In this document: positions 1-55,957 of the stretch, piece by piece | How the letters are laid out: each line of letters starts with the position of its first letter | How positions within the stretch are numbered: the stretch's first letter is position 1 | IMG/VR virus record: IMGVR_UViG_3300008954_000067 | Location: 1 to 55,957 of that record | Length of the DNA: 55,957 nt | Direction: 5' to 3' (one strand) | Source of the DNA: a virus | Notes under the pieces: model-generated | Told to the model about the DNA's origin: nothing | The model's database searches: none | What the model saw: only the letters and a program-made list of their open reading frames with translations | Translations under genes and position numbers: made by a program

Positions 1-217
1 ATTTTTGTTGCTGTTTCTCTGCTTGCATTTGTGCTCGGCGCTTACCTTTATGCTTCTTGTCACGACGTACTTTCGACTTCTTGACATAATAACGCCTTTT
101 CCGAACTTCGTTAACTATTCCTGCTTCTTTACATTTTCTTATAAATTTTCGTATCAATGCGTGGGTCGACTGACCATCTTTCCCTAGTTCAACTACTACA
201 TGTGCCGGCTTTGCCAC
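1..217 (-). CDS. rpsU: Ribosomal protein bS21 homologue, 3' end cut by window edge
   Basis: Seen: an open frame of 72 codons read from GTG at 217..215 to the window edge with no stop. The protein starts AKPAHVVVELGKDGQ and continues ALIRKFIRKCKEAGIVNEV, then a strongly basic Lys/Arg-rich tail. Known: bS21 is a roughly 70-residue small-subunit protein with the pattern ALRRFKRxCEKAGxLxEVRRRxxY and a basic tail; it sits near the anti-Shine-Dalgarno end of 16S rRNA and affects initiation. The match covers the whole core, including the Cys and the AG(I/V) and EVR segments. Phage-encoded S21 genes are known from aquatic phages. The start is chosen from a GAGG element eight bases upstream. The gene follows the preceding stop codon by three bases. 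Inference: it may replace host S21 and bias translation to phage mRNAs. The C-terminus is not visible. Confidence 0.88.
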   Translation of the reverse strand, partial: MAKPAHVVVELGKDGQSTHALIRKFIRKCKEAGIVNEVRKRRYYVKKSKVRRDKKHKGKRRAQMQAEKQQQK

Positions 218-220
218 TAT

Positions 221-820
221 TTATACCTCATCGTCCTCTTGTTGGTGAATTGTTGCTATCAGCTTTCTCAAATTTATAAGTGTACGCTCATCATCACTTG
301 GCATATCATCTAAATGATATACAGGATCTGGTTCAATAATATCCATAGGCTTTGGAGCCTTAGAGAAACCATGCTTTGTACCGGATGCTTGAGTATGCGT
401 CCTTGTTCTGAATGTTGGTTGATGAATATTTGCCGGGACAGCACCACCACCTGCAGATGCCTGGCGTTTCTTATACAGATCTGGCATCGGAGAAATTCCC
501 TTCGACACACTTAATTCGCTCAACTTAGTATTCCCTGCAACAAAATAAAATGGATCATTGCCTGCTGCACTTAAATAATCACTAGGTCTGTACCCCATGT
601 TAACAGCAGTAACAAATGCATCTATATCATCCAGCTCAAGAGCCTCTTCATCATCCAGCTCGCTATATGGATCAGGATCTATGTAAGGAAAATCGCCCTG
701 AAGTTGACGAGGTTCAAATCTGCCGGAAGATTTTACAGGACTATAGCCTAATCCTGCCTTATCATCATAGGACCCTACACCTTGTCTATAACTTTGGGGT
801 TGTGGTAGCTTTCGTGGCAT
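221..820 (-). CDS. Unknown acidic, largely disordered head-region protein
   Basis: I do not recognise a family. The 199-residue product is rich in Asp, Glu, Pro and Ser, with an acidic stretch near residues 48-68 (SELDDEEALELDDIDAF), a Gly/Ala-rich break near 122-126, and a second acidic patch near the end (DIIEPDPVYHLDD). No signal peptide, membrane segment or Cys pair is visible. It starts at ATG after an AAGGGATA ribosome-site-like sequence, 17 bases after the previous stop, and ends three bases before the S21 gene. Position downstream of the prohead protease and two paralogous small proteins suggests a head or prohead-associated role, but that is inference from location only. Confidence 0.6.
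   Translation of the reverse strand: MPRKLPQPQSYRQGVGSYDDKAGLGYSPVKSSGRFEPRQLQGDFPYIDPDPYSELDDEEALELDDIDAFVTAVNMGYRPSDYLSAAGNDPFYFVAGNTKLSELSVSKGISPMPDLYKKRQASAGGGAVPANIHQPTFRTRTHTQASGTKHGFSKAPKPMDIIEPDPVYHLDDMPSDDERTLINLRKLIATIHQQEDDEV
226..229 (-). promoter_or_regulatory. Ribosome binding site of the S21 gene
   Basis: On the minus strand GAGG lies eight bases upstream of the GTG start of the S21-like gene. It also forms the last codons of the preceding gene (GAT GAG GTA TAA), so the two genes are translationally close. It supports the GTG start, since no in-frame ATG exists near the 5' end of that gene. Confidence 0.6.
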
Positions 821-837
821 CCATTATCCCTTTTCAG

Positions 838-1410
838 TTACTCTCCAGATATAGAGCCCCAGTCATTAGCACGACTTGGGCTTCTGCCTAAATACTCACC
901 CAGAGTTTCAATCTTTGTTTGATCAATTGCCCCTGAGGTAGTTTTAGGATCTGTATCTGTCATTGAACCATTAAAGGGCGGCCGGGAAGCCTTTGTAGTC
1001 TTAATAAGAAGCGGGTCCTTACCATCATACATATACGCCGGTGGGTCACCCATCTTTGTTGGGTCAACGCCATTGCCTTCACCAGGTGAAACTACATTTG
1101 GTGTAAAGGGTGATCCAGGAAGACCCCCGGGGCCTGTCTCAACATCATCATATATTGGTGGGTCATTTTCATAAAAATCCCTATTAAATGAAGAAAAGCA
1201 GAATCCATTAACTACCTCGCCATCGAGTGCTAGTTTTTGAAATTCTGCTCTACGTTCTTCCGGCGTTATGGTGCCGGCATAAATTGGGCTACCTGGAAAT
1301 GAAACCTCTAATGAAGCTTGATCTGGCCGGGACAGCGCTGGCGTTCCACCTAACTCACCTGATGCTTGTTCTTGCCTAAAAACATCTACAGTTTGATATG
1401 GTGTAGCCAT
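838..1410 (-). CDS. Small head-region protein, paralogue of the upstream gene
   Basis: A 190-residue product of unknown function that aligns along most of its length with the neighbouring 157-residue protein. Shared blocks are a PI-x-(S/A)G-x-I segment, an F-x2-L-x-LDG-x-VN segment, a central block around DVETG, GGLP, SP and PN-x-VSPGEG (about residues 90-113), and a C-terminal TLG-x-Y-LG-x-SPS. The central block is rich in Gly and Pro and looks like an extended linker or binding strip rather than an enzyme core. No membrane segment or catalytic motif is seen. It sits 10 bases after its paralogue within the head-assembly cluster. A minor head, scaffold or cement protein is plausible; it could also be a non-virion protein. 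Confidence 0.65.
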   Translation of the reverse strand: MATPYQTVDVFRQEQASGELGGTPALSRPDQASLEVSFPGSPIYAGTITPEERRAEFQKLALDGEVVNGFCFSSFNRDFYENDPPIYDDVETGPGGLPGSPFTPNVVSPGEGNGVDPTKMGDPPAYMYDGKDPLLIKTTKASRPPFNGSMTDTDPKTTSGAIDQTKIETLGEYLGRSPSRANDWGSISGE

Positions 1411-1420
1411 AAACTAACCC

Positions 1421-1894
1421 TTAGGAAGGTGAGTGCTTGCCGAGGCCATAGTCTCCAAGAGTGTGACTTGAAATTGCTTCCGAAGACGTCTTTGGATTTT
1501 CTTGAGATCCAACACCAACGCCCCAAGTATCACTTGGTGTTGTGCCGTAACCATCAGGGGCTTCAGCTTGCTTGGTGTAGTCAAACCCTTCACCTGGAGA
1601 AACTGGATTAGGTACCCATGGGCTAGCAGGGAGTCCGCCACCACCGGTTTCTACATCACCATAATCAGGAGCCTCAGAGTAATCTCTGCTAAACTCACCG
1701 AAAGTATGACCGGCATCATTTACAACGCCATCCAAAACTAATTCTTGAAACTGTTTCCGTATGCTGTCTGCGTCAATCTCACCAGAATGAATAGGAGATG
1801 TAGCATAACATGTAACCATACGACTGGTACCATGCTTACCTAACTGACTATCTGTAACTACTGGGTTAACTGTTCCTTGCTTGTGGGATGGCAT
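1421..1894 (-). CDS. Small head-region protein, first of a tandem paralogue pair
   Basis: A 157-residue product, not recognised, paralogous to the next gene downstream. The common core lies at about residues 75-105 (YGDVETGGGGLPASP followed by PNPVSPGEG), preceded by an F-Q-E-L-V-L-DG segment and followed by a short conserved C-terminus ending HSPS. The paralogues differ mainly in their N-termini and in a longer insertion before the C-terminal block in the 190-residue copy. The ATG start has a TTTAGGAGAAA ribosome site just upstream, overlapping the end of the preceding basic protein gene. Tandem duplication followed by divergence is the simplest explanation. Function unknown; head-associated by neighbourhood. 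Confidence 0.65.
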   Translation of the reverse strand: MPSHKQGTVNPVVTDSQLGKHGTSRMVTCYATSPIHSGEIDADSIRKQFQELVLDGVVNDAGHTFGEFSRDYSEAPDYGDVETGGGGLPASPWVPNPVSPGEGFDYTKQAEAPDGYGTTPSDTWGVGVGSQENPKTSSEAISSHTLGDYGLGKHSPS

Positions 1895-1904
1895 CTATTT
1901 TCTC

Positions 1905-2207
1905 CTAAAGCTTACGCTTAATACGTTTTGAAACCTTACGACGTGCCTCAGAAATCTTCCGCAGTCGGCTTCTTACTTTTTTCTCTTGTACCTTAAGAAC
2001 CTTAAGGTGATCTAAATCTTTTTCTAATGTACCGGCCAATTCATCAGCCTCAACCTCATCAGCAGTTACTTTTTCTGGATCATCCAGACCAGCAACCATG
2101 GGATCGGACTCGCGTAATTTGCGGCGGCGAAGTTTTGTCTTCTCTTCTAAGACCATTTTACGAAGCATTCCTGGTGTCAGCTTCTTTGCTCTTTTTGCTC
2201 TAGCCAT
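1905..2207 (-). CDS. Small basic coiled-coil protein, possible prohead core component
   Basis: A 100-residue protein with very high Lys/Arg content at both ends (MARAKRAKKL at the start, VSKRIKRKL at the end) and an acidic middle (residues 45-65). The second half has a heptad-like pattern (LEKDLDHLKVLKVQEKKVRSRL) consistent with a long helix or coiled coil. Known: T4 phages place small, highly charged prohead core proteins (gp67, gp68, gp22) in this part of the genome next to the protease. Inference: a small core or scaffold protein, possibly nucleic-acid binding. No sequence-level family match can be claimed. The ATG has a GGAGAA site upstream, in an 81-bp gap that is one of the longer spacers of the window. 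Confidence 0.55.
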   Translation of the reverse strand: MARAKRAKKLTPGMLRKMVLEEKTKLRRRKLRESDPMVAGLDDPEKVTADEVEADELAGTLEKDLDHLKVLKVQEKKVRSRLRKISEARRKVSKRIKRKL

Positions 2208-2240
2208 GATTTTGTTCTCCTATTCATAAATCGTAAAGCG

Positions 2241-2252
2241 ATTCTAATATAC
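2241..2252 (-). repeat. Intergenic 12-mer shared with a second spacer, with adjacent small inverted repeat
   Basis: The minus strand reads GTATATTAGAAT here, 33 bases upstream of the ATG of the basic coiled-coil gene. The identical 12-mer occurs at 13161-13172, just upstream of the primase gene. It contains TATATT, one mismatch from a -10 hexamer. Overlapping its 3' end is a perfect 5-bp inverted repeat AATCG-CTTTA-CGATT. The 2208-2288 spacer holds nothing else that I can identify. Promoter function is a guess from location and sharing. Confidence 0.3.
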
Positions 2253-2288
2253 ATATGCAGTTCCAGCGGAATCTTACTACCGGATTGC

Positions 2289-2738
2289 TTACTTATTATT
2301 CTGTCCCGGCCGAGAATCAGCAAAAGCCAGTTTGGCCCAATGATCGGCAGGGTTACCCTCTTGGCCAAATGCATCAATGGGGTCTAATTGATCCATTTGT
2401 CTTGATGCTCGGTCTGCAAGGGCTGGACCCTTTGACTCAGCACCTAATTGTTCTTGTAATGTTGTTTTTGCAGTGTCTGCAAAAATTGATGCCATCACAC
2501 TATCATCTGTCAACGTCTTTACTGAGCCTGCAACAGCACTATCAAATGCAGGATTTGCCTGTGATTCGGCAGAGGATTTTCTTCTTCTACCTGGGCGTTT
2601 CTTTGTAGATTCACTAAGCATAGAATCAAGGCTAGCTGAGCGATCGCGGGTTGTTGTCTCTATTAGGCCCTCAGCAAGAATCTCTACCAAGCATTCCTTG
2701 ACAATGTCCTTTAATACGTTTCTAGATATTTTTGCCAT
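2289..2738 (-). CDS. Putative prohead scaffold or core protein
   Basis: A 149-residue product beginning with an amphipathic helix (ISRNVLKDIVKECLVEILAEG, residues 4-24), then a Ser/Lys/Arg-rich stretch containing RPGRRRK (about 48-54), and a polar Ala/Asp/Gln-rich C-terminal half without hydrophobic segments. Known: T4-like phages encode scaffold and core proteins directly after the prohead protease gp21, and these are helical, polar and of low complexity. Inference: scaffold or core component, by position and composition only. It begins nine bases after the preceding gene. Alternatives are a head completion or internal DNA-binding protein, given the basic cluster. Confidence 0.55.
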   Translation of the reverse strand: MAKISRNVLKDIVKECLVEILAEGLIETTTRDRSASLDSMLSESTKKRPGRRRKSSAESQANPAFDSAVAGSVKTLTDDSVMASIFADTAKTTLQEQLGAESKGPALADRASRQMDQLDPIDAFGQEGNPADHWAKLAFADSRPGQNNK

Positions 2739-2747
2739 TATTATTCC

Positions 2748-3098
2748 TTAAGAAATTGTACCAAAATCAGCCTGATCATGAGGTGGTAATTGTTTGGCTG
2801 CAATGCCGGTCAGTTCTGCACATACACTAATTGTACCAGAACCATTAACCACATTAATCTGCTTACACTTTACTTCGAATCTTTGCATGCCTAATGCTAA
2901 ATTCATTGCAGTCCCGCCAGTATCTCCAAAATCAATGGTATTACTAGCATGTTGGGCTGTGCAAACGACTACAACGGCGGATGTGACGTAATCAAGGTCA
3001 ATGGTAAAATCGCCACCAGAACTATGAACGAATGGGGTACCAGCAACCTGATACTCTGATGCAAAATTTAATCCTGGGGCTGCATTATAAAGAGCCAT
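2748..3098 (-). CDS. Small beta-rich virion protein, possible head decoration
   Basis: A 116-residue product beginning ALYNAAPGLNFASEY. The sequence alternates hydrophobic and small polar residues (FTIDLDYVTSAVVVVC, GSGTISVCAELTG) as in a compact beta-sandwich, has no charged clusters and no membrane segment. Start choice: an in-frame TTG at 3113 would add five residues, but GGGAG lies ten bases upstream of ATG at 3098 and inside the would-be extension, so the ATG is preferred. It follows the prohead protease after two bases. Known: phage head cement or decoration proteins are often small beta proteins encoded beside the protease. Assignment to that class is inference. Confidence 0.65.
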   Translation of the reverse strand: MALYNAAPGLNFASEYQVAGTPFVHSSGGDFTIDLDYVTSAVVVVCTAQHASNTIDFGDTGGTAMNLALGMQRFEVKCKQINVVNGSGTISVCAELTGIAAKQLPPHDQADFGTIS

Positions 3099-3100
3099 TA

Positions 3101-3712
3101 TTATTTCTCCCAATCCATAATATCATTAAAGATCCTATCGATTCTATCTGTTTTTGTAAAGTATTGATCTAAGTCTTTTCTACTAATCTCTCGGCCCTCT
3201 TTCATCATAAAGGCTCCAGGTGTAGAGGGCTCAGAAACAAAGTCCCAACAAATTAACTGAAAATCGTCTTGGACAACTTGGTAGTCCCCTTTTTGTGTTG
3301 TGGACCCCACGCCACGTGATGATATGCCTAAGGTTACCCCTGCCTCAACTAGATTTTGAAGAATCTTGCCGCAGGGTGTGTCGAGTAGCTCAACTGTGCC
3401 CTTACAGACGTCACCTTCCATCCATGCTTCCCTAATGATATGCGAAACATTCTTTAGTTCTACAACTGAGGAGTCTGGGTGGTCACATTCTCCCAAGGCC
3501 CGATTTTCCCTAATGAACTTCTGATAATTCCTAACCTCTCGTTCAAGAATAGGAAGAGGATAAATTCGGCCATTTTGATTAAGGGTCTCTGCCTTTTGCA
3601 AAATGCCCTTCATAACAATCTTACCATTGTTTTGTTCACGAGACTCTTTAATCATCTCTTTGTTATATTCAAAGGGTAACCATGAAGTAACTAGTTTCAA
3701 GTTATTTGCCAT
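3101..3712 (-). CDS. 21: Prohead core maturation protease, gp21-like
   Basis: A 203-residue protease that would cleave scaffold and head proteins during prohead maturation. Seen: an N-terminal segment with NGRIYP (about residues 47-52), a catalytic-His motif GECDHPD (His78), and a catalytic-Ser motif LGISSRGVG (Ser131 or Ser132), followed by a beta-rich C-terminal half. Known: this order of His then SSRG is typical of the T4 gp21/herpesvirus-assemblin-like fold of phage prohead proteases. Its length is close to T4 gp21 (about 212). Its ATG overlaps the stop of the upstream gene by one base (TAATG-type junction), and portal lies just beyond, matching T4 gene order portal, small proteins, protease. 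Confidence 0.9.
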   Translation of the reverse strand: MANNLKLVTSWLPFEYNKEMIKESREQNNGKIVMKGILQKAETLNQNGRIYPLPILEREVRNYQKFIRENRALGECDHPDSSVVELKNVSHIIREAWMEGDVCKGTVELLDTPCGKILQNLVEAGVTLGISSRGVGSTTQKGDYQVVQDDFQLICWDFVSEPSTPGAFMMKEGREISRKDLDQYFTKTDRIDRIFNDIMDWEK

Positions 3713-4560
3713 TATGAGTTCTCCAATAATTCTTGTTTTAATGCTGATACAAGCAGGAACTTAGAAATGACATCATCATTAATCTCATCTGGAGTCAAAC
3801 TATCAACGTTTTCACGAATTACATTCATCTTTTCATTGAGTATTTGGTTATCACATGCTAATGAGTATACCTTTAGTTCATCTAATGTTGATTCCCTAAT
3901 ATCGGATAAATAGTCGATTAATGATGTTGCATCTTTTTGCTCCAAAGCAAATACATACTCCTTTATAATCTCAGCCTGTTCATCATTTAGGGTATCATCA
4001 TATTTTTTATTGAATTTCTCCGTCATAATCCGAACAGTTAAAACATCAACATCATCATTTCTATGCACGTTGATATCCTCATCCTTCTTTTCTTGCAATA
4101 GCCACTTGCAGACCTTGTCCTCATAATTTGCCACCCGGCTAATATGGGCAGACCTATTATCCCGCCAATCGTTTAATAATGTTTGTATCGTTGCATATGA
4201 CCTATAGTCTTTTACGCGTTGAGCATAAAATGACTCATCATCAATGCGGTGGTTGATATCCTTTATTAGCTTAGCTTTTTCTTTTCTAAGCTCCGTTGAG
4301 TTAAAGTCTAAGGCTGCACTTTTTGCCTCACCTAAAATTCGGCCGGCAAGAACATCAGAGCTTACAGACGTTTTTACAAGGGCATTGAATAAACGAAATT
4401 CCCTATATAGTTCTGAACCTGGTTTAAAGTTATCAGTCAAAACCTGTGTAATTACCTGAGCCCTGTCTTCGTTTCCTTCTACGAGCGACTGCGATATACT
4501 TCGAAGAAGTTGCTCGTATATGATGCCGACATTCCTCTTTTTATTATGTGTCTTCGCCAT
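3712..4560 (-). CDS. Helical protein between portal and prohead protease
   Basis: A 282-residue, almost entirely helical and charged product. The N-terminus (HNKKRNVGIIYEQLLRSISQ) and the segment FRLFNALVKT look like ordered helices; the middle is rich in Lys, Asp and Arg and could form coiled coils. No membrane segment, Cys pair or catalytic motif is evident. The gene starts within the last 17 bases of the portal gene and ends overlapping the protease start, so it is tightly coupled to prohead genes. Known: T4 places small prohead core proteins gp67 and gp68 in this slot, but those are much shorter. I infer a prohead assembly role without claiming homology. Confidence 0.65.
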   Translation of the reverse strand: MAKTHNKKRNVGIIYEQLLRSISQSLVEGNEDRAQVITQVLTDNFKPGSELYREFRLFNALVKTSVSSDVLAGRILGEAKSAALDFNSTELRKEKAKLIKDINHRIDDESFYAQRVKDYRSYATIQTLLNDWRDNRSAHISRVANYEDKVCKWLLQEKKDEDINVHRNDDVDVLTVRIMTEKFNKKYDDTLNDEQAEIIKEYVFALEQKDATSLIDYLSDIRESTLDELKVYSLACDNQILNEKMNVIRENVDSLTPDEINDDVISKFLLVSALKQELLENS

Positions 4561-6628
4561 CGGTCGTTAACCCATCCTCTTCTGTTAAATCGATCTCGAG
4601 TTCCATATCTTCCTGCCCTAATCGTGACTCTGCTAGCAGTTCCTTACTAGAAATACCTATTGCGCTCCCCAGCTTACTTAAAGTAGTTTCCATCTCACGT
4701 GTCATCTTCGCATGCTCACCAATCTTATCATCCAGGTAATTGTCTAATGATGGTGTATAAGGAAGTAGATCACTTGCGTCGGTACCTTCTCTGAATGGGT
4801 CTCTTAATACGTTGCTCTTATCATATGGGTCATTTGAGGTATCTTGCTTTCTTCCTGATTTTCCCACACTGGTCATTTTTACAAAATCGGGTGCATTAAG
4901 TGAAGAAGGGCCGGAACGAACTGTCCGACTTTTCTTTATAGGTTCATTAAATGTATTCCTCATTTGCCTCTGGGCTTTTATTGGACTTTCTTCATCATCA
5001 ATTGATAACCTGGCAATGTCTATCTCGTCGTCTTCATCTTCATCTTCATCTTCATCCGACGGCAATGCAGTTAGTAGCTGGCCATCTACCATATCGGCCG
5101 CAAATAGATCTCCGCCTTCGTCTCCGCCTTCGTCACCACCAGCTTCTTCATCACCACCTCCGCCAAAGAGATCATCACCACCACCCTCACCACCGGCGGC
5201 GCCGGCGCCTGGTAGGGCCGCGGCCTGGTCTGGAGGTACGGCTGTTGCTTCTACCTTAAGGTCCATTACCTTATCATCAATAATACCCTCTAGAATGTGG
5301 CGGATATCATCATCTCTAAGTCCTAAGATATTTTTACGAATCCACTCTCTATCAACAATACCTTCCGGTGCGGTACCTGCAATCTCAAACTTCCTTGCAA
5401 TTAGCTCAAGTTTTTGCTGCTGGGCTATAGATGATGGGTTGGACAGTTTCAACTCGAAATCTAAAAGATCCTCGCCTTCAAACCCATGAGAGAATAGATG
5501 AATCATAGCTATTTTATTCAACTCAGATAATACAGTTTTTTGAATTCGCTGAATTGATCTTGAGAATCTAATATCTTCTTGGGCAAGTGTTGCCTTGGCA
5601 CCGACATCCTCATCATATCCCAGATATGCCCGTGGGATCTTTAATGCTGCAAATAGCTTCTTTTGGATATATTCAACATCCTGAACTGCTGCAGTATTTG
5701 AACCACCAGCAAGGGTTTCAATCTTTGTCCCCGATTCCCCCCCACGTACGGGAAGAAAATAATCTTCATCCACGCTCAGTGGATTATACCGTAGGTCGAC
5801 CTGGCCAGTTTCTTTATTTATGATTTGACTTCTTTTAAGAGACGTCTGAGCCTGTTGTAGATACTCTGCAACATTCTCAGGAGGAACATTACCAACATCG
5901 ATATAGAATACCCTTCGTTCTGGAGCACGAATGACCCTATATACCAACATGGCATCCTCAATAAGGATCAATTGTCTCCATATGCGTCTGGCAGACTCTA
6001 AAACAGAATTCCCATATGGTAGAAAGGCATCATTACCTAAAAGCCTAAAATGAGATACCTGCCAATTCTCCAAAACCTGGTTCCCTTGTGTTATCCATCG
6101 GAACCTTACAGCTGAGGGATCGTTTGGGTCAAATCCTTCTTCACGCTCAATCTCCGATATAGGGATTGGGTATGCATTTATCATGCCGAACTCTGGTGAA
6201 ACATCATTGAACAAGAAAAAATCACCATACTTGCATAGATTTCTCACCCACATAGGCAAATTGAATTCAATGTTCATCGTTTCTAGAAATAATGTGTCAA
6301 GAATTTCTTGAATCCGACGGTTCTCTGAGTATATGTGTAGGATATGTCCCTTTTCATCTGGGGACACCGTCTCCTCGGCATATATGTCTAAAGCAGATGC
6401 AATCTCAGGTGTAGCTTCCATTTCGCTAAAGTCACTATATCTGGACATTCTATCAAATGCCCCATAAGCAGACAATGTGCTATTATATACATCACTATGT
6501 TGCTTAGAGAACATATCCAGCGTAGACTGTGCGCCCTTTGTCTGGAAGTCACGAACCCTACGCTTAACCATTGGGCCGCCACGAAACAGTTGCGTTAATC
6601 GTTGAAATAGGTTTTTATTCTTTGCCAT
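4544..6628 (-). CDS. 20: Portal vertex protein, gp20-like
   Basis: The portal dodecamer forms the DNA channel and neck attachment at one head vertex. Seen: 694 residues with an N-terminal charged segment, the block ATPEIASALDIYAEETVSPD (about 73-92), MWVRNLCKYGDFFLF, APERRVFYIDVGNVPP and KLFAALKIPRAYLGYDEDV, all typical of T4-type portals. It is longer than T4 gp20 (about 524) because of a low-complexity tail: a Gly/Asp/Glu-rich stretch near residues 480-515, then a DEDEDEDDEID run near 530-542, and a further 150 polar residues. The tail is probably disordered. Gene neighbours are terminase upstream and protease downstream. An extended -10 element lies 33 bases before the ATG, whose ribosome site is AGAGGAT. 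Confidence 0.92.
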   Translation of the reverse strand: MAKNKNLFQRLTQLFRGGPMVKRRVRDFQTKGAQSTLDMFSKQHSDVYNSTLSAYGAFDRMSRYSDFSEMEATPEIASALDIYAEETVSPDEKGHILHIYSENRRIQEILDTLFLETMNIEFNLPMWVRNLCKYGDFFLFNDVSPEFGMINAYPIPISEIEREEGFDPNDPSAVRFRWITQGNQVLENWQVSHFRLLGNDAFLPYGNSVLESARRIWRQLILIEDAMLVYRVIRAPERRVFYIDVGNVPPENVAEYLQQAQTSLKRSQIINKETGQVDLRYNPLSVDEDYFLPVRGGESGTKIETLAGGSNTAAVQDVEYIQKKLFAALKIPRAYLGYDEDVGAKATLAQEDIRFSRSIQRIQKTVLSELNKIAMIHLFSHGFEGEDLLDFELKLSNPSSIAQQQKLELIARKFEIAGTAPEGIVDREWIRKNILGLRDDDIRHILEGIIDDKVMDLKVEATAVPPDQAAALPGAGAAGGEGGGDDLFGGGGDEEAGGDEGGDEGGDLFAADMVDGQLLTALPSDEDEDEDEDDEIDIARLSIDDEESPIKAQRQMRNTFNEPIKKSRTVRSGPSSLNAPDFVKMTSVGKSGRKQDTSNDPYDKSNVLRDPFREGTDASDLLPYTPSLDNYLDDKIGEHAKMTREMETTLSKLGSAIGISSKELLAESRLGQEDMELEIDLTEEDGLTTDGEDT

Positions 6629-6661
6629 GCCTATCCTCTACTCTTTCTCGGGCATATTGAG

Positions 6662-6672
6662 ATTATACCATA
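6662..6672 (-). promoter_or_regulatory. Candidate promoter (extended -10) before the portal gene
   Basis: In the 61-bp gap between terminase and portal the minus strand reads TATGGTATAAT: a perfect TATAAT with the TGn extension used by promoters that lack a good -35. The same 11 bases recur in the 29485-29531 gap. No convincing -35 hexamer is present. Whether host sigma-70 or the phage sigma factor would use it cannot be told. Confidence 0.45.
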
Positions 6673-6689
6673 ATTGCCAAGATAATAAA

Positions 6690-8297
6690 TCACTTCAATA
6701 ACCATGACATATCTCCATAAGGAGAATTTGAGCCTGATACTTCAGGCATTGTTCCCATTACAATTGGTTGAAACGGATTTGGTGATGCACCACGATTAGT
6801 CCAAATATCTGCGGAGGACGGTGCTTTATTCTCAGGAGACCCATTAACTGCAAATGCAGCTAGCATCGCGTCATTAATATTTACCGTATACTGATTATAG
6901 TTGGGTGATGTATCATAAAGCCATGTCCCAATGGCAAGGGCGATGACGAGGTCATCATTTGCGCCTTTCTGGGCCTGGGCCTTATTGCCTTTCCACACAA
7001 ATGTCTTTAGCTCATCATATAGCCTCGTAGAGTATATCTTGATTTGCCTATTTCTTAGAATTTCTTCCAGCTTTGTCAGCACCTGTATTCTAGCTGGTGC
7101 CGTCATCGTGAAACCTACTTTGTGGATATTGCTTTCCCCATACATCGAAGCATATTTGTCACTTTGCTTCTTAAAATAAAGATTAGGATAATTCATTTCG
7201 ACCAGCTTCATAATGACCGCATACCCATATGTGTTATTCTCAGGACAAACTAGGGCCTTACCATACCTCATCCCAGCTTCATTGAGCAACATCGCAAATT
7301 GATCTGGGGGCAATTTACCTTTATATTCTGCAACTACCTCTGATTCATTTGTATCGATTACACAAAATGTTGAATAATCAGCAGCATCGCCCCTAGCAAC
7401 ATCGGCAGATATTATATACCTGTGCTCAGACAGCGCATACTTCCATACCCACACCCCCATATCTGGGCCCCATTTTTCTAATGGGTTCCTAACGGCCGTC
7501 CGAATATATTCAATATCCTCTGCCGCTAGAAATGTGTCACCTGATGCTGCAAAGTCACATAGTAGCTCTTGTGCAATTTGTTTGTTAGATAAGTTTTTAC
7601 ACTCATTCTCAAACCACGTTTCATCTCTCTCAGGATGTACATCCCATGGGAGACGAATGGGGTGAAACTCACTTTCCCCCGCAGCAGCCTTCATATACAA
7701 GTCATAATACTGGCCACCGACACCATTTGGGGTTGATAACACAATTGCACGACCACCGGTAGAGAGTGTAGGGTATAGGCCCATCCACAACTCATCAAAA
7801 TTACGAACAAATGCAGCCTCATCCACAATCAATAACGACAATGCCTCAGAGCGGCCGGCATCATCAGATGTAGGAATAGCCTTGATAGTTGAACCATTAC
7901 TAAACTCAACAGATTGCTTATTACTAGTAGTAAGCTCAGGCAATATCAGCCATGGAGGCACATTTCTTAACGCAACCTTCACTTTCTTTATAAAGTTCAT
8001 TGCAACTGCTAACTTCGTTGCAATTACCAGAATATTCTTATCCTTATAAAAAACAGCCAGCCATACAGCATACGCCGCACTAATTGTTGATAATCCAAGC
8101 TGCCGGGACTTCAAGATTACATTAAACCGATTGTTTATGAAATCATGAACACACTGATCCTGAAAATCGTATGTCTTGAATGGAATTAGGCCTGCGGTCG
8201 GATGTTGTATCTTTACATACTTGTTGAAAAAATAAACTGGATCCTTACCACAGCGGACTATTTCCTTTACCTGACGTTGCTTGTTAACAGGGGGCAT
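6690..8297 (-). CDS. 17: Large terminase subunit, gp17-like
   Basis: The packaging motor ATPase and nuclease that cuts concatemeric DNA and drives it through the portal. Seen in 535 residues: an adenine-binding region FKTYDFQDQ, a Walker A-type loop SRQLGLST (64-71), Walker B LLIVDEAAF with D159 and E160, coupling motif STPNG (188-192), and the RNase H-fold nuclease start IISADVARGDAADYS with D299. A further acidic nuclease residue probably lies in PENNTYG or NDDLVIAL near the C-terminal end. Length is somewhat below T4 gp17 (610). It is preceded by a small gene 10 bases upstream and followed directly by portal, with no sheath or tube genes between, unlike T4. Confidence 0.95.
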   Translation of the reverse strand: MPPVNKQRQVKEIVRCGKDPVYFFNKYVKIQHPTAGLIPFKTYDFQDQCVHDFINNRFNVILKSRQLGLSTISAAYAVWLAVFYKDKNILVIATKLAVAMNFIKKVKVALRNVPPWLILPELTTSNKQSVEFSNGSTIKAIPTSDDAGRSEALSLLIVDEAAFVRNFDELWMGLYPTLSTGGRAIVLSTPNGVGGQYYDLYMKAAAGESEFHPIRLPWDVHPERDETWFENECKNLSNKQIAQELLCDFAASGDTFLAAEDIEYIRTAVRNPLEKWGPDMGVWVWKYALSEHRYIISADVARGDAADYSTFCVIDTNESEVVAEYKGKLPPDQFAMLLNEAGMRYGKALVCPENNTYGYAVIMKLVEMNYPNLYFKKQSDKYASMYGESNIHKVGFTMTAPARIQVLTKLEEILRNRQIKIYSTRLYDELKTFVWKGNKAQAQKGANDDLVIALAIGTWLYDTSPNYNQYTVNINDAMLAAFAVNGSPENKAPSSADIWTNRGASPNPFQPIVMGTMPEVSGSNSPYGDMSWLLK

Positions 8298-8307
8298 CTC
8301 GTCTCGC

Positions 8308-8673
8308 TTAGTTCTTGATGTCTAATATCAAGTCACGGTTGTAATATGCAACCCTTCTTAAAGAGTTTGCTGTCGCAGATACAAGTTCAACCCTATCCCT
8401 ATTAGAAAATTCACTAACACTTAACGCATTTCCAGTAGCTTCCTTAAACTGCTTTTTAACCTCACCTAAACGTGCGGTCAGCAGTTGCATGGATTCGTCT
8501 ACTAGGTTAGGCATTTGTTGCTGTAAAGAATCTTCCGAAGCAAAATGTACAATTGTGCTAAAGCTTAGCAGCAATCGGTCACCATGCATTTTAGATGTAA
8601 TCCCAGCACCTGACTTACCCCATGTGTGGTTTAGAATATTCCCTAATTCATTAACTTCTTCTTTTGATAACAT
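8308..8673 (-). CDS. Small protein upstream of terminase, unknown
   Basis: A 121-residue product with no family I can name with confidence. It begins MLSKEEVNELGNILNHTWG, has a mixed alpha/beta middle with GDRLLLSFSTIVHFAS, a helical stretch with QLLTARLGEVKKQFKEATG, and ends RRVAYYNRDLILDI. A small terminase subunit (gp16-like) would be expected near this position, and a helical core fits loosely, but no helix-turn-helix or other diagnostic motif is visible, so I leave it unassigned. The ATG has an AGGAG site at eight bases. Conservation of the C-terminal AYY-x-R pattern should be checked among T4-like phages. Confidence 0.6.
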   Translation of the reverse strand: MLSKEEVNELGNILNHTWGKSGAGITSKMHGDRLLLSFSTIVHFASEDSLQQQMPNLVDESMQLLTARLGEVKKQFKEATGNALSVSEFSNRDRVELVSATANSLRRVAYYNRDLILDIKN

Positions 8674-8716
8674 AATGGTCTCCTGGTTCCTCCTTATGTA
8701 ATTATTGCCTGCAGAA

Positions 8717-9001
8717 CTATCTGACCCTATATGATGGTAGGCTCAGTCTTTTTTTTCTGACATTTGATATCTCTTTTGATGATGGACGCCAGCCACCTTC
8801 CCACTTATCCTGGTTTGCCGCGGCCCATGTTATATAGCAATAGTCACAGCATGACCATTTCTGAAATATTGTTACGTCTGTATGATCTCTCATTAAAAGT
8901 TCACATACAGGACATTCCAATGGAATATGCTGATCATGTATTAACCGGCTTGACTTCATTATTAAAAACCCGTTTTTATCTTCATGAAAATTCTTATTCA
9001 T
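8717..9001 (-). CDS. Small zinc-ribbon-like protein
   Basis: A 94-residue product with a CPVC knuckle (Cys30, Cys33) and a second cluster CCDYC (Cys51, Cys52, Cys55), a spacing expected of a four-Cys zinc ribbon. The rest is polar, ending in a basic tail (VRKKRLSLPSYRVR). Start choice: an in-frame ATG at 9022 has no ribosome site, whereas ATG at 9001 is preceded by GGGGAG ten bases upstream; it overlaps the end of the Mre11-Rad50 gene by eight bases. Zinc ribbons of this size bind nucleic acid or protein. Position suggests a partner of recombination or packaging, but nothing in the sequence decides that. Confidence 0.65.
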   Translation of the reverse strand: MNKNFHEDKNGFLIMKSSRLIHDQHIPLECPVCELLMRDHTDVTIFQKWSCCDYCYITWAAANQDKWEGGWRPSSKEISNVRKKRLSLPSYRVR

Positions 9002-12000
9002 GATCCATTGACTCCCCACCATTATAGATTACCTGGGCATTTTTTCCTCGCCTGGTTATCTCTATCACGTTATCGACGACGTCTTTTACACCATCAACAT
9101 GTGATATTACCAATATATTCCTAAACCATCTTTTAAGAGACTTCAGTAATCGATTACAGGATTCTACATTCATTTCATCAAGAGCGCCGAAACCTTCATC
9201 AATAATAAGCAAGTCGGTTTTGGGTAGGGACGAAATATTAATAAGTGCTACTCGAATTGCAAGGGAAGACATCATCTTCTCCATACCGGATCCACATTCA
9301 ATAATTCTTCTAGAGTCGCCATAATTGATATAAATGTCCATTGAATTTGAAGATGACTCAGCTTCAAGCTCTACAGTAAACCCAACAGCATCTTGAAGAA
9401 TCTTTGAAATTTCAGCATTAATAACTGGGAGTTGTGACATCATGATCTGGCGAGGAATGCCGTTCTTTGATACAGCACTCATAAATAGGTCATAAACCTT
9501 CCATTGCATTAGCAACTTATTGTGCTCATCTTTATCCACCTTCAGGCGCTCAATCTCTGAAGCCAATAGGCCAATGGATTCTGACAGTGACATTCTTTTT
9601 GCATCTTTTTCAAGTATTTGGTCAGACGTGCCAGATATTTCTTTCTTTACCTTGCTGACCCCACTGGCATCGTCTGAGTCTGATACTCGCATATACATGT
9701 CTGACAATACACTTTTTCCGCGGTCAATTGAGGATGATAATCTGGTCTTCGTTGATTGTAGTTCATGTAAATTAACTGACTCTGTTGAAGCATCAATACG
9801 CAGTTGTGATCCCTGCCTAAGTAGTGAATCATACTTTTCTACTTTCTCTTGTAGGTTTTCTTTTATTAAGATCTTTAATGCTTTTTTTGCCGTTTTAACT
9901 TGCTCTAATGTATCCGCCGTTCGCTCCTGTTGTTCAATAAGCAACTTTTTGTTTTTATGTGAGTCTTTTATAAATTTACATGTTGGAAATTGATCGCCAC
10001 ATGGAACTTCCTCTAGTAGTCCTACTGATTTCTTTTGGTTCTTAAGAAGCGTTTTCTCTTTTTCATGTGTATGCTCTAATCCAACCAAAGAACGTTCAAG
10101 GTCTGCCTGTGCAGCAAAGCGTTCTTTTAACTCCTCTATTGGAAACTGTTCTTTAATTGTTTGGATTTTTTCAATTTTTTCCTGCAATAGCCTAATTGCT
10201 TCGTTTGATACGCGCTCTTTCTCTTGGATATCATCTAGCTTGAGTTTTGCAGCCTCTATCTTTTCTTCTTGCTCCTCAACATCTGCGCGAGTGACGAGAT
10301 CCTTGTCTTTGTGTGTGGCTAGCGATATCTTTAACTCTTGAAGTCTTTTTCTTAGTTTTGTTAGTTCAACATCAACTTCATCCCTGGTTTTTACTTTTGC
10401 GTCATGCTCAACCTGGGTCTCTAAAATCTTAGTCTCATAATCGGTACCAGGATCAAGTTTTAATGTTGCCTTGATGCCGGCTGATTCATCTCTTGCTAAG
10501 CTTTCCATTTGATCGAATATGTTTAGGTCCAGAAAATTCGTTAGAATTGCTTTTCGTTGGGTTGCCTTATGTTTAATGAACGCATTCATTTCCCCCTGGC
10601 TTGAAAGTGATGTCAATAAAAAATCATCAGGTGATCCTACAAGTTTTCTAATATCCTTCTCTGTCTCTCTGCGCTGCTCGCCGCTTAAGTCTAATGTGGG
10701 TATACCATCATCACCCAACCTAAATAAGTTTAGGTGTGTAACCGCATGTAGCTTTCCAGCCTTTGTTTCATGTTTTACAGATTGACGTTCAATTCGGAAA
10801 CTTTTACCTGATACCCCTATATCGATATCTGCCCTACAGAAGCCTTTTCTAGAATTAATGACATGAAGATTCTTTATTGAACCTCTATCTGTCGTATTAA
10901 AGACACCATACATTAGTGCACCAGGGATTGATGATTTTCCGACCCTGTTCGGGCCGAAGAGACCGGTAATCCCACCAAGGTTTTCAAAATCAATAACATT
11001 TCCTTTGCCATATGAGAAAATGTTGTCAAACGCCAGCCTCTTAATTGACCACTTGACATTCCGCACAGTATCACCAGTCTCTAGCTGGCTTACATATCGT
11101 GTAGCCAGGCCATCGAGTTGTGTGAGCTCTTCCTCGGTTAGGAATACTTCCTTATAGTATTCACGTAGTAACTTACAATGTGTACTTGGGTCCCTTAAGT
11201 CATTCTTAAAAAATGAACTTCCGTTAGCTTTAATTACCGTAAGATCTGAGTCATAGTCATTCTTGTAAACGATCTCAGATGCTTCCTTAAATTCCTTTAA
11301 GGCTGTATGTAGTTGTTTTATCTCTGGTTGTGAAATTGGCTCTTGTGTACGTACTCTGAATCTTGCGCCGTCCGGATAATCTTCGGCAGCATCAAGTGTC
11401 GTTTGAACATCACCTGCCCAGTCGACTGTAACAAATGGTTTGTCATGAGGTATCTCATAAAAAGTACTAGTGAACTTATCTTTACTTTCTATCTCCCAAA
11501 ACAGGAACCCCTTACCTGGCGTCTCTCCGTAGTTCTGCTGAATAGATGAACCACAATATGCTATTCTCTTTTCATCATCCAGATATTGAAGCTTATGAAT
11601 ATCACCCAACATCGTAAAGTCATATCCATCAAAAAATGCAGTATCAACTTCACCATCAATATTCCAGTCGATGTCAGTTTTTGAACCCATAACACCACCA
11701 TGAAAAGTAGCAATGTTTATGTCACCAGGAACAGGTTTTACATCTGGCCAGCTCTCTTCATCAAAACAAGAAAATACAGACCAATTAAACCCAGGGTATC
11801 CTGTTGGATATGTTCCTGATTTTTTGTATAGATGGATATTTGAATTATTTAATGCGCTCAATATAGGGCTAATGGCATCTTGACGATGCTTGTTCATAAT
11901 CAGCCCATCGTGATTACCCAGGATAACATGGGTGGGTGCTATATCGGCAAGGCCTGTAAACCACCAATTCAAAAGATCAATTAGCTCAGGGGTAATCCCC

Positions 12001-12158
12001 TGGGTTTTTGAGTGAACAATATCCCCACCGACGTATATTACATCAGGGGCTAGCTCCTTTGCTTTTTCAAAGAATGCTGTAAATGATTTATAATATTCAT
12101 CATGACGACTAAGTCCCCTAAAATGAATGTCAGAAATGTGGATACACTTAAAACTCAT
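8994..12158 (-). CDS. Single-chain Mre11-Rad50 fusion (gp47-gp46 / SbcD-SbcC)
   Basis: Nuclease-ATPase that processes DNA ends for recombination-dependent replication. Residues 1 to about 380 are an Mre11/SbcD phosphoesterase: SDIH (Asp10, His12), GGDIVH (Asp46), GNHD (Asn82-Asp84), FHGG (His153) and GDIH (185-188). From about 385 follows a Rad50/SbcC ATPase: FSYGKGNVIDF, Walker A GPNRVGKSS (Lys408), long coiled coils, a hook pair Cys720 and Cys727, coils back, the signature region ECGSGMEKMMSSLAIRVAL, Walker B LLIIDEGFGALDE (Asp987, Glu988) and a final SH switch His. Known: in T4 and most bacteria these are two genes. Here no stop or start separates them, and both halves keep their catalytic residues. 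The hook is CX6C (PCGDQFPTC), not the usual CXXC. Flanked by primase and a zinc-ribbon gene. Confidence 0.93.
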   Translation of the reverse strand: MSFKCIHISDIHFRGLSRHDEYYKSFTAFFEKAKELAPDVIYVGGDIVHSKTQGITPELIDLLNWWFTGLADIAPTHVILGNHDGLIMNKHRQDAISPILSALNNSNIHLYKKSGTYPTGYPGFNWSVFSCFDEESWPDVKPVPGDINIATFHGGVMGSKTDIDWNIDGEVDTAFFDGYDFTMLGDIHKLQYLDDEKRIAYCGSSIQQNYGETPGKGFLFWEIESKDKFTSTFYEIPHDKPFVTVDWAGDVQTTLDAAEDYPDGARFRVRTQEPISQPEIKQLHTALKEFKEASEIVYKNDYDSDLTVIKANGSSFFKNDLRDPSTHCKLLREYYKEVFLTEEELTQLDGLATRYVSQLETGDTVRNVKWSIKRLAFDNIFSYGKGNVIDFENLGGITGLFGPNRVGKSSIPGALMYGVFNTTDRGSIKNLHVINSRKGFCRADIDIGVSGKSFRIERQSVKHETKAGKLHAVTHLNLFRLGDDGIPTLDLSGEQRRETEKDIRKLVGSPDDFLLTSLSSQGEMNAFIKHKATQRKAILTNFLDLNIFDQMESLARDESAGIKATLKLDPGTDYETKILETQVEHDAKVKTRDEVDVELTKLRKRLQELKISLATHKDKDLVTRADVEEQEEKIEAAKLKLDDIQEKERVSNEAIRLLQEKIEKIQTIKEQFPIEELKERFAAQADLERSLVGLEHTHEKEKTLLKNQKKSVGLLEEVPCGDQFPTCKFIKDSHKNKKLLIEQQERTADTLEQVKTAKKALKILIKENLQEKVEKYDSLLRQGSQLRIDASTESVNLHELQSTKTRLSSSIDRGKSVLSDMYMRVSDSDDASGVSKVKKEISGTSDQILEKDAKRMSLSESIGLLASEIERLKVDKDEHNKLLMQWKVYDLFMSAVSKNGIPRQIMMSQLPVINAEISKILQDAVGFTVELEAESSSNSMDIYINYGDSRRIIECGSGMEKMMSSLAIRVALINISSLPKTDLLIIDEGFGALDEMNVESCNRLLKSLKRWFRNILVISHVDGVKDVVDNVIEITRRGKNAQVIYNGGESMDHE

Positions 12159-12182
12159 ACATATGCCTGTCTGGACTAGACC

Positions 12183-13157
12183 CTAAAATAAGGAACCGCT
12201 TTTAATTGTGTCAATCAAATGTAACAAATGGTCATCTGACTTCCACTTCTTAGCTCGTTTTTTAGCCTCTAAAAAATCTAATCTTGACATCTCCCCTACA
12301 TCACTGAACGTACCATGGTCAAGGATACGTACATTGACTCCATAAGATGATAGCTTTTTAGCATATGCCTGTGTTTTACCACGAGCATCAGGATCTAATG
12401 CCAATACTATCGGTGTTGCATATTTGATAATCTCACCAAATAACGCATAATCCTCAGAAAAATGAGAACCCAACAAGCATGTTGCATTATCATCACATTT
12501 TACTAAATCAAAGGGGCCCTCGACCAATGTTAGTTCTTGTTTCCAATTGATGTTTATCTCATTGAAAATAACACTTTTCTTTGGCACCTTTGCATTCAAG
12601 TACTTCATACCAGCATCATTATCAATGGTCCTGGCAACAAAATAATTCAAATCACCGTCAGCATCAAAAGACGGTAAAATTACCCGCCGGCGATATCGGC
12701 CCTGCGTACATGTACCCATCTTAAAATACCAAAGATCCCTATTCGTTAGGCCTCTTTTTTTCAAATACCGAACAGTATCCCTAATATCTGGATCTTTACT
12801 TTGTAAGCTTGTAGCTAAAAGCCTAAACTCCTTAGGGCATGTTACTATAACCTCAGGTTCTTCAACATCAATTGCAAAATTCTTGGATTTTGTTAAGAAC
12901 TTCTCACGATATTCATGGACATACTGGGGAAAGTGTTTTCTCAAAAGAGAATTTAGGTTTCTTCCCTTGACGTCACAGACCCAACAGTGATGATTATCAG
13001 TATCAATTCGAATTACTAATTTCTTCTTTGCGGATGAACCATATGATCCACAGTTTCTATTGGGGCAACAGACGGCAACATTTAGGCCGTCGTTTCCAAT
13101 GACACAGGTTCCAAAAACCCGGTTCAAAAATCTGATTTTATCATTCGCAGAAGACAT
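12183..13157 (-). CDS. DnaG-type DNA primase with zinc finger and TOPRIM
   Basis: Primase that would lay RNA primers for lagging-strand synthesis. Seen in 324 residues: an N-terminal zinc-binding domain with Cys30 or Cys31, Cys36, His57/Cys58 and Cys61 (CCPNRNC and HHCWVC); a middle region with RGLTNRDLWYFKMG (about 135-148) as in the RNAP-like core; and a TOPRIM domain with LVEGPFD (Glu213) and LALDPDARG (Asp255, Asp257). Length is like T4 gp61 (342), shorter than bacterial DnaG because the helicase-binding C-terminal domain is missing. No helicase gene is in the window. No clear ribosome site precedes the ATG; the 64-bp leader holds a 12-mer shared with another spacer and two small inverted repeats. 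Confidence 0.87.
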   Translation of the reverse strand: MSSANDKIRFLNRVFGTCVIGNDGLNVAVCCPNRNCGSYGSSAKKKLVIRIDTDNHHCWVCDVKGRNLNSLLRKHFPQYVHEYREKFLTKSKNFAIDVEEPEVIVTCPKEFRLLATSLQSKDPDIRDTVRYLKKRGLTNRDLWYFKMGTCTQGRYRRRVILPSFDADGDLNYFVARTIDNDAGMKYLNAKVPKKSVIFNEININWKQELTLVEGPFDLVKCDDNATCLLGSHFSEDYALFGEIIKYATPIVLALDPDARGKTQAYAKKLSSYGVNVRILDHGTFSDVGEMSRLDFLEAKKRAKKWKSDDHLLHLIDTIKSGSLF

Positions 13158-13160
13158 CTT

Positions 13161-13172
13161 ATTCTAATATAC
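13161..13172 (-). repeat. Intergenic 12-mer before the primase gene, second copy
   Basis: The minus strand reads GTATATTAGAAT, identical to 2241-2252. Here it ends three bases before the primase ATG. Two inverted repeats lie upstream in the same 64-bp spacer: TGATCT-ATTCAAC-AGATCA just after the RuvC gene stop codon, and TATACC-TGCGG-GGTATA whose right arm overlaps the 12-mer. TGAACA lies 17 bases before TATATT, a weak -35/-10 pair. A regulatory role for start of the primase gene is possible but unproven. Confidence 0.3.
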
Positions 13173-13221
13173 CCCGCAGGTATACAAGTGTTCATTTGTA
13201 TGATCTGTTGAATAGATCAAA

Positions 13222-13791
13222 TTATGAATCATGCAACATTAGGAATCCTGCTCTGGCAATAACATATGCATCTGCTGCATCATAACATCCAGGTTCTAAA
13301 ATTTCCTGGTTTTTTCTTGGGCCGCTCTTTAATATCTTGGTTGGCCATTGATATTGATTATCATTATCACTAACTTCACCAGAAACCCAGTCTAAAACTT
13401 GCTCTTTAGTGGGAGCGCCGCCTTTGCTTTTTCGGACGATCTTTAGTCCTACAGCTTTTCGTGCAGCATTGACATTGACATATTCTGGTTCAAAATCAAA
13501 TTGTTGGTACACTAAATAACTTACAATCCCATTAAACCTTGCCAATGTTAGTAACGTTTTTGCAGAGGATAGACCAGGCCGAAAGGCTTGTAGGTTCTCC
13601 TCAATGAAGACCTTGTTGATATCATACTTAAGGTGTAGCATAGCTAGTTTGTCTGAGGCCCCTTGGGCCTTCTGGAAGGGGCCATTCAGTTTAGACAGGG
13701 GAATATACCCCATCTCTGTAAGGCGTCCCTTAGGGCCTAATACACACCATCCAATACAAGCTGTTGAAACATCCAACCCTAAAAAATACAC
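13222..13791 (-). CDS. RuvC-like Holliday junction resolvase
   Basis: An RNase H-fold endonuclease, 189 residues, expected to cleave branched DNA before packaging, replacing the unrelated T4 endonuclease VII. Seen: MYFLGLDVST with the first catalytic Asp at 7, KVFIEEN with Glu64/Glu65 at the end of the fourth strand, NAARKAVGLK (108-117), and the C-terminal CYDAADAYVIA with Asp171 and Asp174. This is the D-E-D-D order of RuvC. RuvC of bacteria is about 173 residues. The start is GTG, overlapping the TAG stop of the upstream structural gene. A basic insertion near 119-124 (VRKSKGG) may bind DNA. It heads a small replication-recombination island. Confidence 0.87.
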   Translation of the reverse strand: MYFLGLDVSTACIGWCVLGPKGRLTEMGYIPLSKLNGPFQKAQGASDKLAMLHLKYDINKVFIEENLQAFRPGLSSAKTLLTLARFNGIVSYLVYQQFDFEPEYVNVNAARKAVGLKIVRKSKGGAPTKEQVLDWVSGEVSDNDNQYQWPTKILKSGPRKNQEILEPGCYDAADAYVIARAGFLMLHDS

Positions 13792-16367
13792 TAAAAATCA
13801 ACCTTCACTCTGAAAACATAACCATCGCTGTCCCGTTTAACAACTGGGGTTGCTAAATTCGTTCTTGCAATAATATTAAGATTTTCATCATGAAAGTTCA
13901 AGCCCGTAATGTAAACAAATCCTGACTCTGTTTCAGATGCAAAATTTGATGCTCGTAATTCTTTGTACTGGGGATTCGAAGAAGAGTTCACAGTACCGGC
14001 GCCACATGGAACATGTACTTCTAATATATGGATATTCTGTTCACCTTGAAAAGTGGTGGTGAACTGTTCCTTGCCAAAGTATGGAACAACCGGTGTTTTG
14101 ATAACAGCAACACCTTCTTCATAAATTATACTACCTGCATCCGCCCATTTTGGATGCTCAGATCTTGCGTCGGCCCGATAGAGGCCACCAATGCCGTTAT
14201 CTCTAAATGTTAGTTTTACCTTGCCACCTGACCCTGTTACATCGTTATCAACAATCTCAAATGTCGTTGGGTTTATCCTGTTACCATAAAATAAGTTTGA
14301 TGCGTCGAAGAATACAACCTCATTTGAAGAATTGTCACGTGTGCGCTGGAATATTGTTAAAACAGAACCAGGTGCTACACCCGGGTTGTCAGGACTAGCA
14401 CCTAAAATTTCATCCATAATATCCGTAGCAGCTGAGTCGGTATTATGATCAGGGTCTGTATCTAAAGCAATAAGGCCTGGGTAAAGTGTTTCTTCGGGAA
14501 TTAAATCTGTCAACGAAATCTTGCTATAGTCTAGACTGCCAAAGTCATTTGTGTATTTGCTAGACAGTGAATCACTTGATGGACTAAGCTCATATGAACC
14601 AGAAGATAGCAATCGAAATCCGGGAAAGAATTTACCATTATCACATGGCAATATCGTTAGGTTTCTCTTTCTAATTGAACCGGTCGAAAATAGATACTCA
14701 TTCGCCGATATCGCTGTTTGTGCCTGAGTATCTATCCTGGACCCAGTCAGGTTTAGAAGCCTTGGATAATCTTTTCGTACAAACTCCCGACAGAAGTTCT
14801 CAAGGTTTAATAAGTGGCCACCCACACCAAAGGACATTGCGACATTAAATGGGTCATCTGTCGTTGTTGTCATATTTTGGAATGGTGTTATTAGTACATC
14901 ACGTTGTCGAGTATTCTTAACAAAGAATGGTGGTACATAAAATAGTAATGTATCACCCATTGTTGATACACCTTGTTTCGTCGACATTACTAAATCTTCA
15001 TCCGCTCTATACTCATTCCATATCTTTAAGTCATGAACTTCAGCATTTAGTGGGTGGTCAAATGAATACTCATCGGGGTCAGGCTCATCTAAACCAGAAC
15101 CCAAACCGGGTGCACCAAATGCCAGGCCTTCTGCTACACATGCGTCATCGTTAAAAAAGCCAGCGATATAATTTTGTCCAGATGTACCAACAGGAGATTC
15201 ATTATTTCGGCCTTCATAAAAGTTCCCAATAAACAGTGCACTTGGATCATCTAATAGCTCATCTACCCCCACATGACTATCAAACTCTAATGGCATTACT
15301 GATGCTGAAGGGATTACAAATTCTGAATCTATCTCGCCATCTATAACAAATGAACCTGTACCATGATTCATTCCAGTTCCACCCCACCTTATGCCCACAT
15401 GGTGCCATGTATTTTTTGTCAGTGCATTTTCTGAGGATAGAAAAATTAGATCGGTTCGAGTGCCTTCGCCTGTTCCGCCCAACGTTGGAACAAAAGGTTC
15501 TACACCTCCGTAGCCAGCAGATACTGGGTGTTCATTATTCTCAATTAAAACGCCAGCATCATAAAGTGGGACTTCAGACGGAGGTACTTCAGCACTGCTA
15601 CTAAGTTGTAGCATAATTCGAAAGCTATCTGGACCACCATCGATATCAACATGGCTACCAGTTACCAAAGATACAGCATAGCTTGATGACATATGAAATA
15701 TTGTACCAGCCTTAAATTCGGCATCTCGGTCATCCGTTGTATATCTTGGATTGATGTAAAAGTCAAAAGTAAAGGGTCCGGTTGCACTATACGGAATAAC
15801 ACTTGGTTGTACAGATTCATCTGTCTTTGCGGGGTATATCAATACAGAGTCTGATGGTACTTCGGATCCAGTAAAGAAGTTTAGTGTATTGTAGTTTGTA
15901 CATGCCCAATGTAATGATGGATACCGGTCCCTGTAATATGGAAACAAGACATTTTTTACTACATTCTTGCGCTCTGTATCAGCAGTAAATCTAAATGAAG
16001 GCTCAAATCGAATGACTTCAACAAACTTCTTCTTACGCTCAGATACTGATGATGAATATATCATCTCCAGATACTCTTCTATTGGTGCTACAAATGATGT
16101 GGCACCTGGACTTGATGCAGATAATACAAGGTCCTGCCTATACGTCTCTAAAGATAGATCACCATATGGGTCTGGGGCATCAGAAAATGAACGAAGCTTA
16201 AATGTTTCTTTCTCTGCATCGGACCGCTGTGCGAATACGTTTACCGTACCGAACATGCCCGGCTCTTGGACAAGACTCTCTAAAGAAGCAGAAAGAAACT
16301 CACGGCGGGGGTGGGTCGTTAGCGTTAGATTTTCAAAATACTCTTGTGTTAATTTGAATAATGCCAT
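13791..16367 (-). CDS. LamG-containing virion protein
   Basis: An 858-residue structural protein. Residues about 195-455 form a concanavalin A-like LamG sandwich: GPFTFDFYINPRY at the start, NTWHHVGIRWGG and GSFVIDGEID in the middle, and AEVHDLKIWNEYR at the end. The C-terminus (from about 745) resembles that of the upstream 453-residue protein: VP/IPCG, SSNPxY, and a final xVKRDSDGYVFRVKVDF segment matching RPIEKNDEKDITVRVRLDF. Known: LamG folds in phage tails usually bind glycans. Inference: a tail or neck appendage with carbohydrate-binding ability, anchored by the shared C-terminal module. The ATG has an AGGTGG site seven bases upstream and is preceded by the longest gap in the window with a good promoter candidate. 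Confidence 0.75.
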   Translation of the reverse strand: MALFKLTQEYFENLTLTTHPRREFLSASLESLVQEPGMFGTVNVFAQRSDAEKETFKLRSFSDAPDPYGDLSLETYRQDLVLSASSPGATSFVAPIEEYLEMIYSSSVSERKKKFVEVIRFEPSFRFTADTERKNVVKNVLFPYYRDRYPSLHWACTNYNTLNFFTGSEVPSDSVLIYPAKTDESVQPSVIPYSATGPFTFDFYINPRYTTDDRDAEFKAGTIFHMSSSYAVSLVTGSHVDIDGGPDSFRIMLQLSSSAEVPPSEVPLYDAGVLIENNEHPVSAGYGGVEPFVPTLGGTGEGTRTDLIFLSSENALTKNTWHHVGIRWGGTGMNHGTGSFVIDGEIDSEFVIPSASVMPLEFDSHVGVDELLDDPSALFIGNFYEGRNNESPVGTSGQNYIAGFFNDDACVAEGLAFGAPGLGSGLDEPDPDEYSFDHPLNAEVHDLKIWNEYRADEDLVMSTKQGVSTMGDTLLFYVPPFFVKNTRQRDVLITPFQNMTTTTDDPFNVAMSFGVGGHLLNLENFCREFVRKDYPRLLNLTGSRIDTQAQTAISANEYLFSTGSIRKRNLTILPCDNGKFFPGFRLLSSGSYELSPSSDSLSSKYTNDFGSLDYSKISLTDLIPEETLYPGLIALDTDPDHNTDSAATDIMDEILGASPDNPGVAPGSVLTIFQRTRDNSSNEVVFFDASNLFYGNRINPTTFEIVDNDVTGSGGKVKLTFRDNGIGGLYRADARSEHPKWADAGSIIYEEGVAVIKTPVVPYFGKEQFTTTFQGEQNIHILEVHVPCGAGTVNSSSNPQYKELRASNFASETESGFVYITGLNFHDENLNIIARTNLATPVVKRDSDGYVFRVKVDF

Positions 16368-16417
16368 CTGAACCCACCTGAACTATTATCGCAATATTGC
16401 ATAATCAGTTAATCCTC

Positions 16418-16446
16418 ATTATAACTATTCGCATCATAATTGTCCG
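16418..16446 (-). promoter_or_regulatory. Candidate sigma-70-type promoter in the longest gap
   Basis: In the 115-bp gap between the 453- and 858-residue structural genes the minus strand carries CGGACA, 17 bases, then a perfect TATAAT (16418-16423). The -35 matches four of six consensus positions and the spacing is ideal. A perfect 10-bp palindrome GCAATATTGC lies downstream at 16391-16400. I see no terminator hairpin with a T-run in this gap. Confidence 0.5.
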
Positions 16447-16482
16447 GGTTCAATAAGCAAATACATCTCCCAACCCGTGGCC

Positions 16483-17844
16483 TTAGAAGTCTAGGCGGAC
16501 GCGGACTGTAATATCTTTTTCATCATTCTTTTCAATCGGCCTAGACATTTTTGCAACTGCCAATAGGTTATCATTGGCATCATATAAGCCTACCGTTGTT
16601 GGGAAGGTAAATGATCTCTGGGTATCTTCTTGCCCTTCATCTATCACTACGACACGATCATCATCTGCAACATATGTTGGATTTGAAGAATAGTTGAACT
16701 CGTCCGCGGTGGCCCTACAGAAAATTAATGTAGAATTGATGTTTGTGATATTCTGAAACGTCATTGCAGTAAGTGTGCCAGATTGAAATCTTGCAGTTGC
16801 TAAGTGATCAATGATATTGTCCATTGACGCTGATACTAAGAAGTCTGGATAGAATGTAGTATTTGCAGTTGTATCACCGTACCCCATCCCTATTTTGCCA
16901 CATGGAATTGTTACCTCTGCACCTGAAGCACCGCCTGAAGCACCGAAGTGTGAATGTTCTGTATTATTCATGGCATCAATAATGCCCATTGCAGGTTGGT
17001 CACCTTGCCACATTTTATTAAGATCTAGTACCGCCACACCTGCATCATAAAATAAAATACCTACTGTCTCATCATTATTATACGAATTAACAATATTCCC
17101 AACCTCACCACCAAATGTGGCCCTCTTTGCAGTCGACGAACCAATATCAGTATAGATTGCTACACTACCTGTTGATGTGGTAAAAATATTATCTGACACA
17201 TTATCCCATGCACTAGGAATTCCAGTCTCGGTACATGTACCATACCAGCCTGAACAACCTGAAGCCAGGCCGTCAACATTCTCACTAGGATTCTCAAGCC
17301 ACGCCTGAGAATTTCCGGAAATACTTGCGGATTGATAAAACCTTAATGCGAACGTTTCTCGCTTGATCTTATCCCTTGCAAATAGTCTCTTAAACCCAAG
17401 AAACATTGCACACTCAATCTGGTTTTCAGAATTCTCATCCCCAAAAGGTGCCGTAAATACTGCATCTGCATCACCTAATAGTGTTTGTGCAAATTGCTTG
17501 TATACGTACGTCTTCTCTCTCATCATAAGAGATTGAGATGAAAATAGCTTCTTACCAGAAGAATCCTCACCGGTTAATGCCTCTGTGACCAGCGGCCCGT
17601 CAGGTTGTAGACCTACGGAGATATCAAATATTGCATTTGCACTCTGTAGAGTAAAGTCTTGATCATAAACTGTCTGAAACAGGGACGAAGTCACGCCCGG
17701 GCCTACACCACCCGTTACAAATACCTCATATGATTTTCTAGTAATAGAGCCAGATACATCTTCTTGAATAATGTCAACCAATTGGTTTAATGCCGATCGG
17801 CTGGTCTTTATATCTGCTGCTGAAATTTCTTTAAAAGTTGCCAT
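16483..17844 (-). CDS. Virion protein sharing a C-terminal module with the LamG protein
   Basis: A 453-residue protein without an assignable family. The N-terminus MATFKEISAADIKTSRSAL runs into a Gly-rich FVTGGVGPGVTSSLFQ segment, then SQSLMMREKTYVYKQFAQTL and FKRLFARDKIKRETFALRFY, which look like the ordered core. The middle is Gly/Asn-rich and beta-like (GILFYDAGVAVLDLNKMW). The last 90 residues match the C-terminus of the next protein (IFC/VPC, SSNPTY, final VRVRLDF). No membrane segment or enzyme motif. Inference: tail, neck or baseplate structural protein, probably in the same sub-assembly as the 858-residue protein. It could be mistaken for a sheath protein by size, but I see no sheath motif. 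Confidence 0.7.
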   Translation of the reverse strand: MATFKEISAADIKTSRSALNQLVDIIQEDVSGSITRKSYEVFVTGGVGPGVTSSLFQTVYDQDFTLQSANAIFDISVGLQPDGPLVTEALTGEDSSGKKLFSSQSLMMREKTYVYKQFAQTLLGDADAVFTAPFGDENSENQIECAMFLGFKRLFARDKIKRETFALRFYQSASISGNSQAWLENPSENVDGLASGCSGWYGTCTETGIPSAWDNVSDNIFTTSTGSVAIYTDIGSSTAKRATFGGEVGNIVNSYNNDETVGILFYDAGVAVLDLNKMWQGDQPAMGIIDAMNNTEHSHFGASGGASGAEVTIPCGKIGMGYGDTTANTTFYPDFLVSASMDNIIDHLATARFQSGTLTAMTFQNITNINSTLIFCRATADEFNYSSNPTYVADDDRVVVIDEGQEDTQRSFTFPTTVGLYDANDNLLAVAKMSRPIEKNDEKDITVRVRLDF

Positions 17845-17858
17845 CTAACTCTATCCCC

Positions 17859-18563
17859 TTATTTAGATATCTGCACTTCAAATTGTGCTACGGCACCGGC
17901 CTGAATGCCTGTTATTGTCACTACAGAGGAGATTACAGAGGCATCGCCGGCGTTGCCATAAATATCAAATTGTGCGTCTGTTATTGATTTTGTTTCAACT
18001 TCAAGAGTTAATGTTGAACCACCTATTGCAGTAGTGGTTGGGTCCCTGGTTACAATGTATGTTGCAATTGCATCACTATCAACGCTATCAGGTGTCAAAC
18101 CTTTGAGTTGCATAAATCTACTTGGCAGCTTAACAATAAATGCTTGATCTCTAAGTTCTACATCAATTGTATTCTCATTCTGAACATCTTGCACAACTTT
18201 TATCGTCCTTGTAGATCCACTACCAGATCGACCCATCTCCAAGGTTGACCCCACAAATCCATCACCAGATAATTCTAGGCCAGGAAGCCTTATCAAGTTT
18301 GGATTAGAAATACTGATGCACTTATGTTTTAACGCCAAGTTTCCAGATGTTTGAGCCTCAAAAATTGGCGTGTTTTTTTCAATTTTTTCTTTTCCGACTG
18401 TTCTTCCGAATTTTTCAATTACGGTATAGTCAACCTCATCATCTCCCAATGCAAACTTAACAATAGAAAATGACCCGTCGTTCCTTGCTAAGAATGCTCT
18501 TCCGGTGTCAGTTAAAACTGCATCAATGATAATGTTGTTAGTTGAATGATCTAGAAAACCCAT
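17859..18563 (-). CDS. Virion protein with N-terminal LTxxGR module
   Basis: A 234-residue product. The N-terminus NIIIDAVLTDTGRAFLARNDGS, followed by FSIVKFALGDDEVDY, matches the N-terminus of the 315-residue protein at 27331-28278 (IMDTIITKEGRRQIPSGE, then YVSFTDRHTFY). The remainder is beta-rich with a Gly/Ser-rich break (GRSGSGSTR) and ends in a compact Val/Ile-rich domain. Known: a similar N-terminal block occurs in tail proteins of T4-like marine phages, as far as I recall. Inference: small structural adaptor. It lies 14 bases before the 453-residue gene and 27 bases after the FN3 protein. Function unknown. Confidence 0.65.
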   Translation of the reverse strand: MGFLDHSTNNIIIDAVLTDTGRAFLARNDGSFSIVKFALGDDEVDYTVIEKFGRTVGKEKIEKNTPIFEAQTSGNLALKHKCISISNPNLIRLPGLELSGDGFVGSTLEMGRSGSGSTRTIKVVQDVQNENTIDVELRDQAFIVKLPSRFMQLKGLTPDSVDSDAIATYIVTRDPTTTAIGGSTLTLEVETKSITDAQFDIYGNAGDASVISSVVTITGIQAGAVAQFEVQISK

Positions 18564-18590
18564 TTACATGCTCCTTCGATAAATATACTG

Positions 18591-20423
18591 CTATTTTGAT
18601 GTCCGTAAATCCTTGAGATCGATATTAATCACTTGACTCTTTTGCCGATCCACGTTTATAACCTGTAATTTGTAGCGACCCTCTTCATCCTGATCGGTGA
18701 ATGAAAGTAGCCCGAGATCCTCCTCATTGCTATCTACGATAGATAAGTATTCAGGATCAAAGAATATAGCACCTTTTGTATGGCCACTATCCTTAATTGC
18801 ATCACTTGTTAGACTAATGCTGTCTATACCGAGATCAGGATTTGCGATTAGATAAAAGTTTGGATATGGCTTAGGTGCACCTTCAGGTGATATTATTTCC
18901 TTGACAATCCTATTCTCAAGCTCGCTAAATGATACTGCAAATTGTTGAGAATAATTTGATGTAAAGTCATGAGCATCAATACTACACAACGCATAGATAT
19001 ATTTTGACTCTTTCGTGAATTCCTCATCCATATACGTAGTCAACGGATTTTCCATCTGATATACCCTAGTTGCAGTTGGCGTTTCTTTTCTTGGATCTGG
19101 AATCTCACTGTCATCAAAGTCATACTCTGCTAATAGCTGAAAAGGTTCATTTATTGATTGGCGCCTAAAGACCTGAAAACGTTTTATGTCTCTTGTAGAG
19201 ACTACTGGGAAGCTCCACATCATCGTCATCTTTTTATTTCTATAGTCCCAAATAAAGTCAATATCTCCTGGAGGCGGAGGTGGATCATACTCCTTGCAAT
19301 ACACTCCAGATGCAGGGCTTTTACGAGATGAAATTAAGCCAGTTATAGCAAATATCTGGCCCGTCTCTTCATCAACTGCTTGAAACTGCACTAGTGCAAT
19401 TGCCCTTATAGAATAAGAATATGAGGCATCATACTTTATTTTAGAATCAAGGCCACCCCCAATTGACGATGATGATAATATGATTGGATCCTTAGAGCGC
19501 TTATATCCACTTGGCAGAATTTCCCACTTATCAACAATATAACCTATAACCTTAACAGCATTCTTAAATTCGGATGCGTCGATTCTTTCAATAGAGATTG
19601 GTTTAAGGTTAGTGAAATATTCATAGTCTGAAATTTTGCCAGCACTATCAAGAGTTCTTGCCATAGCCTGTGTTGTTTGGGCGGCTTCCCGGTGTAGTGA
19701 AAGTTCTCCTGAGAATGGACATAGGGGATTCATAACGGATTGGTGCAAAATCGTACTTAAAAACTTATCACTAAATTGAGAATAATGGTTTAAGTCAGCT
19801 ATCTGGCGGACCCACGTTGGCTGGACACGCCTGTTTTTTCTGGTGCTAGTATCATAATATGTTACTTCTCCGTAATTCATGGTACTTAGCAGTTTTAAGA
19901 TCCACTTTCCCTGAATCCATTTCGACGTTACATCATTTAATAGCTTTGCTATGTCTGCAGGGGTTGTACTTACAATCTCCTCATTATTAGAAAGGGTTCT
20001 AACTTGTGATGAATGTAGTATTAGATTTCTTGACTTTACATCGACCTTATCATCCTGAAGATTTAATGCAGAATATCCCCTTGTTGCAACGTCTGTTTCA
20101 TTCTGTACCTTATGCTTCTTATTGGCATCCTCTATTATTCTTTTTATGCCTTGTGGCCTAGAGAGATCTGTAACAAACTCATTATCAACACTAGCGTTTG
20201 ATCTTACATCAACTGGTTCAAATGAAAATTCAACAAACCTTGGAACCTTTCGGCGAAGCTCATCTACCTGATCTTCCGTTGCTGTACCAAATGCTTTTCT
20301 AGATCCAGACTCATTTGATTTTTCGTCTGGAGCAAAAAAGTTATACTTGAACTTAGCCTTAAACCGACGAACTTCCGGAACATCAAGAACTGTTAAAACC
20401 TTAGATGGATAAGAGACAGCCAT
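18591..20423 (-). CDS. Virion protein with fibronectin III-like domain
   Basis: A 610-residue structural protein. A poly-Pro hinge (DPPPPPGDIDFIW, about residues 380-392) introduces an FN3-like domain to about 500: KMTMMWSFPVV, DIKRFQVFRRQ, FQLLAEYDF, and YIYALCSIDAHDFTSNYS, the usual B, C, C' and F strand sequence patterns. The N-terminal 370 residues are mixed, with SYPSKVLTVLDVPEVRRFKA at the start and TWVRQIADLNHYSQFSDKFL in the middle. The tail is a small beta segment. The ATG overlaps the stop of the 1423-residue gene. Known: FN3 modules decorate phage tails and heads and bind weakly to cell-surface carbohydrate. Specific position in the virion is unknown. Confidence 0.72.
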   Translation of the reverse strand: MAVSYPSKVLTVLDVPEVRRFKAKFKYNFFAPDEKSNESGSRKAFGTATEDQVDELRRKVPRFVEFSFEPVDVRSNASVDNEFVTDLSRPQGIKRIIEDANKKHKVQNETDVATRGYSALNLQDDKVDVKSRNLILHSSQVRTLSNNEEIVSTTPADIAKLLNDVTSKWIQGKWILKLLSTMNYGEVTYYDTSTRKNRRVQPTWVRQIADLNHYSQFSDKFLSTILHQSVMNPLCPFSGELSLHREAAQTTQAMARTLDSAGKISDYEYFTNLKPISIERIDASEFKNAVKVIGYIVDKWEILPSGYKRSKDPIILSSSSIGGGLDSKIKYDASYSYSIRAIALVQFQAVDEETGQIFAITGLISSRKSPASGVYCKEYDPPPPPGDIDFIWDYRNKKMTMMWSFPVVSTRDIKRFQVFRRQSINEPFQLLAEYDFDDSEIPDPRKETPTATRVYQMENPLTTYMDEEFTKESKYIYALCSIDAHDFTSNYSQQFAVSFSELENRIVKEIISPEGAPKPYPNFYLIANPDLGIDSISLTSDAIKDSGHTKGAIFFDPEYLSIVDSNEEDLGLLSFTDQDEEGRYKLQVINVDRQKSQVINIDLKDLRTSK

Positions 20424-23400
20424 TATACATCCCCTGAAGGTGTTGATATTGTCACGAAAAAATCATTAAAGGAGCTATAATTTTCTCCCTTTCGACGAGG
20501 CTTAAGCTTCTTTACAATGCTACCGTCTTCTAATTGTACATCCTCAGATATCTCAGAGAAAAAATCCTTGTCTAAGAATTCATTTCCACCAAAATTTTCA
20601 GATGTTGCCTCAATGTCTATTTCAAAATCATCTGGCTCAACCGGTACCATAAACACCCTATCAAATAGTTTCGGTGCCATAAACTTTAATAATGTACCAC
20701 GAGAATTAAATAATGTAGCACTTGCTAAAGCCCGGAAACTGTTTAGATCATTCCCACTTAAAAGGGGTGGAATTCTAAACTTTCTAGAACTTCCCCAACG
20801 CTTTGGCGTTTGAATGCTATCTGTTGATGATGACGCTATCCTTCTAGACTTATGGGTATGATGATGACCATCTACTCGAACATCGCCATCGTTGGCCCCC
20901 TCGCCATGGCGCCGAGTTTTACTGTCCCATTTACCATGATGATGATGAGTAATGTCCTTTCCTCCCTGTGTCGCAAGACCGGCTTCATACTTTCTAGCGT
21001 TCTCAGTATCACTCCAAAACTTATTAGCCTTAGCCTGACTGGAGAATATTCGCTCTTTCATCCATGCACTTGCATCATCACTTGTTACAACCTTATTTAG
21101 TGTTTCGCCTTCTAGGGTTGTTGATAATATTAGATTACCAACTGGGACGGAACCATTTCTTACCCACCATGATGTGGCCTCATTGGCTTCACCAAGTTGT
21201 AACAATGTCTTTGCATCGCCGTCGACAAATATATCTAGCCAAGCATCATCATACATAAATGTACTTTCATCCATCTCCAATCCAAATAGTAACCCATAAT
21301 ATACTCTAAGTAATCTGTCAATGATATGATTTGATAAAAGGCTGGTACCACCATCCGAACCTAGAAACTCATATAAGCCTGAATCCGTTATATCAGATGA
21401 AGTTCGTTCTTCAACAGCATCCTTTGAGTCGACATCTTCTGGTTGGCGGCTATCTGTTCCTGGCATAAAATGGCTAAATACTGCCTGACTATAGACTTCC
21501 TCCAGTCTAGTTGTTAGATCTGGATTGATATCCCCAAATGCAGTTGGCATTAAGAACAATGAAATATCATATAAGAATTTCTTAGGCTTGAAAATTACGT
21601 CTTCATACTCTAAGTCTCGTTTGTATACGTTTATTTCAACCACATTCCTATGTTCAGGTAACTCAGTAGACTCCTTACTCCCTATTGTATATGAGGGATT
21701 ACGAAGAGATGCTAATAGGCCCGCGGGAATTCCCACAGGTAGTACCCTAATATTATCGCCGGTCCTGCCGCCTAGCTTTGGCTCAGCTAAAAGAGCACGT
21801 AATGCTGCTATCTCATGAGCACTAATAGTTTGAGTAGCTGGAAGGTAGCTACCATCCTCTGGTCGGCGTTTCATCCTAGATCGCATAGCATTTAATAATA
21901 ACAACTGTTGCGATGATAGGCTTTGTAAAAACTTCTTTCCTAATGAATGTGTCCCGAGGTCTTTTATCCTACCAGTATTATTTCCAAAAAATGATTCAAG
22001 CTGATCGGCTGAAGTACTCATCGTGGATGAAATGGCTTGTAAGACACTATTCATATGGTGGATAAATTTTGTCTCTTGTTCTAACTCTGTCATAAACGTT
22101 TGAAGATCTGTAAAGGACTCAGTCCCGTCATCAGACAACTCTGTTAAAGCGGCACCTTGTGATAATGTTCCCTCAGCAACTTCATCGCTTCCAGAGTCCA
22201 CCTCTTCAGCTTGGCTATCTTGGGCACCCTCGCTGTCCGATAACTTCATATCTACTACAAGATCTATTGCTTCAATTAAGCTCTTATTTTTGGCACTGTC
22301 ATATATTACATACAGCGTCTGGCCTGATCTATATAAGTAAGATTCTACATGTCTAGAAAACAGTAATATAAAAATCTCAAATAAAATTACAAAGAATGCA
22401 TCTTCATCCCAGCCATTATATAGTGTTTTTCCAGACTCAGCCAAATAAACACCTTCACCTTCATTCCTGGTGGCCAGAGCCGCAGCTGATTCCTCCATTT
22501 CGCGAACGAGGTTTATGATTATTGCTATAGCTGAATTAGATCCACTGATTTTATGTGAAGCCTTCATGAGCGTTGAGTAGACTGCTTCTTTACCTAATGT
22601 TACAACATCCCTAGTGTTTGATGGTACTGTCCCGGCCGGAAATTCTTCTGCTAACTCAAATACTCGTTTTGCTATTTTCATAGCGGTATAAGAAAGAGGG
22701 TTTCTAGCTGTTCGTAATAAGTTTCTAGCTTTTAGAGCATCAATTTCAAGATTTTTTGAGATTTCTTCCCATGTAACAGCACCCATCTTTGCAGCTTCTC
22801 TTCCAGTTGCCGAAGAGCGAGATTGTGATTTCCTAAATGCCTCTAGTGCTTCTCGTTTTTTCTTTGCAAAGGCCTTGGATCCTGTGAGGTCTTCACCTGA
22901 ATCTGTCTCTAGTTCATCAGACACGTCCCGAAGCTCCAGTAGGTATCTGAAAACTAAATGACGAAGGCCTTGGTCTGTTCTACTTAAGTTTAGAATGGAT
23001 GTGTATATTGCTTGCTCTTGATCTGAAGATGTTGATGATGTCAAGTCATCCACTGTATTTTTAAGGCCCGTCAATACAGACGAAAATATAGACTGTGGTT
23101 GGAGCTTGTATTCTTCATCTTCTAGGTTCAATAATTTTTCTATGTAGTCTATTGCATCATTGGTTGTATCTTCAAACCCCTTTGCAAATGTAACATAAGG
23201 ATCTGTATTGAACATATCACCAAACCTTATGATATTGTCAACAAGGGCTATTGAGCCTGGGACGGCTCGGCGACCCCTCTTATCAACAAAAACCCGTGTT
23301 TCGAACGGCAATATAGATCGATTGTCTCTTGCAGCCCCATTTTTCGTTTCGTTAATTAAGACATAATCAGCTAATGAACCATCTGCCTTAACGTCTTCAA

Positions 23401-24694
23401 GAATATTATTTTTAGGTATCCCTAATGCATTCCCTATTGAGTTATGATTTGGTGCGCCGAATCTTTTACCTAAACCTTCATTAGCCAGCATCCCTAAACC
23501 GGCTGAGACTGTTAGTTCACGCGACAACATCATTACCAATACTTTAATTCTATCTTCATCATCAATTGGTAGTGCTGCCAAAAAACTTGAATACTTTGAA
23601 TATACTCCAGGGTCAAATTTTGGTGAGCGTAGATTAAATGGCCTTAGTTTGTATCCTCTGTGCCGTGGCACAACAACCCTGTCAATTGTTAATGAGTCTT
23701 CATCATCCTGTCTATCATAGTTATTTTCACTTATAAGCATGGGTGAATGACGAAGGACTGCAAATCGTAAATCGGACAGTATCTGGTTTATTATCTTGCT
23801 ATTACTAAACTTATCATAACCATCCTCAGAGAACCCAAGGCTATTTACGAATAGGGATCTTATTGATAAATCAGTGTCTGTTTCTGTTGTACCTGGAATT
23901 TTCTCACCAACAAACTTAGTAACAGCAGTAGACAAGGCTTCCTCATTATCTTTTATATCTAGCGCACTTTTAGCTAATTCTAAAGATAATACAATTCCAT
24001 ATGCATCGTCCATAAGGTTACGCTGATATAGGTCAAAGGTTTCATAGTTCTGTAATACTTGATCGTATTCTTTTTGATCACCCTGGTTATCTTTCAGCTT
24101 CTTAATAGTTTCTTCCACATTTTCTACTAATAGCTGGCGCATGGTCCACCTAACGTCTATTAATTGATCAACAGTTGTTAGGTGCCCTATATTGCTCTTT
24201 CCTGGAATCCAGTCTAATGAGCCTAATAGCTCTGGCCTTAAATTTGATACCGACGTATCTCTTAAAAACCCTGTAACATTGTCTAACGAGTCAATAACCA
24301 GCTCATCCTTTGTTGAGACAGCACCATAGTGTGTTACAATCTTGGGTTCTGGTGGAGGGGGTGGGGGAGTATATACACTGGTCTCGCTTTGTTCTTCTAC
24401 GGATGATGGGGTAGGTACTTCGGGAGGAGGTGTATCTGATACGGACGTTGGGGGAATTGGTCGATAAACATAATATGACCTTGGTACTTGTACCCTCTTG
24501 GTCGACGCTCTTTTCTTACCTGATGAAGAAGAGATTGTTAATCTGGAAGTGTTGGCAAATATATTCTGGCTGGTTGGTGCCTGAGATGTTACAGAAACAA
24601 CATTCCTAGAATAGCGAGGGCTGCTAGATTGAGATGAAGATGTGCTGGGTTGTATGCTTATCGATACTGCCGTCCTTATATTAGAAAATGCCAT
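20423..24694 (-). CDS. Very large mostly helical virion protein with His-rich segment
   Basis: A 1423-residue protein not assignable to a family. N-terminus (1-60) is Ser/Thr-rich, followed by a Pro-rich hinge with PPPPPPEPK at about 111-119. Residues about 160-1000 are largely helical (for example DQLIDVRWTMRQLLVENVEE, YSTLMKASHKISGSNSAIA), with an acidic linker near 825-860. Residues 1246-1283 hold a His-rich patch: THHHHGKWD, then DGHHHTHKSRR about 25 residues on. The last 100 residues are ordered. No transmembrane segment is evident, which argues against a tape measure. The gene overlaps the 610-residue gene by one base. Possible roles are a neck, whisker or baseplate-periphery scaffold; the sequence does not decide. 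Confidence 0.68.
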   Translation of the reverse strand: MAFSNIRTAVSISIQPSTSSSQSSSPRYSRNVVSVTSQAPTSQNIFANTSRLTISSSSGKKRASTKRVQVPRSYYVYRPIPPTSVSDTPPPEVPTPSSVEEQSETSVYTPPPPPPEPKIVTHYGAVSTKDELVIDSLDNVTGFLRDTSVSNLRPELLGSLDWIPGKSNIGHLTTVDQLIDVRWTMRQLLVENVEETIKKLKDNQGDQKEYDQVLQNYETFDLYQRNLMDDAYGIVLSLELAKSALDIKDNEEALSTAVTKFVGEKIPGTTETDTDLSIRSLFVNSLGFSEDGYDKFSNSKIINQILSDLRFAVLRHSPMLISENNYDRQDDEDSLTIDRVVVPRHRGYKLRPFNLRSPKFDPGVYSKYSSFLAALPIDDEDRIKVLVMMLSRELTVSAGLGMLANEGLGKRFGAPNHNSIGNALGIPKNNILEDVKADGSLADYVLINETKNGAARDNRSILPFETRVFVDKRGRRAVPGSIALVDNIIRFGDMFNTDPYVTFAKGFEDTTNDAIDYIEKLLNLEDEEYKLQPQSIFSSVLTGLKNTVDDLTSSTSSDQEQAIYTSILNLSRTDQGLRHLVFRYLLELRDVSDELETDSGEDLTGSKAFAKKKREALEAFRKSQSRSSATGREAAKMGAVTWEEISKNLEIDALKARNLLRTARNPLSYTAMKIAKRVFELAEEFPAGTVPSNTRDVVTLGKEAVYSTLMKASHKISGSNSAIAIIINLVREMEESAAALATRNEGEGVYLAESGKTLYNGWDEDAFFVILFEIFILLFSRHVESYLYRSGQTLYVIYDSAKNKSLIEAIDLVVDMKLSDSEGAQDSQAEEVDSGSDEVAEGTLSQGAALTELSDDGTESFTDLQTFMTELEQETKFIHHMNSVLQAISSTMSTSADQLESFFGNNTGRIKDLGTHSLGKKFLQSLSSQQLLLLNAMRSRMKRRPEDGSYLPATQTISAHEIAALRALLAEPKLGGRTGDNIRVLPVGIPAGLLASLRNPSYTIGSKESTELPEHRNVVEINVYKRDLEYEDVIFKPKKFLYDISLFLMPTAFGDINPDLTTRLEEVYSQAVFSHFMPGTDSRQPEDVDSKDAVEERTSSDITDSGLYEFLGSDGGTSLLSNHIIDRLLRVYYGLLFGLEMDESTFMYDDAWLDIFVDGDAKTLLQLGEANEATSWWVRNGSVPVGNLILSTTLEGETLNKVVTSDDASAWMKERIFSSQAKANKFWSDTENARKYEAGLATQGGKDITHHHHGKWDSKTRRHGEGANDGDVRVDGHHHTHKSRRIASSSTDSIQTPKRWGSSRKFRIPPLLSGNDLNSFRALASATLFNSRGTLLKFMAPKLFDRVFMVPVEPDDFEIDIEATSENFGGNEFLDKDFFSEISEDVQLEDGSIVKKLKPRRKGENYSSFNDFFVTISTPSGDV

Positions 24695-24706
24695 CTGCTG
24701 TCTCCG

Positions 24707-27328
24707 TTATACCGATATCGTAAATTTTGGTTCTGATGATTCTAGTACCACTGTTGAAGTCTCTACCTCTTCTCCGTATGTATAGTCAGAATATACAGGG
24801 ATCACAGAATATTCCATTGATCCAGGCTCCGTTGAAAGATCCATGTCAAATAGCCTATAGTTTCCTGTCTCAGAAAATCCATGAATTGCACCGATTGTTG
24901 ACTTTACACCTTGAAATCTTGCAGAAACCACAAAGTGATCAACATCATCTTGATTACCGGTAATTGTCCAGTATATATAGTTCCCCCTGGGCATACGCTT
25001 TACGGATACACTGGTCACCTTGCATTGTGTACTTGGGATATTTGCCTCAATACTACGTTCCAAGCCTGTTCTTCCTTGGGCAAACTCACTTCTAGATGTT
25101 ACCCTAGAAGGTGTTTGAAATCCTAAAGATCTGCCAGTTGATGGAAGGGTGCCTGTCCGAAGTGTTAGGGGGTTGAAGAACTTTGCTACCTTTTGTTCAA
25201 ATACCCTAGATGACTCAATGTCTACTGTTAACGTTGTTGCTGATGAAAACAGCGTCTCTGGGCTTCGTACTAACAACTTTACAATGTATCGATATAGCCT
25301 TCCAGGCTCTAACTCTGAAACTCCGGCAGCTGCCCTCGATGTCTTATCATCAGTAAATAGGCCTGGTAAAACCTGCCCCATATCCTCCGTTTCGCCACTA
25401 ACACTATCCTGACGTAAGACCCAAAATGATAATATTGATGCTAACTTTGATCTGTCATCAGTGATCTCAGAAGTAAAACTTGAACCCACACCTGAGGCTT
25501 CGAGTGCATCAATTATTACATTTACACCCTTGTCAGTTAGTTCTGCACCAATCTCAAATGTGACAGAAAAGTTGTTTTCATTATCACCGCGGACAGTCAA
25601 ATCACTTAGCGTCATCGTAGCAGTGTCTTCATTACCAACTTCTGTCTTAAACTCATGAAGCTCAATAACCTTTGATTCTTCTTCTCTGCCAGAAGGGTAT
25701 ATCAACATGCACCTATACTCATATATGTGATTATTTCTGACCTTATCATCTATAAATGAAACATCAGCCATGTTTTTGTTGACGGTGACGATTTGAGACT
25801 CAGGCTCAGAGCCTACGACCCTTGTGTCCCTAAATCCGTTTCTAGTTGTTGGACTACTGGACATATCGGTCGCCGTAACATAAAGGGCACATGCGCCTTC
25901 TGGAATGTTTGTTACCCTAATTGTAACATAATCCCCTGTAGTCTCGGCGAAAATAGACACATGGGTTAATTCCTCTGACCGTTTTCTCTTTGGTATTATG
26001 GGTGAAGGTCGTACACCTTTTATTATAATATTCCTAAACCTATCCGATTTTTTCCCGCGGGGGCCGACGGCGATTGCTCGGTAAACACATGTATTTGAGT
26101 TATTGACCTGATCTATTACTCTTCCTGAGCCATCATTTCTTGTTAGGCTTATCGTTTGTATGCGCTTATAGTTTTTTGAAATAGAGGGATCGGTCGGTTT
26201 TATTATTTTTCGGTAGACATCTATTCTAGTTGCAACAGGATCAACTTGTCGTAAGTTTATAACGTTGTACCCTAGCCTTGGTGCATTACCCCAGATTTGA
26301 GGTGGGTACTCAGGATCTAAATACTCTTCTAATAATGACTGCTGGTTTACGGTTCTATGAATTACATCAACAATAGTTCCCTCATCATCAAATAGCTCAA
26401 ACAAGAATGATATTTTATGATTTCCGCGGAGTTTATGGCGAGGGATATAAATCTCTTCAGGTATCTCTAACCATTTATTTGGAACCAACTTTGAAACTAC
26501 TTGCATTTTACTAGCTAATCTTGAAACTATCTCAGAAGATGTTTTCCTATCAAACCGAAGACGGTTCCTTAATACCATACCATGCTTTGATGTCTTAATT
26601 TTTCTATTTGCATCACTCTGCATTAATCTCCAGCTATTATTGTTCCTCGTATTTCTAGGGCTCATTTTCTTTCTATATTTTTTATATTTTCTAGTAAAGC
26701 CACCAGATCTAGTCAGGCCTTGGACTGAAGCAAGGTGTGTGTTTATCGGGAAAGATGCCTCACCTATTGCGGACGGGTCTATTGACTCCTCTAAAATCGT
26801 CTTTATAGCAGATACTCTTAATGATTTATCAGGAGAAACTTCACCAAATTTTGTCTTTGATACGCTGAGGACTGGTGCATCATTCCCTGTTGCATCTACA
26901 ACGCTTGATGTTGGTACTGCAATCTGTATCATCTTACTACCCAGCAGCTCTAATGCTCTAGACGGATTATCATTTATTTGCTTTGCCACCTCGTTGCTTA
27001 CACCGCTACTAATGTCAGAATTTATTCTTGCAACCGGGTTACTGCGGGCTCCCCGAATTCTGTCTTTCATTCTAGATGCATAGTTTCTAACATTTTTTAT
27101 AACTTCTTCAGCCGTAACCGCAGATCCGAATAGGCTGGTTTTAACTATGGGATTATGAGTATATGCCGTAATCCTAACAGTCATCGTGCGTCGACGGATG
27201 CATGAAGGTACATCTGCAAAATAATTCAATTCATATATGAACCTGCCATATTGATCTATTCCTACGATGCTAACAAACTCAGGTGGTACCTTAATAATGT
27301 TTCGTATTTTGACAAATTCGACTTTCAT
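24707..27328 (-). CDS. Multi-domain beta virion protein with FN3-like repeats
   Basis: An 873-residue product with several fibronectin III-like units. One lies near 350-450 (ATRIDVYRKIIKP, NTCVYRAIAVGPRGKKSD), one near 460-560 (YVTIRVTNIPEGACALYVTA, YEYRCMLIYPSGREEES), one near 575-710 (NFSVTFEIGAELTD, YRYIVKLLVRSPE), and one near 770-870 (GNYIYWTITGNQDDVDHFVV, EYSVIPVYSDYTYGEEVE). The N-terminal third is basic, with KYKKYRKKMSPRNTRNN near 217-233. Known: FN3 repeats of this kind are frequent in tail and neck appendages. It lies 12 bases after the upstream 315-residue gene's partner and 12 bases before the 1423-residue gene. Inference: extended appendage protein working with its two neighbours. 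Confidence 0.7.
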   Translation of the reverse strand: MKVEFVKIRNIIKVPPEFVSIVGIDQYGRFIYELNYFADVPSCIRRRTMTVRITAYTHNPIVKTSLFGSAVTAEEVIKNVRNYASRMKDRIRGARSNPVARINSDISSGVSNEVAKQINDNPSRALELLGSKMIQIAVPTSSVVDATGNDAPVLSVSKTKFGEVSPDKSLRVSAIKTILEESIDPSAIGEASFPINTHLASVQGLTRSGGFTRKYKKYRKKMSPRNTRNNNSWRLMQSDANRKIKTSKHGMVLRNRLRFDRKTSSEIVSRLASKMQVVSKLVPNKWLEIPEEIYIPRHKLRGNHKISFLFELFDDEGTIVDVIHRTVNQQSLLEEYLDPEYPPQIWGNAPRLGYNVINLRQVDPVATRIDVYRKIIKPTDPSISKNYKRIQTISLTRNDGSGRVIDQVNNSNTCVYRAIAVGPRGKKSDRFRNIIIKGVRPSPIIPKRKRSEELTHVSIFAETTGDYVTIRVTNIPEGACALYVTATDMSSSPTTRNGFRDTRVVGSEPESQIVTVNKNMADVSFIDDKVRNNHIYEYRCMLIYPSGREEESKVIELHEFKTEVGNEDTATMTLSDLTVRGDNENNFSVTFEIGAELTDKGVNVIIDALEASGVGSSFTSEITDDRSKLASILSFWVLRQDSVSGETEDMGQVLPGLFTDDKTSRAAAGVSELEPGRLYRYIVKLLVRSPETLFSSATTLTVDIESSRVFEQKVAKFFNPLTLRTGTLPSTGRSLGFQTPSRVTSRSEFAQGRTGLERSIEANIPSTQCKVTSVSVKRMPRGNYIYWTITGNQDDVDHFVVSARFQGVKSTIGAIHGFSETGNYRLFDMDLSTEPGSMEYSVIPVYSDYTYGEEVETSTVVLESSEPKFTISV

Positions 27329-27330
27329 AT

Positions 27331-28278
27331 CTACTCAAGTACCATCACAAACATATTGACATATGTATACATTCCGTTGCCGTCTGCAAAGACCTTCCCT
27401 ACAAAAAATACATGCTTTCCGGGTGAATAAGGATCTTCATTTGGAAACTCACCAAAATCAATCATAGCTAATTTTTCAACTTTTCCTGTACCTGCTTCTA
27501 AAAACTGAATTACTATATTATTTTCTCGTGACGTCTCTTTAAACCAGAACTCTATTTTTTCCCTATGTTCTAAAGCAGCCTCAAGCTCACCAAGCTCTAG
27601 AACCTCAGGCTGGTTTAATTTAGGATAATTTCCCAATAACCTTCCAGCAGATTCATATGGTAAGATCTTATTTGTTGGTGGTAGATACTGATAAAACGGT
27701 AGGTGTTGTAACCTCTTATCCTGATATAAGCATTCAACATCATTAATTGATGCCTCAGATATCTCCATTGATGTGAGGGGATATCTGTCAGTTATTCTAA
27801 ATTTCATGGACGATGGAAATATTTCAAAGTTTGATGTTTCGGAAAAATTATCCATCGTTGCAGTTATTTGCTGGTTCTTAAAATTCTGCTCAGCGCCTGC
27901 CATTAGCTCATTTACTAACTTTGATGTAGCTGCATGATCTTCGATGATTGCTTCTTCCTTAAGGCCACCGGGAGGAGTTTTATATAGCTGGCCGCCAGCA
28001 CCAATTTTTATATCTGAGCCCTCAAACGAAAGGAGAGCACCCTCATCGTCTGTCTCAAAAATTATTTGATCCTGCGGCCGACTTATTGCCTCAAGCTGTA
28101 TTCTATCTGTACAATCCTCTGCTACACTATGATCAGCCTCATCACATGCATAAAAGGTGTGACGATCAGTAAATGAGACATACCTCAACTTGAGCTCACC
28201 AGATGGAATCTGGCGACGGCCTTCTTTGGTAATGATTGTGTCCATTATCCGCTGCTTACTGTTTAATATACCAGCCAT
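27331..28278 (-). CDS. Virion protein with LTxxGR-type N-terminal module
   Basis: A 315-residue protein. Residues 8-45 (QRIMDTIITKEGRRQIPSG, then YVSFTDRHTFYACDE) match the N-terminal module of the 234-residue protein at 17859-18563. The middle (about 100-200) is helical and polar, and the C-terminal 100 residues form a beta domain (KIEFWFKETSRENNIVIQFL, HVFFVGKVFADGNGMYTYV) reminiscent of small jelly-roll folds. No signal peptide or membrane segment. The ribosome site before the ATG is weak (AAGGGA, 13 bases away). It directly follows the GT2 glycosyltransferase and ends two bases before the FN3 protein. A tail-completion or adaptor protein is plausible; the function is not determined. Confidence 0.65.
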   Translation of the reverse strand: MAGILNSKQRIMDTIITKEGRRQIPSGELKLRYVSFTDRHTFYACDEADHSVAEDCTDRIQLEAISRPQDQIIFETDDEGALLSFEGSDIKIGAGGQLYKTPPGGLKEEAIIEDHAATSKLVNELMAGAEQNFKNQQITATMDNFSETSNFEIFPSSMKFRITDRYPLTSMEISEASINDVECLYQDKRLQHLPFYQYLPPTNKILPYESAGRLLGNYPKLNQPEVLELGELEAALEHREKIEFWFKETSRENNIVIQFLEAGTGKVEKLAMIDFGEFPNEDPYSPGKHVFFVGKVFADGNGMYTYVNMFVMVLE

Positions 28279-28320
28279 ATTGATAACTATGTCCCTTACC
28301 AGAATTTCAAGTGGAATCTA

Positions 28321-29484
28321 TTATTGTCTAAGACCCACAAGCTTAGGAATTCTTTGTAGTGTTAAGCCCATGTTTGCAACAGCACGCTGCCTAATGAGAG
28401 GCGGAAGATCTTGCCTGTGGATTAATTCATCTAATAACTTTGCAGCTTGCTCAAATTGGCCGACATAATATAGGCACACAGATAGCTCATCTTTTAACTT
28501 CCAGTCATAGACCAGTTTATCAATAAATAGAGTATCATTAACTGGGTATCCTAAAAATGCTGTTGCAGACAAGCCATAAAAACATCCACCCTTGAAACCC
28601 TTATTTGTCCTTTGGAACTTAATCAGCTCATATAAAGGCTCTGCAGAACGTTCAGGTCGGAGCTCGCATGCCTTTAGTAGCTCAGCTCGTGCTTGCTCAT
28701 ACGTAAATGCATCACAATATAACATTAGTTTGCCCTTTTGATACTGCGCATAAAATTTTTCTTCAGCCCAACCTTCTGCAGCTGCTCTTTTATCATACCA
28801 CTCTATAGCCTTCTCATGATATGCAGGACCTGAATCACGGTATGATTGAGCAAGATAGAATATAGTCCGAAGATCATCTGGATTGTTTTTATGTTCTTCT
28901 TCTAGAAGCTCGGCATCTTTCAAGAACTTTTCTTCCTGCGTCACCCCACGAGATCGCACCCCTTCACCAGGTGTTGCCAGAATCCAGCAAGCTTTGTTAC
29001 ACGCTGAAGCTTGTATTGGAGGATCTTCTGGTGCAATATACTCATGTACGGCACCATTCCATTTCCACTTCTTTGTCTTAACATTTACCATAAACGGGAT
29101 CCTATACCTGAGTGGGCCATAACTCTTATCAAGACAATGCATATCTCCCGTCGCATTTCTTATAGAGTTAGGTTCATCATAATGTAGAACTTCATCGGCA
29201 TCGATAAACAGTGCATAATCAAATTTTTTATTGGCTTTAACTAAGTCTAACGCTTCATTTCTATTATGGTGAAAGTTAACCCACGGTGTCTCAACAACCT
29301 CACCTGGAATACCATACTCATCCATGGTCTTCTTTATTAGCTCTTGAGTTCCATCAGTTGATCCGGTATCACATATAATATAATAGTCAATAACACCTTT
29401 CACAGATGCCAGACATCTTTCAATTACTGGCGTTTCATCTTTAACGATCATGTTCAAACAAATAGTATTTTTTGACATTTTCAC
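28321..29484 (-). CDS. GT2-family glycosyltransferase with helical-repeat C-terminus
   Basis: A GT-A fold transferase of 387 residues. Seen: the family start TICLNMIVKDETPVIERCL, the nucleotide-sugar-binding ICDTGSTDGT (about 37-46), and the metal-binding DxD-type motif FIDADEVLH with Asp95 and Asp97. From about 190 the protein changes to paired helices (NPDDLRTIFYLAQSYRD, YEQARAELLKACEL, FEQAAKLLDELIH) typical of TPR repeats. Known: GT2-TPR proteins transfer sugars to proteins or surface glycans. It sits between the collagen-like fibre gene and structural genes, preceded by a candidate promoter and a GAGGTG ribosome site. Inference: glycosylates a virion protein, perhaps the fibre. Alternatively it modifies the host surface or phage DNA precursors. 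Confidence 0.87.
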   Translation of the reverse strand: MKMSKNTICLNMIVKDETPVIERCLASVKGVIDYYIICDTGSTDGTQELIKKTMDEYGIPGEVVETPWVNFHHNRNEALDLVKANKKFDYALFIDADEVLHYDEPNSIRNATGDMHCLDKSYGPLRYRIPFMVNVKTKKWKWNGAVHEYIAPEDPPIQASACNKACWILATPGEGVRSRGVTQEEKFLKDAELLEEEHKNNPDDLRTIFYLAQSYRDSGPAYHEKAIEWYDKRAAAEGWAEEKFYAQYQKGKLMLYCDAFTYEQARAELLKACELRPERSAEPLYELIKFQRTNKGFKGGCFYGLSATAFLGYPVNDTLFIDKLVYDWKLKDELSVCLYYVGQFEQAAKLLDELIHRQDLPPLIRQRAVANMGLTLQRIPKLVGLRQ

Positions 29485-29504
29485 CTCACCTACAGTTCAT
29501 GACC

Positions 29505-29515
29505 ATTATACCATA
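29505..29515 (-). promoter_or_regulatory. Candidate promoter (extended -10) before the GT2 gene
   Basis: The 47-bp gap before the glycosyltransferase gene contains TATGGTATAAT on the minus strand, the same 11 bases as before the portal gene. It has TGn plus a perfect -10 hexamer, ending 20 bases before the ATG, so a transcript starting seven bases on would have a very short leader that still includes the GAGGTG ribosome site. No good -35 is present. Confidence 0.45.
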
Positions 29516-29531
29516 CTGGTGTGAATAGTAA

Positions 29532-30638
29532 CTACTCAAATTCTATTGAGGCATTCCACATAACGGAATAGTTCACAGGTGTCCCAGAATAATCGTTGTT
29601 TGCTATAGAAAATGCTATAGAACTACCAGCCATTATAGAATTGTATCCCCCTGTGTCGCTGATTACATTTTCACTCCAGTTGACAAACCCACCTGTAGCA
29701 CTAACCGTAACGGTTTCTGAGTGTATGCAGGTTAAATTGGCCACTGTGTTTTGAATACCTCCAGGATTATCAATTTTCCACCAAACTATCTGATAATCTG
29801 TTGTTGGACCATTGGAGACATCAAGATCGTGAAAATATCCTGACCAGGTTACTGCCCTGCAGTCCCTAGGGATTATATTTGGTGCCACTACCATCGTAGT
29901 ATTAGCTAATGCCGTTGCACCGTATCCGGCAGATATGGTACTTGCAGCAAATCCAATATTTAGCATATCAAAATTGTACTCAGGGCATGTAAACCCAGGG
30001 CCAGATGGGCCACCTGATATGAAATGTAATTCATCAACAGATAGAAGATGAGACGTGCCAGAAAATTGCATAACATGCCTTGCTTCTGTTCCTGTTGGGC
30101 CAACTGGGCCTTGTATACCTTGATCACCCGTTGGTCCGGTCGGGCCAGTTGCACCCGTTGCACCCGTTGGCCCGATGGCTGTTGGTCCGGTTTCACCCTG
30201 GATACCCTGGATCCCTTGCGCGCCCTGTGGTCCTTGCGCACCCGCTGGGCCTGGGGAACCTGCGGCACCAGCTAGCCCAGTATCACCCTTAAGGCCCTGG
30301 GGCCCCCGGGGACCCGGTTGGCTACCACCCCCAAATTGTGAGTTTACTAATAGCTCTGCAAAGTCTGTAGTTGAAGAATCAAATGATATTTGTATCTGCC
30401 CAGCACCAGGTTCATTTAACTCAACCCTGATGCCGTCGCCACCTACGATATACTGTTTATTCTCATTAGTGTGCAAGATTGATGCACGCAGCTCACCACC
30501 CTTGAGGCCTGATACTCTTGTTGTTTGTACCAGGCCAAGGCGGTCTCTTTGTACTGTAAATTGAGACTTTTGTTGCTTGTGCAGGGTCGGCTTCTTAAAG
30601 ATCCTTTGCTTTCCGCCTGCCTTTTTACGAAAAGGCAT
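29532..30638 (-). CDS. Collagen-like fibre protein
   Basis: A 368-residue fibre protein. Residues 109-183 are about 25 Gly-X-Y triplets ([16 protein letters not shown] at the start, GPVGPTG at the end) with one interruption at GPTAIGPTG. Before it lies a basic N-terminus ([15 protein letters not shown]) and a small beta segment; after it a 180-residue Gly/Asn-rich beta domain ([32 protein letters not shown]) that probably trimerises or binds. Known: collagen-like stalks occur in many phage tail and head fibres and form triple helices without hydroxyproline. Its start is one base after the stop of the 3275-residue adhesin gene and it precedes a GT2 gene. Inference: a stalked receptor-binding or decorating fibre. 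Confidence 0.85.
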
Positions 30639-30639
30639 T

Positions 30640-33600
30640 TTATTCCCCTATTAGTTCGGTAGATAGATTGAGCATTGATGGGTCAATTGGATCACGATTC
30701 CGAGGTACTCCATCATCAATAAATGGCATAGATGATGTGCAATAAGCATTAATATTTTGGGACCATGTTAGCTCAGGCTCCGTTGTTCCACCATCAGGAT
30801 CTAAGAACCTGCAAAGTACTGGTGAGGCTGATAATTGTGTCTTTTTATTCTCTTCACCAACCTTAAAATATCTTGTATCTTTGCGTTGTTCCATTAGATC
30901 CCTAAATTGACCGTAACGATCTGACCTGAATATCGAAGATGCATTTAACGGAAGGCCACTGATCAACCCATATTTCCAACCACGAATGTGGGGAACATAT
31001 CGCCAGGTACTGATTTGTGATAGCAGAGGCCCATGTCCCCACCCACGGCCGGCGCCGAAGTAAAACTTATAAGCATTACTTCTAACTTCCTCTGATTTTT
31101 CAAGGTATATGTTTCCGTCATTATCAGAAATAAACCCCTGAGCTCCGTAATACTGTGCATTGTATTCGGCTTCTGGCCAAGGATTAGGCATATCTTTTCC
31201 TGGCTCAAGTCCGTATCCAAAAATAGATCCCGTTACAAATAGTGTAGTAAATTTCTCCTCAACAGCGCTTGACCCGTATGTCCCCGCGGGGGCAATATCT
31301 TCGGTTAACTCAGCGGCATTAACCACTGACCATGTACTTTCATCACGGGTGAACAATTCTCGTTGCAGCCGACCATGGGCTCCCTCGAATGGGAAAGTAC
31401 TTAGCCACCCATCATCGATTGCAGGTGTGAGTTCTTTAGGATATGCATCGATACCTTGCTGTGTTACCTCAATCTTCCACTCAGCCTGAGGATTGTTGAC
31501 AGTATCGCCTCCGTCAGTATTGGGGCCGTCTCCGTTCTCACTGGCACCAGCACAACCAGGAGCTCCGCCAATTACTATATTTGAATTTGTGTCTTCTTGG
31601 CCTTCGACACCAGGAAAACTAGCATCTGGTGCTGAGCCATCTCTTGATGATGTTACTGTAAAGAACCCATCACCAGATTCATAATCTATAATAAACTGAG
31701 GGTATTCGGCTATCGCAGAGGCTGTTCTGGATGCAACTTCAGAACTATCAGCACCTATATTTACATCTTCTACTTTTATCAAAATACCAGATGGGTCTGA
31801 TGGTGCTACAGGAGGATACCCTATATCTCCACGGCCATCGATATCATACCACACATTATATGCAAGGTTTTCAGCATCATATATCGTAAACCAGCAACCC
31901 TCTATGCTAGTCTCTAACCCATCGGCCAGAGATGAATGATGATCAAGTGGTACGCTTTCAGGACCACATGTAATCTTGGTTACTTCTGGTACAATTGTCC
32001 CGCCGTCTGCTGGGCTTGGTTGCCCTACTACCATGTGGTACCCATATAGGCCGAGCAAGCTTTTTCCTCTACTCTGGTGATATGAAGGAAGGCTCGGTGT
32101 CATTGAGTCATAATATCGATCAGTTTCTGATGACATTTTCATATTTCTATAAAAGGAGCCTCGTTCTCCTGGGCCCGGCATAGGATTACCGGTCCATGGT
32201 AGTGAGCCACTTTGGGTAAATCTTGCCTGTACCTGGCGAGTTCGTTCATGATAAATTCTGCCCTGTACAAACTGATCACCTGGTTGCTCAACAATGACGT
32301 CGACTAACTCATCAAGAATAGTATTATCACTACCAGTTATTGCTAGTACTGTATGAGCAGCAATGTCAGTTATCTTTAGTTTCCCACCTTCTGCGTCGAA
32401 CCCTAGTCTTCTCCATGCAGGTATTTTAGATAAAGTTGTCCAACCAGCAGGTATACCTTCACCGGTCCACTCATCGGCTTGATCATCTATCCTTACCCTA
32501 GTTGAGGGATCTGACATTACTCTTTCTATTGCTAATGTCAATTCACCGGGTTCCAGTACCCTATCATCAAACATCGGTGATAACCACCATTGTACGGTAT
32601 CATAGTCCCATCGTTTGTCAACAACATATATTCCTCCGTCATATTTTTCATTAACGGTGCCACCGGTATCTGCGTATACGATGCCCCCCGTTGCACCAAG
32701 TGGATTACTACTAGCACCACCAGGATGATCCGGATCACTAACATATGACATATACTGGGTACCATGATCATTAAAGTAGAACCTGAACGTAAACTCTTCA
32801 TCAAATGGTTTTTCTTCTGTTGCACCTACATCATTATCACCCCAGTTAGCTTCTGGATCAATATTCGGAAAGACCTTGATGTCTACATAGCTGGCGCACT
32901 GGACTGGGGAACTGATTACGTCGAACGATGCATGGTTTGTTATCTTAGATGGATCCCTGCCACCGATAATTGCACCTGATATCGCAGAGACTTCTTCAAA
33001 TGATGTAAAGTTTAAGCCATTATTTGGCCAGCCGGGCTCACATTCTGATGTCTCATCATATGCAATAGACCACCCACCTGCTGTTATCTGGATATATTCC
33101 CAAGGTTCTGCTTCAAAAAGCTCACTGGCAAGAGGCAGCTTAACATCTGCTTGACCAGGATTATTGGGATCCCATGATGTGGGAACACTGTAACTGCCTA
33201 TATCGCATGCACCAATTGTTGTTTTGAATGCTATTGACCACTCTGATGATAGAAACACGATCGGCTTATTTGCATGGGCCCCGCCGTACCATGATTCGAA
33301 TACAACTGAGTTCTTTATACCAAATTCATCCTCTATAATCTTTACATCATAACAAAATACAGTGCTGGGGCGAGGGTTTGATGCTCCACTCCCAGAAACA
33401 CTACCTGATGTTGGAACACCCCAGTTATCACTAGGTGCAGGAGGCGACGCATCAGCATTGTCCGCGTCAACAATACTATAATGTGGAAAAATATCCGTAA
33501 TAGGCTCATTATATGGTATGCCACTACTCCAAATACTGGTGCTTGATAGTTTCCCCAACTCGCCGTTTGGGTCACCATCGGAGGTTATTCTCACACCGGC

Positions 33601-36600
33601 AAAATGAATATAATCACTATCCCATTCTGGAATGCCTCTGCAAGCAGTATTATTATAACTGATGACTGCATTATAGAGAGCTTGAGCCTGTCTCTCTGAG
33701 CTATATTTTACTAGTTTATTATTATCCCATTCATCTTTATCAATACACGCACCGATTGGAACAAATATATATTGGACGCCATTATCAGGGGATGCTAAGT
33801 AACGACCGGTAAATGGCATTGCATCTTGTGGACCGGGATTTGGTGAGGTCCATGCATATGGAACTGCCCATGTTGATGAATAAAACTGGTTTTCAGAACC
33901 TTCCCAATCATCATTATCCCAACTTGCCGCTGGGCTTTTACAGATCATTGAATCTGGTTCAATATAGTCATCTGTCAACACAATAATAAAGACACTATTT
34001 AGAGCACCATCACCAGGTTCTCCTGAACTACAAAAACTGTTTTCCGGAGCGGTACTTGGGTTTGGTATTAATAATATCGGCCAACCACCGGAGTCTTTTC
34101 CAAAACGAATCCTTCCAGTCTCCGTGGCACCGTTTGACCACCTGGTTGTTTCCTTAGTACAATTAAAATCATGAATTGACTTAATTGGCCGACAATACGC
34201 TCCAGTAGTATTCCAATCACCGTCTAGGCCGCCGGCGGCTGTTTCACCGGTAGTGGCCATTATCTGTGGAAGGCCGAGGCCGAACTCAGAATCTGTGGCA
34301 TCTTTTCCACCGGTGAACTTTATTGCAAATGTCGCAAAATCGCCTGTATATTGTGACTCTGACGGTTCACCACCATATGATCTTGGCCAGGAGCCATCAG
34401 AAAACCCGGCTGCGCCAGAAGTTGCACCAGGCCCTTCGGCACCAGAATGCCCTATATAATATCCTACAGATGCACTAGTATGTTCACCAGTCGGCCCAGG
34501 TGGATATATGCTCCCTATCTCATCCATCCTACTATAGTCTTCGCCACCTGTAACTCTAACTCTTGGGCCTGGCATTACTGCATCATAACGAATCTGAAAG
34601 TCACCTGTTCGATAGTTTACATTTCCGCCCCTGACTTTATTGCTACTTGATGCAATCTGACCAGGGTTATTTGGATTATTGGTAGCTGACATATCAAATT
34701 CGCCACCTGTGGTGAGATCTATGCCTGGGCTAAAGCCACATTCTGGTGAACCGGCGCCGCCTTCAGCTCGGATCCTTAACTCGTCCATGTATGCAATACT
34801 TGAATTTTCTGGAGACCCGGCAATAACTCGTTGGGCACTATGAACTGGGTTTAGCGGTAATACCCATGCACTGGCTCCCGGCTTATTAGAAAATAATCCT
34901 GTGGCCCCAGTTACTGACCCGTGATAAAATTCCCTATTTGAAGTGCTATCAAGAACTGCCTCTTTAATTTTCACGCCGAGAATAGCATGATGATCATAGG
35001 TGGGGCCATCGCCGGCGGTTTGTGCTAGTCGGATGTAATACGGGCTTCCTGGACTCGGGATTGCAATTGAAGAAACCCTAAAGGGATGGCCACCCTCTGG
35101 CTTCAGGAGTTGAAGTACATTAACTGTCTCCCAAACTGTAGAGCTATCACTAGGATTGCCCGTCGTTTGCTGAACCATTATTTCTTCGCCAATATCAGGC
35201 CTTTCCAGCTCAACACCGGTGAAGACACCGGAGGTCATAGAATTCAATTCCCACTTATTGGAACTAGACAGGCCTGAGGACCAATGGATCGTCATAGCTA
35301 TACTAGAGTTTAGTTCTTTAAGATATGTGAGATGTGCTGGGTCGGCTTCGGTGGGGTCACTTCGGCCAAGCTTTAGTATTGCTGTAGCACCTACAAACTC
35401 TGGATCAACTATATCAGCCGAGTAGCCTTGAGGGTGATCGGGGTAATCAGTATAATGTGTTTCAATTGTACTTTCATTATTTGTTATCCAGTCCGCAAAA
35501 ATACCAGCATCATTAGGGGTTCCAGGACCGATATGGGCCGTGGGATATCCTGTAGAAAACTTTAATACCAGGGATGGGTGTGATAATTCACCAACCCAAT
35601 CTTCTTCTGTCATCGTATTGGTACCAGAAGCACCTTTGATATGTGGCTCAATATAAAGACTGTTTCTTGTCTCCCTTGCATCAAAGCCCGAAACATTTTT
35701 GTATGGATTAAAGACCAACGTTGATGTTGACTTATATGGGCCGAACGAAAATATATCACCCCCGTATAATTCATCCCGCATCGTACCGGCCAAGTTCCCG
35801 ATCTCGTCAGTATCAAACTGATCTACTGTTGGATTATCATAATGCAGTGCCTCGTGTAGCGCGTCTGACGTCAGCGGTTGGTTCAACGGCTCATGGTACT
35901 CTTTATCGTCTCTTATAAGAGAACCATATAATGTCAGCTTAAATGGTATCGTATTTGTTGCAGATGCACCTGGGGCTAAGGTAAGGTGTGGACCTTGATA
36001 TGGAGAAATCCCATATTCATCTTGGTCGACTGTTCTTCTTGCCCAATAAGGCTGCATTGATTGACAACCTATTACTAGTTTGTCTCCAGGAAGTAAAATA
36101 TAAGGACTGTTCTCTCGGCCGGGCTCCATAAGTTGTAGAGTCGAGGAGTTAGTTGAGCCACCCCCGCCTCCGCCATAAGCATCGCCTGTCTCTTTTTCTG
36201 TCCCAATCGGAGCCGACCCAGGAACTGTAGAGTTTAGACCTCGTTGTGAACGAATACTGTCACTAATTCCTGACCTTGTTCCAGGATGGTCGGTCTTAAA
36301 AAAGATCTTGCCCATGGAGGTAACGGACGTGGCACCTGCATAGTCGTATGCATCTATAAGGTATGCAGAACCCTCAGAGTGTTTGATCGGCACTTTACAT
36401 GTGCCCTCCATTACAAAACTACCGGATGTTGCTATTGATACACCATCTGCACCTGTGTGTGGGTCTCCGTCTACCTTGGTACCTTCTACTGTTATTTCAC
36501 GCTCAAGACCTTCATCTAAAATCTTCTGTATGTCTTCATGGGCATCGTTAATGCCTTTATACGTTGTGACTTGTCCGTATGTTATTAGCTCACGAGAGGA

Positions 36601-39600
36601 GTTAACTGTAATAGTTGTAGGGAACCAAGCTGTCACACCACCACCTGATTCTGTTGTTCCCATGAGCTTTTCTGATGTAGAATCGTTTAGATTATTAGAG
36701 AATGGCGTTGCATTATCGGGCTCGCAACTAAGACCTGAAGCCCCTGTATATATCCCCTGTAGTTTTGTACAAATATAAATTTGATTATTACACCACCCCG
36801 GGGCGTTATCCTGATCACAGCTCTCTACTGATTGTGTTGTAAAGATTCCCTCTAATTTAGAATATGTGCTGAATGCGTTATTGACAAAGCCCTCTGCATT
36901 ATCTTCTTCACAATCATTCGGGTTTGTTGTTAGGCATACGTTGGTATCCCAACATACGCCTAGATCACCGTCATATATTGTAAATTGTACGATATCACCG
37001 GCTGTAGGGTACCCTGCTGGGGATGACCCATCGTCTGCCCAGACTGGTATAGTCTCAGCACCACCCGAGATATTATCCAGGTATCCGCAATACACCCGGG
37101 TACCATTATTTTGTATTTTGTATGCGCCTATTGTGTCTTGGCCATCTACTAAAGCACGAGTTCCGCCAGTTGCAGTGGGTACCTCTATAGAGTTAAAGAA
37201 GTGAAAGTGTTGTAGGGTTGTGTTATCCACCCCCCCGAATGTTGGGCCGATGCAAGAATTTCCGCCACACTGCTGTGATGAAGTATATGATCCATCACTT
37301 GTCATAATGCATACATTAGTGTCCCAGCATTTCCCAGCGATGCTATCATATATTGCAAATCTTGGAATTTCACCTTGAGTAAACCAGTCATCATGACCAT
37401 TACCACCATCATCACCCATGGTGACGATCATGTCATTTCCAAGGTTAAATGTGTCATATACTGAGGTGTACACCCGGGTTGTTGTGGTGAGTTGCTTATA
37501 GCTAGCGATAGCATCACCAAGGACTGGTGATCTATATTGTCCTGGATTTTGAATATCTGGTATCTCTATACCGTCAGGAAATAGATAAAAACATTGTTGT
37601 GAAGACTGATCCGGACTATTAAATGCTGGGCCATCACAAGAATAGCTTCCGTCGGGAGGTGCCCTACAAACATCTGTGTCCCAACAGGTGTTTAGTTGAG
37701 AATCATAAATAGTAAAATGAGGAATATCACCGGGCGAGAAAAAATTATTAGTTTCAGGAAGAAATTGAGAATCATAACCCATCGCAGGAATAGGATTGTT
37801 CATCATATTTCCGAAATCCCAAGCGTTACCTAGGGATGAGTTAGGAAAATATGATGTGTATACCCTTGTACCATCATTAAGCAGATTGTAACAACCAACA
37901 GTATCACCAGCTACTGGACTGCGGAATCCTCCATTACCATCTGGTATTTCGATTGCTGGAAAATAATAAAATGCCTGGTACATTGACTGTTCATAGTTGA
38001 ATTCTGGGTCACATAAAAAGCTATCGTCATCCGAATCTACCCATTTTGCAACACTGGGAAGGTATAACGTTTCTCCATCCTCCCAAGTGCTGGAACCGGC
38101 ATCATAAACTGTTGTTGACCAATTTAGCTCACCATGATAAGGACGTTGGTTCATTAAAAAGAAGCTTTGGATCATGGCCTTATTATTATAATTGCCCTGA
38201 TCGTTTTCTCTGCCAATGCCTGTATCATTATTACTATACATACAGGCGCGATTTCTCCACTCGCTTCCTTCTACAGCAGCTATATCAAGCTCTAATGTAA
38301 ACTTTTCTAAAACGAATGGATGCGTGATGTAATCAGATAATGCTATCGTTTGGCCGTCTTTGGCCTCAAACTTGGGATGCATGGGAAAACCAAAGTTATT
38401 GATGGGGCGACAAGACATTATCGATCCAGATTCAAGCATTTCAATGCCGCGGCTGAATCCTATACATGCATCATCAAAAAATGCTTGATGATATTCCCTC
38501 GGAGTACCATGGCCTGTCCCACCTACGTTTAGGCCTGGGCCCACTTTTTCCCATACGCGTGTATCACTATTGTAATATGCCATGTTATGAAAGAGATACC
38601 CAGGGTCACCTGTGGGTCCTGGAAGTATGGATTTATCATAGCCAATCGTTGTAGGGGCAACCACAGGCATATCAATTACAATCTGTGTCTTACTACGCAG
38701 TGGGCTTCCAAAGCCCTCTATCTCAGATGGTGATGATCCTTCGTCATAGAACTCGTTATCGTTATCTATATTGACTCGGTCATCTCTAAAGAAGCCAAGA
38801 TCTTCACCTGGTGTAAATGTTATCCCTACGTCAGCAACACCCCTCTGCGTTACAGCAGGAGCGACTAGATCAGAAGGTAGGTTCGGCGTTGCAATATTCT
38901 GCATCGTCCAACGAGCTAATGGATCATCTGGGCCATGGCCCTCATTGCCAGCATCATTATGACCGGCATATTGACCATGTAGAAGATTCGGATACCTGGC
39001 AACATAATCGCTACCACCTGAAAATGACCCGTTGATATACCTTCTTGGGCCGGTCGAGGGGGCATCAGAATTTGAAACTGTGATTAATGCACCAGTTTGC
39101 CTGGGTGGCCGATGCCGAAGATCTATTGTAATGGGATGACTAAATGAACCTGGTACCTGTTGCCGTAATGTTACTTTACCCTTGTTATATTTTGCAGAAA
39201 TGCATAGGCTGCTGTCATTAACAGCCTTTGTAAATACTGCAGCTACTTTTTCAGGGGCACGCTTTCTTCCGATGTTTACTTCAATATTTCCTGAAGTAAG
39301 TTTCGTACCTCTTTGAAACTCAAACGTCCCGGTTTGAGTCTGCCCTGAGCCATCTGTCGCATTTAATGTTATCGTTGCTTCATCTCTAATACGGCCGGGT
39401 AAGAATTCTATCTCAGCGGTATCATATGAGTCCCTAAATATAACCGTATTGGTGTCATTAAAGTTAATCGTGTGGGCCCCGGAGCGACCACCTGGATTAG
39501 TCCTTTGGATACTAGGATATGAACCTGTCGCCGCATCCCTGGCCCTGATAATGGTACGTGGTGGGTTGTTTAGGAAGCCTGACATTAGTTGACGGTATTT

Positions 39601-40467
39601 AGAAGAAATGCCCCCTGCATAAACATCTGATATATTTTCTTGGGTTAATACCCTGTCCCATATTGCTAGCTCTGTTATTGCATCATTATAGAAATCAGTA
39701 AGTGGAGTTCCTCCAGCATCAAGATCAAGGCCTACAGTGATCACATCAGTTGACTTAATCGACCATAGGTCTGAGAGTGGTGGGCTTGTGTCAACTAGTA
39801 TACCGTCGACGTACAATTTCCATACCTGGGATCCCTCATCGACGCCGGGATCAAAGATGGCAGGTGGGGTATATTCACATGTAGCAACTATATGATGAAA
39901 CTTGCCATCGTTATAGGTATCAGCTGCACTTCTTACAGCCACACTACTCCAGGGTGTAAAGTTCGTCACCAATACACGAATTTCATTATCATTGACGTAT
40001 ACCCAAGATCGGTTTGGTGTATAATCATCATCAATTATAGAAATGATGACTTCTGGATTACTAGCCGTATTATCAGATAACTTCGCCCAACATGATATAG
40101 AATAGCTGCTGTTGGTTATCCCTAATGCTCCTGCAGTGCCTAATTCAACATAATCACCCTCATATGCAGTATATTGGGTAAACTTCGCTGCATGTGATGT
40201 CTCACTTAAAAATGGAGGGGACCATGGTATAAATGATGGTGTTCCAGAGGTAGGGGTAACAAGGCTGTTGTTATAGGTGCCATGTCTGTTGTTACCAGAA
40301 CTATCTTTTGCTATCGAAACCCCAGGGACAACAGGGATATTCTCATTAAGACGCCAGTAACCTTTAAGGCCTTGGCTTGTATTATAAGGGTCACCGTATC
40401 CGAAGCTGCCAGGTGCAGCGGTGCCACCAACTATAAATACCCTAGATGTCTTTTTAACGACTGGCAT
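30640..40467 (-). CDS. Giant repeat-containing tail adhesin with LamG domain
   Basis: A 3275-residue protein, the largest gene here (9.8 kb without a stop). Residues about 34-285 are a LamG fold ([53 protein letters not shown]). Residues 833-1178 hold three copies of a roughly 101-residue unit ending CWDTxVC; residues 1186-1271 hold three copies of a 31-residue Cys-x2-DNA repeat. The rest is Gly/Asn/Ser/Pro-rich beta sequence with many aromatic residues and no membrane segment or enzyme motif that I recognise. Its ATG overlaps the upstream stop (TAATG). Known: proteins of this size and make-up in tail clusters are long fibres or adhesins. It should be the main host-contact protein. Confidence 0.85.
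36655..36912 (-). repeat. Three tandem 31-residue Cys/DNA-motif repeats in the giant adhesin
   Basis: Immediately after the longer repeats, residues 1186-1271 contain [28 protein letters not shown] and [14 protein letters not shown] at 31-residue intervals. The common frame is C-x2-DNA-x-x-(F/W)-x-NN, then KL-x-GI(F/Y)T in the first two copies and KLMGT in the third. The acidic start resembles a calcium-binding turn, but that is only a resemblance. Confidence 0.8.
36934..37971 (-). repeat. Three tandem ~101-residue protein repeats in the giant adhesin
   Basis: Coding repeats at residues about 833-934, 953-1053 and 1078-1178 of the adhesin. Each runs from an aromatic F-x-FP/F-x-FF start through IE(I/V)P, a GD-x-(I/V)-x-x-Y segment and TRVY, to a GDI(P/V)-x-F-x-IYD segment and a final CWDT(D/N)VC. 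Linkers of about 20 residues separate them. Two conserved Cys in the last motif suggest a disulfide or metal site in each unit. Divergence at DNA level means the repeats are old. Confidence 0.85.
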
Positions 40468-41519
40468 TACTTAAGTAACCCCCCGAACGCCAGCGAATCA
40501 GTGCCCAGCTCATTGTTGTTGAATGTGAACCCAGCACCTGACGATTTGTGGTGGCGTGATAAAAGATCTTCGTTAGAGTGGCTGGAGACAAATCCTGTCG
40601 TGCCATCTAGTCTAGTATACTCATATTTTGACATCATCTCTAGCGCTAACTTCATTCCGCCCGGATCTAATGGGTCTAATCCAGGTGAAAGGGGTTCATT
40701 AATATGTAGGCCGGCTCGAAATTCTTCTGTATCTGAAGACTCTACAAAGGGATTTATTACTGACTCTGCCTGGGTAAGGTAGCCAGGATAAACTGGGCCA
40801 ATTCTCTCGACTAATTTATCTTCATCGTCTAATAGCATCAGGTGAGCACCAAAGTTCTCGATACCGTCTTCATAATAATCAAATGAAGATTGCTCATTAT
40901 CAATAAATTGGACTATTGGTATTGCTTTTAGTCTGGAACACTCACTGGCATCAGACATTATGCTGGCTCTGATGTCATGGGCAAAAAATGGTAACTCTGG
41001 GCTTAGCCTTGACGCGCGCGATCTCAAAGTGAATGGCTCAATGACTCCGTCAAACTGGTCCGGGTCTTTCATGGATGCGTTTGCTAAAACTAGCGGGTAC
41101 ATTAACGTACTATTATCATCTTGAAGATATATTACTGGATTAAATTTTTGAAAATCCTCAAACGGCTCTTCGTCCTTAAAAACCTTCGGCTGTCCAAAAT
41201 CCCTACGTTCTGCCTCATGATTCGGCACCATGATGATTCTTTCACCAGCATCTGTAATGGGTACGGAAGATACTGCTACACCAGCCAAGGCTTTTGCAGT
41301 CGGCGTTACCATTGAGTCGTTAAATAGTGCGTTAGACTCTATGTCACGAAATCCTGTCTCTGGGGTCCCTACAATTCGCTTATAGTTCGACCCAGCAGAC
41401 ATGCGAGGCAATAGCCCTGTTGCTTGTTGCTCAAGAGTAGTAACACTAACACCCTGGCGGAATGCATCAAACAGTGTTGAGTCATCAGAACCAGTCAGCG
41501 GCGTCATTGTAGATGCCAT
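40467..41519 (-). CDS. Structural protein between wedge protein and adhesin, unknown
   Basis: A 350-residue product I do not recognise. It begins STMTPLTGSDDSTLFDAF, has a polar, mixed alpha/beta make-up, a patch GERIIMVPNHEAERRDFG near 90-107, and ends in a Ser/His-rich stretch SSHSNEDLLSRHHKSSGAG then FNNNELGTDSLAFGGLL. No membrane segment, signal or catalytic motif. It begins one base after the gp7-like gene and its stop overlaps the adhesin ATG, so it is probably expressed with both. By position it corresponds to the slot of T4 gp8, a 334-residue wedge protein, but no sequence similarity can be claimed. It could alternatively connect the adhesin to the baseplate. Confidence 0.65.
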   Translation of the reverse strand: MASTMTPLTGSDDSTLFDAFRQGVSVTTLEQQATGLLPRMSAGSNYKRIVGTPETGFRDIESNALFNDSMVTPTAKALAGVAVSSVPITDAGERIIMVPNHEAERRDFGQPKVFKDEEPFEDFQKFNPVIYLQDDNSTLMYPLVLANASMKDPDQFDGVIEPFTLRSRASRLSPELPFFAHDIRASIMSDASECSRLKAIPIVQFIDNEQSSFDYYEDGIENFGAHLMLLDDEDKLVERIGPVYPGYLTQAESVINPFVESSDTEEFRAGLHINEPLSPGLDPLDPGGMKLALEMMSKYEYTRLDGTTGFVSSHSNEDLLSRHHKSSGAGFTFNNNELGTDSLAFGGLLK

Positions 41520-41520
41520 G

Positions 41521-44500
41521 TTACATTCTCCTCAGCTGTGCAATAAACTGTTGCAAAAGAATTGTTCCTTTTAGTCCATGACGATTGTTTTCGCCCAAAT
41601 AAACATCTTCATAACTGTACCCTAATTTTGCCCGTTCCAACATGTGCGACTCTATAACAAAGTTCAAACCCATAAATTTTGTTTTTCTTGGGATTATTTC
41701 CTCTATTATCATACCAATTGAATTATCAAACCACTTAAAGAAGTCAAAAAACGCCTTTGTTTGTATTCTATCTGTTAATCTATTGAAATAAACCTCACGT
41801 AGGCGTTGAAGGTCTGGGTATTCTGTAGCAAATACAAGCTCAGGAGCACCCAAGGCATTATCCAGCGCTTCGAGAGTTGCGAATATCTTTACAATATCTT
41901 CATTTAATGCTTGGACGGATGACATATCAATACTAAACCGAGTGTCATCCTGTGGTTTTTCACTTGGCAAGATTTCATAGACGGGGCCGACTTCTCCGCC
42001 GAGCTCTTCGATATTATTATAATGTTGAAAACTTCTTACCCTAATCTTATTATCAACCGAGTGCTCATCAAACTTGGGGTCGATCATACCAAAGTCAAAA
42101 CGCTCTGGTTTTATAGGTGTAGATTCTGGCTCAAACCCAGATCCTGACATATGGAAAAATGAACCAGAGTTGAATGTGTACGTCTCATCTGGCGTCCCCT
42201 CTAGATCCATGCCACCCCAGGGCGCTCCCATAACATTTGACCCACTTGGAATCTCAGCTTGGGAAAAATCAAACATTGTGATATTTCCAACATCATCTGT
42301 GCTTGTTTCTACCTGATCTGTAGATACATCTAATCTGATTCTCTCAAATGAACCTGTTGCAGTTGTTACAAAGTTAAAATTTGTAAGAGGGTCCTTGACA
42401 CCCATAGAGCCGAAGTTTCGTAAGTGTTCTTTTCGTTCATCTTCCTCTAATGCTTTAGACCAGAACCTAATTTGTGCAATGCGGCCAGAGAAGTCCGTTG
42501 TTCTGGCATGAGACTCTGGAACTTTTAATTCTGAGTTTAATGCAAGGTCAGAAGCTAGGCCAGATAATGCTTGTTTACCAACAGCTATAAATGAACCTGA
42601 TGTATTTAGTCCTGTTAGCCCAGAGCCAGCCTGAACATCAACCTGTGACCATACCATATCATGTGATGGATCCATTGTTTCTTCAAATAGCGATGATGTA
42701 GAATACCACTCTATAATGTCACCCCTAAACTGTCGGCCGGCTGATAGAAAGTAGGATGAAGATACTACAGAATCAAATTCGTCATTCCTTACCCTGCCAA
42801 AAGATACATGCCAAACATTTCCATCATAGATGGGAACATCTTTTAGCTGTACTTTTAGATACTCATCATCCTCATCATACCCGGGTCGAGTGAATAACGT
42901 AAGGGTTGACTCTTTCCCCCCGATAGGACCATAGTCTGCAACGAGGTTTGCTATGACAGCGGTACCATCATAAAATGCTGGTTCAGAAGGTTCTGAGCCA
43001 GTCGCCTGGAGCCTGGCTAGACTTTGTACAAACATCCTATTTGATAGATCAATATCGTCCCCAATCTTATCATAAGAAACATTTTCAAACTTATATAGGC
43101 CTTCGTAGGTCCATGACCCAGATGTGAATAGGCCGTCGCTGGGCTCGTCAGATACACCATGATATCCGTACGGCCCTGCATTTGGCGGGGTCGGAGTAGC
43201 TACAAATGTGCCGGCTGGTTCAGGATATCCAACCTCAATACGAGAACCTGATAAAAATGGAGATATGATAAATGGACTGTATCCATCTAGTCTTGACGAA
43301 AAGTCTAGCATGGTTGATACTTCGGTTTTTACACGGTGGTTATCTGTAAGGTCTCTTGTTCTAGACCCTCCATACTCACGAAATCTAAAGTATGCATCCG
43401 GGTTGATACCCATAGAACGAATCAAGGCCTTGACACCATGCAGTGTACCTTTTGACCTAACAATCTCACCCAGGTTTGTAAGAATTAATCTCCAAATACC
43501 ATTTTGTACTTGTTGAAGTGTCCCATCACTTATTGCCATATCTGCATTTAGGTTTGTGCCTTCTAAGAGTTGCTCAATGCTAGCATTGCTAAATGGGTTT
43601 GGCAATTCGAACCCATGATGATTTGCAAGGAATGGCAAGAATTGATCTGCAACCACATCACTTGAGTCATAGTCTACATGTAGCAAGTTAGATGCTTGAT
43701 CAATGAACATTTTCATCTCATCAAAATATCTAGCCCATGTAAATAATAGGCCAGCCATTATTTGGGGTTGGCCCATAAGTCCGGCTCCAGGAACAGCATC
43801 AGAACCGTAATAGTCATATGGGTCCCTTATGTTACCATCCTCAACCTCAAACCCCTCATGAAATTGAGCCTCGAGTAAATAGTGCTTTGGAACCAGCTTG
43901 GTTATCATATTGGGATTATTGACGTCGTAACTTAATGCCTCGGCAAGGAGTGAGGAGTTTAAGTCAATTACTCCTTGATGAGATGGAAATAAAACTGGTG
44001 ATGTATTCTCATATTCAAGTGTTACGGGGAGAGGTATGTCATCTCCAGGGCGAACCAGTATTCTAGGTACATCTCTTAAAATAGGATCAAAGTTTGAAAC
44101 TTTTGCATGAAGAGAATTTCCTGATGAATCTAGTACTACATCATTTGATTCATAATCTCCGTCTGGCTCATTAAACTTAAAATAGAGCTTTAGATTATTT
44201 TCTTCTGGTGTAAATAAAGCCCTATCCTTATTTTTCTTTAATTGGGTTTCGTTAACGGGCCCATGCCATACTCTAAACTCATCAATTGTGCCTGATAATG
44301 TTTGCACAGGATCTATTATCATATCTATCGTTTCATGCCTTGATCCGGTGCCTATTAGTAAATGTGCAGGCTTGAATACAATCGACTTCATATTGAATGT
44401 ATCTGACGATGCTGCTTGAACCCCATCAACAAATAGCTTTGCTTTGTGGCTGCTAAATGTTCTATCAAACATCGCACATACATGGTTAAACTTATCTTTT

Positions 44501-45234
44501 GGAATGGCTGTGGTTGTATTAACTGCAGCGGATGCTGAGGATATCAATACACTGAGATCATACGTTTTTGCACTGCTAGCACCAGGATTGACAGAAACTG
44601 TTATCCCATCGCCATCTTCACTTAGCTTTTGTAGCAAAATTTGTGGACCGCAATCAATAGATTGAGATGGAATCAGCAGCTGCATCTCAAATGAAATTGA
44701 GCTAGTGCCCGGATCTAAAATTGACTTGCCTGACGCTTTTTTAGAAAGGGTTGGAAACAGGGCGCCCTCGTGGTCTGCGACATCAATGCTGGTACCGTCA
44801 TGAGGAGGATATCCATTTGATGCATCCTCACCTATAGCACTACCAGAAAAATGCAAAAATCCCATGTACTTTGGAAATTCATCATAGACATACTTTTCAA
44901 AACCCGTTAGATTATCAAAAAATACCTCTACCTCTTCCTTGGTACCATCAAATGGATATCCATTGATGATGGCATCAAATGCGGTGTTTGTTTTAGCTTC
45001 TGCAGAGTTAAAAAATGTATGGCTGGCAAAATTTGACCAGTCTACAGGTAGTTGTTGTGTTGACTTAAGAGCCTCACCTGGGCTAGCATACCTAAATGAA
45101 TTTTCGCCTAAGATATTTGACCCAGACAACTCAGCGGCTGTGCGGTTTCTTATAACAGCAGAATCACCCAGCAGTTTTCTTACAACTGATGGCTTAAATA
45201 GCCTGGATTTTGCATTTGCGTTATTGTTCGCCAT
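41521..45234 (-). CDS. Baseplate wedge protein, gp7/P2-I-like, with LamG domains
   Basis: A 1237-residue baseplate protein. Residues about 170-375 form a LamG domain (SSISFEMQLLIPSQ, KDKFNHVCAMFDR, KLFVDGVQA, GTIDEFRVWHG, LKLYFKFNEP). Residues about 575-610 (GIWRLILTNLGEIVRSKGT, then HGVKALIRSMGI) carry the KGT-x-x-G(V/I) pattern of P2 gpI/T4 gp7-type wedge proteins. A second LamG-like region lies at about 778-942 (WHVSFGRVRNDEFDSV, GRIAQIRFWSKAL). The C-terminal 130 residues are helical and ordered (FFDFFKWFDNSIGMIIEEII). It follows gp6-like and DNRLRE genes, as gp7 follows gp6 in T4, where gp7 is 1032 residues. The wedge identity is moderately certain; the glycan-binding inserts are clear. 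Confidence 0.75.
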   Translation of the reverse strand: MANNNANAKSRLFKPSVVRKLLGDSAVIRNRTAAELSGSNILGENSFRYASPGEALKSTQQLPVDWSNFASHTFFNSAEAKTNTAFDAIINGYPFDGTKEEVEVFFDNLTGFEKYVYDEFPKYMGFLHFSGSAIGEDASNGYPPHDGTSIDVADHEGALFPTLSKKASGKSILDPGTSSISFEMQLLIPSQSIDCGPQILLQKLSEDGDGITVSVNPGASSAKTYDLSVLISSASAAVNTTTAIPKDKFNHVCAMFDRTFSSHKAKLFVDGVQAASSDTFNMKSIVFKPAHLLIGTGSRHETIDMIIDPVQTLSGTIDEFRVWHGPVNETQLKKNKDRALFTPEENNLKLYFKFNEPDGDYESNDVVLDSSGNSLHAKVSNFDPILRDVPRILVRPGDDIPLPVTLEYENTSPVLFPSHQGVIDLNSSLLAEALSYDVNNPNMITKLVPKHYLLEAQFHEGFEVEDGNIRDPYDYYGSDAVPGAGLMGQPQIMAGLLFTWARYFDEMKMFIDQASNLLHVDYDSSDVVADQFLPFLANHHGFELPNPFSNASIEQLLEGTNLNADMAISDGTLQQVQNGIWRLILTNLGEIVRSKGTLHGVKALIRSMGINPDAYFRFREYGGSRTRDLTDNHRVKTEVSTMLDFSSRLDGYSPFIISPFLSGSRIEVGYPEPAGTFVATPTPPNAGPYGYHGVSDEPSDGLFTSGSWTYEGLYKFENVSYDKIGDDIDLSNRMFVQSLARLQATGSEPSEPAFYDGTAVIANLVADYGPIGGKESTLTLFTRPGYDEDDEYLKVQLKDVPIYDGNVWHVSFGRVRNDEFDSVVSSSYFLSAGRQFRGDIIEWYSTSSLFEETMDPSHDMVWSQVDVQAGSGLTGLNTSGSFIAVGKQALSGLASDLALNSELKVPESHARTTDFSGRIAQIRFWSKALEEDERKEHLRNFGSMGVKDPLTNFNFVTTATGSFERIRLDVSTDQVETSTDDVGNITMFDFSQAEIPSGSNVMGAPWGGMDLEGTPDETYTFNSGSFFHMSGSGFEPESTPIKPERFDFGMIDPKFDEHSVDNKIRVRSFQHYNNIEELGGEVGPVYEILPSEKPQDDTRFSIDMSSVQALNEDIVKIFATLEALDNALGAPELVFATEYPDLQRLREVYFNRLTDRIQTKAFFDFFKWFDNSIGMIIEEIIPRKTKFMGLNFVIESHMLERAKLGYSYEDVYLGENNRHGLKGTILLQQFIAQLRRM

Positions 45235-46817
45235 TACCTATCGACCCTGAATTGAATGCCATTATCTTCTACTATAAACTCTGTTCCTAAGTCGGTAACC
45301 AGATAATCAATCGTGTATGTCCGCCCTGGTGGCAAGTTATTCATATATAGTTCAAAGAACATTCCATCAGAGTCTGCAGATAGTCTCGTTCCGTTATTGT
45401 CTGTCTTAAATGGTACTACAATCTTTCCAGTTATAGCATCTTTTACTCTATAATATACTGAATCTAATACTTTACTGTCTAACTTAACTGGTATTTTAAC
45501 GGATGTTCTTTCTTCATCTAAATCATGGGCAAATACCCTAAACTTTGGCCGATCAACAACCCTGTATGCTTTCTTAATGTTCGTTGATACTAGGTCTATT
45601 CTTCGTTGGGTTGCATTGAAAACACTACGAGAGATGCTTTTAATCTCTAAACTTCCCGTATGAAACCCGAATGTACCCCCTGCTGTGGTACCCCAGTGCT
45701 CCTCAAATGTTATTGAGCCACTAGCAAGCACAAAATCAGCGATAGTATCTTCATCATTAACGTCATCAGTTGCCATTGATGATATTGCAAAGGAGCCAGT
45801 GTATAGTCCTGTTACCCAGTTGTCTCCTATTTTATATTGAGAAACATCTATCGTTTTCTTAAATTGGTCGGACACTATTGATAGTTCCATGCATGATGGA
45901 CCTGTTACACCTGTCAATGATGGGCCCCAAACTAAATCTGCAGGTGCACCGTAATGATAGTTTTGCAAAAATAATGAACCTGTCAAGTCAAAAAAGAAGT
46001 TCTTGTGGTTATCAATAATGCTATCATCCCATGAAACTACAATCTGGGGACGTATATACGGGTCTCCTACGTGACGTGAACCAAAGCGCTTAACAAACCT
46101 TGTCTTGCCATCCGTCTCTTCTGAACCTGAATATGCGAGTAGAAACCCATGATTATCAAGCTGCCCGGATAGTGACGCGGATACAATTCGAGTAATATCC
46201 ATCTCAAGGTTCTCGGTACCGACGGAGAATAATTGTGTAGAATAAGTTGCTGCAGTAGGACCGGCGCCATCATTAAGTTCACCGAACTCTATTATGTCTA
46301 TGTTCGAATCGCCTAAGGCACCCATTGCTCTAGCACCCTCAGAAAACCAGGAATATGTTGTCCCACCCGCGTATGAAGCTGTGACCCAGTTAGTTACTGT
46401 AACGTCACCAAATGATCCCACATCTTTCCCAAATCCCTCGTCAAATGCTTGTGCTAGTGGAAATAAGATGAGATTGAAATTCATCGGGGCACCCTGGCCG
46501 ACTGAAATATCTACCATTTGAAGCTTACATTCGAATGTTGGGTTATTCACAGCATCTATATCTAATTTTGCATCATCAATGAAATCCTGTATCGTATCAT
46601 AATCAAACTTTATTAATGCCCTGGATAACTCTATTGGTCCGGTCTCGCCATTAATTTGTACTGCTGAACCGTCCTCAATATCTGAGGATTCATTCCATAA
46701 CTTGAACACATCCAATGTGGCTGCATATCCTGTATTTGCATCCTTTGTTCGGTACTTATTATCGATTATTTTGTCTGTGATATAAGCATCTTTGCTAGCT
46801 GTCAAAATAAGATACAT
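45234..46817 (-). CDS. DNRLRE-like structural protein of the baseplate module
   Basis: A 527-residue protein. The N-terminal 200 residues follow the DNRLRE pattern: ASKDAYITDKIIDNKYRTKD, then TGYAATLDVFKLW, and SRALIKFDYDTIQDFI, continuing as a beta-sandwich with WFSEGARAMGALGDSNIDII. The C-terminal half has other beta segments, including RPKFRVFAHDLDEERTSVKI and a final FIVEDNGIQFRVDR. No enzyme motif. The final residue codon region overlaps the next ATG. It sits between gp6 and the gp7-like protein. Known: DNRLRE domains occur in secreted and virion proteins and are carbohydrate-binding-like sandwiches. Inference: a baseplate-periphery or fibre-attachment protein. The domain call is from pattern alone. 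Confidence 0.68.
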   Translation of the reverse strand: MYLILTASKDAYITDKIIDNKYRTKDANTGYAATLDVFKLWNESSDIEDGSAVQINGETGPIELSRALIKFDYDTIQDFIDDAKLDIDAVNNPTFECKLQMVDISVGQGAPMNFNLILFPLAQAFDEGFGKDVGSFGDVTVTNWVTASYAGGTTYSWFSEGARAMGALGDSNIDIIEFGELNDGAGPTAATYSTQLFSVGTENLEMDITRIVSASLSGQLDNHGFLLAYSGSEETDGKTRFVKRFGSRHVGDPYIRPQIVVSWDDSIIDNHKNFFFDLTGSLFLQNYHYGAPADLVWGPSLTGVTGPSCMELSIVSDQFKKTIDVSQYKIGDNWVTGLYTGSFAISSMATDDVNDEDTIADFVLASGSITFEEHWGTTAGGTFGFHTGSLEIKSISRSVFNATQRRIDLVSTNIKKAYRVVDRPKFRVFAHDLDEERTSVKIPVKLDSKVLDSVYYRVKDAITGKIVVPFKTDNNGTRLSADSDGMFFELYMNNLPPGRTYTIDYLVTDLGTEFIVEDNGIQFRVDR

Positions 46818-46826
46818 TCTATTCTC

Positions 46827-48674
46827 CTAAGATGCGCTTCCGATAATATCATTATTCGGGTATTTTAGTTCAAAAATGGATCCCGGTGGGCCCACTATCA
46901 TTCCCTTAAACGTATTTGCGTCGACGTTAAAGCTAATATCGCTATAAACTCTATCTTCCACGGTACCACGAGCGTCGCTTACTTTTAAGTCAACTAGCGA
47001 GATAACATCACCAGTATTGATAATAGAGTTAATCATGTCAACCAAAAGCAGGGGTTGATCAATTTGAAAATTGTCTGTCTTTAATAGGTTCTTTAAGCGA
47101 GAAATTACGTTCTGCACTACGACAGTTTTATTTGCTTTGGGGTTGGTGACAATCTCAAATGTCACCGTGTAATTGATTACTTGTGCATCTAAAACATCTA
47201 TTGCATCAGATATCAACCTGTATTCATTCAAATATATCCTGAGATTCTTCTTGAGTGCATCAGGTGCAAAGTCGAGCTTTTTATCTTTGTCTCGACTTAT
47301 TAAGAATAACTGAGTTGCTAAATGATTATTAGGGTTTGATCGAATACCGGCCCTATATACCCTACCAAACTTCGAGGGAAGTGTGTATATTCTAGATAGT
47401 AGATCTTGTTTTGTAACAATCCTGGATTGCATTTGTCTAGCAGCAGGGATTTGTTTTCTTAAATCTTCAATTGATGGAGCGACCTCACCCCCTGAGGCGG
47501 AACTTGGGTTTATTATTGATAATGTTGATCTAACTAGTGCTGCTTCTTCATGCGTGGGAGTCCCATTTTGCCACTCTATTTTTAACATTGCTATTGTATC
47601 AATTGTGTTGGCACCGACATTATGCTTAAGGCCACCTCCATATCGATACCGAACATATAGCCTGGTACCACGGGGTGCAACACCCAACGTGTGGGTTTCC
47701 AAAAGAGAATTTGGATCTAAAGAAAATCTTGCTAGAGATTTTTTTCCGTAAAGAGGAAGTGATAGTTCACTTGGATCTGGAATAATATCATCATCCGTGC
47801 CTTCGGCATCTCCCCCACCAAACTGAATCGTTGTTAATTTCGTTCTCGTATCGACCCGCTTAATAAATCGATAAGGGGCAGGAACAACTTCAAGGTTCTC
47901 TTCAACTACTTCCTGATCTTCATCAAGGTTTGTAACCCACTTATATGCTGTATCTTGGGCTAATGACTCCATTTCATAGTAGACATTTCCTTCACGATCC
48001 TTAACAGATAATATCTCAGTAACACCAGGATTTCCTAATGTAATTTTTCGAAATGGAACATGTACACTGGGAATATCCCAAGATTCTTGTATCTCATCAC
48101 CAGATACACATTCCCCCGTCTTTACCACAATATAGGTAATTGGTACACCTGTTGTTGGGTCTGTTGTACCTGTTGTTACATTTGCTCGTAACTCGCCGCT
48201 TAAATCTTTTTCAGAAAAATCTACATCTTCTGTCAGGTTGAATGTTATCCCGCCACCAGTTACAGTAGTACCCTCAAGTATTGTAGGTAGTGATGAAGTC
48301 TTAGGGACATATGCTTCCCCTATTAGCTCTGCTGGTACTTCTATATAAAAGTCTACATCAGCGGCGGCTGGCGAGGCACCAGTAATCTGGATCCCTGCAT
48401 TCTCAATATGTCGGCGGACATTCTTTTGCTCAACGGCAGTATCCCATCGCAGCTCATTAAATTGGTGGTCAAGATAGAATGACATTGTATCACCAACCAT
48501 TGCAGCCATGTCTAAAAATAAACCTCCAACAGATGCTTCAGAGAAATCTGAAATCTTGTCAGGAAAATACGTTTTTGCATATCTTAATAGGTCGGACCTG
48601 AATCCATCGAAATCTCGGGCAAGATATGATCTTACCCTTTCTTTGCGTAGTTTTTTCTTAACATCTATTGCCAT
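46827..48674 (-). CDS. 6: Baseplate wedge protein, gp6-like (baseplate J family)
   Basis: A 615-residue wedge subunit that builds the inner baseplate ring around the hub. Seen: the N-terminal DFDGFRSDLLRYAKTYFPD and DFSEASVGGLFLDMAAMVGD (about 22-62), followed by FYLDHQFNELRWDTAVEQ, all typical of gp6/baseplate J proteins. The middle is beta-rich (residues 95-370), and the C-terminus has SRIVTKQDLLSRIYTLPSKFG and PLLLVDMINSIINTGDVIS, again typical. T4 gp6 is 660 residues. The gene follows gp25-like by two bases and precedes the DNRLRE protein, the same gp25-gp6 pairing seen in contractile tails generally. Confidence 0.9.
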   Translation of the reverse strand: MAIDVKKKLRKERVRSYLARDFDGFRSDLLRYAKTYFPDKISDFSEASVGGLFLDMAAMVGDTMSFYLDHQFNELRWDTAVEQKNVRRHIENAGIQITGASPAAADVDFYIEVPAELIGEAYVPKTSSLPTILEGTTVTGGGITFNLTEDVDFSEKDLSGELRANVTTGTTDPTTGVPITYIVVKTGECVSGDEIQESWDIPSVHVPFRKITLGNPGVTEILSVKDREGNVYYEMESLAQDTAYKWVTNLDEDQEVVEENLEVVPAPYRFIKRVDTRTKLTTIQFGGGDAEGTDDDIIPDPSELSLPLYGKKSLARFSLDPNSLLETHTLGVAPRGTRLYVRYRYGGGLKHNVGANTIDTIAMLKIEWQNGTPTHEEAALVRSTLSIINPSSASGGEVAPSIEDLRKQIPAARQMQSRIVTKQDLLSRIYTLPSKFGRVYRAGIRSNPNNHLATQLFLISRDKDKKLDFAPDALKKNLRIYLNEYRLISDAIDVLDAQVINYTVTFEIVTNPKANKTVVVQNVISRLKNLLKTDNFQIDQPLLLVDMINSIINTGDVISLVDLKVSDARGTVEDRVYSDISFNVDANTFKGMIVGPPGSIFELKYPNNDIIGSAS

Positions 48675-48676
48675 GA

Positions 48677-49171
48677 TTATCCTGCCGTAAATAGTATTAC
48701 GTCTACTGCCTTATTTTTAACTTTGAGCTTGGGTATATCATACATAACCCTGATCCCGACTTTTGCAACGTGTTGATTATCAAATCTTTCTACAAATGCT
48801 TCAAAAGTTTTAAGCTCAATGTATGGCATGTATTTTGATGCTGACCTCTTTATTCTACGGACTGCTTCCATATCCTGTTTTTCGCTTCCTAGCTCATGAG
48901 CCAGATTCGATAGGTTTGCACCGAAATAATACATGCCTAAGCGCTCACCGTAATTTGTCATTAACATATTTCTGAAATTGTCTCGGACCTGATCTGCCAG
49001 AACCATATGCATCTTGAATGGTCCCTCATGATTTTGGCCCATTTCCATAGGGGTTTTGAAACCAATTGGAATCTCATTAACAACAATGGGGTTGTCTAGC
49101 TCCCAATCTTCGAATGAATCGCCGACACTTTTGAAGTCGTATTGTTTACGGTTTCCAGAGTCTACAGCCAC
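48677..49171 (-). CDS. 25: Baseplate wedge protein, gp25-like
   Basis: A 164-residue inner-wedge protein of the GPW/gp25 family, which nucleates the sheath in contractile tails. Seen: DLDNP-like start (EDWELDNPIVVNEIPIGFK), the central QVRDNFRNMLMTNYGERLGMYYFGANL (about 76-102), the family's RxNFxxLLxTxxGERxxxPxFG pattern, and a C-terminal MPYIELKTFEAFVERFDNQH with YIEL as in strand 4. It is longer than T4 gp25 (132) by an N-terminal extension. The start is GTG, with GGAGG six bases upstream; the gap before it is 68 bp. It pairs with the gp6-like gene downstream. Confidence 0.9.
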   Translation of the reverse strand: MAVDSGNRKQYDFKSVGDSFEDWELDNPIVVNEIPIGFKTPMEMGQNHEGPFKMHMVLADQVRDNFRNMLMTNYGERLGMYYFGANLSNLAHELGSEKQDMEAVRRIKRSASKYMPYIELKTFEAFVERFDNQHVAKVGIRVMYDIPKLKVKNKAVDVILFTAG

Positions 49172-49239
49172 AATTGTCCTCCTATGGATCCAATCCTACA
49201 GTGTTAAGTATTGAGGAGAGAGGTTTTGTAGCATATCAA

Positions 49240-49881
49240 TTAACTAACTTCGCCTTCGCCTATTCCATCCCGTGTGGGCAATGTTACTCCCATAATGGGT
49301 GTGCCAAAAACATTCTCTGTTCCCCCGGCTAGTGTGCGGCCGCCTTTCATCTCATCTGTGGTTTTTACAATTGCAGATGTTACATATGCATGCACAGCAT
49401 CACATAACTTTGTCGCAAGAATATCATGGATATGCTCATCATCAACCGTTGACTCTGATGGCTCTAGATCTGCAACACCTGCCTCCATTACAGACGTATA
49501 TGCATCGAGTATTCCTTCATATAATGCATCTTTTGCATCCTCTAAGCCTGTTAGTCCTAAGGCACCACCCCCTGTAGAGTCATATGAGTCTGATTCTCCA
49601 TCTTCGGTTAGGTCGCCACCGCTTAGTAATGGTATTATATCACCGATAATAGACGATGATGTATCAATATCTGCCTTTACCACAACGAGTGCAGTAATTG
49701 TATAATTGTGGATTGCATTCATTATATCAGTGGCCATTACGTCGAGAATATCAGCTGCCATGGCTTCCTGATCGGCTGCCTCTGGGCCGGCCGGCTCAGG
49801 AGCGCTGGTCTCCATAGCCTTAATTTTTGCTGCCTCTATTCCAGCCATCAGAATTGGGTCTTTTGATGCTGCTAATGTCAT
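49240..49881 (-). CDS. Acidic baseplate-module protein with duplicated AIH helices
   Basis: A 213-residue acidic protein, family unknown. Two similar helices are visible: MATDIMNAIHNYTITALVVV near 50-69 and LATKLCDAVHAYVTSAIVKT near 162-181, linked by an Asp/Ser/Gly-rich loop (GGDLTEDGESDSYDS) and a helix with AKDALYEGILDAYTSVMEA. The upstream 169-residue protein has one such helix. The ATG overlaps the upstream stop as ATGA. Located between the gp5-like spike and gp25, so a hub or spike-associated role is likely by position. It could also be a chaperone for baseplate assembly. No catalytic residues or membrane segment are evident. Confidence 0.65.
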   Translation of the reverse strand: MTLAASKDPILMAGIEAAKIKAMETSAPEPAGPEAADQEAMAADILDVMATDIMNAIHNYTITALVVVKADIDTSSSIIGDIIPLLSGGDLTEDGESDSYDSTGGGALGLTGLEDAKDALYEGILDAYTSVMEAGVADLEPSESTVDDEHIHDILATKLCDAVHAYVTSAIVKTTDEMKGGRTLAGGTENVFGTPIMGVTLPTRDGIGEGEVS

Positions 49882-50387
49882 TCTAGATGTCCCTTACCAG
49901 TGCCAGTCTGTTCATCAATTGGGCCAGGATCGGTACCAGCAGCTAGCTGGCCGCCAATAGCATTCATGGTCTTAGTTGTCCCATACGTCTTGGCCGGTTC
50001 ATCATCACCCTCTACATCCGGAAGTGTTGTTGGATCAGCCGGGTCGAACCCTGACATGTCTGTATTTAATACCCCATCTGGGCCGGCCTCGATTGTTGCA
50101 TCCATTACCTGATCTGCTGGTGGGATTGCCTCAAACGTTGGGCCTGGGTATGTTACGTCTGTATCTATTTTAGCTGATAGCATAAATTTATGAATAGCAT
50201 TTGCAAGATCTTGTGATAGCGTTTTAATCGTCTCATAAGGATCATAAGAATCATCACCTTCACCTGCTGCCCCTGATTTTTTACAATCCTGATATGCCTT
50301 AGCAACATCTGCATAAAAATCCTCTAAAGAATCATCAAGACCCTCAGCATAATTGTCACTATTTCCATACTCAGCATACCCTGCCAT
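49878..50387 (-). CDS. Acidic baseplate-module protein with single AIH helix
   Basis: A 169-residue acidic protein related to the next gene. Residues about 55-75 (LSQDLANAIHKFMLSAKIDT) match the repeated helix of the 213-residue protein in the pattern L-x-x-A-(I/V)-H-x-(Y/F)-x-x-x-A-x-(V/I). The N-terminus is Tyr/Asp/Gly-rich (YAEYGNSDNYAEGLDDSLED). The C-terminal 80 residues are Pro/Gly/Asp-rich and probably disordered. The C-terminal helix of the gp5-like protein (LLTAIMEDIKTFAKDLQANF) just upstream is similar in character, which hints at a common docking helix. Starts three bases after that gene. Function unknown. Confidence 0.6.
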   Translation of the reverse strand: MAGYAEYGNSDNYAEGLDDSLEDFYADVAKAYQDCKKSGAAGEGDDSYDPYETIKTLSQDLANAIHKFMLSAKIDTDVTYPGPTFEAIPPADQVMDATIEAGPDGVLNTDMSGFDPADPTTLPDVEGDDEPAKTYGTTKTMNAIGGQLAAGTDPGPIDEQTGTGKGHLE

Positions 50388-50389
50388 AA

Positions 50390-52075
50390 CTACTCCCCGA
50401 AAATCCTTGCCGACTTGATTGTATTTATCTCCGCAATCCTTGAGTCCATATTATCTTGAAGGCTCTGGCATTCTGCGGAAGCTGCTGTTATCAAGGACGG
50501 GTTAGGTGCACCATAACCAGGAGTTGTATTGGCATTGAAGTTTGCCTGTAGATCTTTCGCGAATGTCTTTATGTCTTCCATTATCGCAGTGAGAAGATCA
50601 TCTAGTTGTTGGTACTTTACCCAGGGCTGAGAATCTCCTTCTCCTGGAGCTGACTCTGTTCCTGAAGCACCATCCACAGCAGCCTCACCACCATCATCTG
50701 CATGACGGCCCAAGTATATTAGGTTTCCACTTACCTGAATTGTTCCATCAGGCAATAAGAGTACTGCGGCCATGTCATCATCGACTGCACCCTCTTTTAT
50801 AATGCGGATGCTCCCATTAACCTCAGGGTATCCGGTTGGGTCATCTGCTTCATTCTTTCTAGCGATGATACGTATCTCGTCCGACTTGGCTATGATATAT
50901 GGTACCTCTGCCATATCATCAATTGTATGTGCACCAAATGGGGCAACCATCGCCCCGGTCTCATTGCTGATACCAAAGTTTGCATCACCATCTGTTTTCA
51001 TAGAAATGTATATCCGAGAAGAGTCTTTCATGAAATCTGGGTCGCCCTCACCTGGACGATCTAGTCTATTCTCTGCCCCAGCTGCAGTCTCTGCAGCAAC
51101 AGGGTTTTTATCAACCTCTTCATAGTCACGAGCATTAAGGATCGTTCGGCATCCAGTTAACTCTGGATCATCACCAGGAGCAGCAGCAGGAGCACGTCCT
51201 CGACCTGTAACAATATCAATTGTCCCAGCAAATGCACGTTCATTAGGGTCAGCTGGGCCATCCGCTGTTGATGATGCATTGCTCCACTCAGCTGCTGCTG
51301 AATCTGCAACCAGCTCTGCATTATACCCTCTATCCTCCCCAAGACAAATGAGTGTATTATTGGACCCTTGGAATACGAGATCCCCCGGGCGTTTGGTGAA
51401 CCGTGGGACAGGCTCAAATGTTACAGCATCATTAGCAATGCTACCCTCTAAAAGCTCCTCATAAGCGTCAGCAGCCTCGGCTCCTTCTTCTTTGGCATGT
51501 AGTGTATAGGAGTCATCCGTACCACCACCGTTTGGGAATCCAGGAAGAGCATCACTTTCAGCTAAATCAACATCAGGCTGTAATGTACTTTCAAGGGTCG
51601 CCCTAGCATCCGGAGCAACAGGGGCTGCATCAAATCTTCTATCACCATGGGTATAGTTTAGGTCATCAATAAAATCAGCTTCCGGAATTCTACAGATCCA
51701 AAATATTGGAGATGCAGGGTCATCTGATTCACTCATGACCCAGACTTGCTCTCCGCACTTTACTGGAAAACACAAATAGGGTGGAAAGAATGGATAGCAA
51801 ACCTTGGGCTTGTCTTTTTTATCGGCATTATTACTAATGACACGAGCAACAATACTATTCCTGGGCATCTTCTTTAGTTGCTCAGGGTTTTCAACCTTGG
51901 GATCCCACTCCCCGATTGTCTCCTCATCCATTACTGCAAGGTCGTAAAATATCTCAGCAACAACGGCACGCTTAAAGGCACTAGAGGGTGCTTCACCCGC
52001 AGCGGACTCAATTACTTCAGATCTGGATGGCCCGGACCCAAAGCTATCAATTACATCCCTTCCACCGCCGGCCAT
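50390..52075 (-). CDS. Baseplate spike/hub protein with OB-fold, gp5-like
   Basis: A 561-residue protein with features of the central tail spike. Residues about 97-130 (LCFPVKCGEQVWVMSES, then ASPIFWICRI) show the P-x-x-x-G-x-x-VWV...PxxxG pattern of spike OB domains (T4 gp5 N-terminal domain, gpV). A beta-rich C-terminal part has SDEIRIIARK, GSIRIIKEGA, MAAVLLLPDGTIQVSGNLIYL, resembling repeated beta-helix turns of spikes. The last 70 residues are helical. No lysozyme domain of the T4 gp5 type is seen. The gene precedes gp25 and gp6, the expected place for gp5. Middle regions rich in Asp, Pro and Ala are not assigned. Confidence 0.7.
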   Translation of the reverse strand: MAGGGRDVIDSFGSGPSRSEVIESAAGEAPSSAFKRAVVAEIFYDLAVMDEETIGEWDPKVENPEQLKKMPRNSIVARVISNNADKKDKPKVCYPFFPPYLCFPVKCGEQVWVMSESDDPASPIFWICRIPEADFIDDLNYTHGDRRFDAAPVAPDARATLESTLQPDVDLAESDALPGFPNGGGTDDSYTLHAKEEGAEAADAYEELLEGSIANDAVTFEPVPRFTKRPGDLVFQGSNNTLICLGEDRGYNAELVADSAAAEWSNASSTADGPADPNERAFAGTIDIVTGRGRAPAAAPGDDPELTGCRTILNARDYEEVDKNPVAAETAAGAENRLDRPGEGDPDFMKDSSRIYISMKTDGDANFGISNETGAMVAPFGAHTIDDMAEVPYIIAKSDEIRIIARKNEADDPTGYPEVNGSIRIIKEGAVDDDMAAVLLLPDGTIQVSGNLIYLGRHADDGGEAAVDGASGTESAPGEGDSQPWVKYQQLDDLLTAIMEDIKTFAKDLQANFNANTTPGYGAPNPSLITAASAECQSLQDNMDSRIAEINTIKSARIFGE

Positions 52076-52077
52076 AG

Positions 52078-52452
52078 TTACTCCTTGCCTGAACCTATTT
52101 GTGCAAATATATCATCAGGGTCTAGTTGCGCTGCGCGTTCTTCTGCCTTAGCTACTAGTTCGGCTAGTCGTAATATCTGCTCATTGGACTTATTCATTCT
52201 TTCCAGATACTTTGCCAAAATAGGGCCAAGCGTTGCATGCTCAGTTGATCCGCCTGCCATATTATTATATGCATCTGTAAAGAGCAAGCCGGCATTTTCC
52301 CGGTCAGTAACAGCGTTTTCATAAATCTCTTTCCACAGCATCTTCTTTTTATCCTCTGTGGACTCGATTGAATCTAGAAGGTCCCCAAATTGCTCTACCT
52401 TCTTTTCCATCTTTTTAAGACGGTCAATTTGTTTATTGACTGTTTCACTCAT
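52078..52452 (-). CDS. Small coiled-coil protein, unknown
   Basis: A 124-residue helical protein. Residues 5-30 (VNKQIDRLKKMEKKVEQFGD) and 85-115 (LERMNKSNEQILRLAELVAK) have heptad patterns. A Gly/Ser break with NNMAGGSTEHATLG separates them. No Cys, signal or membrane segment. It lies between the late sigma factor (nine bases upstream) and the gp5-like spike (two bases downstream), so it could belong to either. A sigma-factor partner analogous to T4 gp33 is conceivable given its size (gp33 is 112 residues) and place, but I see no clamp-binding motif and do not assign it. Confidence 0.6.
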   Translation of the reverse strand: MSETVNKQIDRLKKMEKKVEQFGDLLDSIESTEDKKKMLWKEIYENAVTDRENAGLLFTDAYNNMAGGSTEHATLGPILAKYLERMNKSNEQILRLAELVAKAEERAAQLDPDDIFAQIGSGKE

Positions 52453-52461
52453 AATATGCTC

Positions 52462-53205
52462 CTAAAATATATCGAACTCTTCCGTCTTGACCAGGGCCCG
52501 ATAGTGCTTACGGATAATAGACATTGCTACTGATAGTTGTTTCGGCGATAAACCGGATATATCCCTAACATATACAAAGATGGCTCGCTTATTTAGAAAA
52601 TCAAGTTGATCGACTGTTTCGAATACCTTTACCACTGCAGCTATGCACTTCTTCTCATTCTCGCCGGTGACCCTGGTCTGAATCTCAAATAATACTTTCA
52701 TTATATCATCACGGAACGTTTCTTTAATCATGATCTCATCAGGAGGGAGAAGTACATGGCTCTGGGCTAGAATACTTCTATCTCTAACTGACATTGACTC
52801 TGGATCATCAATGCTAACATGACGGCGGGTGGATTTTTGAGTTCGTCTGGAATTTATAATCAACCAGTTCTTTGCAACAACATTAAAATAAGAAAAGGCT
52901 TTTGTGCCTTTTTCTCTATTCCACTTATGAATTGTTTCGAAAAGAAAAGAAACACAGTCACTCTTTAGGTGCTCATAGGGCTGATGTGGTTTTGCAAACC
53001 CATATATGAATATGATATTCTGGCAAAGCTTGTCAAATGCCGGAAGAATTTCTTCAACATACAGTTTGTCTTTTTCTTTTTGATCAGTTGAGTCTTGATA
53101 GTCACATATGGCCTTTTGAGTGTCCATTGTGAAATACATGTTGGCCGGATTTCCCGTGCCTCTACGTATCTTTCTTTTTCTTGTTCTCTTTACGGCCACC
53201 TTCAC
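52462..53205 (-). CDS. 55: RNA polymerase sigma factor for late transcription, gp55-like
   Basis: A small sigma factor that would direct host RNA polymerase to phage late promoters. Seen in 247 residues: a basic N-terminus (RTRKRKIRRG), DKLCQNIIFIYGFAKPH, DCVSFLFETIHKWNREKGTK (sigma region 2-like helix), and AFSYFNVVAKNWLI, the region 2.3/2.4-like block that gp55 proteins share. The C-terminus SGLSPKQLSVAMSIIRKHY resembles a short helix-turn-helix. T4 gp55 is 185 residues. The frame can start at GTG 53205, but AGGAG is only two bases away; the in-frame GTG at 53199 has eight-base spacing and is probably the real start. Overlapped by nothing; 11 bases after the membrane protein gene. Confidence 0.85.
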   Translation of the reverse strand: MKVAVKRTRKRKIRRGTGNPANMYFTMDTQKAICDYQDSTDQKEKDKLYVEEILPAFDKLCQNIIFIYGFAKPHQPYEHLKSDCVSFLFETIHKWNREKGTKAFSYFNVVAKNWLIINSRRTQKSTRRHVSIDDPESMSVRDRSILAQSHVLLPPDEIMIKETFRDDIMKVLFEIQTRVTGENEKKCIAAVVKVFETVDQLDFLNKRAIFVYVRDISGLSPKQLSVAMSIIRKHYRALVKTEEFDIF

Positions 53206-53216
53206 TTCTCCTCAGT

Positions 53217-53531
53217 TTAAGTATCTTCATCCTTGAGCTCTTCGGGGCTATCAATCTTTGTTAGTGCACTAGCAACAGCTAAAATAGAAGAACGGGCATT
53301 ACGTACATCATCTAAAACACCTCGAATCTCTGGGCTATCATAGAATAATGGCCTATCCAAAATTGTAGATATGTTTGTATATGTTTCATCAAGTGTGTCT
53401 AAAGAATCTTCTAATGCCTCTTGAGTACGTAAAATAGCTAAGGCGAATTTAAGCGCAAAATAGGTTGGTACACCGACCAACACTAATACTGCACCTAATA
53501 TCATTAATAATGCTGTATTGCTTACTAACAA
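53217..53531 (-). CDS. Small single-pass membrane protein
   Basis: A 104-residue protein with one N-terminal transmembrane helix (TALLMILGAVLVLVGVPTYF, residues 6-25) followed by a charged helical domain containing DSLDTLDETYTNISTILD and RPLFYDSPEIRGVLDDVR. The start is TTG at 53531, overlapping the glycosyltransferase stop by seven bases; a GGGGGG run lies about nine bases upstream. An ATG at codon 10 lacks a ribosome site and would trim the membrane helix. It is not a recognisable holin or spanin: only one helix, no lipobox and no lysis neighbours. The topology predicts a cytoplasmic coiled-coil domain. Similar small proteins with a YxxPEI-type patch may exist in T4-like phages, but function is unknown. 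Confidence 0.6.
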   Translation of the reverse strand: MLVSNTALLMILGAVLVLVGVPTYFALKFALAILRTQEALEDSLDTLDETYTNISTILDRPLFYDSPEIRGVLDDVRNARSSILAVASALTKIDSPEELKDEDT

Positions 53532-54697
53532 TTAATTAGTCCCCCCAAAAACTCTTCATATAGACTTGATATAGTTTCTTGAGAATGAGTTTTTAATAGT
53601 TGTTTGCTAAGATCTTTTGCCCACTTTTTAGGTGTAGATGACATTTTATAGAATTTTTCAAACCTTTGTTTTGCATCTTCTTCAATTGGTTCTGCCCACT
53701 TTGTATTTGGCATGAATATTGTGTTATCAATTCTTGACGAGTGAATTTCTTTAAGTTCATACTTTACACTTAAAAACTTTCCTTGATTCATAAAATCAAG
53801 ATGCCCTGACCAATTAGTTGCAATAACTGGTAAAGCTGATGTGGCGGCCTCTAAGATAGGAAGGCCAAAGCCTTCTCCTCGTGTTAGTGATACCATCGCC
53901 TTTATTTTCGGGTGCCTATAAAGTGCTGCTACCTCTTCTTGTGTCATACTACCATGTAAGAAATGTATCTTCGGATTGGGGCCGACTCGGACCTCCTCAA
54001 CCAGCTTCTTCATGATCTTTGTTGTAACAACCCGATCTATCTTTGTATTTTTTCCAGAATTTGTCTTTAGAACAATGCCCACATCATCATTATCTTTAAA
54101 CGTTTCACATAACCATTTGATTGTGTGATAAAGATTCTTTCGGTCGTTATACGGATTGTTCCCTGTTATCTGCCCGAAGACTAAGAAGTTAAAGTCGGTA
54201 TCAAAATCTAGGTCAAGAGCTGGAAGTTTTTTATTGCTAATACAATCATAAAAAGATTCAGGGATGACGCGGATCGGGGAAGTTAAACTACCAACTGACG
54301 TTATACAACTTTTTACATGTTCAGAGGGTACTACTATCGCATCCATTCGATTGCAGCATGCTACCCATTGAGGATTACATTTATCTGTTTCTACAAATGC
54401 AGAAATTCCAACATTTTTCCTTGCTAAACCTGGATCCCATTCATTAGGGAGCTGGACCTGGAATGATACGTCAAACTGCTTTCCTGCAGGTAACGGCCTG
54501 GCTCGATCCATTATCTCACCTATCAAGCCATCCTCTAGTTCAGGGTTAATCATCCAGCTAGTTATGCCCCAGGGGACAATATGTGTGTATAACTCAATAT
54601 CATCTCGAGACAATAACCACCTGAAGACTTGGCGGGCATGGGTTCCGTAACCAGAATATGTCAACAACGGTGCCCTTATTACTACATTTTTTTTCAT
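53525..54697 (-). CDS. Glycosyltransferase, GT4/GT-B family (second copy)
   Basis: A 390-residue GT-B fold retaining glycosyltransferase. Seen: N-terminal APLLTYSGYGTHARQVFRWL with a Gly-rich loop, a central NFLVFGQITGNNPYNDRKNL start of the C-terminal Rossmann domain, and the diagnostic EGFGLPILEA with Glu275 and Glu283 (EX7E). ATNWSGHLDF after it belongs to the sugar-nucleotide pocket. The acceptor and donor cannot be read from sequence. The gene overlaps the upstream GT4 gene as ATGA, so both are likely co-translated. Known: phage glycosyltransferases modify phage DNA, virion proteins or host surface. Inference here favours virion or host-surface modification, since no nucleotide-hypermodification gene is present in the window. 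Confidence 0.85.
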   Translation of the reverse strand: MKKNVVIRAPLLTYSGYGTHARQVFRWLLSRDDIELYTHIVPWGITSWMINPELEDGLIGEIMDRARPLPAGKQFDVSFQVQLPNEWDPGLARKNVGISAFVETDKCNPQWVACCNRMDAIVVPSEHVKSCITSVGSLTSPIRVIPESFYDCISNKKLPALDLDFDTDFNFLVFGQITGNNPYNDRKNLYHTIKWLCETFKDNDDVGIVLKTNSGKNTKIDRVVTTKIMKKLVEEVRVGPNPKIHFLHGSMTQEEVAALYRHPKIKAMVSLTRGEGFGLPILEAATSALPVIATNWSGHLDFMNQGKFLSVKYELKEIHSSRIDNTIFMPNTKWAEPIEEDAKQRFEKFYKMSSTPKKWAKDLSKQLLKTHSQETISSLYEEFLGGLINC

Positions 54698-55944
54698 AGT
54701 GTGTTACACTCCCATCGCTGGTATCTGTCTTTCCAGTTATCAATTAAGTCATTTAGAGAATCATGCCAAGCATCAATTGTATCTTGGTGTGCAAACTCTG
54801 AAAGAACGTAATCTCTGGCCTTCTTGCCTAACTCACTCCGTTTTTCATGTCCCATTTCATACATTTCTGTAAATGCTGCTGCAACGGTCTCACTAGAGAC
54901 ATAGTCCTCATATATAAATGGAACCTGTTGAGAGCCTACAAGAGATCTAAACTCTACCGGAAGTGCTATGCCGTTCTCTGACTCATCTCTATGATCAACA
55001 ACCTGTCTCGTTAGGCCACCAGTTTTTAGAGCGATAATGGGTGTTCCACTTTGCATTGCTTCCAATGTTGCCAAGCCAAAGCCTTCTGCATATGCAATAT
55101 TGACATGTACATCAGCAATATTATGCAAGATATTCATTTGTTGAAACTCAATCCTATCTGTCGAAAATACAATCTCATCTTTAATATCAAGCTTATCTGC
55201 TACTTCAAATAAATTCGGGCCCTCTTTATCAGATGGGTCAGTATGTAGTAGCAACGTTGCATTGCGGTGACCATGCTTTTGCTCTAGTTCATCAACAAAT
55301 AATTTCCATGATACTAATAGATCACTTCCCCTTTTACGTTTTGCATTTCTATTTACCCAAAATGCAACAAAATGATCTACTCTATCTTCGCCTAACACTT
55401 GTGCTCTCCACTTCTTAATAGAGTCTTTTGGTAATGGAAAAAACATATCTGGGGGAAGGGAGTGTGGGATAAACTTCGTCCTGTCGGGAACTAGTTCACT
55501 CACCATCTCGTAGGTCAAATGCGAATGACAATTAATAGCATCCGTTGATTCATATAATACCTTATTGAATCTGGGTGTAGGGCGGTTATCCCAAACATGC
55601 CAATATGCTATTGGGCATACCTGGTGAATTTCGTCTTCCATCTCCCATAACCAGATAAAAAATCTTGGATCTGTGAATATAATCAACACATCTGGTTTTT
55701 CGCTGGCTAGTGTTAACCTAATTAATTCTGGGTTTCCAAAGCCGTCGATTGGCTTAATAATAAAGTCATCATTGACATGTTTCACGCCATAATCTAAGTG
55801 CTTCATTGCAGCACCAAATTGGCGAACTGACCATTCACCTTTTTGTATCAAACCCTCAATTAGAAACCTGCTCTGGTTTCCGACACCAGACGGGCTTAAG
55901 GCATGGTCCGACAACATTAAAATCTTTTTCTTTTTCTTCGTCAT
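54694..55944 (-). CDS. Glycosyltransferase, GT4/GT-B family (first copy)
   Basis: A 416-residue GT-B glycosyltransferase. Seen: a basic start MTKKKKKILMLSDHALSPSG with the N-terminal Gly-rich loop at SPSGVGNQSRFLIEG, a domain-2 start VAFWVNRNAKRKRGSDLLVS, and the EX7E motif YAEGFGLATLEAMQSGTP with Glu287 and Glu295. It is about the usual family length and has no signal or membrane segment, so it is cytoplasmic. The ATG is 13 bases from the window end, so its upstream context is unseen. It is paralogous in fold to the next gene but with low identity by eye outside the motif. Acceptor unknown; the pair may act in sequence on the same glycan. Confidence 0.87.
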   Translation of the reverse strand: MTKKKKKILMLSDHALSPSGVGNQSRFLIEGLIQKGEWSVRQFGAAMKHLDYGVKHVNDDFIIKPIDGFGNPELIRLTLASEKPDVLIIFTDPRFFIWLWEMEDEIHQVCPIAYWHVWDNRPTPRFNKVLYESTDAINCHSHLTYEMVSELVPDRTKFIPHSLPPDMFFPLPKDSIKKWRAQVLGEDRVDHFVAFWVNRNAKRKRGSDLLVSWKLFVDELEQKHGHRNATLLLHTDPSDKEGPNLFEVADKLDIKDEIVFSTDRIEFQQMNILHNIADVHVNIAYAEGFGLATLEAMQSGTPIIALKTGGLTRQVVDHRDESENGIALPVEFRSLVGSQQVPFIYEDYVSSETVAAAFTEMYEMGHEKRSELGKKARDYVLSEFAHQDTIDAWHDSLNDLIDNWKDRYQRWECNTL

Positions 55945-55957
55945 AAATTGCAGCTCA

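Follow-up and report, generated by a model that had tools for sequence, protein, structure and literature searches.

A phage-encoded bS21 gene at an optional, fixed position among the head genes of marine T4-like myoviruses

Ribosomal protein bS21 is the commonest ribosomal protein in viruses. The window analyzed here, a 55,957-nt stretch of viral DNA (positions 1 to 55,957 of the IMG/VR record IMGVR_UViG_3300008954_000067), encodes at its left edge a protein that sequence comparison identifies as a genuine phage bS21 (positions 2–217), a predicted functional member of the family from a lineage of marine T4-like myoviruses. The gene is optional in this lineage, and its position is fixed.

Identity, reading frame and origin of the bS21 gene

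The bS21 gene spans positions 1–217 on the minus strand and consists of 72 codons (217 down to 2), with a GTG start at 217 and a stop codon that the window edge cuts after the first base. A search of the 72-aa product against PF01165 (Ribosomal_S21) yields a score of 40.9 bits (E = 1.7e-10) over profile positions 5–54 of 55, compared with the curated Pfam cut-off of 27 bits. Thus, the very search that the first-pass annotation of this DNA had named as a possible refutation of its claim of a phage-borne bS21 gene bears that claim out with the full-length protein. The same product matches PHROG 21469, “ribosomal protein S21” (E = 2.6e-7), and the PDB sequences of solved bS21 chains (E = 5e-7 for the single sequence and 7.5e-9 with the family profile). 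The protein is very basic (pI 10.9) and retains the conserved basic positions R52, K54 and R61 of the bS21 core. The AlphaFold model contains helices 18–32, 34–40 and 47–71, with a mean pLDDT of 82.6 but a pTM of 0.40; its top matches in the PDB are ribosome chains, at E-values of only 0.16–0.2, the best of these (E = 0.16) being a ribosomal chain of a 70S complex.

An in-frame TAA is located two codons 5' of the GTG, with no ATG, GTG or TTG in between. Given this stop and the lack of an alternative start before the S21 core, the GTG start, which had been part of the original gene call and is the sole common start codon in this region, is well supported; it coincides with the N-terminal M-x-K-P of the relatives.

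A related 6.1-kb viral contig (L002) extends to the left of window base 1. Residues 39–72 of bS21 are 100% identical at the amino acid level and are followed by TAA, and the DNA of the shared bS21 stretch is 90% identical, so that L002 comes from a related genome rather than from that of the window. A disruption of the frame just beyond the window edge, the other outcome that had been named as damaging to the gene call, was looked for in this contig, and in this relative (90% DNA identity) the frame is intact up to the TAA after codon 72. Judging from L002, all that appears to be missing from the window is the second and third base of the bS21 stop codon. All 10 nucleotide differences between L002 and the window in the 34 shared bS21 codons are synonymous; with the neutral expectation that about 26% of random changes are synonymous, the probability of this outcome is ~1e-6, which indicates that the gene is under purifying selection. 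The frame is short, cut by the edge and GTG-started, as a chance ORF or a decaying remnant might be, but this explanation is refuted by the PF01165 score above the cut-off, the orthologues in the same slot of related genomes, and the absence of nonsynonymous changes among the 10 differences.

In a maximum-likelihood tree of S21, which is based on 74 columns and leaves many forks unresolved, the window protein belongs to a phage-only clade of 20 rows with support of 99/93. The bS21 of Bdellovibrionota, E. coli and Acinetobacter fall elsewhere in the tree, outside this clade; together with Bacteroidota, these make up the cellular sampling. In alignment A1 and in the S21 tree, a few relatives were entered with an initiator methionine replacing or preceding a non-ATG first codon, and the phage-family profile A3 consists of unaltered translations. 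Neither a single-protein scan of bacterial and archaeal genomes nor the tree, with its limited bacterial sampling, identifies a close cellular source of the window bS21, and a tblastn search of INPHARED (50,697 phage records) started with this protein produces no match. As far as the sequences indicate, the phage-only clade has diverged far from the sampled cellular bS21.

Position of bS21 in the head-gene region

Several head genes are codirectional with bS21 on the minus strand of the window, namely, those for the terminase large subunit (terL, 6690–8297; phrog_2, E = 4.4e-49), the portal protein (4544–6628; phrog_213, E = 7e-71), and the prohead (head maturation) protease (3101–3712; phrog_207, E = 3.2e-51). 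The immediate upstream neighbor (221–820, minus strand) has no assigned family, and its homologue (hereafter the ORF-221 homologue) flanks the S21 slot in related genomes. Baseplate and tail genes are found farther along the window. In L002, bS21 is followed by a 649-aa acidic ORF in the scaffold position, which matches no family, and then by the genes for the major head protein (MCP, phrog_138) and a head-tail adaptor/connector. The head-module location asserted in the first-pass annotation is supported by terL, portal and prohead protease in the window and by MCP and the connector in the relative L002. The start region of bS21 (218–235, minus strand) agrees with what had been said about spacing: a 3-nt gap separates the gene from the upstream stop (TAA, 221–223), and a GAGG Shine-Dalgarno (SD) sequence is located about 8 nt before the GTG (SD duplex energy of -6.9 kcal/mol), an arrangement compatible with co-translation of the two genes.

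The tail/baseplate half of the window encompasses three very long ORFs, 30640–40467 (3275 aa), 20423–24694 (1423 aa, with no PHROG match) and 41521–45234 (1237 aa). Tandem glycosyltransferase genes (53525–54697 and 54694–55944, phrog_2170) are present at the right edge and a further one at 28321–29484 (phrog_13126), inside a structural-gene stretch.

Searches with terL and portal queries collect 159 loci from viral contigs. The gene order of the window lineage is strongly conserved, terL – portal – ORF – protease – small ORFs – ORF-221 homologue – (S21) – scaffold – MCP, and every S21 found in the head region of this lineage lies in this one slot, ahead of the scaffold gene. The distance from the ORF-221 homologue to the scaffold gene forms two classes, 223–322 nt in loci with S21 and -16 to 131 nt in loci without it. 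S21 is present at the slot in 16 of 47 rows, the window included, and absent in the other 31 (a count that includes some near-duplicate rows), so the gene is dispensable in the lineage. When presence and absence are mapped onto the terL tree, at least 9 changes are needed, with gain and loss not separable by the tree. Alignment of the slot in the S21-less sisters of the locus L095 shows no readable remnant of S21.

Because the Pfam profile alone misses the more divergent S21s, profile A3 was additionally run on the larger contigs that lack S21. Elsewhere in the contigs of 108–293 kb without slot S21, the Pfam and A3 profiles detect no S21, with one exception; as all these contigs are fragments by the database's own classing, this absence is not final. 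The exception is the contig of L005, in which a different, more cellular-like S21 (locus L162) is encoded far from the head genes; this cellular-like bS21 suggests an independent acquisition. In another distant relative (L163, from the record of L042), the bS21 gene likewise lies well away from the head genes. The close relatives that have bS21 at a given site and those that lack it there make a natural comparison, which the published Bacteroidota phages offer only via two outgroups.

Expression, translation signals and possible roles

In lake phages, bS21 and the core structural genes are expressed together, and the neighbors of bS21 are terminase, portal, protease and capsid genes (Chen et al. 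2022, ISME Commun, PMC9723584). By its position and by analogy with these phages, late expression of the window bS21 is plausible. The T4 late promoter motif TATAAATA at 218–225 was considered as the bS21 promoter and rejected because it is too close to the start and because the window contains just 2 copies of it, less than expected by chance. Just 5' of the scaffold gene, a motif in the register of the T4-type late promoter, NATA[C/T]TTA, is found in 27 of 46 related loci (e.g., at about 150 in L002, about 8800 in L093 and about 17900 in L130), against a background of 2.3% of 90-nt windows, the match to the consensus having been found after inspection of the same loci. This motif is a possible T4-like late promoter for scaffold and MCP, immediately downstream of S21, and is best regarded as a lead. 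With such a candidate promoter before the scaffold gene, S21 and MCP could be transcribed separately; the terL-portal-protease unit may end with S21, and scaffold and MCP may have a transcript of their own. Copies of NATA[C/T]TTA in the window are located at 18580, 49205 and 53218, of which two or more directly precede other genes. Another sequence found before the scaffold gene, TGTAACTTTT, was discarded as a general motif, being present only in a few close relatives.

An SD core is correctly placed in 19 of 37 window genes, compared with 10% of internal ATGs, and the mean anti-SD duplex energy of the window genes is -6.5 kcal/mol versus a background of -2.25 kcal/mol. This enrichment implies that the phage translates in an SD-using host, and it is unlikely, on this evidence, to be a typical Bacteroidota phage. 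The distant relatives L015 and L016 show no SD signal (mean about 0). A 108,871-bp contig (PBIO01000013.1, L187/L086) in a MAG labelled Halobacteriovorax encodes a terL with 79% identity to that of the window, possibly a hint at a phage of predatory bacteria. Halobacteriovorax was nevertheless not accepted as the host: the L187 phage has no slot S21, the MAG's own bS21 falls outside the phage clade, and the binning may be wrong.

Late in infection, S21 exchange had been thought able to steer host ribosomes toward phage late mRNAs, which is a published hypothesis and not a new one. If mRNAs were selected via SD strength, a difference between relatives with and without S21 might be expected; in the window lineage, however, the mean SD strength of the head genes is -5.79 kcal/mol with S21 (n = 16) and -5.76 kcal/mol without it (n = 31), so that SD strength is rejected as a signature of steering. 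Given this equality, the many close relatives without a slot bS21, and the large S21-less contigs that (with the one exception) have no copy elsewhere, the steering claim is not supported.

The explanation that we favor, with moderate confidence, is that a functional phage bS21, whose identity, location, selection and optionality are described above, modifies the host ribosome. It would probably be translated along with the last genes of the terL-portal-protease run. By analogy with known phage proteins, this would happen late in infection, and the protein would most likely replace its host counterpart on the 30S subunit, at the 3' end of 16S rRNA; such a replacement would alter translation initiation during virion production. 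We know of no in vitro translation data on phage bS21 beyond the pelagiphage protein in E. coli ribosomes. That protein was incorporated into E. coli 70S ribosomes, with in vitro translation at ~5% (Mizuno et al. 2019, PMC6375957). This low activity counts against the favored explanation, as do the absence of slot S21 in 31 of 47 rows, the independence of SD strength from S21, and the candidate late promoter downstream of S21.

The ~5% result is as compatible with inhibition or a host mismatch as it is with steering. The phage bS21 might act mainly as an inhibitor, shutting down host translation by entering ribosomes or by competing in 30S assembly, with no selection of phage mRNAs; this would agree with the residual activity of the E. 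coli ribosomes, with the divergence of the phage-only clade from the sampled cellular bS21, and with the lack of an SD signature of mRNA selection. We consider this role unlikely: general inhibition during virion production would harm the phage too, and, according to the authors, the low activity may stem from a mismatch between a Pelagibacter phage protein and the E. coli ribosome (PMC6375957). Because bS21 is a dynamic, easily exchanged ribosomal protein (PMC6375957), the phage could also simply supply it as a part, restoring initiation without preference when late infection or host stress depletes the host protein. The patchy, optional presence of the gene fits a condition-dependent benefit of this kind, but the divergence of the clade from the sampled cellular bS21 exceeds what a simple replacement copy needs, which makes such a supply function quite unlikely. 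A non-ribosomal role of an RNA-binding bS21 derivative, for example, one that is packaged into the virion or binds phage RNA, is very unlikely in view of the retained bS21 core, including R52, K54 and R61, although the high pI and the location directly before the scaffold/capsid genes would suit it and virion packaging of phage bS21 has been raised as a possibility (Chen et al. 2022, PMC9723584).

Comparison with known phage bS21 systems

Genes of this kind, their head-module setting and the late-stage hypothesis have all been published before. As in the lake phages of Chen et al. (PMC9723584), for which late expression is the working hypothesis, terL, portal, prohead protease and MCP of a myovirus all lie no more than a few genes away from bS21 in the window lineage, judging from the window genes, the MCP of L002 and the synteny in the relatives. 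Contigs of the Chen type (L012, L013, L014 and L020) are recovered as distant relatives by portal and terL. In these four contigs, and only in these in the present set, bS21 is on the strand opposite to the structural genes, whereas in the window lineage it is codirectional. The slots differ as well: the opposite-strand S21 of L012 and L013 is located between portal and protease, and that of the window lineage between the ORF-221 homologue and scaffold. The Chen-type bS21 is closest to Bacteroidota, in a background of SD-poor genes, and those of L012 and L013 group with the Bacteroidota bS21 of 7jil (99/92); the window bS21, in contrast, belongs to the separate phage-only clade and to an SD-using phage.

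Head-module bS21 is thereby extended to SD-using phages, to which the explanation proposed for Bacteroidota, with bS21 hiding the anti-SD, cannot simply be transferred. It is conceivable, although unlikely, that the lineage possesses an optional translation-modifier slot, that is, a fixed site between the protease-side and scaffold/capsid genes of marine myoviruses of SD-using hosts, at which a phage-only bS21 clade would be repeatedly gained or lost and would act otherwise than by anti-SD sequestration, e.g., through altered handling of the highly expressed scaffold/MCP transcript by the ribosome.

Pelagiphage HTVC008M and metagenomic viruses (PMC6375957) resemble the window in having a myovirus bS21 from an aquatic setting under purifying selection, those viruses being mostly lytic; the HTVC008M protein is close to that of its Pelagibacter host, unlike the window bS21, for which no close cellular source was found within the limited sampling. 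The rpS21 of huge phages (Al-Shayeb et al. 2020, PMC7162821) is likewise a phage S21, with an altered N-terminus, and has been proposed to redirect translation; the N-terminus of the window bS21 is only slightly longer than that of E. coli, without the long basic/aromatic extension of the huge-phage protein. The nearest cultured phages by terminase (43–44% identity) are Microcystis phage Mel-JY01 and Flavobacterium phage immuto (MW353175). The latter shares the order terL-portal-protease-MCP with the window lineage, but no bS21 is annotated in its head region; two small ORFs between portal and scaffold were checked as a hidden S21, and neither is one. Set against these systems, what is new here is a separate phage-only bS21 clade, codirectional with the head genes and invariably found in one slot, together with a background of SD use and a clear comparison between relatives in which the gene is present and those in which it is absent.

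Follow-up and report, generated by a model that had tools for sequence, protein, structure and literature searches.

Does one gene in this phage DNA encode both the Mre11 nuclease and the Rad50 ATPase, and if so, is the product made and kept as a single chain, what would it do, and is it new? The window, by which we mean the whole stretch of DNA analysed (a 56-kb fragment of 55,957 nucleotides), holds the gene in question at 8994..12158 on the minus strand. We consider it highly probable (about 0.85) that its product is an R555-like fusion, with the Mre11-Rad50 (SbcD-SbcC) nuclease and ATPase in a single chain, belonging to an aquatic T4-like tailed phage and acting in DNA-end processing for recombination-dependent replication.

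Domains, motifs and relatives of the fusion protein

The gene is an ATG-started, uninterrupted minus-strand frame encoding 1054 aa, in which a Mre11 phosphoesterase, a capping domain, a helix-loop-helix and an 8-residue linker are followed by a full Rad50, in the order head, coiled coil, hook, coiled coil and head. The proposal of an earlier note that Mre11 and Rad50 lie in one chain is borne out by this single frame. The parts of the gene and its neighbours, all on the minus strand, are as follows.

4544..6628, minus strand: T4-type portal protein (Pfam Portal_T4, 2e-76)
6690..8297, minus strand: T4-type terminase large subunit (Pfam Terminase_6N, PHROG 2)
8717..9022, minus strand: 101-aa protein (orf101) containing two CXXC pairs; its gene shares 29 bases with the end of the fusion gene
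8994..12158, minus strand: Mre11-Rad50 fusion gene, 1054 aa (ORF, Pfam, PHROG, NCBIfam, relatives)
8994..9470, minus strand: Rad50/SbcC C-terminal head, residues 897-1054 plus stop, with signature 957-961, Walker B 983-988 and D-loop 994 (PHROG, NCBIfam, PDB search, alignment, Foldseek)
9471..9968, minus strand: returning coiled coil, residues 731-896 (model)
9969..10007, minus strand: apex loop, residues 718-730, with C720 and C727 in a CX6C zinc-hook-like motif (model and relatives)
10008..10523, minus strand: outgoing coiled coil, residues 546-717 (long modelled helices)
10524..11054, minus strand: Rad50/SbcC N-terminal head, residues 369-545, with Walker A 402-409 and Q-loop 521 (PHROG, NCBIfam, alignment, model, Foldseek)
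11055..11078, minus strand: covalent Mre11/Rad50 linker, residues 361-368 (modelled coil between helix 342-360 and strand 369-378)
11079..11189, minus strand: probable Mre11 helix-loop-helix (Rad50-binding), residues 324-360 (modelled helices 324-334 and 342-360; identity taken from position)
11190..11252, minus strand: flexible stretch and likely hinge, residues 303-323 (pLDDT about 50 at 303-315)
11253..11438, minus strand: capping domain, residues 241-302 (modelled strand-helix-strand-helix-strand; 7dog spans nuclease and capping)
11439..12158, minus strand: Mre11/SbcD phosphoesterase (nuclease) domain, residues 1-240 (Pfam Metallophos, invariant metal site, Foldseek 7dog)
12183..13157, minus strand: DnaG-type primase (PHROG 47, 2e-40; Pfam DNAG_N), part of the conserved block
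13222..13791, minus strand: RuvC-like Holliday junction resolvase (PHROG 159, 3e-13), part of the conserved block

Both halves were recognised in database searches. Pfam Metallophos (calcineurin-like phosphoesterase) matched residues 4-174 (1e-10, above the cut-off), PHROG 77 (SbcC-like subunit) matched residues 366-1045 (8e-56), and a sequence search of the PDB led from the C-terminal head to Rad50/SbcC and from the N-terminus to SbcD/Mre11. The NCBIfam matches to sbcc (4e-24) and sbcd (5e-8) both lay far under their curated cut-offs, and those to Pfam SMC_N and SbcC Walker B were weak and also under theirs. An AlphaFold model made with 58 sequences (mean pLDDT 84.8) contains all the expected sub-domains in order, including the predicted capping domain, helix-loop-helix and short linker between the halves; its pTM of only 0.53 leaves the arrangement of the domains unfixed. 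Among solved structures, Foldseek returned SbcD 7dog (nuclease and capping, TMt 0.71) and 4lty, and the Rad50 heads 3tho, 5dny and 7yzo.

Of the 599 candidate stretches that a profile scan found in viral contigs, 577 were confirmed as relatives, and the best 80 were kept; a first scan had contributed 10 loci and genome contigs six. The whole fusion lies in a single frame in 88 of the 95 matching loci (the viral set being drawn from the best 80 of 577), from many samples and mostly at 29-79% identity; in two of the 88 (L001 and L011) the gene is that of the window. Five of the remaining seven stop at a contig edge (L002, L026, L067, L075 and L096), L098 has a 277-aa SbcD-like gene alone, and in L013 an insert interrupts the gene. 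The relatives include the fusion in the complete 190-kb genome of an isolated Microcystis phage, Mel-JY01, where it is annotated as 'AAA domain containing protein'; no paper on this phage was found in the literature searched. Further single-chain cases, which the earlier note had proposed looking for, were thus found in these loci, an isolate among them.

The insert in L013 (LR756508.1, a 484-kb uncultured phage) occupies 3656-4573 of that locus, some 0.9 kb just past the GDIH motif, and holds a 305-aa frame with a TnsA-like endonuclease domain; it is possibly a mobile intron or intein. A cellular origin of the fusion was considered and rejected, as the genome scan gave only the six loci, at least one of which (L093) is a phage contig that binning had put among bacterial ones. 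It was assigned to a Halobacteriovorax MAG and has the same length (108,871) as the viral contig L006.

The motifs of both enzymes were found where the earlier note had placed them, with D994 and H1020 lying just past its limit of residue 990. For Mre11 these are D10/H12, D46, N82-H83-D84, H153 and D186/H188, and for Rad50 N404/GKS407-409, Q521, S957-G-M-E-K, D987-E988, the D-loop D994 and the H-loop H1020. The phosphoesterase metal site is complete, with an aspartate (D186) for one histidine, and Walker A, Q-loop, signature, Walker B and D-loop are all present, the signature reading SGMEK rather than SGGE. Across the 88 sequences, D10, H12, D46, H49, N82, H83, D84, H153, D186 and H188 are invariant in the nuclease, as are K408, Q521, S957-K961, D987, E988 and D994 in the ATPase, and H1020 has one exception. 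Two substitutions are thereby universal (88/88), namely H49 (GDxxH, His for the third Asp) and D186 (Asp for Pfu His206), the latter of which could change metal use.

The coiled-coil apex of the window protein lacks the canonical CXXC zinc hook and has CX6C instead. By pattern, this spacing is found in 85 of the 88 sequences, with CXXC in two and neither in one. We rejected the hook as a unique trait, since a gut phage fusion also has CX6C and an unfused Moorella phage SbcC has CX7C; T4 gp46 has CPTC, and the fusions of Mel-JY01 and of the 484-kb and 735-kb phages have CXXC. Hook spacing therefore varies among phage members and is no bar to placing the window protein in the wider fusion class. 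It is doubtful, if conceivable, that the aquatic phage fusions are a sub-family with an altered apex, in which CX6C would coordinate metal inside a single chain or associate with a second protein, such as the neighbouring 101-aa protein with its two CXXC pairs, so that the tethering of two complexes would differ from that of the usual zinc hook.

Gene neighbourhood and probable role

We identified a conserved block around the fusion, in the order p858, RuvC, primase, fusion, orf101, orf121, terminase and portal. All eight genes are present in this order in 51 loci; in most other loci it is seen in part, in many cases on account of a short contig. The orf101 product lies near the fusion in 88 loci, with C37, C40, C59 and C62 all conserved, and had no match in Pfam or PHROGs. 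The prohead protease, like the terminase and portal, is T4-type. Elsewhere in the window, frames of 3275 aa (30640-40467) and 1237 aa (41521-45234) each hold a concanavalin-like lectin domain, and two adjacent glycosyltransferase genes lie at 53525-55944.

As the window is a fragment, and its genome may have a separate copy elsewhere, a separate pair was looked for in 14 long related records, themselves mostly fragments with one complete isolate genome. No separate Mre11 was found in these 14, the fusion being the only Metallophos match, and no separate full SbcC, the fusion being the only strong match beside a few short weak ones. A RecA-family gene is present in 14/14. The conserved block, the universal RecA and the lack of a separate pair in these records together fit a T4-style recombination-dependent replication, and DNA-end processing for this pathway, like that by T4 gp46/gp47, is the most likely function.

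By this reading, a dimer of two single chains would correspond to the usual 2:2 complex, and, as in the family, ATP would close both Rad50 heads on a DNA end. ATP hydrolysis would then let the Mre11 domains swing on the 303-323 hinge and cut, leaving a 3' single strand, which a phage recombinase of the RecA/UvsX type would take into strand invasion, and so into recombination-dependent replication and repair. The adjoining RuvC-like resolvase and primase would presumably serve the same pathway.

The earlier note had drawn two consequences from the fusion. Separate Mre11 and Rad50 proteins already assemble 2:2, so a 1:1 stoichiometry represents no change. Nor did we find support for a constraint on the conformational cycle: the join at 361-368 runs from the Mre11 helix-loop-helix into the first part of Rad50, and these elements stay joined in known complexes, and a covalent join between parts already held together would not be expected to constrain the cycle. 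The apparent hinge lies elsewhere and is kept, the low-confidence stretch 303-315 of the model (pLDDT about 50) looking like the pivot for a nuclease swing.

A different main job, the degradation of host DNA or an attack on DNA structures of host defence, would agree with the annotation of T4 gp46/gp47 as required both to break down host DNA and to recombine. However, the position of the gene beside primase and RuvC, and a RecA in all 14 long records, favour replication and recombination, and we regard the host-directed job as unlikely to be the principal one; the two roles are mutually compatible.

Integrity of the single chain

A rival reading is that a protease usually cleaves the chain after it is made as one, or that translation from an internal start yields a separate Rad50 half. 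The flexible stretch 303-315 could serve as a cleavage site, but a cut there would presumably part the nuclease from its own Rad50-binding helices. The earlier note had named reads with a stop or an internal start between residues 370 and 400 as evidence against a single chain. The frame of the window gene is open, and no ATG falls in frame between codons 183 and 416. Codons 301-376 contain a single GTG (codon 365) with no clear ribosome-binding site, which makes a separately started Rad50 half unlikely. Among the 88 relatives, no internal start is conserved, an ATG anywhere in 336-372 occurring in only 27, at varying positions. We therefore rejected the internal start, and consider a split chain of either kind very improbable.

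Comparison with five relatives showed synonymous differences that were saturated or nearly so, with fewer protein-changing differences in every part, much fewer in most, and clearly fewer at the junction. This constraint on the protein, junction included, indicates that the frame is translated through. An assembly or sequencing error, in which a lost stop codon joined two adjacent genes, could arise in a metagenomic contig, and T4 and SPO1-like phages do keep the two genes separate and near each other, but the same frame in 88/95 loci from many samples and in Mel-JY01, with constraint kept across the junction, refutes it through independent copies and reduces its probability to almost nil.

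Comparison with known fusions and separate systems

The implied novelty of the fusion does not hold, as Mre11/Rad50 fusions were described in 2011 in Mimivirus (R555), a Bacillus phage, plasmids and eukaryotes (Yoshida, Claverie and Ogata, PMC3175470), and many abundant environmental homologues of R555 were then suspected to be phage-borne (PMC3175470). The window fusion illustrates a known kind well, being common in aquatic phages, and is not a discovery. Long contigs now show what the 2011 study suspected from short reads, that T4-type tailed phages carry many of the fusions seen in aquatic viromes; in these phages, no Mre11-Rad50 other than the fusion was found, and the gene lies in a fixed block that includes primase and RuvC. 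For structural work, a 1054-aa single-chain complex whose coiled coil is short would also be convenient.

Other phage single-chain fusions are those of Mel-JY01, the uncultured 484-kb and 735-kb phages, the Tenacibaculum jumbo phages pT24/PTm1 (fusions by predicted structure, ranks 9 and 12 in Foldseek) and the gut fragment MT837445. In a tree of Rad50 heads, 19 fusions lie on one side of the marked branch (100/99), and six unfused phage proteins with MT837445 on the other. A single origin of all fusions was rejected, since the tree, which has some long branches, needs two changes; the fusion in MT837445 is likely an independent one. That human gut phage fragment (L106, 2-3469) encodes an SbcD-SbcC fusion with its start cut off and a CX6C apex, and branches with an unfused phage SbcC. 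For the plasmid fusions we found no close relative; Euzebya pacifica has SbcD and SMC-family genes side by side.

Bacterial SbcCD shares the domain order within each half and the catalytic motifs, but its genes are separate as a rule, as the earlier note had held, and the window protein falls far under the curated cut-offs. T4 gp47/gp46 are the same two enzymes, in a phage with the same type of terminase and portal and likely in the same role. In contrast to the window fusion, they are encoded, again as had been claimed, by separate genes, whose products have 339 and 560 aa and which are spaced by two small genes, and gp46 has a canonical hook.

R555 provides a close likeness, drawn from its published features and from predicted structures of giant-virus relatives: a Mre11-then-Rad50 chain, with capping domain and helix-loop-helix kept, both active-site substitutions, and a short linker, of 8 residues in the window fusion against the 9-12 estimated for fusions of this class (PMC3175470). 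On the phage side, no separate pair was found in the 14 long related records. Full-length giant-virus fusions were the best Foldseek matches among predicted viral structures (Tupanvirus, E 8e-59). The two differ in the kind of virus, phage versus giant virus, and in length, 1054 aa versus 1351 aa; the hook of the window fusion is CX6C.
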